Origin: a virus
DNA length: 25,620 nt
Strand: one strand, 5' to 3'
IMG/VR virus record: IMGVR_UViG_3300046820_001170
Span: 1 to 25,620 of that record
Shown: positions 1-25,620 of the stretch, one piece after another
Position numbering within the stretch: position 1 is the first letter of the stretch
Layout of the letters: each line of letters starts with the position of its first letter
Position numbers and translations under genes: made by a program
Notes under the pieces: model-generated
The model's input: the letters and a program-made list of their open reading frames with translations, nothing else
Told to the model about the DNA's origin: nothing
Database searches by the model: none

Positions 1-599
1 TTATTAATACCGTCTGGATTAGATAGATCATTATCGAATAAGAAAAAAAGCCATTCGTTTGACTTTTTAATATATACGACTTTCCAGCATTGCTTAGGAA
101 CAGCAACTCTACCAATTCTTTTTAGTTCGCCGATATTGCCTGCCCATATATGGACTGAGTCCTTAACTGTTGCCCATTCTCTTGTAAGTGTTTCTAATGA
201 TTTCCAATCGCCAGCATTTAATCTATGATACTGTGCGGCCATATTACTGAAGTAAAAGCATTCATTTTGAACTTCAGGTGTTTGACATTGGTTTGATTTT
301 GCAGGCATTAAATGTCCTCTATCAAATCCACTTCCTTTATAGTCGTTCTCTAAGTCAGTTTCAGCTACCAACAAAGGATCTGGCTTAAACCTATCTACTC
401 TAGCTAATGGCTTCTCGCAAGCTATCTTAGCTTTTGTTTCCCACCACTCTACCATTACCGGATACTTTTTTGACTTGCTATAATGCGCTGTATAGTTTGT
501 ATGCTTTAATATAACTACGTCTTGAGCACTTACTGCAACAGATACAAATAGACTTAAAAGTGCTATTAAGGCTAAAATTAAAAGGAGTTTCTTTTTCAT
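1..599 (-). CDS. Secreted DNA/RNA non-specific endonuclease (DRGH/NucA family), 3'-truncated by window edge
   Basis: Translating the minus strand from the ATG at 599 gives 199 residues with no stop before the left edge, so the C-terminus is missing. Residues 1-25 form a classic Sec signal peptide: a KKK n-region, a long Leu/Ile/Val core and a likely cut after VSA. The catalytic signature DRGH is at 93-96 (His96 would be the general base). It is followed by NECFYFSNMAAQYHRLN (residues 112-128), which carries the Asn residues of the family's Mg-binding and substrate site, then a WAG element near 152-154. These are the hallmarks of the Serratia/NucA/EndA nuclease family, which cuts DNA and RNA without sequence specificity. 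The signal peptide implies periplasmic or extracellular action. It starts 12 bp after the Fe-S carrier gene and is probably cotranscribed with it. Family assignment is firm; the role in infection is unknown. Confidence 0.88.
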   Translation of the reverse strand, partial: MKKKLLLILALIALLSLFVSVAVSAQDVVILKHTNYTAHYSKSKKYPVMVEWWETKAKIACEKPLARVDRFKPDPLLVAETDLENDYKGSGFDRGHLMPAKSNQCQTPEVQNECFYFSNMAAQYHRLNAGDWKSLETLTREWATVKDSVHIWAGNIGELKRIGRVAVPKQCWKVVYIKKSNEWLFFLFDNDLSNPDGIN

Positions 600-611
600 G
601 TACATAAATAG

Positions 612-944
612 CTATAATGCAAAGCTTTCACCGCATCCGCAAGTTCGACTAGCATTTGGATTTACCCATTGAAATCCCTTTCCGTTAAGTCCATCGGAGT
701 ATTGCAATTCCGTTCCATACAAGTAAAGTATGGATTTTTTGTCTACAACTATCTTTAATCCTTTACCGAATTCAAACCAATCGTCTGTTGGCTCGATCTT
801 GTCGCTAAAGTCCATCGTATAAGTTAAGCCTGAACAGCCTCCTCCTTTAACGCCTACTCTTAAGTGATGTTTATCAGGTGTTATTCCTGCTTCAGTCATT
901 AACTGTAGAATGTGATCGTGTGCTTTTTCGTTTAATTCTATCAT
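612..944 (-). CDS. A-type iron-sulfur cluster carrier (IscA/ErpA/SufA family)
   Basis: This is a 110-residue protein from the ATG at 944. The three family cysteines are all present: Cys37 in GGGCSGLTY, and Cys102 and Cys104 in TCGCGESF near the C-terminus. They sit in the canonical GFQWVNPNASRTCGCGESF context. Length and spacing match A-type carriers, which hold Fe-S clusters or iron and pass them to apo-enzymes. An upstream in-frame TTG at 971 would add nine residues but lies inside the terminator hairpin of the groEL operon, so the ATG is preferred. The gene follows that terminator and precedes the secreted nuclease. A carrier in a phage genome suggests a need to mature a viral Fe-S enzyme, and the radical-SAM QueE in this window is the obvious candidate. 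That link is inference. Confidence 0.92.
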   Translation of the reverse strand: MIELNEKAHDHILQLMTEAGITPDKHHLRVGVKGGGCSGLTYTMDFSDKIEPTDDWFEFGKGLKIVVDKKSILYLYGTELQYSDGLNGKGFQWVNPNASRTCGCGESFAL

Positions 945-956
945 ATAAAATAAATA

Positions 957-983
957 GAAAAAGCCTCTCAATTACGAGAGGCT
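957..983 (-). terminator. Rho-independent terminator after groEL
   Basis: An 8-bp perfect inverted repeat (agcctctc at 962-969 and gagaggct at 976-983) encloses a 6-nt loop. On the minus strand it is followed directly by a T-run (the A-run at 958-962 on the plus strand). It lies 23 bp beyond the groEL stop and before the Fe-S carrier gene, so it closes the chaperone operon. Confidence 0.85.
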
Positions 984-1005
984 CTTTACTTCAAGGAAAC
1001 CTTAA

Positions 1006-2643
1006 TTAATACATGCCCATGTTCGGGTCTTGTTCTTGCTTCTTCTTATCGTCTCTCTTTTCGAATATAACTGATTCTGTTGTTAGGATAGTTCCTGCTA
1101 CAGATGCTGCATTCTCTAAAGCCGTACGAGTTACTTTAGCTGGATCTAATAAACCTGCTGTAAATGCATTTACTATTTCTTGCTTCTTAGCATCATAGGT
1201 AAAAGAATCTGCCTCTGTTGCATTTTTTAAGATTGAATAGTAATCTTCAATACCGCAGTTACTTAAGATAGTCTTAAACGGTGCGTAACACGTTTTCTTT
1301 ACAATATCAAAACCTAATAATTCATCAGATGATGTTTCTCTAGGTAAGATTGGTAAATTGTTAACTGCTTTAATTAAAGCAATACCGCCACCAGGTACAA
1401 CACCTTCTGTTAATGCTGCTTTAGTAGCAAATAGAGCATCTTCTACTCTATCTTTTCTCTCTTTAATTTCAATATCAGAATTACCTCCTACTGAAATGAT
1501 AGCTACACCGCCAACTAGTTTGCCTAATCTCTCTTGTAGCTTCTCTTTCTCGTAGAATGAAGTAGCTTTCTCAATTTGATCTTTAATCTCTTGAGCACGT
1601 GCTGTGATCTTCTCTACTTCTCCGTTACCGTCTACGATAGTAGTTGTTTCCTTAGCTACGTTAATTGTTCTAGCCTTACCAAACATCTCTACAAGTTGAA
1701 CAGGAGTTAATTTATCTAACTTATGTCCTTTGTCTTTAGAGATAACTGTACCGCCTGTTAAGATAGCTAAATCTTCTAAGATCAAAGTTCTTCTCTCTCC
1801 AAAGTCTGGAGCTTTAACTGCTGCTACTGAAACAATACCTCTCATCTTATTTACAATCAAAGTAGCTAATGCTTCATCTTCAATATCTTCTGCAACGATT
1901 AGTAAAGGTTTATTATCTGAATTTACTTTACTTAATGCATTTAATAATTCTGCTGCTTTAGTAATACGTCCGTCGTAGATTAAAATGTAAGGCTCAGTTA
2001 AAGAAGCATTCATCGTAGTGTTGTTAGTAACAAAGTATGGAGATTTATAACCTCTATCAAATTGCATACCTTCTACAATCTCTAAACTAGTTTCACCTGT
2101 CTTAGATTCTTCGATAGTAACAATACCTTCTCTACCTACCTTTTCAATAGCTGTAGAGATTAAATTACCTACTTCTACATCGCCATTAGCTGAGATAGTA
2201 GCTACTTGCTGTATTTGATCTTGCGAACTTACGTCCTTAGCGATCTTCTTAATCTGCTCTACTATTTGTGATACGTACTTATCAATACCTTTCTTTACTT
2301 CTACTGGATTAGATCCTTGGTTAATTAACTTTAAACCTTCTTCTACCATAGTAGCTGCAAGTAATGTAGATGTAGTTGTACCATCACCTGCTTCATTAGC
2401 AGACTTAATAGATACTTGCTTTACTAATTGTGCACCTAAATCTTCTACTTGGTCTTCTAACTCATGAAATGATTTAGCTACTGTAACACCATCTTTTGTT
2501 ACTTTTACTTCTCCTGATTGATCTTTAATCAATACTGTTCTACCGCCTGGTCCTAATGTTGAGGATACAGATTGGTTTAATTGTCTAATACCTGCTAATA
2601 ATTTATTCTTTAGCTCGATTCCGAAAACTGTCTGTGTTGCCAT
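1006..2643 (-). CDS. groEL: GroEL-type group I chaperonin
   Basis: This is a full-length 545-residue Hsp60, essentially the bacterial length. It forms the folding ring that encloses substrate proteins with ATP and the GroES lid. Visible signatures are Asp51 in [19 protein letters not shown] at 86-96 holding the catalytic Asp87, the apical GYKSPYF substrate-binding segment, and [11 protein letters not shown] followed by VVPGGGIAL in the returning equatorial domain. All ATPase residues seem intact. The nucleotide loop reads GPGGRTVLI (31-39), where most bacterial proteins have Lys at position 34. The usual C-terminal GGM repeats are reduced to DPNMGMY. The ATG is 2 bp after the groES stop, so the pair is translationally coupled. 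It ends the operon before a strong terminator. It looks functional and belongs to the phage rather than a host chromosome, because all neighbours are viral replication genes. Confidence 0.97.
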
Positions 2644-2645
2644 TT

Positions 2646-3005
2646 CTAATTAATTTTTGTTTTAAATGCATCGTCTATTACTGTCTCTTTAAGAATATCT
2701 AGTACAGATGTACTTTCACTAATCTTAGAATAAACGTCTTGCTCTTTTACGATAAAATAATCTTCTCCCTCTACAGTGATTGATACGGATCCCATTTTTG
2801 GAATCAATACTTTATCTCCAACTACTAGAGCTGAGTCTACATACTTATCAGAGTTATAGTTATATACTCTTGAAGTAGCAATTACCTCTCCTAATTCAGG
2901 TCTTTCTTTACCTAAGTCAGGGATAATAATATTACCTACTGTTTGTTCTTCTTCTTCAATTGGCTTAAGAACTAAATAGCCGTTAAGTGGATTTAATTTA
3001 CTCAT
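2646..3005 (-). CDS. groES: GroES-type co-chaperonin with C-terminal extension
   Basis: This 119-residue protein has a clear GroES fold signature. The N-terminus reads LNPLNGYLVLKPIEEEE, and a mobile loop with a hydrophobic triplet (GNIIIPDLGK) would contact the GroEL apical domain. Next comes ELGEVIA, then VGDKVLIPKMG, and the closing strand DYFIVKEQDVYSKI. The usual length is about 95 residues; here roughly 20 additional residues (about 100-119) follow the core. Its function is to cap the GroEL cavity. It is immediately upstream of groEL (2-bp gap), as in bacteria. Many T4-like phages encode only a GroES substitute such as gp31, whereas this phage carries both partners, so they are probably co-adapted. 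The extension has no motif I recognise. Confidence 0.95.
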   Translation of the reverse strand: MSKLNPLNGYLVLKPIEEEEQTVGNIIIPDLGKERPELGEVIATSRVYNYNSDKYVDSALVVGDKVLIPKMGSVSITVEGEDYFIVKEQDVYSKISESTSVLDILKETVIDDAFKTKIN

Positions 3006-3020
3006 ATACTTTATTATTAT

Positions 3021-3212
3021 TTATTCTGTTATAATTTCAAGATCAGGAATACTTCTCAGAAAAAAAAATTTATCTTCCTTTTTTAGTACAATATCTGCTT
3101 GCAAATACTCTTTTAAGTTCTCTACGATAGGCTTATCGTCTACTCTTACAATCTTTACGATATAGTATAGAGTATTATTAAAGGTAATAAAGTCTTTTTT
3201 GATGAAGTGCAT
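3021..3212 (-). CDS. Small conserved-looking protein of unknown function (63 aa)
   Basis: This is a 63-residue soluble protein rich in Lys, Asp and Phe, with an ATG at 3212. It has alternating hydrophobic and charged stretches (TLYYIVKIVRVDD, ADIVLKKEDKFFFL) that suggest a small beta-barrel or beta-sandwich. There is no signal peptide or membrane segment. It lies between hsp20 and groES with short gaps and should be cotranscribed with both. I do not recognise the family. Position suggests an accessory of the chaperone cassette, but nothing in the sequence proves it. Confidence 0.7.
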   Translation of the reverse strand: MHFIKKDFITFNNTLYYIVKIVRVDDKPIVENLKEYLQADIVLKKEDKFFFLRSIPDLEIITE

Positions 3213-3237
3213 AACTGGTTACTTAGTAGGCTTATTT

Positions 3238-3672
3238 TTATTTACTACTCTTTAATGCTTTTGGAGTAGTGATTTCAATTTTACGCATTGCTTTTCCTTC
3301 CGCAATTGGAATGTTAAGTACTAACAAGCCTTTATCAAGAGAGGCTCTTAATTGCGTTAAATCAAATTTAGGAGATACTTTCCAGCTTAAATCAAAGCCA
3401 GATCTTTTAATACCTCTGTAGATAACTTTTTCTTGATCGAGAGGTTTAACTTTTTCGTATTTAATACGTAATTGATCTCCTTCCACTAAGATTTCAATAT
3501 CTTCTTGGCTAAGGCCGACTGCAGCAACTTCAAATTGAATGCCGTCTTGAGTTTCAAAAATGTCTACTGGGTGTGTTACTTTCTGCGTAATTGCAGAGAA
3601 ATTGGATTGTGTGTCTAATAAGTCTCGCCATAATAGGTCGACTAGATCTAGCTCAAATGGTCTAAATGTCAT
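3238..3672 (-). CDS. Small heat-shock protein, Hsp20/alpha-crystallin family
   Basis: This is a 144-residue protein. An N-terminal arm (1-33) precedes an alpha-crystallin domain (about 34-125), which contains FEVAAVGLSQEDIEILVEGDQL and the family's late A-x-x-x-G-L-L strand (ASLDKGLLVLNIPI, residues 110-123). The C-terminus carries an IxI anchor, IEI, at 132-134, used in oligomer assembly. Small heat-shock proteins are ATP-independent holdases that pass unfolded clients to ATP-driven chaperones such as the GroEL/GroES pair encoded downstream. Hsp20 genes are known in cyanophages and other large phages. It opens the chaperone operon after a 92-bp leader, which holds a promoter-like motif and a hairpin. 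Confidence 0.95.
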   Translation of the reverse strand: MTFRPFELDLVDLLWRDLLDTQSNFSAITQKVTHPVDIFETQDGIQFEVAAVGLSQEDIEILVEGDQLRIKYEKVKPLDQEKVIYRGIKRSGFDLSWKVSPKFDLTQLRASLDKGLLVLNIPIAEGKAMRKIEITTPKALKSSK

Positions 3673-3687
3673 TTTGTTTAGTTTTAT

Positions 3688-3704
3688 GTTCCCTTACGGT
3701 GAAC
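3688..3704 (-). promoter_or_regulatory. Possible leader hairpin with GUAA tetraloop before hsp20
   Basis: On the minus strand the leader can fold as GTTC-A-CC / loop GTAA / GG-G-GAAC: six pairs interrupted by one A-G mismatch, with a GNRA-type loop. It sits 15 nt upstream of the hsp20 start codon. A thermosensor or processing signal is conceivable but unproven. Confidence 0.3.
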
Positions 3705-3720
3705 GGTTTAATAATTGTTT

Positions 3721-3729
3721 TCTATAACT
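3721..3729 (-). promoter_or_regulatory. Promoter-like motif (GTTATAGA) upstream of hsp20
   Basis: On the minus strand this reads AGTTATAGA, about 50 nt before the hsp20 ATG. The same core GTTATAGA occurs in the two other long intergenic gaps, before queC and before the ribonucleotide reductase. Recurrence in gaps at similar distances from starts suggests a phage promoter element. The matching sigma factor is unknown. Confidence 0.45.
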
Positions 3730-3764
3730 TAAGGCCTACTAAGTACCTTATTTCTCATAAATAT

Positions 3765-6074
3765 CTAGTGTCCGTCTTTAAAGTTATTTGCAACCTCAGG
3801 AATTGCTACTAATTCTACGCCATCCAATTTAGTCGTATTTTCCATACAGTCTTGCATAATTACGCAAGCCCTCTCTACGTCCTCTTCTCTAACCTGACAT
3901 ATCAACTGATCGTGAATCTGTGCAATTACCTGGCCTACAATGTTTTCTCTATGGAATCTTCGGTTTATTTGTAGAGCTGCACGGTTAACTATGCTTGCTG
4001 AGTAACTCTGAATTTGATAGTTTAAACAGTTATTTAAAGCATTCTTATAATCTCTATATAATGTAGTGACTGCTTCTACTCCGTATTCTGCTTCTATACC
4101 TTTTCTAAATTTCCAATCATCTAATATCTTATCTCCAAAAGCTTCATAGATCTCTTTAGCTTTAGGCAAATGTCTAATTCGTCCTACTTTATTTTTAATA
4201 TAACCGTTTTCCTTTATAAACTTACGAGATTGTTCTCTCCATTCTCTTAATTGCGGAAATCCATTTAAGTAACCTTCGACAAGTCTTTCTCCTTCTTTCT
4301 TATCAATACCTAATGACATAGCCAATGCATAGCCGGACATTCCATAAGGTACACCTAAGGCATAGCCTTTAGCAGTCTGTCTTTTAACCGGATCTACTTT
4401 TTTAAGAAAGTTAGGTGCTTTTGTATGCGCACTTACTCCTTCTAGTTTTTCAGTCTTGATAGCAATGTGAGAATAGAAATCTAAATCGTTATTAAAGATA
4501 TCTTTCAAGCCTTGATCTCCAGCTACAGTAGCAAATACTCTCGGCTCTAATGATGCATAGTCGTTATCTAATAACTTAGTTCCTTCGTCACATATAAAGA
4601 AAGCTCTAACTACGTTAGTATATCCCATAATCATATCCTCGTCTTGACCTGGTTCTAACGGTTTAGGTAATTGCTGTAAATCGGAACCATACCTACCTGA
4701 TACTGTTCCGTTTTGTTTAAAGTAAGGATAGAATCTTTCGTCTTCTGCTGCATCTAAGAAACGATCAACGTAGGCTGTTTTAATCTTAGTAAGTTTGTTA
4801 TACAGGCGTAAGTGTCTAGCCCAAGAATACTTTTCGCTAATAGACTGAATCATATCTTCATCGAACTGAGGCTTACCTTTATCAGTAGTTGATAACGGCT
4901 TCTCTCCTAATACGTCAAATGCAATCTTACCTAATTGATCTTTAGATTGAATATTGAAAAATTGTCCGTCGTTATCTTCTTTCCATAAAGTCATACTAAC
5001 CTTAGCTACTTGCTCTCTAGTTAGATAACTTTCATCGCCAGTTATTAAGAAGTCTTTAATAGTAGATTCAGGTAGAGATGTAATAGCAGATTTATTAATA
5101 GCGAATTTCCCTGTTCTTTCTGATCTAGGTAATTCAATACCGCTTTGCTCTAATAGTCTCTGTGCAAAGGTACCTTTATGCTTAGGAGGGTAAGCCGTTC
5201 TAGCTTGCTCTAATATCCAGCTTCTAACTTGAGGTAGAGCCAATAACTCTTTAACAACTAAAGTAGATTGCTCTTCTAGGTCTTTCTTAATATTATCTTG
5301 AGTCTCTTGAATAAGAGCTACGTTAAGTCTAATACCATGCTCTTCCATCGGTATAGTAACCTCTCTATAAACAGGCATTACTTCTTCCTCAAAGAAGAAA
5401 TACTCTAATCCTTCTGCTTGAAGTACAGTTAAGAAATGTTTATAAACACGTAAAGTTAAATCGGTATCAGCAGCAGCATACTTAGCAAGTATAGCCATAT
5501 CTGCTTTATAAATCTCAAAATTATCTTTCGATACAGCACCGCCATTTGCTTTAATGCTAGCTTTTAGTTCTAACTGCTCTTGGTTAGCTTCTGTTTCTAC
5601 GTCTAATCCGATTTCTTTTTGTACCATCTTAGCAATAGACTTTAATCCAAAAGGATTACCGAATCCAAATGCGCCTTCTTCTTTAACTGTGTGTACGAGC
5701 ATTGCAGTATCTGCATGTAAGGCTGGAAGTAAATCTACACCGTAGAAGTTCTTTGTAAATCGAACGTCGAAAGAAGCATTATGCATTACTAATTTTTTCT
5801 TTAGTAATTGACTTATAGCATACTTTGCTAACTTATCTGCATTTGTACCTCCTATCTCAAGCTCTACTAACTGCTCGTTCTTCCATTCACGAATTGGCAT
5901 ATAATAACCTTTACCGATCTCACCAGATACAGAAAAACCAATAATCGAGCCCTTACGGGGATTCAAACTATTGGTCTCTGTATCATACGCAACAAGTTCA
6001 CTGCTGTTAATATGATCTATTAATTGTTTTAAAGTCTCCTTACTGTTGACTGTTACATAACTTTTTTCTTGCAT
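3765..6074 (-). CDS. Family A DNA polymerase with 3'-5' proofreading exonuclease
   Basis: This 769-residue replicative polymerase resembles the Klenow part of Pol I and lacks a 5' nuclease domain. Its N-terminal DEDDy exonuclease has DTE at 31-33, HNASFD at 98-103 and YxxxD at 199-203. The polymerase half has GTVSGRYGSDLQQLP (456-470), motif A with Asp505 in NDYASLEPRVFA, motif B KRQTAKGYALGVPYG (564-578) and motif C HDQ at 721-723. Lys569 and Tyr577 match E. coli Lys758 and Tyr766. The position equivalent to Phe762 is Leu573, a variant described in virioplankton polymerases and associated there with a slower or temperate life style. Motif C has Gln723 in place of the usual Glu883. Both metal-binding Asp residues are intact, so it should be active. 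It is followed upstream (4 bp) by a membrane protein gene. Confidence 0.97.
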   Translation of the reverse strand: MQEKSYVTVNSKETLKQLIDHINSSELVAYDTETNSLNPRKGSIIGFSVSGEIGKGYYMPIREWKNEQLVELEIGGTNADKLAKYAISQLLKKKLVMHNASFDVRFTKNFYGVDLLPALHADTAMLVHTVKEEGAFGFGNPFGLKSIAKMVQKEIGLDVETEANQEQLELKASIKANGGAVSKDNFEIYKADMAILAKYAAADTDLTLRVYKHFLTVLQAEGLEYFFFEEEVMPVYREVTIPMEEHGIRLNVALIQETQDNIKKDLEEQSTLVVKELLALPQVRSWILEQARTAYPPKHKGTFAQRLLEQSGIELPRSERTGKFAINKSAITSLPESTIKDFLITGDESYLTREQVAKVSMTLWKEDNDGQFFNIQSKDQLGKIAFDVLGEKPLSTTDKGKPQFDEDMIQSISEKYSWARHLRLYNKLTKIKTAYVDRFLDAAEDERFYPYFKQNGTVSGRYGSDLQQLPKPLEPGQDEDMIMGYTNVVRAFFICDEGTKLLDNDYASLEPRVFATVAGDQGLKDIFNNDLDFYSHIAIKTEKLEGVSAHTKAPNFLKKVDPVKRQTAKGYALGVPYGMSGYALAMSLGIDKKEGERLVEGYLNGFPQLREWREQSRKFIKENGYIKNKVGRIRHLPKAKEIYEAFGDKILDDWKFRKGIEAEYGVEAVTTLYRDYKNALNNCLNYQIQSYSASIVNRAALQINRRFHRENIVGQVIAQIHDQLICQVREEDVERACVIMQDCMENTTKLDGVELVAIPEVANNFKDGH

Positions 6075-6077
6075 AAC

Positions 6078-7097
6078 TTATATTACTTCCTGGTTTTCTA
6101 AAAGGTCTTTTGCTTCCTGGTAAGTGATCATAAATTCTTTCTTTCTACCTCTAAACTCTTTAACAATATCTAGCTCTTGACAAAGTACAGTAAAGGTCTT
6201 TAAGTCCTTCTGAGAAGCATCTATCTTCTGTGTCTGTACTAAGGATTGAAACTTGTTAAAAGATAAGGTTTGATCGCCTACTACCTTCTTACCGTTCTGA
6301 TAATACAATTTAAGTAATTTTAAATTAAGCTCCAACTGTTTAAACTTAGGAGTCTGTAGTAATTTTTTAGTCTCTTCATAGCTACCTAGAGTATAGAATG
6401 CATCAAAGCCAACTCCAATTAAAACGATCAACTCAAGGAAGATCGTTATAAAAAGAAACGCAGTGGAGTTTTCACTATTCTTCTCCAAAGCAGTACCCGT
6501 CTTGGCTTCTGTCTTAGCTTCGATTTGTTGAATTTTTGTATCTTTAGTTTGCTGTAAGACATTAACAATCGAATCACGGTATTTTTTGTCGGATCTGGTT
6601 CTTGCAGATTGATTTCTATAATATAGGATTTCATTATCATAATACTTTGCTATTGAATCTTGCTTTAGAGCTGTAGTAGAATCTACTGCTGTAGCTATTA
6701 TTTCTGAGTTATCAACAAGTCTATGTGCACCTTTAATAGATAAGTAGAAACTACCTGCTATTAAGAAGCAGCAAATCATACCGGCTACAAATATTCCGCC
6801 TGTCATTCTCTTAACCTGAAGTGTAGTTGTAAAGAATTGCTCTAATGTAAATCTCTTTGTTAGTTCGTATCCTGTTAAGAATAGTCCGACAAAGATAGTA
6901 AAGAACATATCTTGAAAAGGAAATAAAGTGGGTATAGAGTTTGTAACAGACTTAACAAAAAAGTACCCGAAGTAAATCAAAAAGATATTACCTAAAAAAG
7001 AAAAATAATACAAGATCCTATCAAGGGTCATGTAATTTTGTTCTAATTTAAAAACCTCTAGCTTTAATTTAAGCTTGTTAAACTTATCTATTTTCAT
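6078..7097 (-). CDS. Four-helix membrane protein of unknown function
   Basis: This is a 339-residue protein with no recognised family. Four hydrophobic segments are visible at about 28-48, 63-78, 100-120 and 212-233. Segments 3 and 4 are separated by a roughly 90-residue hydrophilic, Lys/Gln/Glu/Thr-rich stretch (121-211) likely to be helical or coiled coil. The last 105 residues are charged and soluble. An even number of segments puts both termini on the same side, probably the cytoplasm, with the 121-211 loop in the periplasm. There is no signal peptide or catalytic motif. It lies 3 bp before the DNA polymerase gene and just after a 53-residue membrane ORF, so it may help tether or remodel host membrane during replication. 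That role is speculation. Confidence 0.8.
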   Translation of the reverse strand: MKIDKFNKLKLKLEVFKLEQNYMTLDRILYYFSFLGNIFLIYFGYFFVKSVTNSIPTLFPFQDMFFTIFVGLFLTGYELTKRFTLEQFFTTTLQVKRMTGGIFVAGMICCFLIAGSFYLSIKGAHRLVDNSEIIATAVDSTTALKQDSIAKYYDNEILYYRNQSARTRSDKKYRDSIVNVLQQTKDTKIQQIEAKTEAKTGTALEKNSENSTAFLFITIFLELIVLIGVGFDAFYTLGSYEETKKLLQTPKFKQLELNLKLLKLYYQNGKKVVGDQTLSFNKFQSLVQTQKIDASQKDLKTFTVLCQELDIVKEFRGRKKEFMITYQEAKDLLENQEVI

Positions 7098-7098
7098 A

Positions 7099-7260
7099 TT
7101 ATAATTCTTCTGCTATGCCTAGTAACTCAGCTATTATAAGTAAAGCGCCGGCTAAAGGTAATTTACCAAATATTAAAGCAAATCCTGCTCCAAATCTAAA
7201 GCCTGATTTAACTAAGCTAATGTAAAAATGCCAATTTGTATGTGATTCTTTTTGTTGCAT
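7099..7260 (-). CDS. Small membrane protein (53 aa)
   Basis: This short ORF starts at an ATG overlapping the stop of the upstream dUTPase-like gene as TAATG and ends 1 bp before the next gene's ATG. The N-terminus is polar (MQQKESHTNWHFY), and residues 18-49 are hydrophobic and Gly/Ala/Leu rich (SGFRFGAGFALIFG, then PLAGALLIIAELLGIA). One long or two short membrane helices are likely. Tight packing on both sides and the overlap argue that it is translated. I recall similar short proteins in Bacteroidota phages but cannot name a family. Confidence 0.65.
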   Translation of the reverse strand: MQQKESHTNWHFYISLVKSGFRFGAGFALIFGKLPLAGALLIIAELLGIAEEL

Positions 7261-7766
7261 TATCCTCTTTGTTTATCGTTTTGCCATTGTCCGTTATATA
7301 GTTCACCTACTTCCTCGCATTGATGAAAATATATTTGAGCTACTCTAGCATCTTCCTCAATAAAGATAGTCTCATTTACTCTCATTACACAGCCCATGAA
7401 CTCAGTTTCAAATCCTGGATCAAATACTGATGAGTGAATAATTGTACCGTTTCTTAATAGAGAAGATCTCTGTCTAATTAAGCCTACATAGTCTGCAGGT
7501 AACTTACATCCTTCCCAGAAAGTAATTTCATAGGTACCAGGATACAATATCCACCCCATACTACCGTCTAGTTGTACTTTCTTAGTCTCAGTATAATCTG
7601 CTAGACTGGTTTTATTCTTTAACACTATCCCAAACTTATCTTGAGGGTTCTGTCTAATTTGTTTAACTGTCTGTAAAGATAAATCATACCCTACTTGAGC
7701 TTTCTTACCTTTAGACTGTTCTAATTTAAGTAGGCCTTTCTCTACTATTTGATCTGCATTTAACAT
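7260..7766 (-). CDS. dUTPase / dCTP deaminase superfamily protein
   Basis: This 168-residue protein has the fold signatures of the trimeric dUTPase/Dcd family: GLIRQRSSLLRNGTI near the middle, then HSSVFDPGFETEF, which carries the DPGF element of motif 3. It should act in pyrimidine nucleotide metabolism, removing dUTP or deaminating dCTP toward dTTP. The Dcd catalytic Glu (E. coli Glu138 in the strand after DPG) appears to be missing. The strand reads GCVMRVNET, where Dcd has a Glu, which favours dUTP hydrolysis over deamination. The C-terminal tail LYNGQWQNDKQRG resembles Dcd tails (YNGxWQ) that close the active site. Start and stop are overlapped or closely packed with neighbours. The family is clear; the exact reaction is not. 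Confidence 0.8.
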   Translation of the reverse strand: MLNADQIVEKGLLKLEQSKGKKAQVGYDLSLQTVKQIRQNPQDKFGIVLKNKTSLADYTETKKVQLDGSMGWILYPGTYEITFWEGCKLPADYVGLIRQRSSLLRNGTIIHSSVFDPGFETEFMGCVMRVNETIFIEEDARVAQIYFHQCEEVGELYNGQWQNDKQRG

Positions 7767-7768
7767 AA

Positions 7769-7936
7769 CTATTTTTTCTTTTTTGTATATGGAAACATTC
7801 TATTTAAAATATTCTTCCTTCTAGTACAGCCACAATCTTCATACCCGAGTATATGAGCAATCTTATCTGCTAGTCTATCAATATAGAAAAACTTTAGCAC
7901 TTTAGCAACTGTATCTCCTAGTCCTTGTGATTTCAT
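7769..7936 (-). CDS. Small conserved phage protein with CGC-RR-FPY motif (55 aa)
   Basis: The ATG at 7936 overlaps the folE stop as TAATG, and the stop lies 3 bp before the dUTPase-like ATG. The sequence has an N-terminal GLGDTVAKVLKFF, a central helix (IDRLADKIAHILG), then DCGCTRRKNILNRMFPY and a Lys tail. The CGC-x-RR-x4-LN-x2-FPY pattern resembles short hypothetical proteins I associate with Bacteroidota phages. The paired cysteines may bind metal. Function is unknown. The overlap indicates coupled translation. Confidence 0.75.
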   Translation of the reverse strand: MKSQGLGDTVAKVLKFFYIDRLADKIAHILGYEDCGCTRRKNILNRMFPYTKKKK

Positions 7937-8646
7937 TATTTACGTGGATAACCTTTAGCAAATTCATAAAATTCTAATCTAGCTGAATCTTCGTTTAAGA
8001 ATGATCCACTTAGCTTAGATGTCTTCATACTAGCACCTTGATGCTTAACTCCTCTACAGCTTACACAGTTGTGAGTAGCTTCAATCATTACTGCTACGCC
8101 AATATTACCTTCACAAATTTGATCTACTGCATTGTGAATGGCTACAGTTAACTGCTCTTGAATAGCACCTCTTCTACTAAAATGCTCTACTATACGATTT
8201 AGCTTACTTAAGCCTACTACTCTACCTTCTAAGGTAGGAATATAAGCAATATGGCATAACCCGTTAATAGTCTGATGATGATGAGAGCACATACTCGTAA
8301 TAGGAATACCTCCTTCGAATACTACGCCGTCATAGCCATCGCTTGGAAAGCTCGTAACAGAGTCTAATGGCTCATACCTACCTTTCCATAAGTCATTTAC
8401 ATAAGCTTTAGCTACTCTTCTTGGAGTATTAGAACTATTAGGATCATTCTCCCAGTCTACACCTAATGCAGTTAAGAACTTACCGTAATGCTCAGTAGCT
8501 TCTTCAATGATAGTTAACTTTTGCTTATCACTTAAAGAATACTGGCCGTTCTTAATAGCATCTCTTAAATAAGTGCTAATACCGTTAGCAAAGCCTGGTT
8601 GAGCTAATTCTAAGCTCTCAATGTCTATATTTTTATTTCTATTCAT
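7936..8646 (-). CDS. folE: GTP cyclohydrolase I, first step of 7-deazaguanine synthesis
   Basis: FolE (236 aa) converts GTP to dihydroneopterin triphosphate, the precursor shared by folate and 7-deazaguanine pathways. The zinc site is intact: Cys120 and His123 in SMCSHHHQ, and Cys194 in THNCVSCRGV. GLSKLNRIVEHFSRRGAIQEQL (146-167) is the family core, and VKHQGASM follows. The N-terminal extension of about 20 residues before the first helix is ordinary. The genes upstream in the operon encode QueD, QueE, QueC, DpdA, QueF and a formyltransferase, so it serves DNA modification here rather than folate. It is the last gene of that locus in transcription order and overlaps the next small ORF. Confidence 0.96.
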   Translation of the reverse strand: MNRNKNIDIESLELAQPGFANGISTYLRDAIKNGQYSLSDKQKLTIIEEATEHYGKFLTALGVDWENDPNSSNTPRRVAKAYVNDLWKGRYEPLDSVTSFPSDGYDGVVFEGGIPITSMCSHHHQTINGLCHIAYIPTLEGRVVGLSKLNRIVEHFSRRGAIQEQLTVAIHNAVDQICEGNIGVAVMIEATHNCVSCRGVKHQGASMKTSKLSGSFLNEDSARLEFYEFAKGYPRK

Positions 8647-8654
8647 ATTGTATA

Positions 8655-9164
8655 TTATAAGTATTTTGAAATCTGCTCTAAACGTTCTTCTACCGTACCT
8701 GTTAAAGTTACGACTTTTTCTTCAGGTATATACTCCTTTATAAACTTTTGTATAATTCCATCAATCTTAATCTGTAACTCTGCACTCAATCTATCCGGAT
8801 CATCTACGAAGTCAAACTCGATAGGAATATAGAAGAAGTACTCTACTTGATCTTTAGTTCTTTCGAATAACTCTCTAATCTCATCAATATTAACATTAGG
8901 AGTTAAGATTCGTGAGTAGATAATACAGTCAACTAAACTACGAGTACTAATTACATTTTTATGAGTTAAGTAATTTTGATAGGCCCAAGCAGATAGCTCA
9001 TTAATTGCATACTGCTTTTCGTCGTTAGATAACTCTAACATTTTACCAATCTTAATTACAGGACGAGAAAACCCGTCAGTTACATAATAATCAGGAAATC
9101 TGGTAGATACCTCTTTTAGTAAGGTAGTTTTACCAGTTCCGTGAGATCCTATTAATATCTTCAT
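8655..9164 (-). CDS. P-loop nucleotide/nucleoside kinase-like ATPase
   Basis: This 169-residue protein begins almost directly with a Walker A motif, GSHGTGKT (residues 7-14). It is followed by a TDGFSRPVIK segment and STRSLVDCIIYSR, resembling the D-R/D lid and substrate region of NadR/AAA_28-type and thymidylate-type kinases. The C-terminal half has the alternating strands of a small P-loop kinase. No second domain is visible. It sits inside the deazaguanine locus between folE and the formyltransferase, with 8-bp and 4-bp gaps. A role phosphorylating a nucleotide or pathway intermediate is possible, but a general phage deoxynucleotide kinase is equally possible. Substrate cannot be read from the sequence. 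Confidence 0.75.
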   Translation of the reverse strand: MKILIGSHGTGKTTLLKEVSTRFPDYYVTDGFSRPVIKIGKMLELSNDEKQYAINELSAWAYQNYLTHKNVISTRSLVDCIIYSRILTPNVNIDEIRELFERTKDQVEYFFYIPIEFDFVDDPDRLSAELQIKIDGIIQKFIKEYIPEEKVVTLTGTVEERLEQISKYL

Positions 9165-9168
9165 GTGT

Positions 9169-9753
9169 CTATTTTGTTAAAAATAAGGACTTATCTTCAG
9201 ATAGCCAACTTTTAAAGAATGCTTCCCAAGTTATAAGAGAAGTATTTCTTAGTAGTTCATAAGCTTCGTCTATAGTACTTGTTGTATTTTTAATATTACA
9301 GGAAACTATTACTTTTCCTGCATCTAACTCTGGAATACATTCATGAATAACGGATCCACAGAAAGGATACTTTTCTTGATTTCCAGCAATATCCTCTTGT
9401 TTATTAAAGCCTTTTAATTCTGGGTATTTAGTAATTAGAGCTGGATGTCCGTTATAAATTTTACCTTTAAAGTACGGAAAGAATCCTTCCGGTACTATTC
9501 TCAAAAACCCATGTAAGGTAATTAATTCTTTTTCTACTAATCCAGACCTTAAGTACTGATCTAGAGTAGGTTTATTAGGAAGTACTACTATCTCTATACT
9601 GTTTTTCCCAAAGATCTCCATGTTCTTTTCAGAAATCTTAGTAACTCTATTAGTTACGACTAAACTAGGGAGAATCCCAAGCTTTTCACTAATAGCTATT
9701 ACTTCAGAACCTGTCTGAGATACTAGTACTCCCCAATTGCTTAATACTTTCAT
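9169..9753 (-). CDS. dpdN: PurN-like formyltransferase, candidate preQ1 formyltransferase (DpdN)
   Basis: This 194-residue protein is of the GART/PurN formyltransferase family, which transfers formyl from 10-formyl-tetrahydrofolate to an amine. The catalytic triad is visible: Asn101 and His103 in NGHPALITKYP, and Asp144 in PELDAGKVI, at the same spacing as E. coli PurN (106, 108, 144). ITLHGFLRIVP matches the folate-binding AGFMRIL region. PurN normally makes purines. Here the gene lies between queF and a kinase, and its ATG overlaps the queF stop as TAATG. Phage formyltransferases of this kind were proposed (DpdN) to formylate preQ1 to 7-(formylamino)methyl-7-deazaguanine in DNA. Family membership is sure; the deazaguanine role rests on context and that precedent. 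Confidence 0.85.
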   Translation of the reverse strand: MKVLSNWGVLVSQTGSEVIAISEKLGILPSLVVTNRVTKISEKNMEIFGKNSIEIVVLPNKPTLDQYLRSGLVEKELITLHGFLRIVPEGFFPYFKGKIYNGHPALITKYPELKGFNKQEDIAGNQEKYPFCGSVIHECIPELDAGKVIVSCNIKNTTSTIDEAYELLRNTSLITWEAFFKSWLSEDKSLFLTK

Positions 9754-10670
9754 TATTGGCCCATTGCTTTTTTAGTGTAGAATCCTGTATCAATTAATTC
9801 TTTTGGAATTAAGTACTCTTTAGAAGCACGAACAGGATTAATATCTAATGAACCACGTCTTGCATATAATAACATTACTACGCAATCTTCTACATCCGGA
9901 TGATTCGTAATAGACTTAAATAATTTTTCGCTACAGAATTCATGAAACTCATTAACTTCTCGTAATGCAATAACTTCTTTAAGTAAAGATTGTAAGTCAA
10001 CAGTACCATTCTTAGTAACGATACGGAAGTAAGCTGCTCCTGTATCTTTTTGCTTGGTATGTCTACATCTTGATCTTAACAAGTTAGTCATTACAAATAA
10101 GTCTTCTCCTCTTTCTCCTGGAACTATTTTAAAATGAGTCTCTTTACCGTCGTAGTCTGTAACTTCCATAGCTTCTAAATCTTTATTACCGATTAAGCGT
10201 AACATGTCAAGATAGAAAGCGCCTGGATCTCCTTCGTACATCTTTTCCTCTCCTTGTCTAAAGAAAGCTACTTTAGCTTCTGCACCAATGCATGCACTAA
10301 TATCTTTTGCTACTTGCTTCTCATAGTTTTCAATAGCTTGTGGGATAGTATCTCCCATTTTGCACATATCAAACGTATTTAAGTAAAGTTTAAAAGATTT
10401 AGACTCTACCATAAATTCAGAACTAGCAGGGCATACTATTTTTAAAGTACCTGCCATAGGTAAACCGTTATTTAATAAGAAGGTCGCTTCGTGACAATGC
10501 CACGTATCGTAACCTACAAATTCATCTCCTTTAATACCCCAATCTCCACGAGCTAATGCTCTTGGCATAGGATTTAATTGACTAGGATCAAAGGTGTCTG
10601 TATAGACTGCATATGAGTTAGCTGACCCTAAGGTTTTAGCAGCTACTTCTGACATATTACTTGCTGACAT
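9753..10670 (-). CDS. queF: NADPH-dependent 7-cyano-7-deazaguanine reductase, long two-module QueF
   Basis: QueF (305 aa) reduces the nitrile of preQ0 to the aminomethyl group of preQ1. The two-module (E. coli-type) layout is present. The N-terminal module has ESKSFKLYLNTF (89-100), the NADPH-binding signature. The C-terminal module has the nucleophile Cys202 and proton donor Asp209 with exactly the family spacing, plus NEFHEFC (240-246) and RRGSLDINP. The catalytic loop is unusual: RCRHTKQKD where bacterial enzymes have NCLITHQPD. Catalytic residues are thus kept while the surrounding side chains changed. A second ATG at 10655 (Met6) lies 1 bp after the dpdA stop and is an equally good start. 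With QueF present, the DNA base should be preQ1-derived rather than preQ0. Confidence 0.93.
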   Translation of the reverse strand: MSASNMSEVAAKTLGSANSYAVYTDTFDPSQLNPMPRALARGDWGIKGDEFVGYDTWHCHEATFLLNNGLPMAGTLKIVCPASSEFMVESKSFKLYLNTFDMCKMGDTIPQAIENYEKQVAKDISACIGAEAKVAFFRQGEEKMYEGDPGAFYLDMLRLIGNKDLEAMEVTDYDGKETHFKIVPGERGEDLFVMTNLLRSRCRHTKQKDTGAAYFRIVTKNGTVDLQSLLKEVIALREVNEFHEFCSEKLFKSITNHPDVEDCVVMLLYARRGSLDINPVRASKEYLIPKELIDTGFYTKKAMGQ

Positions 10671-11439
10671 AATTACGGAATGTTTTTATATTTTTAAAGA
10701 TAAGGTTTATTTGTTCTTCTGACAACTCAATATCTAAGTTATCTGCTAATTTAGCTTTTGGTTTAGGTACATTTAATCCATGAGGTCCTAATTCGTTTCC
10801 TACCCATCCGTTAATAACAGGTGAACTAGTATCTAGCGAATAGATAAGACCTCTTAATGGAGTAGTAAGAGAGTTAATTAAAATAAACTCTACTGGGTTC
10901 TGACATCCCAATAAGTGAAATTTAGGTTTACCGATTCCTATGTTGAATCTATTTTCATACCACCAGTTTAAGAATCTAAATCTTACTGTTACGTAATCTG
11001 ACTGTTCAACTAAGTCAAAAGGTAATGCAATAATATCTACCTTCTCAGTTAAGTAGTAATCTATACAATCAGCAATTTGCTCAAAGGTATCTCCTTGACA
11101 TACACCAATATACTTTTGATCTTCTACTTTATAATTTGCTAGATACTCTTTTGCATTAGTTAAAGTCTGATCGTAATCATTAACGACATCAGGAAGTACA
11201 AGGTGAGTAGGTTTATATTCTTTACCTAACTCGTATAGCTCCTCCATCGGTATAGACTTACCTAATTCGAATGCTGAATTATCTAATATAGAGTATTCTG
11301 CTGTTTCTAACTTCTTCTTATAGAAGTCAGCATATTCTGTATCTAAGCTTAATAAATGACCTAGTACGTAAGGGTAATCACTTACCTCATCATGTCGATC
11401 AAATAACGCTTTCGGTATTTCGTGTGAAATTAAAGGCAT
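10657..11439 (-). CDS. dpdA: DpdA-type DNA guanine transglycosylase
   Basis: This 260-residue protein resembles the TGT-like DpdA enzymes that exchange guanine in DNA for a 7-deazaguanine base. Visible elements are LDNSAFELG (Asp53), LVLPDVVNDYD (Asp84), IGVCQG (111-116), IIALPFD, the FHLLGCQNP strand, and SLDTSSPV (Asp203). The last is in the position of the TGT nucleophile. The Cys-rich zinc module of tRNA TGTs is absent, as expected for short phage DpdA. It is flanked by queC (3 bp) and queF (14-bp overlap), the most direct contextual support. Subfamily (DpdA1, 2 or 3) cannot be settled by eye. It should act after replication on double-stranded phage DNA. Confidence 0.87.
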   Translation of the reverse strand: MPLISHEIPKALFDRHDEVSDYPYVLGHLLSLDTEYADFYKKKLETAEYSILDNSAFELGKSIPMEELYELGKEYKPTHLVLPDVVNDYDQTLTNAKEYLANYKVEDQKYIGVCQGDTFEQIADCIDYYLTEKVDIIALPFDLVEQSDYVTVRFRFLNWWYENRFNIGIGKPKFHLLGCQNPVEFILINSLTTPLRGLIYSLDTSSPVINGWVGNELGPHGLNVPKPKAKLADNLDIELSEEQINLIFKNIKTFRNYVSK

Positions 11440-11442
11440 AAT

Positions 11443-12285
11443 TTATTTTTTATATTCTGATAAAACTCTTTCTACTTGTGTTTTTGCAAACTGCCAGCTA
11501 ACAGGTCCTGTTTCGTCTGCATACTCTACTGGGTCAGGACGTCCTAATTTAATAAATGCTTCAATACGCTCTACTGATGCTGCTGATTTATAATCAGAGT
11601 ACCAGTTACCTTGAGTATCAGACCATGAATGTCTAATAAAAATCGGCTTATAAGAAGTATTTGTACGCTTATATACTTCGTCAAAGTCTAAACCTAATGC
11701 TTCGCATGATCTTAATCCGTCTTCTAAGATCTCAAACTTAGTTTCATTTAAGTAAGGAGTATATAGTGATACTAAATCAGCATCCCAGTTGCCAGTTTTA
11801 AATGCTTCGAAATCTGCATCTCTAAATTCTTGGCGGCAATCAGGATAAATTGCATGATCACCTGCGTGAATACCCATTGCAATAGCTACCTCTTGACCGA
11901 TAGAACAATCTTCAGTAATAGGTTGAGTTGCGATCGATAAAGCAGCTGCTTGAATCAATGAGCTAAAAATCTTATTACGATTAGGTACAACAGTTGCTTT
12001 CATATTATCTTGCTCGTAATGTCCTTCTGGTACATCTGCACCTCCTGTCACTAAAGCAGAATTTAATAATTGCTGTAACCCGTCTAATTTAATAACTTGA
12101 TATTTTACTTTTTGATTCTTAGAGTTTAAATACTCTACTAATGATTTAGCTCTTTCAAGCTCTACTTTATGCTTTTGACCGTAATCAAAACCTAATGCTG
12201 TTACTTCATAGCCATTAGCTAAAAGATGTAATAAAAGAGATGAAGAATCCATCCCGCCTGACAGTGATAAGACTGCTTTTTTCAT
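11443..12285 (-). CDS. queC: 7-cyano-7-deazaguanine synthase QueC lacking the zinc cysteines
   Basis: QueC (280 aa) converts 7-carboxy-7-deazaguanine to preQ0 with two ATP and ammonia. The PP-loop SGGMDSS (9-15), FDYGQKHKVELERA (33-46) and VPNRNKIF (100-107) are intact, so ATP chemistry is plausible. The conserved C-terminal zinc site is lost. Aligning TNTSY (208-212) and DYKSAASVERIEAF (231-244) to the bacterial enzyme puts Ser211, Asp231, Ser234 and Ser237 where E. coli has Cys188, 197, 200 and 203. The linker between the first and second positions is also longer by about 11 residues. The only cysteines are 127, 150 and 194. The protein otherwise runs to normal length, so this looks like a stable variant rather than decay. 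It lies 3 bp upstream of dpdA. Confidence 0.93.
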   Translation of the reverse strand: MKKAVLSLSGGMDSSSLLLHLLANGYEVTALGFDYGQKHKVELERAKSLVEYLNSKNQKVKYQVIKLDGLQQLLNSALVTGGADVPEGHYEQDNMKATVVPNRNKIFSSLIQAAALSIATQPITEDCSIGQEVAIAMGIHAGDHAIYPDCRQEFRDADFEAFKTGNWDADLVSLYTPYLNETKFEILEDGLRSCEALGLDFDEVYKRTNTSYKPIFIRHSWSDTQGNWYSDYKSAASVERIEAFIKLGRPDPVEYADETGPVSWQFAKTQVERVLSEYKK

Positions 12286-12334
12286 GTTTAAATTAATTAA
12301 AATTTAGAGCGTATTATTTTGTGAATCGATTAGC

Positions 12335-12343
12335 TCTATAACC
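12335..12343 (-). promoter_or_regulatory. Promoter-like motif (GGTTATAGA) upstream of queC
   Basis: On the minus strand the context is TAATTCGGTTATAGAGCTAA, 50 nt before the queC ATG. It is nearly identical to the element before the ribonucleotide reductase (TAATTAGGTTATAGACCTAA), and the core recurs before hsp20. This gap is the longest inside the deazaguanine locus and could start a queC-dpdA-queF-folE transcript. Confidence 0.5.
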
Positions 12344-12346
12344 GAA

Positions 12347-12553
12347 TTATTTTTTATCTTGCTTATCGTTAAGTTCTTTCTGTAAAGAAAGTATTTGACT
12401 AGTAATATTACCTACTAATGTTCCTAACTGTGCCCAGATATCATCGCACTCTTTTTCTAACTTGTTAACAAGTCTTAATTGATAAATCTGTAAGCCTACA
12501 AGTATTAGTATAATACCAATGTATAAATGTTCTGGTGTAAATGTAACTGTCAT
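12347..12553 (-). CDS. Small single-pass membrane protein with coiled coil (68 aa)
   Basis: Residues 9-23 (HLYIGIILILVGLQI) form one membrane helix. The rest, from LRLVNKLEKECDDIW to the end, is a charged amphipathic helix likely to form a coiled coil, ending KDKQDKK-like (NDKQDKK). The layout, a short N-terminus, a helix and a helical tail, resembles inner-membrane spanins and other small phage membrane proteins. Its place in a biosynthesis operon does not support a lysis role. No family recognised. The start is the ATG at 12553. Confidence 0.68.
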   Translation of the reverse strand: MTVTFTPEHLYIGIILILVGLQIYQLRLVNKLEKECDDIWAQLGTLVGNITSQILSLQKELNDKQDKK

Positions 12554-12565
12554 TAATTAAAGGTA

Positions 12566-12814
12566 TTATTTTTTATTCGTTTCAACAACTTCATTCATGA
12601 ATTCGTTAAACTCTAATGTTCCTGGAAATGCTATAAAATTAGGATTATCCATTATTCTCTGTAATGCTTTGATAGTTAGATCTTTATTTTTAGTATCAAT
12701 AAGTAAAGGTTCTAAAATATACTCTTCTGTTGACCCTTCCTTGCGGTTTAAGTAAAATAGAGTACCTGCTACTTCACCTAGAGCCTGATAATATTCTTCT
12801 GCGGTAGTACTCAT
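12566..12814 (-). CDS. Hypothetical protein (82 aa)
   Basis: This is an 82-residue acidic, soluble, probably helical protein (MSTTAEEYYQALGEVAGTLF, and later LEFNEFMNEVVETNKK). There is no signal peptide, membrane segment, cysteine or catalytic motif. It is packed between two other small ORFs in the gap separating queE from queC, with 12-17 bp spacing. I do not recognise it. The in-frame length and packing argue that it is real. Confidence 0.65.
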   Translation of the reverse strand: MSTTAEEYYQALGEVAGTLFYLNRKEGSTEEYILEPLLIDTKNKDLTIKALQRIMDNPNFIAFPGTLEFNEFMNEVVETNKK

Positions 12815-12819
12815 ACTAT

Positions 12820-12835
12820 ACGTTTAATGTTTTAT
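12820..12835. repeat. 16-bp direct repeat, copy 1
   Basis: The sequence acgtttaatgttttat is repeated exactly at 13047-13062. The two copies flank the 69-residue ORF with a 227-bp period. This copy spans that ORF's stop codon. Confidence 0.7.
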
Positions 12836-13041
12836 AACTCATTTTCTGTTAATTCTAATAGATTGTCAGTATCTAGTATATAAGGAAACCCTGTTTTTAT
12901 ATCTGTACAATAGGAATGTCCTTTTATATTTTTTACTTCGCCAAGACAGGCAAATACTATTCCTTCAAATGGATTAGAGTTTTCTTTTTTCCATTCTTCA
13001 GGAAAAGAATCGTAGTTATACTTAACAAGCTTCACTCCCAT
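12832..13041 (-). CDS. Hypothetical protein (69 aa) between direct repeats
   Basis: This is a 69-residue soluble protein (MGVKLVKYNYDSFPEEWKK, then GIVFACLGEVKNIKGHSYC, and FPYILDTDNLLELTENEL). The middle resembles a small beta-rich fold of the sort seen in short phage proteins that carry a G-H-x-Y/C-x-x turn. Its ATG lies 1 bp after the queE stop. The ORF and its stop are bounded by exact 16-bp direct repeats, which suggests that it was inserted or duplicated as a unit. No function can be read. Confidence 0.65.
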   Translation of the reverse strand: MGVKLVKYNYDSFPEEWKKENSNPFEGIVFACLGEVKNIKGHSYCTDIKTGFPYILDTDNLLELTENEL

Positions 13042-13042
13042 A

Positions 13043-13876
13043 TTAAACGTTTAATGTTTTATCCCAAGCCGCAATATGTAATCTAGTTAAACCACGGAAG
13101 CGATACTTTTTAGCCATCTCCATTACAAATCGAGTACGCTCTTCAAAGTTAGCTGCATCATCTAAACCTGGCATACAAACTACATTCTCTAATGGAATAT
13201 AAAACGGTTCAATAAAGTCTCTAAAGATTTCTTTAACATCATCTTCACTGCTAATAACAAACTTAAATTGATAATTTCTATGTTCCATAATACGATTAAT
13301 TGCTTTAGGAACGATACGTTGCTTAGCAGTCATACCTGAGTTATCTAACTTAGGTGAACAGTTAATCTGATCTAAGTTTTGAAATAACTCCTCTTCGATA
13401 AAGTTAGTACCGTTAGTTTCAATTTCATAATAAGTACTACGTAAAGATCCTTCTATATCCATCCAATACTCGGTAAAGTTATTAATCGCTACTTGATGTC
13501 CTGCAATAGTAGGTTCACCGCCGGTCCAGATAATACGTACACGCCCATCTAAGATGTCTTCATATACGCCCTCTTCTTTAAAACGATCTAATAGATACTG
13601 AAACTCTTTATCTTCTCCTCTCCATAACCATTGGGATGTAGAGTCACAAGTCCAAGTAGCTTTACCTTCTTTAACTAAATCACCTTCAAAGATTTCTCCA
13701 TCTTCTAGTAATTGCTCTTTCATTAACTTATTAGTAAATGCTCTAGACATACCACAGGTTAGGTTACAAATACCTAAACGAACAAAGTATGCTGGAATAC
13801 CGCTACTTATACCTTCGCCTTGAATTGTATAAAAGTCACTAGTAATAAGTAACTTATTTGGATCTATCTTACTCAT
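13043..13876 (-). CDS. queE: 7-carboxy-7-deazaguanine synthase, radical SAM QueE with large insert in the cluster motif
   Basis: QueE (277 aa) contracts 6-carboxy-tetrahydropterin to 7-carboxy-7-deazaguanine using SAM and a 4Fe-4S cluster. It opens with FYTIQGEG (15-22), the family N-terminal signature. The cluster motif begins normally with CNLTC (Cys37, Cys41), but the third cysteine is Cys77 in TWTCDST. The arrangement is therefore CX3CX35C rather than CX3CX2C. SAM-binding WTGGEPTI follows, then YEIETNGT and NCSPKLDNSG, both canonical. The 35-residue insert is acidic and Lys-rich, and may form a helical cap or a partner-binding surface. Cluster-loop insertions are known in some QueE types, but this one is long. 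The start overlaps a 51-residue ORF by 8 bp. Confidence 0.93.
   Translation of the reverse strand: MSKIDPNKLLITSDFYTIQGEGISSGIPAYFVRLGICNLTCGMSRAFTNKLMKEQLLEDGEIFEGDLVKEGKATWTCDSTSQWLWRGEDKEFQYLLDRFKEEGVYEDILDGRVRIIWTGGEPTIAGHQVAINNFTEYWMDIEGSLRSTYYEIETNGTNFIEEELFQNLDQINCSPKLDNSGMTAKQRIVPKAINRIMEHRNYQFKFVISSEDDVKEIFRDFIEPFYIPLENVVCMPGLDDAANFEERTRFVMEMAKKYRFRGLTRLHIAAWDKTLNV
13047..13062. repeat. 16-bp direct repeat, copy 2
   Basis: This is an exact copy of 12820-12835. Here the repeat encodes the last residues of QueE (KTLNV), so this copy is likely to be the original and the other a product of recombination. Confidence 0.7.
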
Positions 13877-14024
13877 TAGTTGCTGTTTTAGGGGTTTCTA
13901 CTTTTTTAAATTGAGCCTTCCATTCAGACTTCGGAATAAATTTCCACTCTCTAGTAGCTTGATCAGCTTTTTCATTTGTTACTCGGATAATTTCTCCGGT
14001 CTTAGAACTCTTTAAACACTTCAT
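13869..14024 (-). CDS. Small basic protein (51 aa) upstream of queE
   Basis: The minus-strand ORF from the ATG at 14024 encodes 51 residues: MKCLKSSKTGEIIRVTNEKA, then DQATREWKFIPKSEWKAQFK and a Lys/Thr tail. It has one of the few strong Shine-Dalgarno sequences in the window, GGAGG, 8 bases before the ATG. It overlaps queE by 8 bp, consistent with translational coupling. The pattern of a SKTGEI-R-V turn followed by W-x-FIPKSEWK resembles short phage proteins of unknown function. It has no membrane segment. Confidence 0.72.
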   Translation of the reverse strand: MKCLKSSKTGEIIRVTNEKADQATREWKFIPKSEWKAQFKKVETPKTATNE

Positions 14025-14042
14025 AGTTTTTCCTCCATGTTT

Positions 14043-14177
14043 TTATTTGAATAATGTCTTTATATAATTTAATACAGGGTTAAAGGTATGCCACTCACTA
14101 AGCAAGTAAATGATACTCGGATGCTTTTCTCCACATACTCCTAACGCATGTTCTATAATATGTAAAATTTCGTGCAT
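14043..14177 (-). CDS. Small His-rich helical protein (44 aa)
   Basis: A short ORF, ATG at 14177 and TAA at 14043, fills the gap between the 94- and 51-residue ORFs. The sequence begins MHEILHIIEHALGVCGEKHP and continues with SIIYLLSEWHTFNP. Regular His/Glu spacing (H2, E3, H6, E9, H10, H19) and one Cys could bind metal. Similar HEILHIIEH-type short proteins occur in phages as far as I recall. Function unknown. Confidence 0.6.
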   Translation of the reverse strand: MHEILHIIEHALGVCGEKHPSIIYLLSEWHTFNPVLNYIKTLFK

Positions 14178-14180
14178 AAC

Positions 14181-14465
14181 TTATTTTTTATCTACATAAT
14201 GATGTAGCTTCTTTCTCAACCTATCAATTCGTATTTGACAATACCACTTACCCATATTACCGCTCGCATTGTTATACCTCTCTTGCCAATACTTTATACC
14301 TTTATTAGTTTTAGCATTAGCTTCTTCAAGATAGTCAATATCCCAATAGCTATTATTCTCTTGTATTTCTTCATCGGTAGGAATATAAGGATTTTCCTCT
14401 TCCCACTTTTCGATTAGCATTCTACGTCGAGACTTCTCTTGATTTTTTTCGAATTTCTTATTCAT
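14181..14465 (-). CDS. Hypothetical charged helical protein (94 aa)
   Basis: This is a 94-residue, highly charged and aromatic-rich protein: KKFEKNQEKSRRRMLIEKW, PTDEEIQENNSYWDIDY, and a C-terminal basic helix (QIRIDRLRKKLHHYVDKK). The ATG overlaps the queD stop as TAATG, so translation is coupled. The basic ends and acidic middle suggest a nucleic acid- or protein-binding helical bundle, but I recognise no family. It lies between queD and queE in the locus. Confidence 0.68.
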   Translation of the reverse strand: MNKKFEKNQEKSRRRMLIEKWEEENPYIPTDEEIQENNSYWDIDYLEEANAKTNKGIKYWQERYNNASGNMGKWYCQIRIDRLRKKLHHYVDKK

Positions 14466-14932
14466 TATTCTATGTAAATTGCTGAGTTTCTTTTATTCTC
14501 AAAGAATTCTACTTGTGCTACTCTAACACGGCTATCTGTTTCCTCTTGCACAAAAGTATTTATCTTACCGTAAATATACTTTGCGAATTGTTCGGCGCCT
14601 ACTGGACCTTCAAGTATTCTTAACTGTACTACACCTCTCTTATCTAACTCTTTAAAGATCTCTAATTCAGGATCATCTGGTGCTAATACTGTAGTATGAT
14701 CGAACATATAGTCCATCCATTGCTTAGCATTCATACCGTCGATTTGAGTCTTAGCTCTCTTCATACCGCCAAAGTCCCATACCCAGTTTCTATGATCTAA
14801 CTCTCCTTCAAAAGTTACTCTAAATTCAATATCGTAACCATGTAAAAATCTACAATGCGTACCTTCTGCAGCCCATTGACGGAATACGGTACTAAACCCG
14901 TCGTATAATTTTGTTGATTGAAATTTGCTCAT
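14465..14932 (-). CDS. queD: 6-carboxy-tetrahydropterin synthase, QueD family variant
   Basis: QueD (155 aa) converts dihydroneopterin triphosphate to 6-carboxy-tetrahydropterin, the QueE substrate. Family elements are THCRFLHGYDIEFRV (25-39) with Cys27, WVWDFGGMK (50-58), DHTTVL (78-83) with the catalytic Asp-His pair, and EGPVGAEQFA (108-117) with the substrate Glu. The zinc triad differs from E. coli His16/His31/His33: the first position reads Phe (FSTVF), the second is His31 and the third is Tyr33. An additional His26 could substitute. I recall a proteobacterial subgroup with a similar FRQW and HCRFLHGY sequence, so this is probably a natural subfamily, not decay. It is the first deazaguanine gene in transcription order, downstream of the reductase. 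Confidence 0.88.
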   Translation of the reverse strand: MSKFQSTKLYDGFSTVFRQWAAEGTHCRFLHGYDIEFRVTFEGELDHRNWVWDFGGMKRAKTQIDGMNAKQWMDYMFDHTTVLAPDDPELEIFKELDKRGVVQLRILEGPVGAEQFAKYIYGKINTFVQEETDSRVRVAQVEFFENKRNSAIYIE

Positions 14933-14950
14933 AACGTATTTTTTATAAAA

Positions 14951-15145
14951 TTAAGTATTTTCTCTCAGATAACCAAATTCTTGTGCAAGTACTTGACAAC
15001 CTTTTTTATGTTTTTCTCTATATGGACAATGTCTACATCCATTCCCACAGCACTGCCCTCTTTGAGAATGGAAAAGGGCCGTAAAAATGACCCTTTCCCC
15101 TTCCAAATAATAATGTATTCCTTGTATGAATTCTTTTTTTTCCAT
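14951..15145 (-). CDS. DUF5522-like cysteine-rich small protein
   Basis: This is a 64-residue protein starting 1 bp after the ribonucleotide reductase stop. An in-frame ATG at 15166 would add seven residues that overlap the reductase, and I prefer the shorter form. Core features are HYYLEGERVIFTALFH followed by RGQCCGNGCRHCPY (29-42), with a further Cys50. This CCGNGCRHCPY block is the signature of DUF5522, a domain common in Bacteroidota and other bacteria, probably binding a metal or Fe-S centre through its four clustered cysteines (32, 33, 37, 40). Its role is unknown. Its coupling to a B12-dependent reductase is noted without a functional claim. Confidence 0.8.
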   Translation of the reverse strand: MEKKEFIQGIHYYLEGERVIFTALFHSQRGQCCGNGCRHCPYREKHKKGCQVLAQEFGYLRENT

Positions 15146-15146
15146 T

Positions 15147-17003
15147 TTATTGAACTTCACAAGCACCGCCTGCGCAAGCTACTTCTCCCATTAAATTAGT
15201 ATTATCTGCAAATTCAACAACTTTAGATAAATCTATATTATGTAAAGACTTCATCATTTCGTCGTATTTTTCTTCAGTACAGTCTTCGAAAGGGGCTTGA
15301 ATATAAGTTCCACCGTCGTAAGGTAGTACTGATAACCCGTTATAGAATTTTTTATTATCCCACATCCACTTACCTACCTCTTCCCACTGATCTGCTTTAA
15401 TAGAAACTGTTGCTGAAATATTATGTGTATTCTGGCCTGTTCTATGACCTGGCTTAACCCAGCTTTGATATACGGACTTAACTCTTTCAAGTAAATCTAA
15501 AGCAGACTCATGTCTTAAAATAGATCCTGCTGGGGCTTTTTGCGGTACGGAGATAACTGCTGTATCATGGGGTCTAAAATACTCGTCTTCAATAAGCTCT
15601 GGATGATTAATTGCTAGATAAGTGTATATAGGTTCGTTTTTACCTACTCTAATTCTTCTAATATAGAAGTCATTATGCCATGCATGAATTCCTGAAGATG
15701 TTCCTAATGCTAAAGAAGAAGTACCTGAAGGCTTTACTGTTGTAGTTCTAGCTGCTTTATTAATACCTAACAACTTAGCTACTCTTTCATTTTCTTCATT
15801 AACGATCTTAGTTGCTTGTTTAAGGTCTAACTGTTGAACTTTACCAGAACCGATACCTGTCATTCCTACGCCTATTAAAGCGTCTTTTTCAGTTGTTCTT
15901 TGCCATACTGGACGTAAGTAATGGAAGCTAGTGTAAGATGCCTGTAGGGTACCGATGAAAGCTGCTGCCTTTACTCTTGCATTTAAATCATCTTGATCTA
16001 CAACATCCGAAACGTTTACTTCGCATAAGTTACAGAACTGGAAAGGTCTTAATGCAATCTCGCAACATGGGTTTGTACCCCAGTCTTTATCGTTTGACAA
16101 GTAAATACCTGGTTCACCAGCACCGCTTGCCTTAATTTTGTCCCACAAGCCGAAGAAAAACTCCTCAGTTACCTTATTTCTTAATAAGACTGCTGAGTTA
16201 TTAGCTCTTCCGCGCTGTGGGTTAAGTTCCCACCATGCACCTGACTTAGCTGAAATCATGTTATCGTCATCTGCACTAAAGAGGCTAATTAAAGCTGCTC
16301 TTCTAATACCTCCTGTCAATACTGCATCTGCAATATGACAAACCATGTCATGAACTTCAATAGAAGTTAATTTATCGTTATTCTCTTTACTATCTAAAAT
16401 ACCTTGAATCTTAATTAAGCACTCTTTTAAAGGTTGAGGACCAGGTGCTTTACCTCCTGAGGTAATTAAGGCTGCTCCTTTTGGTCTAATATCTGAAAAG
16501 TCAAAGTTTGGAGTAGATCCACCTTCAAAATAAGCTTTTACTAATATCTTAACTGCATCAGCCCATCCTTCAATACTATCGCTAATTAAAAAACGTCTAG
16601 TTTTCTTTGGATCTGGTTTTCTGATTTCAGGTAATTGATCAACGTGATGCTTCTGTACTGAATAACCTACCCCAGTACCGCCTAACAGTAAGAACATTGT
16701 TTCTCCAAAGGCTCTCCAATCATCAATTGGAAGATAAGCACAGTTGTAGATACGGTTAGGGCTAATCTCAATAGGCTTACCTGCAAATTGCATTGAACGC
16801 ATTGAAGGTAATGCTTTTCTATCGTAAACATACTGATAAGCATTTTCAATTTCTTCCTGTAACTGCGGAAATTTCTTTAAGTGCATTGCTTTGTTTCTAT
16901 CTACTAACTCTTTCCATGTCTCCCTTCTTTGTACTTCGGGATTAAATTTGGCATACTTCATATATACCGTAATGTCACTTAAAATGCTCTGTGAAATGTC
17001 CAT
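15147..17003 (-). CDS. nrdJ: Adenosylcobalamin-dependent (class II) ribonucleotide reductase, monomeric type
   Basis: This is a 618-residue reductase like Lactobacillus RTPR, which makes deoxyribonucleotides using coenzyme B12. The catalytic set is complete. Thiyl-radical Cys313 and Glu315 are in NPCCEIAL, and the disulfide pair is Cys88 (YNCAYLP) with Cys324 (FQFCNLCEV). These match RTPR Cys408, Glu410, Cys119 and Cys419. The C-terminal shuttle pair is Cys610/Cys615 in VACAGGACEVQ. FLLLGGTGVGYSVQ and KPSGTSSLALGTSSGIH are further signatures. Needing no oxygen or separate radical subunit, it works under aerobic or anaerobic conditions but depends on host cobalamin. It is preceded by an 89-bp gap with a promoter-like motif. 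No B12 riboswitch is recognisable in that gap. Confidence 0.96.
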   Translation of the reverse strand: MDISQSILSDITVYMKYAKFNPEVQRRETWKELVDRNKAMHLKKFPQLQEEIENAYQYVYDRKALPSMRSMQFAGKPIEISPNRIYNCAYLPIDDWRAFGETMFLLLGGTGVGYSVQKHHVDQLPEIRKPDPKKTRRFLISDSIEGWADAVKILVKAYFEGGSTPNFDFSDIRPKGAALITSGGKAPGPQPLKECLIKIQGILDSKENNDKLTSIEVHDMVCHIADAVLTGGIRRAALISLFSADDDNMISAKSGAWWELNPQRGRANNSAVLLRNKVTEEFFFGLWDKIKASGAGEPGIYLSNDKDWGTNPCCEIALRPFQFCNLCEVNVSDVVDQDDLNARVKAAAFIGTLQASYTSFHYLRPVWQRTTEKDALIGVGMTGIGSGKVQQLDLKQATKIVNEENERVAKLLGINKAARTTTVKPSGTSSLALGTSSGIHAWHNDFYIRRIRVGKNEPIYTYLAINHPELIEDEYFRPHDTAVISVPQKAPAGSILRHESALDLLERVKSVYQSWVKPGHRTGQNTHNISATVSIKADQWEEVGKWMWDNKKFYNGLSVLPYDGGTYIQAPFEDCTEEKYDEMMKSLHNIDLSKVVEFADNTNLMGEVACAGGACEVQ

Positions 17004-17070
17004 TTTTTCGTCGTTTTTTATAATTTTAAAGATACGTTTTTCATTCGAGGGTTTTTTAACCGTCGTTAGG

Positions 17071-17079
17071 TCTATAACC
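17071..17079 (-). promoter_or_regulatory. Promoter-like motif (GGTTATAGA) upstream of the ribonucleotide reductase
   Basis: On the minus strand TAATTAGGTTATAGACCTAA lies about 68 nt before the reductase ATG. TTAGGT and ACCTAA around the core form a 6-bp inverted repeat. A nearly identical 20-mer precedes queC, and the GTTATAGA core precedes hsp20. Confidence 0.5.
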
Positions 17080-17092
17080 TAATTAGTTAAAT

Positions 17093-17305
17093 CTACAGGT
17101 TTTTGTTTAATCCGTCTTGGAAGACTGTCTCAAGGTATGTATTAGCAGCAGTAGGAGGTCTAAAGGTAGGATCTACCATATCTCTACCTACTAGATTGTT
17201 AGTGCCGTTTTTCTCCATTTCAAATACAAACTCTTCGTAGGTGGTTTGATCTACAGGAGGCGCTAGTGCTGTCTTTTTTTCGTTGTATAAATCAGTTAAA
17301 CTCAT
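17093..17305 (-). CDS. Hypothetical protein (70 aa)
   Basis: This is a 70-residue soluble protein with a Pro-rich middle: MSLTDLYNEKKTALAPPVDQ, then YEEFVFEMEKNGTNNLVGRD and PTFRPPTAANTYLETVF. It has no cysteine, membrane segment or enzyme motif. It follows the helicase gene by 30 bp and precedes the gap before the reductase, so it is likely the last gene of the replication transcript. I do not recognise it. The short, partly disordered character would suit an adaptor peptide. Confidence 0.65.
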   Translation of the reverse strand: MSLTDLYNEKKTALAPPVDQTTYEEFVFEMEKNGTNNLVGRDMVDPTFRPPTAANTYLETVFQDGLNKNL

Positions 17306-17335
17306 ATTAGATACCTTTTGTAGTAATAAATAGCA

Positions 17336-18712
17336 TTATTTCCCTAATTCAAAGAATCTTTGCTGCAAATAATTCCTCTCTTCTGCACTAAAATTAGTAG
17401 TCGGGGCCTTAGGTCCTTGAGTACCATTTTCTACAGAAAATTCCCCTTCTTCCATTTCTCTGTCTAAAATTTCTATATTACCGTTTTCAGTGTTAATTTT
17501 TACCGGATACGTCATACCATCGCCGCCATATCGATTCTTCATAATATGTGCTCTTCCAGTTCCGTTCATCTTATCTAGTCTTTTTCTCGATAGAGACATT
17601 GCAAAGTCTGCAATCATAATCTTATTATATGAACCAGCTGCTTTATCTCCTTCAATTACATCGTCTTTCGCACCTGCTCTATTCACTTGAGATACAGTCC
17701 AAATTGGAAGTTTTAAATCTCTTGCTAAAGCCTTAGTGGAGATATAGATATCATCGATTTCATCCTTTCTATCAATAGACTTACGTTTAGATTTTAATAA
17801 ATCTACATAGTCAATAATAACTAAATCCGGTCTAGTACCAAGGTCAGTCATTTTCTGAATATGAGATTCGATAGAGGATATAGACGCTTTGCCCATTGAG
17901 AATTCTTTAATGATTAACTTTCCTTTAAGCTTCTCAATCATCTCATTTACTTCTGTTCTATGTAAACCTAATTCTTGTACTTTAAGTCCTGTAAACGTAG
18001 CGTCGTATCTTCTACCCATATATCCTTCTGATAATTCTAAGGTATAGTGAGCTACAGTATATCCTAACGATACAGGCATAGCTCCTAGAGCAGTTAGCAT
18101 CCAGCTCTTACCCCCTCCTGGATTACCGAAAATAATTCCTACATCTCCTGCTCCTAATCCTCCCTGTAATAATTCATTAACATGAGGCCAAGGCGTCGGT
18201 ATAGGATTTCTATCTTCTGCTCTATAACGAGTTTCGGTATCTTTCTCATACTCATGACCTAGGTTTTTATCCATACCAGCTTTTAATGCTGAATCGATTA
18301 AGTACCTAATATCATCGTACTGTCCTTTTTCTAATAAGTCAACTGAAGACATTAAAGCTTTTTTCAATTGCTGGTTCTTACAGAAATTAGCAAACTCTTG
18401 CTCTACATACTCTTGGTCTTCGTTAGATGCTTTATAAGCTTCTTTTAACTGCTCAATAACAGATACTTTTAATACCTCGTTATCAATTTTTTTAACCTCT
18501 ACTTGTAATGCATCAAGAGAAGGCGTAGTATGGTACTTATAATGGTATTTTAAAATCTCTTCTATAATCCACTTATGTGCAGGATTATCAAAATACTCTT
18601 CTTCTAGTATGTCGTGTATATTCTGTAAAAATTCTTTATGTCTTAGTAAGCTTGATAACACTTTTACCTGAAAGCCTACACCGTATTGATTCAACTGATT
18701 TAAAACTGCCAT
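17336..18712 (-). CDS. Replicative DNA helicase, DnaB / T4 gp41-like
   Basis: This is a 458-residue hexameric helicase. The N-terminal half (about 1-150) is helical, like DnaB NTDs, with FQVKVLSSLLRHKEFLQ. The RecA-like motor has Walker A GNPGGGKS (196-203), Walker B LVIIDYVDLL (297-306), the sensor VSQVNRAGAK with its downstream Lys/Arg, and MKNRYGGDG, the arginine-finger segment of DnaB-family helicases. It should unwind duplex DNA 5'-3' at the fork and cooperate with a primase, which is not in this window. The SSB, recombinase and exonuclease genes precede it in the same order of transcription. The C-terminal tail is Glu and Asn rich and probably flexible. Confidence 0.94.
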   Translation of the reverse strand: MAVLNQLNQYGVGFQVKVLSSLLRHKEFLQNIHDILEEEYFDNPAHKWIIEEILKYHYKYHTTPSLDALQVEVKKIDNEVLKVSVIEQLKEAYKASNEDQEYVEQEFANFCKNQQLKKALMSSVDLLEKGQYDDIRYLIDSALKAGMDKNLGHEYEKDTETRYRAEDRNPIPTPWPHVNELLQGGLGAGDVGIIFGNPGGGKSWMLTALGAMPVSLGYTVAHYTLELSEGYMGRRYDATFTGLKVQELGLHRTEVNEMIEKLKGKLIIKEFSMGKASISSIESHIQKMTDLGTRPDLVIIDYVDLLKSKRKSIDRKDEIDDIYISTKALARDLKLPIWTVSQVNRAGAKDDVIEGDKAAGSYNKIMIADFAMSLSRKRLDKMNGTGRAHIMKNRYGGDGMTYPVKINTENGNIEILDREMEEGEFSVENGTQGPKAPTTNFSAEERNYLQQRFFELGK

Positions 18713-18750
18713 AACTGATTCTCTTTATTCTTTAATATAGTAAACTATTC

Positions 18751-19782
18751 TTAATCTTTCAACTCATACCCTGTTAATTTTGCAAAAGTTTCACCTAACC
18801 ATATTTGGGGGCTAAGTAAAGTCTTACCTAATAAATCTTCGTTATATAATTTTACAAACTTAATAGGGTCGTAACTATTATTTGGGTTATTTAGTAGATG
18901 ATCTACTAGAGCTTTGTCTTCTTCTGGTATATTTGGATTATGTAAATCCATTAACTTTCTGTTTATATCTAATTGGTAGCTGTAGTTAAGTATATCACCG
19001 TAATGCTTACTTTTTGTTATATTTTGTTTTGCGTACTCTAGTAAAACTAACAGCCTAAACTTCTCCTCTTCTTTTAATTGAGGAAAAAGTTTTATTAACG
19101 TCTTTGCACCAATACCTTTTACCCCGGGTACATTATCGCCTTTATCTCCTAGTATAACTTTACCTACTAAAAAGTTTTGAGGTGTAATTCCGTACTCTTT
19201 TACTACTCTAGCCGGGTCGTAGATTATCTTCTTAACCGGTGAGTATACAGATATCTTATCTGATACGAGCTGTAAGTAATCTTGATCGGTAGAAAGTATA
19301 GTTACCTTTTCAGGAAACCTAGTTGCAAGGTATCCAATTACGTCATCTGCTTCGATCTTATCTATTGCAATTAAGTCAACAGGTAGACACTTTAAGTAAG
19401 CTACTAAGCGTAAAATTTGATTAGTAATAGACTCAGATTCTTCTTCTTGATTATCAAATGCATCCCAGTTTGAGATCTTAGTAATGTGTCTATTAGCTTT
19501 ATACTCTGGATAAAGGTATCTCTTATTCGTTGAACCACCAACACCGTCAAAAACTAAAATAACCCTGGTAGGCTGTAATTGCTTTATGACTGCGCCAACT
19601 GATTTTAAGAAGCCTCCTAATCCTCCTACGTGATTACCTGCTGGATTGATATGATGTATTGCTACAAAGCTACGTAAAAACGTATTTAACGAGTCTACAA
19701 TAAGAACCCTGCTATTTTTATGCAGGGTTGTTACCGGTTCACTTTCCATTTCCTCAAACATTTTTCTATAGTCTGTATTCAT
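18751..19782 (-). CDS. 5'-3' exonuclease / flap endonuclease (RNase H-like FEN)
   Basis: This is a 343-residue FEN-family nuclease that removes RNA primers and 5' flaps, as T4 RNase H and Pol I's N-terminal domain do. The acidic metal-binding residues occur in order: VDSLN, VFDGVGGS, KIEADDVIGYL, STDQDYLQL, and the helix-hairpin-helix GDKGDNVPGVKGIGAKT. The ATG at 19782 lies 4 bp beyond the recombinase stop. An in-frame TTG at 19806 would add eight residues overlapping the recombinase and is a weaker choice. The free-standing nuclease supplies the activity missing from the main polymerase, which has no 5' domain. Confidence 0.93.
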   Translation of the reverse strand: MNTDYRKMFEEMESEPVTTLHKNSRVLIVDSLNTFLRSFVAIHHINPAGNHVGGLGGFLKSVGAVIKQLQPTRVILVFDGVGGSTNKRYLYPEYKANRHITKISNWDAFDNQEEESESITNQILRLVAYLKCLPVDLIAIDKIEADDVIGYLATRFPEKVTILSTDQDYLQLVSDKISVYSPVKKIIYDPARVVKEYGITPQNFLVGKVILGDKGDNVPGVKGIGAKTLIKLFPQLKEEEKFRLLVLLEYAKQNITKSKHYGDILNYSYQLDINRKLMDLHNPNIPEEDKALVDHLLNNPNNSYDPIKFVKLYNEDLLGKTLLSPQIWLGETFAKLTGYELKD

Positions 19783-19786
19783 ATTA

Positions 19787-20863
19787 TTATTCTTCTGAAG
19801 CGTCAAAAATATCTTTATTGTCTTCGTCAGTTTCGATAATTACATCGAAATCAGTAGCTCCTAGAGTCTTTAACCAGTCTTTTGAATACTGTTTCTTATA
19901 AGCATCAATAGCTTGCTTAGTATCGTCAATAAAACCGTGTGCGGTCATAATAACTCTACCGGCAGATGTTACATCGTTAACGTGATTCTTATCACAACTA
20001 ACTTTAGTTCTCTTTGCAAACTCTACATCTTTACCGTTCTTAGTTGCTTTAATCTTATTTGTACCTGAGCTAGTAACATTACCGAAGGTAACAATTAATG
20101 AAGCATCAAAATACATCGTATCTCCGCCCTTATTTTTCATTTTAGGCTGCGCCATAATGTTCTCTGCTTTAGCTACCCAGATTTTATTTACTGCTAGCAT
20201 TGAGTTAGTATAAGGCTGACTCTCTTTACGTGATAATACGATTTTCTGATTAATAAAGTTACCGAATGTTTTAGACATAGCACCTGCATTCCACTCGTTA
20301 TTATTCTTATTAGAGTTTACAGACATTTCACAAGGTATACTACCTACTGAATCCCATAAAAATAATAAGTCATAAGGTAACTTACCGTTTTTTTGCTCAT
20401 CTAGTAAGTCTGCAATAAATGCACCTACGTCTTCAATAGTATTTAATCTTTCTCTATCAATATACAAGAAAAATCCTTTATAATCTTTTACTACTCCTTC
20501 TTCATCAGCTACCTCTTCATACTGTAATCCCATTTGCTTGGCATGCTCCCAATTCCACTTCATCTCTGTAACAATAAAAACAGGTAAGACGCCCATTTTC
20601 TGGGCGCTTACTGCTGCTTCTAAAAGAGCTGTTGTTTTACCTGTATCAGAGTGTCCTCTTAATAAGGTAATATGTCCTTGTGGTACACCAGGAATAGATA
20701 AACAATCTTGAAAGGCTTTTGATAAAGGAATCCATCTTTGTTCTTTCATCTTAATAGATGTACTAGATAAGTTTTTTGCTTCCTTGAAGCTATCTAGATT
20801 AAAGGTACCTTTTAGAGCACCCGCTATACTCTCATTAAGAGAAGCTTTAGTTCCTTTTGCCAT
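19787..20863 (-). CDS. RecA/UvsX-like recombinase
   Basis: This is a 358-residue RecA-fold ATPase. Walker A is GHSDTGKT (70-77), Walker B is LLFLWDSVGS near residue 165, and the pattern VFIVTEMKW and FAKRTKVSCDKNHVN follows the T4 UvsX and related phage recombinase layout. The N-terminus (1-40) is basic and flexible, and the C-terminus is strongly acidic (DVIIETDEDNKDIFDASEE), a common trait of RecA-type proteins. It should form filaments on ssDNA coated by the SSB encoded immediately upstream and drive strand exchange or recombination-dependent replication. It is 8 bp from the SSB gene and 4 bp from the exonuclease gene. Confidence 0.92.
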   Translation of the reverse strand: MAKGTKASLNESIAGALKGTFNLDSFKEAKNLSSTSIKMKEQRWIPLSKAFQDCLSIPGVPQGHITLLRGHSDTGKTTALLEAAVSAQKMGVLPVFIVTEMKWNWEHAKQMGLQYEEVADEEGVVKDYKGFFLYIDRERLNTIEDVGAFIADLLDEQKNGKLPYDLLFLWDSVGSIPCEMSVNSNKNNNEWNAGAMSKTFGNFINQKIVLSRKESQPYTNSMLAVNKIWVAKAENIMAQPKMKNKGGDTMYFDASLIVTFGNVTSSGTNKIKATKNGKDVEFAKRTKVSCDKNHVNDVTSAGRVIMTAHGFIDDTKQAIDAYKKQYSKDWLKTLGATDFDVIIETDEDNKDIFDASEE

Positions 20864-20871
20864 GTAATTGT

Positions 20872-21681
20872 TTATTTAAATAATTCGTCAAACTCGTCGT
20901 CAATGCTTGCTTTAGGTTTAGCGTTTAAAGCAAACGATGCTGGTTTATTAGCAGGAGCTGGTGCTTCTACTACAGGAGCTGCAGGAGCTGCTAGTTCGTC
21001 AGTAGCAGCTTCAGGGTGTAACCAGCTTAACAAAGATTCTTTCATCTCATCATAAGAATATTTCTTAAAGATAGTGAACACCTCTGGTTGAGTATTTAAC
21101 CACTTTTCTACTTCTGCTGCATCCTCTGATAAAGGAGTTGTCTTAGTACGAACACGTACTTTAGATTGATTATAACCAGTACCGTTAGCAGCTGCATCGG
21201 TAGTTTCGATCGTAATATCACGACCTTCAATTACGTCTGTGTAATCTCCTACATCAGGATCGTCGGCTAATGATAATAATTCAGCATAAATTTGCTTACC
21301 GAACTCCCATAAGCGTACGCCTTTCTCTTCCTCTCCTCTAACGATGACAGGAGCGAATACACGCATCTTAGGTTCTAATTTCTTAGACATAACCCAGTTT
21401 TCTTTATCCCCTGCTGTAGCTAATTGCTTAGCAAATTCAACAATTGGATCTTTTTCACCGAAGTTAACTAATGAAATCATAGTACGGTTACCAATACCGT
21501 AATGTACTAATACTTCCTTAAAAGGATTTGATCTGTCCCATGTTGCAGGAACGATACGAACGCTGTGTTTACCCACAGTAGGTTTCCATAAGATCAAGGA
21601 CATGTCTCTTTTTTGACCGCCTGACTTTTGGTTCTGTAACGAGTTAAGTTTCGACTTAATCGCAGATAGGTCCATTGCCAT
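20872..21681 (-). CDS. Single-stranded DNA-binding protein, T4 gp32-like
   Basis: This is a 269-residue protein. It begins with a basic LAST-like N-terminus (MDLSAIKSKLNSLQNQKSGG, with KRDMSLILWKP), then an OB-fold core with VRIVPA and VHYGIGNRTMISLVNFGEKDP. It ends with a Pro/Ala-rich linker (APAAPVVEAPAPANKPA) and an acidic tail, DDEFDELFK. The acidic tail is the standard docking site for helicase, recombinase and polymerase partners. The zinc ligands of T4 gp32 are absent; there is no Cys in the protein. It coats unwound DNA at the fork. It is separated from the next gene by a 67-bp gap with a 12-bp palindrome. Confidence 0.9.
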   Translation of the reverse strand: MAMDLSAIKSKLNSLQNQKSGGQKRDMSLILWKPTVGKHSVRIVPATWDRSNPFKEVLVHYGIGNRTMISLVNFGEKDPIVEFAKQLATAGDKENWVMSKKLEPKMRVFAPVIVRGEEEKGVRLWEFGKQIYAELLSLADDPDVGDYTDVIEGRDITIETTDAAANGTGYNQSKVRVRTKTTPLSEDAAEVEKWLNTQPEVFTIFKKYSYDEMKESLLSWLHPEAATDELAAPAAPVVEAPAPANKPASFALNAKPKASIDDEFDELFK

Positions 21682-21745
21682 AACTTATTGTTTTAGTTTA
21701 AAATTTACTTTATAAGGAAATGTAAGTAGAAAAATCCGAACTAGC

Positions 21746-21757
21746 AACTTATAAGTT
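21746..21757. repeat. 12-bp perfect palindrome at the gene end before the SSB
   Basis: The sequence aacttataagtt is a perfect palindrome overlapping the stop codon of the 139-residue gene. It may be an operator or a weak hairpin, but it lacks a T-run and is therefore not a terminator. It occupies the edge of the SSB leader. Confidence 0.35.
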
Positions 21758-22168
21758 AACTATTTTGTGGATTTTTGTAGAAAGTTCTCTAAGATCATCG
21801 CCTTGAGTTAGAAGTACAGTATTTCTGTAGTTCTGCCACTCTACTCTAAAGGACGTGTCTAAGATTCCCTCGTTTAGGGACTTAATTAGAAGGTTTAAAC
21901 TGTTAATCGTGTATAACGTATTAGTTTCCTTCTTTCTGTGTAAAAGTATCGTATTTGGAAGTACTCTTGTATTAGTACTTTGAACTTGAATATTATAAGT
22001 GCATAAAAACTCGTCAGAATCTTCAGATTCCAATACGAATATCTTTCCGTACATAATAACATATTCGGATTTAATCGTATCTAAAACCTCTTCCAACTTG
22101 TCTTTAGGAGAGAATGTGCAAAATAACTTATTCTTCAATTGATCTTGTGTTAACTGTATAAATTCCAT
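21749..22168 (-). CDS. Conserved hypothetical replication-module protein (139 aa)
   Basis: This is a 139-residue soluble protein: FIQLTQDQLKNKLFCTFSP, then EYVIMYGKIFVLESED, and LYTINSLNLLIKSLNEGILD near 85-104. It has the feel of a small alpha/beta protein and has one clear hydrophobic repeat. I recall comparable proteins near the ssDNA-binding gene in T4-like phages of marine and gut bacteria, but no function is established. It lies 22 bp after the polymerase-like gene and ahead of the SSB gene, so it probably participates in replication. No nuclease, ATPase or metal motif is visible. Confidence 0.68.
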   Translation of the reverse strand: MEFIQLTQDQLKNKLFCTFSPKDKLEEVLDTIKSEYVIMYGKIFVLESEDSDEFLCTYNIQVQSTNTRVLPNTILLHRKKETNTLYTINSLNLLIKSLNEGILDTSFRVEWQNYRNTVLLTQGDDLRELSTKIHKIVNL

Positions 22169-22190
22169 AATAAATAGTTCGTTCTTAGGG

Positions 22191-23486
22191 TTAAAAGTTG
22201 TAGTTGTTGCTTTTTTTAGCTTTTACTTTAAATCTATCCGCCTCTAGGATATCTTTAATATGAGATAAGGTGCCTTTTCCGTCTGATGCTGCATAATCGA
22301 TTAATATTGAATCATATACAACTAAAAGTACTTTGCTTTGTTTATCTTGAAGATAGCTTTTTAGCTTATCTAGTTTTTTAACGTTATTTACTGTCTCTAA
22401 GCACTGAATATAGTAGTTAAAGAGCTTTTGAGGATTAGCATTCTCTAGTATAAGCTTTCTTCTATTCGGTAGCTCTAAAAAGCCGTTTCCTTTGTAGGTA
22501 GTCCACATAGCATCTACTGCAATTGCTACGTCTTCGAAGAATTCGATATGTCTGTATTCATCTTCTACTCCGTTATACATCTGTCTAAACGTAATTTTCT
22601 TAGCTTCTTGATATTCTTCAGGTGTCAATTCGTCTTTTTCGAAGTATTGCTTACCTAAATACTCGTGAATTGACTCATCTTGTGGTATTTCAGTACCCAT
22701 TTTATTGGCAATTAACCTTAAATGGTATCCGTCAAAATCAAACTCTACAAAAGCATCGTTTTCTGGTACAAAAGCTGTCCTAGAACCGTTCTCTTTATTA
22801 AAAGCAAGAAAGTTTATGCTATTAAATGCATTAGTAGGACGTGAAGTAATGTTATATAGGTTATAACTTGAGTAAACCCTACTATCCCTTAGAGATCTAC
22901 CTTTCCAAGGAGTTTCAAAGTACTTATCAAAGAGCCTTTCATCTACTAAGATTCCCTGCTCTTCTACCCATTTATATACTTCAGTATATTTGCTCTGCCA
23001 CTCAGCATTTGACTCTCTTCCTGCGTAATCTTTAACCATTTCAAACATACACTCACATCTTTCATAATGCTTTGAGATTGGAACGAGAGTATTTACTTGT
23101 GAGGAGTATTTAAACTTTTCATAGTAATCTAAATGTACAGGTGTATAGCACTGTACGTCTGGAATTTTACCTTCTACATCGAGTAGAGTAAAGTATAAGT
23201 CGATTGAATTAGGTAAATCTAGGTAATAAGAATGCCATTTCTTATCTAATAAGTAAATTTTAGGAATACCTTTTAAAAAGGTCTGAATTTGATTGATAGG
23301 AAGGGAAAAGGCTTCTGAATGATTGATTGGAATAATGTATCCTTTCTCAAAATCATTATAATATAAGACGCACGGTGTAGTTAAAGCAGGATGAGTATGT
23401 TCGGACATCGACATTAACTCAATAAAGCATTTTTCCGGCTTAGGTAGCTGAGAGAGTTGCTCTGCTGTCTCAATAATGAAATACAT
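22191..23486 (-). CDS. Compact, divergent family A DNA polymerase-like protein
   Basis: This is a 431-residue protein whose C-terminal two thirds follow the family A motif order. YNITSRPTNAFNSINF (211-226) corresponds to the GRLSS-x-PNLQN region. EFDFDGYHLRLIA (248-260) is motif A, with Asp250 at the metal site. AKKITFRQMYNG (295-306) is motif B, keeping Lys296, Phe300 and Tyr304. VYDSILI (390-396) is motif C, keeping Asp392. Motif A Glu710 is His255, and motif C HDE reads YDS. The N-terminal 125 residues look like a decayed exonuclease domain: PIN-like strand spacing is kept, but the DTE acids are absent (FIELMSM). Both metal Asp residues survive, so catalysis is possible but not shown. It is distinct from the full polymerase at 3765-6074. 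Confidence 0.78.
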   Translation of the reverse strand: MYFIIETAEQLSQLPKPEKCFIELMSMSEHTHPALTTPCVLYYNDFEKGYIIPINHSEAFSLPINQIQTFLKGIPKIYLLDKKWHSYYLDLPNSIDLYFTLLDVEGKIPDVQCYTPVHLDYYEKFKYSSQVNTLVPISKHYERCECMFEMVKDYAGRESNAEWQSKYTEVYKWVEEQGILVDERLFDKYFETPWKGRSLRDSRVYSSYNLYNITSRPTNAFNSINFLAFNKENGSRTAFVPENDAFVEFDFDGYHLRLIANKMGTEIPQDESIHEYLGKQYFEKDELTPEEYQEAKKITFRQMYNGVEDEYRHIEFFEDVAIAVDAMWTTYKGNGFLELPNRRKLILENANPQKLFNYYIQCLETVNNVKKLDKLKSYLQDKQSKVLLVVYDSILIDYAASDGKGTLSHIKDILEADRFKVKAKKSNNYNF

Positions 23487-23509
23487 AACTTTTATTTACA
23501 GTAAATATA

Positions 23510-24193
23510 CTACATACTTCCCGAAGTAGCAACTGATGGACTAGTTATTTTTGCAAATTTAGTATAATCTCCTCCAATATACTCTATAATACCTCTAAAG
23601 CTTTTTTGTTTAACTTCTGTTACACGTTTATTAGTAGTAAAAACTCCTCCTTGAATCTGGTATTGAGAGATTCTCGTATCGTTTAACGGCCCAGTTAGTT
23701 GCCATAGCATATCTGTAATTTCATACGAAAGTAAACTTCTGTCTACATTTCCATTTGATACTTGACTCCAGTCTTGCTGTGAAATTTCTATAATAAATCC
23801 TGGTCCGCTTACTTTTTTAGCAAAGTACCTCGTAAAATAACCTCTTTGATAATCACTAGGTACAGGTATAGGAGTATAGGGGTTTAGTTCTACTAAATTA
23901 CCGGCAAGTTGCCCGGTCGATTGATCATAAGCTGTAGAAGAGCTAGGTACTACAGTTATGTTATTAACTGAATTAGTAAGTGTAGCGCTACTTCTATTAC
24001 GTGCATTAAAAAGACTTATTGGTATTAATTCTTCGTTTGTTCCTAACGCTGGAGTCATACCTGTAAAAAACTTATTGTTATAAGTTTCGTAATACTTCCC
24101 GGTATAGGGATTTCCATTAGGTAACACGAACTGGTTACCTCTAGTATACTTATTTGTAGATACTCTACTTAATGGATAATACTTTAATGCCAT
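23510..24193 (-). CDS. Putative virion structural protein (227 aa)
   Basis: This is a 227-residue Ser/Thr/Asn/Tyr-rich protein with beta-strand and loop character and no enzyme motif. Elements such as NGNPYTGKYYETYNNKFFTG (25-44) and an N-terminal ALKYYPLSRV resemble proteins near the tail or neck genes of large phages in my recollection. The sequence is low in charged residues and rich in aromatic and Pro/Gly turns, as expected for a virion protein. It lies 3 bp after the baseplate-like gene at the right edge, ahead of the replication block. No signal peptide is visible. The structural role is inferred from composition and neighbours. Confidence 0.6.
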   Translation of the reverse strand: MALKYYPLSRVSTNKYTRGNQFVLPNGNPYTGKYYETYNNKFFTGMTPALGTNEELIPISLFNARNRSSATLTNSVNNITVVPSSSTAYDQSTGQLAGNLVELNPYTPIPVPSDYQRGYFTRYFAKKVSGPGFIIEISQQDWSQVSNGNVDRSLLSYEITDMLWQLTGPLNDTRISQYQIQGGVFTTNKRVTEVKQKSFRGIIEYIGGDYTKFAKITSPSVATSGSM

Positions 24194-24196
24194 ATT

Positions 24197-25620
24197 CTAT
24201 ACAGTTATACCTATTATTTTATAATACTCTCTTAAATAAGGTAAAGCCTCCGGTGACGTTTCTTTCCAGTTATTCTTTTTCCATAGATTATACTCCTCTA
24301 ATGTCTTAGCTACTATACTAGCTACTTTATCTTGAGGAGGTCTAAGTATTACAAAGTAGTCAGACTTACCTAATTTACCGTTAGAAAGACCGATGCTCTT
24401 TGCAGCTACAGAATTACTTACATTACCGCCAATTCCTGTAGCAGTATTACCGCTTATACTAGTTATAATGTCTCCATGGCTGGTTCCAGACCAAGGCTTA
24501 GTTGAAAAAGTTAGATTGTTCTCTCTATTTGCTACTATTAAATCTCCTACCTGTATATTAGTTTTACTAGGATCTAAGACTTGAAATCCATTAGGGTTAG
24601 TTCTCAAAGCTTGTGCGTACCCTGTATGTAATGCGTTAACAGGAAAGCTACTTACTCCTGCCTGTCTCATTACGTAACTTATAAAGCCTGCACTCCATGG
24701 TTTTGCATCGCTTAATGTAGTTATGGTAGCTAAGGAAGTTTGTAAAATATCTGCTCTCTTTGCTGGTGTTTCTATTAATACTGGTGTTTTTAACTTTATC
24801 ATCTGTCCTTTAATCTTAGTTAACCATTCGTTATTTTGAATAGTATGTACTAAACCAGTTACAATGAAAGCAATCTTAGTTTTACCTCCATCTCCTCTAT
24901 AAGTAGCGGGAAGTCTATCGTTTGGAACAGTAAAGGCGTTCATCATTACTATACCGCTTATACCGTCCACTGTTATTTCTAATTCGAGAGATACGTAAGG
25001 AGAGGCACTAGTTAAAGGATTAGATGACTTTACTTTAGACATTCTCTCAAGGTAGTAGTTCTTAGCAGCTTCAATATTCTTAGGATTATACCCATCAAAT
25101 TTAGAATATAAGCTCCTTACATGATCGTTAAATAAATCTGCTGCTTGTTGATCAGAAGAAACTCCCTTTGCGTTTGTTTTTGATTTTTCGTTGGTGCTAG
25201 TTGCTACTGAAGGATCTTCTTTTGAACGAGAATATCTATCTTCAAAGAACGTATTTAAATGGCTATACGAAGAATGATCTTTAGAATTTACTGAGCCGGT
25301 TTCTGCTTGTGCAGATATTGCAATCTTACTTGCTAATTTAGAAGAAATTGTAGTGTTAAAGCGAAATTCTCTCGTAATGCTTTTTGTTCCTATTACCGAT
25401 ATTGATCCTGGTGCATCTGGAGAAGCAATTATAGTAGCATCTAAAGGTAGCTGTCCTGCGGTTGTAGGATTATTTGTTTGATTTGCAGCTAATCCTTGTT
25501 GACTTAATACTGTAGCTTGACCGGTAGTGTTATTAGGAGTACTTCCTTCTCCCAAAGGTACCCATTGGTCATCTACTATCTGTACTACGTTAGAATCGTC
25601 TATGTAACTAGCTCTAAAAG
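24197..25620 (-). CDS. Baseplate/tail protein with DUF2272-like C-terminal domain, 5'-truncated by window edge
   Basis: The reading frame stays open through the right edge, so the start lies beyond 25620; 473 residues are visible. The internal TTG at 25555 is not a credible start. A linker-like segment rich in Thr, Ser and Asn leads into SLELEITVDGISGIVMMNAF and FIVTGLVHTIQNNEWLTKI, a phage baseplate-protein pattern. The C-terminal part has KPWSAGFISYVMRQAG, IQVGDLIVANRE, TSHGDIITS and GGNVSNSV, matching the DUF2272 family (NlpC/P60-like fold). The usual peptidase Cys is replaced by Ser in PWSAGF, as in other DUF2272 proteins. It could be a cell wall-interacting domain of the tail tip. Activity is unproven. 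Confidence 0.75.
   Translation of the reverse strand, partial: FRASYIDDSNVVQIVDDQWVPLGEGSTPNNTTGQATVLSQQGLAANQTNNPTTAGQLPLDATIIASPDAPGSISVIGTKSITREFRFNTTISSKLASKIAISAQAETGSVNSKDHSSYSHLNTFFEDRYSRSKEDPSVATSTNEKSKTNAKGVSSDQQAADLFNDHVRSLYSKFDGYNPKNIEAAKNYYLERMSKVKSSNPLTSASPYVSLELEITVDGISGIVMMNAFTVPNDRLPATYRGDGGKTKIAFIVTGLVHTIQNNEWLTKIKGQMIKLKTPVLIETPAKRADILQTSLATITTLSDAKPWSAGFISYVMRQAGVSSFPVNALHTGYAQALRTNPNGFQVLDPSKTNIQVGDLIVANRENNLTFSTKPWSGTSHGDIITSISGNTATGIGGNVSNSVAAKSIGLSNGKLGKSDYFVILRPPQDKVASIVAKTLEEYNLWKKNNWKETSPEALPYLREYYKIIGITV

Follow-up and report, generated by a model that had tools for sequence, protein, structure and literature searches.

The DpdA3-like transglycosylase encoded by this virus of bacteria is coupled to a P-loop kinase, and the coupling recurs in most clusters of the DpdA3 subfamily, with kinases of different families. 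The window, i.e. the whole stretch of 25,620 nt that was analysed (positions 1-25,620 of IMG/VR record IMGVR_UViG_3300046820_001170), contains a minus-strand block of genes at 7936-14932. The earlier note had read this as a self-sufficient gene set leading from GTP to preQ1, together with a transglycosylase and a formyltransferase; Pfam, PHROG and fold searches bear this out, and every gene that it named is confirmed as an open frame. It missed a P-loop kinase gene at 8655-9164, so that its interpretation, supported for the pathway genes, omits a near-constant neighbor of DpdA3. This constancy raises the possibility that the modified base enters by way of free nucleotides instead of being exchanged within DNA.

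All the genes of the block are on the minus strand. FolE (GTP cyclohydrolase I, 236 aa; 7936..8646) matches PF01227 (E 1.9e-44), and QueD (6-carboxy-tetrahydropterin synthase type, 155 aa; 14465..14932) matches PF01242 (E 9.5e-15) and phrog_2389 (E 4.8e-41). The QueE-like radical SAM protein (277 aa; 13043..13876) matches phrog_2076 (E 6.3e-38), with no Pfam match found at E 0.01. Its cysteine triad is present, spread as CX3C-X35-C when the spacing is counted, and an insert of 15-60 residues is found in 60 of the 157 QueE ORFs examined; Fisher values for this set take no account of common descent. The candidate preQ0 synthase (280 aa; 11443..12285; PF06508, E 6.8e-36) aligns with SGGMDS at the SGGxDS motif, given as that of QueC in a section of PMC13329287. 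The zinc motif C(x)8CxxCxxC is missing from the window protein and from those of RHEph26 and Flavobacterium phage vB_FspM_immuto_2-6A (NC_055915; immuto hereafter), i.e. three of the eight aligned, and because this C-terminal cysteine motif is missing we term it a QueC-family protein. QueF (305 aa; 9753..10670) is a two-module nitrile reductase of the type converting preQ0 to preQ1 (PF14819, E 2.3e-24; PF14489, E 2.3e-10); the columns of Cys202 and Asp209, which we take to be the catalytic cysteine and the aspartate seven residues on, are invariant across the six sequences aligned.

The ORF coordinates give spacings of +3, -14, -1, +4 and +8 nt in the order QueC-DpdA-QueF-PurN-like-kinase-FolE. 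With gaps and overlaps so small, these genes look like one translation-coupled operon. Three small ORFs lie between QueE and QueC (12347..13041; 68 aa at 12347, 82 aa at 12566 and 69 aa at 12832), with no Pfam match above cut-off; those of 68 and 82 aa are found again within the lineage of the window. An ORF of 94 aa (14181..14465) lies between QueD and QueE. Elsewhere in the window, a second PolA-like protein (22191-23486) has DNA polymerase I as its best PDB match (E 0.068), and no BLASTP similarity to the PolA of the window.

The transglycosylase (260 aa; 10657..11439) is of the DpdA type, matching phrog_19058 (E 3.4e-25) and no Pfam family. Its match to the annotated DpdA of immuto has 32.8% identity over 100%. 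An AlphaFold model (pLDDT 89.6) gave as its best Foldseek match 7ui4, the solved DNA preQ0 insertase (E 3.4e-6), and the 50 matches listed by VIA were all TGTs or 7ui4 (top Z 17.4, rmsd 3.0, 232 aligned; Z 16.9 for 7ui4). The predicted fold is the TIM barrel of TGT and DpdA. An aspartate in the catalytic region is invariant among 12 diverse sequences, and in a profile match the region lines up with HLLG...SID of 7ui4 (E 0.0064); the invariant residue is presumably the catalytic aspartate. By tblastn the window DpdA is connected with both the CP220-type and the immuto DpdA, with weak deep forks in a tree that carries a long-branch warning; a scan with the BSTP5 DpdA as query found no relative. 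We use DpdA3 as a provisional name for the subfamily; complete guanine replacement is the property that goes with that name.

The kinase gene (8655..9164) lies between those of the PurN-like protein and FolE. The protein matches AAA_28 (E 8.4e-8) and phrog_2107, 'thymidylate kinase' (E 5.3e-16), and has the P-loop GSHGTGKT. Foldseek matched thymidylate kinases (TMK), including 2yof (E 4.0e-6) and one solved with dGMP, while VIA placed YorR (2axp, Z 15.0) and NadR (8x7f, Z 14.9) in a tie. The fold is that of a TMK/NadR-like kinase. NadR kinases act on nucleosides, and the protein may be a nucleoside kinase.

A kinase is found within 3 kb in 68 of the 75 DpdA3 clusters and in 0 of the 59 clusters with other DpdA proteins, the loci having been found partly through the PurN-like protein or the DpdA of the window. 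None of the 59 has even a small Walker-A ORF on the same strand in that distance. Clusters lacking 1.5 kb flanks were dropped from these counts (14/89 DpdA3 and 6/65 others); the 9g-type control set includes phiSM and Dp-1, with Quesadilla outside the 59, and the scans for relatives took the best 80 of 528, the best 80 of at least 575 and the best 80 of 183. In a set found with a DpdA3 profile, built from the CP220-type and immuto proteins plus three relatives that have the PurN-like gene, the kinase is present in 37 of 42 clusters, 27 of them without the PurN-like gene; here two clusters were dropped, on the downstream flank only. In three of the other five it lies about 7 kb away. On the fragmentary contigs of L193 and L211 the searches found neither this kinase nor a dNMP kinase, and no DUF3310 or thymidylate kinase either. 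A partnership of the kinase with the formyltransferase or with QueF was considered and rejected, because the kinase persists when both are absent, and because Dp-1 and R5C, with 9g-related DpdA, have an annotated QueF and no kinase annotated adjoining DpdA. The kinase is thus tied to the DpdA3 subfamily and not to formylation, and in the preferred reading would be part of the base-replacement machinery.

Other families hold the place of the kinase in several phages. These are phrog_761 in BSTP5 and Youna2, an AAA_18 P-loop protein (phrog_19196) in phiST, and a T4-type dNMP kinase (PF21448) in Vibrio phage D479, whose gene overlaps that of DpdA by 1 nt. DUF3310, a domain of T7 gp1.7, occupies the slot in loci L095, L100 and L110, and in RHph_I1_18 it is fused to the C-terminus of the DpdA3 protein. 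T7 gp1.7 phosphorylates dGMP and dTMP, according to sections of PMC7693777 and PMC12846349. In the DpdA3 tree L095 and L100 are nested within the clade that has the kinase, and RHph_I1_18 has D479 as its sister. The 23 loci in which DUF3310 was surveyed all lack a kinase at 3 kb or closer, and cut-off contigs are among them. Several points weigh against the nucleotide-level route. The DUF3310-only proteins of 80-88 aa may be non-kinases. Immuto has, besides the kinase, a protein annotated as DUF3310 at a distance of some 13 kb, and in Quesadilla a P-loop nucleotide kinase lies about 2.4 kb from DpdA. Whole-record control searches (AAA_28-type profile, DNMK, DUF3310 and Thymidylate_kin) of 22 non-DpdA3 records found, away from DpdA, a dNMP kinase in nt-1 and DUF3310 in two. 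The exchange of different kinases at the DpdA3 locus, with one fusion of T7 gp1.7 type, could be the trace of a mononucleotide route, a reading to which we give somewhat less than an even chance.

In the explanation that we prefer, FolE, QueD, QueE and QueC would convert GTP to preQ0, QueF would reduce this to preQ1, and the PurN-derived enzyme would formylate the preQ1 amine, on the free base or the nucleotide. The DpdA3-type transglycosylase would put the 7-deazaguanine into phage DNA indirectly, swapping it for guanine on dGMP (or dG). Phosphorylation by the kinase would then carry the modified nucleotide on to the triphosphate, for incorporation by the phage polymerase in replication; with modified dGTP as substrate, guanine would be replaceable throughout. 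The earlier note proposed that the base protects the DNA from host restriction. What the analysis establishes is the identity of the genes, their folds and conserved residues, and the coupling of DpdA3 with kinases of several families; the reactions, the final base, its presence in virion DNA, the protection and the nucleotide-level step are inferences. That a 7-deazaguanine is present in phage DNA is very probable. Entry at the nucleotide level is a proposal to which we give nearly even weight, and the same holds for the scheme as a whole, with pathway, nucleotide-level swap and kinase taken together; a DpdA3 acting as a mononucleotide transglycosylase on dGMP, with a dedicated dNMP kinase and replication using modified dGTP, is plausible at slightly under that level.

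The most serious alternative retains the base pathway and has DpdA3 exchanging guanine in finished DNA after replication, leaving the kinase an accessory in guanine recycling (a phosphoribosyltransferase turning the released guanine into GMP, which the kinase then takes) or in topping up dNTPs. We consider this a strong contender, a little short of an even prospect. DpdA3 has the fold of TGT and DpdA, enzymes that work on polymers, and we know of no TGT-fold enzyme acting on a mononucleotide. Furthermore, Cui et al. in 2023 reportedly concluded that insertion is post-replicative, which is the published view for DpdA enzymes generally. Phosphoribosyltransferases are indeed encoded near some DpdA genes, but in 8/75 DpdA3 and 8/59 other clusters, so that we rejected them as a specific partner of DpdA3. 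Moreover every DpdA frees guanine, yet the 59 other clusters have no such kinase within 3 kb; and for salvage a host guanylate kinase could serve. The stand-ins for the kinase also include a dNMP kinase and the domain of a dGMP/dTMP kinase, which argues against an accessory role.

Enzymes that drain dGTP, in parallel with MazZ and DatZ, were considered as a general part of the nucleotide-level route and rejected. A whole-record search of 19 records for MazG and HD found MazG in one (phiST, below the Pfam cut-off) and HD in two, over the cut-off in one (CP220). Single loci do have candidates: MazG adjoins DpdA in L211, PRA-PH is found in immuto, and in L096 a DUF1599-like ORF, which at 23.3 bits falls short of the cut-off (25), stands between the PurN-like and kinase genes. 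The median net charge is -8 for DpdA3 (89 clusters) and -5 for other DpdA proteins (65 clusters); neighboring proteins fall in the same range, so charge does not discriminate the substrate.

The end product is probably formyl-preQ1. The putative DpdN (194 aa; 9169..9753) matches PF00551 (E 1.5e-7), and the best matches in a PDB sequence search were PurN structures. N106, H108 and D144, the positions of the catalytic Asn-His-Asp, and H137 (E. coli PurN numbering) are retained in 20/20 rows, and a looser catalytic motif pattern in 76 of 82 distinct PurN-like ORFs, some of which are cut. However, N13 is changed to E, and R64 and E173 are lost, each in all 20 rows; in true PurN proteins N13 and E173 are retained in 5/5 and R64 in 4/5, with a gap in S-SKS1. 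We take these three to be residues of the GAR site. In a tree with PurN as the only outgroup (no Fmt rows) the family is separated from the five PurN sequences by a 100/100 branch, so that the enzyme is set apart from PurN. QueF is on the locus in 120 of 124 formyltransferase loci (with overlapping stretches from a single contig entered separately), a pairing that fits acylation of preQ1. In three of the other four the contig ends just past the gene, and the fourth is L117, a Microcoleus locus with a formyltransferase relative but no pathway genes. A DpdA ORF is present in 118/124; five of the remaining six begin near a contig end, and the sixth is L117. An end product other than formyl-preQ1, be it preQ1 or a different acylated base, with the formyltransferase working in folate or purine metabolism, is unlikely. 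In its favor, the nearest solved family is PurN, and genuine PurN is encoded by phages such as S-SKS1 and one of Acinetobacter, but the separate branch and altered GAR-site positions speak against this, as do DpdA3 loci where the PurN-like gene occurs with QueF, beside DpdA, QueF and the kinase.

Relatives of the formyltransferase are encoded on 528 viral-contig stretches, and in two loci among 84,980 species genomes (using patterns slightly stricter than those of the viral scan). In a tblastn search of phage isolates it was present in the four immuto records, and the five further matches were PurN-like proteins at 23-29%, so the family is commoner than phage isolates suggest. That the phage boosts host tRNA queuosine, with DpdA as a tRNA transglycosylase, is very improbable, since the top Foldseek match of the transglycosylase present here is the DNA enzyme 7ui4, and queuosine synthesis is not known to have a formyltransferase step. 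In its favor, a section of Hutinet 2019 allows such a role for phages without DpdA.

Immuto shares QueC, QueD, QueE, FolE, DpdA, PurN-like, kinase, QueF, PolA and GroES/GroEL genes with the window, so the pathway is of an already known kind. They differ in gene order, with identities of 33% (DpdA), 35% (PurN-like) and 29% (kinase), and in immuto a PRA-PH protein and a phosphoribosyltransferase are also encoded close by. The name DpdN reportedly goes back to Cui et al. in 2023, as does the chemistry of fdPreQ1; they are said to have proposed phages with formyl-preQ1 DNA, which reportedly share DpdA, QueF and formyltransferase with the window. Campylobacter phage CP220 and Bacillus phage BSTP5 share a DpdA3-like DpdA adjoining a nucleotide kinase, but have no QueF, PurN-like, preQ1 step or formylation within the stretch read. 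Escherichia phage 9g and its relatives share FolE, QueD, QueE, QueC and DpdA beside replication genes; by contrast, the 59/59 non-DpdA3 clusters without a kinase within 3 kb are mostly 9g-type. The Z-genome phages (PurZ/DatZ/MazZ/DpoZ) resemble the preferred model in that the base is modified at the nucleotide level and then polymerized; they use other enzymes, and dNTP-draining enzymes are not general in the records searched here.

At issue is the stage, before replication or after it, at which 7-deazaguanines become part of phage DNA. A modified dGTP is mentioned as possible for Campylobacter phages in part of Hutinet 2019. Because DpdA3 is coupled with a kinase, two purified proteins would suffice to test the entry route. 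Should the nucleotide route hold, DpdA3 would to our knowledge be the first TGT-fold enzyme to act off polymers, and this would explain complete guanine replacement. Phages would then have, in addition to the diaminopurine system, a second means of achieving complete replacement of a purine at the level of the dNTP.

The modification genes of the window, a virus record of 25,620 bases, lie on the minus strand from 14932 to 7936, in the order QueD, a 94-aa ORF, QueE, three small ORFs, QueC, the DpdA candidate, QueF, a PurN-like formyltransferase, a P-loop kinase and FolE. The spacing of the genes from QueC to FolE is -14 to +8 nt. The 7-deazaguanine gene block proposed in the earlier note is thus borne out, every gene that it named being encoded on this strand; its list left out the kinase, at 8655-9164. 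The pathway itself is already represented by Flavobacterium phage vB_FspM_immuto_2-6A (immuto), whose gene set is identical in kind, so that the window is not a first instance, and a formyltransferase for DNA of the 7-deazaguanine type has already been proposed.

On alignment QueF retains the catalytic-type Cys and Asp. A C-terminal zinc-type cysteine motif is absent from QueC in the window (11443-12285), immuto (locus L002, 4608-5486) and RHEph26 (L216, 2630-3466), and is kept in the other five of the eight aligned phage QueC proteins. In QueE (13043-13876) an insert of 35 residues separates the second from the third cluster cysteine; inserts of 15-60 residues are present in 60 of the 157 QueE ORFs of the loci. 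A HesB-like Fe-S biogenesis protein adjoins the block, within 612-3672, where reading of the sequences also points to GroEL, GroES and an Hsp20-like protein; immuto likewise has annotated groES/groEL close by. A PolA-like protein is encoded at 3765-6074, and apart from it a 431-aa protein at 22191-23486 that matches DNA polymerase I weakly (E 0.068) and may be a reduced second polymerase.

The 260-aa DpdA candidate gave no Pfam match. It is 32.8% identical over its whole length to the annotated DNA guanine transglycosylase of immuto, the next relatives being those of Campylobacter phages of the CP220 kind. An AlphaFold model built from 15 sequences (pLDDT 89.6) had as its top Foldseek match the solved DNA preQ0 insertase 7ui4 (E 3.4e-6), and among the 50 rows listed by VIA-align it was matched to archaeal and bacterial TGTs and to 7ui4 with Z of 17.4 to 16.3. 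We take this type of DpdA to be the one named DpdA3, which Cui et al. 2023 reportedly link with complete replacement of guanine.

The best solved relatives of the formyltransferase (9169-9753) are PurN enzymes. We aligned 18 viral members and two from cellular contigs with five PurNs, using E. coli PurN as the reference. N106, H108, H137 and D144 (E. coli PurN numbering) are kept in all 20 PurN-like rows; in the same 20, N13 is changed to Glu, and R64 and E173 are missing. The last three are presumably positions at the GAR site, and in the PurNs N13 and E173 are kept in five of five and R64 in four of five. The two groups are split in the tree with support of 100/100. The PurN-like family is mainly viral, with relatives on 528 viral-contig stretches vs two loci in 84,980 species genomes, the latter scanned with slightly stricter patterns. 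QueF is present on 120 of 124 PurN-like loci (stretches of one contig that overlap, and the window, being treated as separate loci). The exceptions are three loci that run out shortly past the PurN-like gene, plus L117, on a Microcoleus MAG contig. From gene content, this co-occurrence would fit a substrate bearing the preQ1 amine. One of the two cellular loci, L118, carries a complete DpdA pathway. The other, L117 (4752-8534), encodes a formyltransferase of the SQTGxE type, and no genes of the DpdA pathway or other 7-deazaguanine genes were detected on its contig, so the family may also serve another use. Its neighbours there include a weak phosphoribosyltransferase match, below the cut-off, and, as read from the sequence, putative aminotransferase-like and radical-SAM-like genes; an unrelated nucleoside pathway is possible.

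Of the core genes, the one that varies most among several close relatives (the window and L003-L024) is that for the formyltransferase. In one of these, L007, identities to the window are 97% for DpdA, 98% for QueF and 96% for the kinase, and 79% for the formyltransferase. Across the relatives the KGFNKQED/KGKDPQ region of the formyltransferase comes in two forms. The gene may have been exchanged locally or be under diversifying selection. A small DUF1599-like ORF (nucleotide modification associated domain 1) lies between formyltransferase and kinase in three loci (L096, 1598-1936; L085, 9434-9769; L099, 8558-8902), with matches all below the cut-off (best E 8.4e-5), and L094 has a similar ORF (8558-8902, phrog_1485).

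The kinase matches AAA_28 in Pfam (E 8.4e-8) and thymidylate kinase in PHROG. Foldseek matched its model (pLDDT 81.8) to thymidylate kinases, the best being 2yof (E 4.0e-6) and the second 2wwg, a thymidylate kinase solved with dGMP; VIA placed B. subtilis YorR (2axp, Z 15.0; 3kb2, Z 14.9) and NadR (8x7f, Z 14.9) tied on top. By its predicted fold the protein is a nucleotide or nucleoside kinase.

The kinase is present on 116 of the 124 PurN-like loci. Four of the other eight end before it (L001, L028, L029, L201), three hold a DUF3310 protein (L095, L100, L110), and L117 has neither kinase nor DUF3310-like stand-in on the locus. A partnership of kinase and formyltransferase was dropped, because phages lacking QueF and the PurN-like gene by DpdA still have a kinase-type P-loop protein. 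Such a protein adjoins DpdA in CP220, CC_R7, BSTP5, Youna2 and phiST, phages in whose DpdA region neither annotation nor search showed QueF or a PurN-like gene. The scans for relatives each supplied the best 80, of 528 (PurN-like), of at least 575 (DpdA3 profile) and of 183 (a third scan). DpdA3 loci, found in part through the PurN-like gene or the window's DpdA, were grouped at 90% identity, and flanks of 1.5 kb were required on both sides, giving 75 clusters. The kinase lies within 3 kb of DpdA3 in 68 of these; 40 of the 75 have both QueF and the PurN-like gene, 20 QueF only, two the PurN-like gene only and 13 neither. In the DpdA3-profile set the kinase is found in 37 of 42 clusters, 27 of the 37 being without the PurN-like gene. 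For three of the five exceptions (L191, L202, L207) it is about 6.8 to 7.0 kb away on the same contig; for L193 and L211 profile searches of their contigs of 35 and 25 kb found no kinase, DNMK, DUF3310 or Thymidylate_kin.

The control set comprised 59 clusters of DpdA related to that of Escherichia phage 9g, with a few other DpdA, under the same flank requirement, and none has the kinase within 3 kb. A small same-strand Walker-A ORF lies within 3 kb in 64 of the 75 DpdA3 clusters vs none of the 59 controls. A search of 22 whole non-DpdA3 records with the kinase profile turned up two weak matches, one in nt-1 (E 1.4e-4; a 327-aa frame scoring 114.6 bits in AAA_28) and one in a viral contig (E 0.0046). 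DNMK was found in one of the 22 (nt-1), DUF3310 in two (G019, Salmonella phage 7-11) and Thymidylate_kin in none. Such proteins therefore also occur in phages outside the DpdA3 group, but few control records have them, and in none do they adjoin DpdA. Inspection by eye of the neighbourhoods of Arbiter, Finch, R5C, phiSM and Dp-1 found no kinase annotated beside DpdA; in Quesadilla the distance from DpdA to a P-loop nucleotide kinase is about 2.4 kb, and a ParB-like gene is present as well. In phiSM (L219), Quesadilla (L221) and Finch (L306) a ParB-like gene adjoins DpdA where DpdA3 has the kinase; a partner of this kind, binding DNA, would be apt for partial modification at specific sites. Beside the 9g-type DpdA of Variovorax phage VPv64 (L215, 2951-3859) a putative phosphoribosyltransferase-like domain is fused to a following FolE, and this could recycle released guanine.

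Other proteins occupy the kinase position in some phages, namely phrog_761 ('thymidylate kinase') proteins in BSTP5 and Youna2 and a phrog_19196 protein (AAA_18 by Pfam) in phiST. In Vibrio phage D479 a gene that shares 1 nt with DpdA encodes a dNMP kinase (phrog_139, E 1.2e-29; PF21448, E 5.7e-9). L095, L100 and L110, without a P-loop kinase, have a DUF3310 protein of 80-88 aa between the PurN-like gene and QueF, and in Rhizobium phage RHph_I1_18 DUF3310 (24.2 bits, cut-off 24) forms the C-terminus of the DpdA3-profile protein (95.5 bits). DUF3310 is also contained in T7 gp1.7, which according to passages of PMC7693777 and PMC12846349 phosphorylates dGMP and dTMP. Of 23 loci without a kinase within 3 kb (cut-off contigs included), four have DUF3310 no more than 1.5 kb from DpdA3; the count is none of 180 for loci with a kinase and none of 88 for loci of other DpdA. 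In a tree of 40 DpdA3 proteins the kinase-bearing clade (98/95) encloses L095 and L100, and D479 and RHph_I1_18 are sisters (100/98). The rest of the deep branching is uncertain, as are the long branch of CC_R7 and the grouping of long branches with each other. Since different nucleotide kinases replace one another, this suggests that the activity, and not one specific protein, is required alongside DpdA3. DUF3310 is not only a substitute, because immuto, which has the kinase, also encodes a protein annotated as DUF3310 at a distance of some 13 kb.

The simplest reading, to which we give close to an even chance, is that DpdA3 would swap the base at the nucleotide level, on dGMP or dG before replication, and that the kinase would raise the product towards the triphosphate. 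A passage of Hutinet 2019 raises the possibility that Campylobacter phages have machinery for a modified dGTP. Enzymes draining dGTP were not a general part of the records searched, and this counts against exchange on nucleotides. So does the fact that the TGT-fold enzymes known to us act on polymer substrates, as well as the published view that base insertion is reportedly post-replicative. Exchange in finished DNA, with the kinase as an accessory, we consider a serious possibility somewhat short of even. The whole-record searches for DNMK, DUF3310 and Thymidylate_kin altered neither estimate. We did not find the coupling of DpdA3 and kinase in the literature searched, which excluded the most relevant paper, and make no claim of priority for it. 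Coupling to a kinase provides a testable claim on how the modified base enters the DNA.
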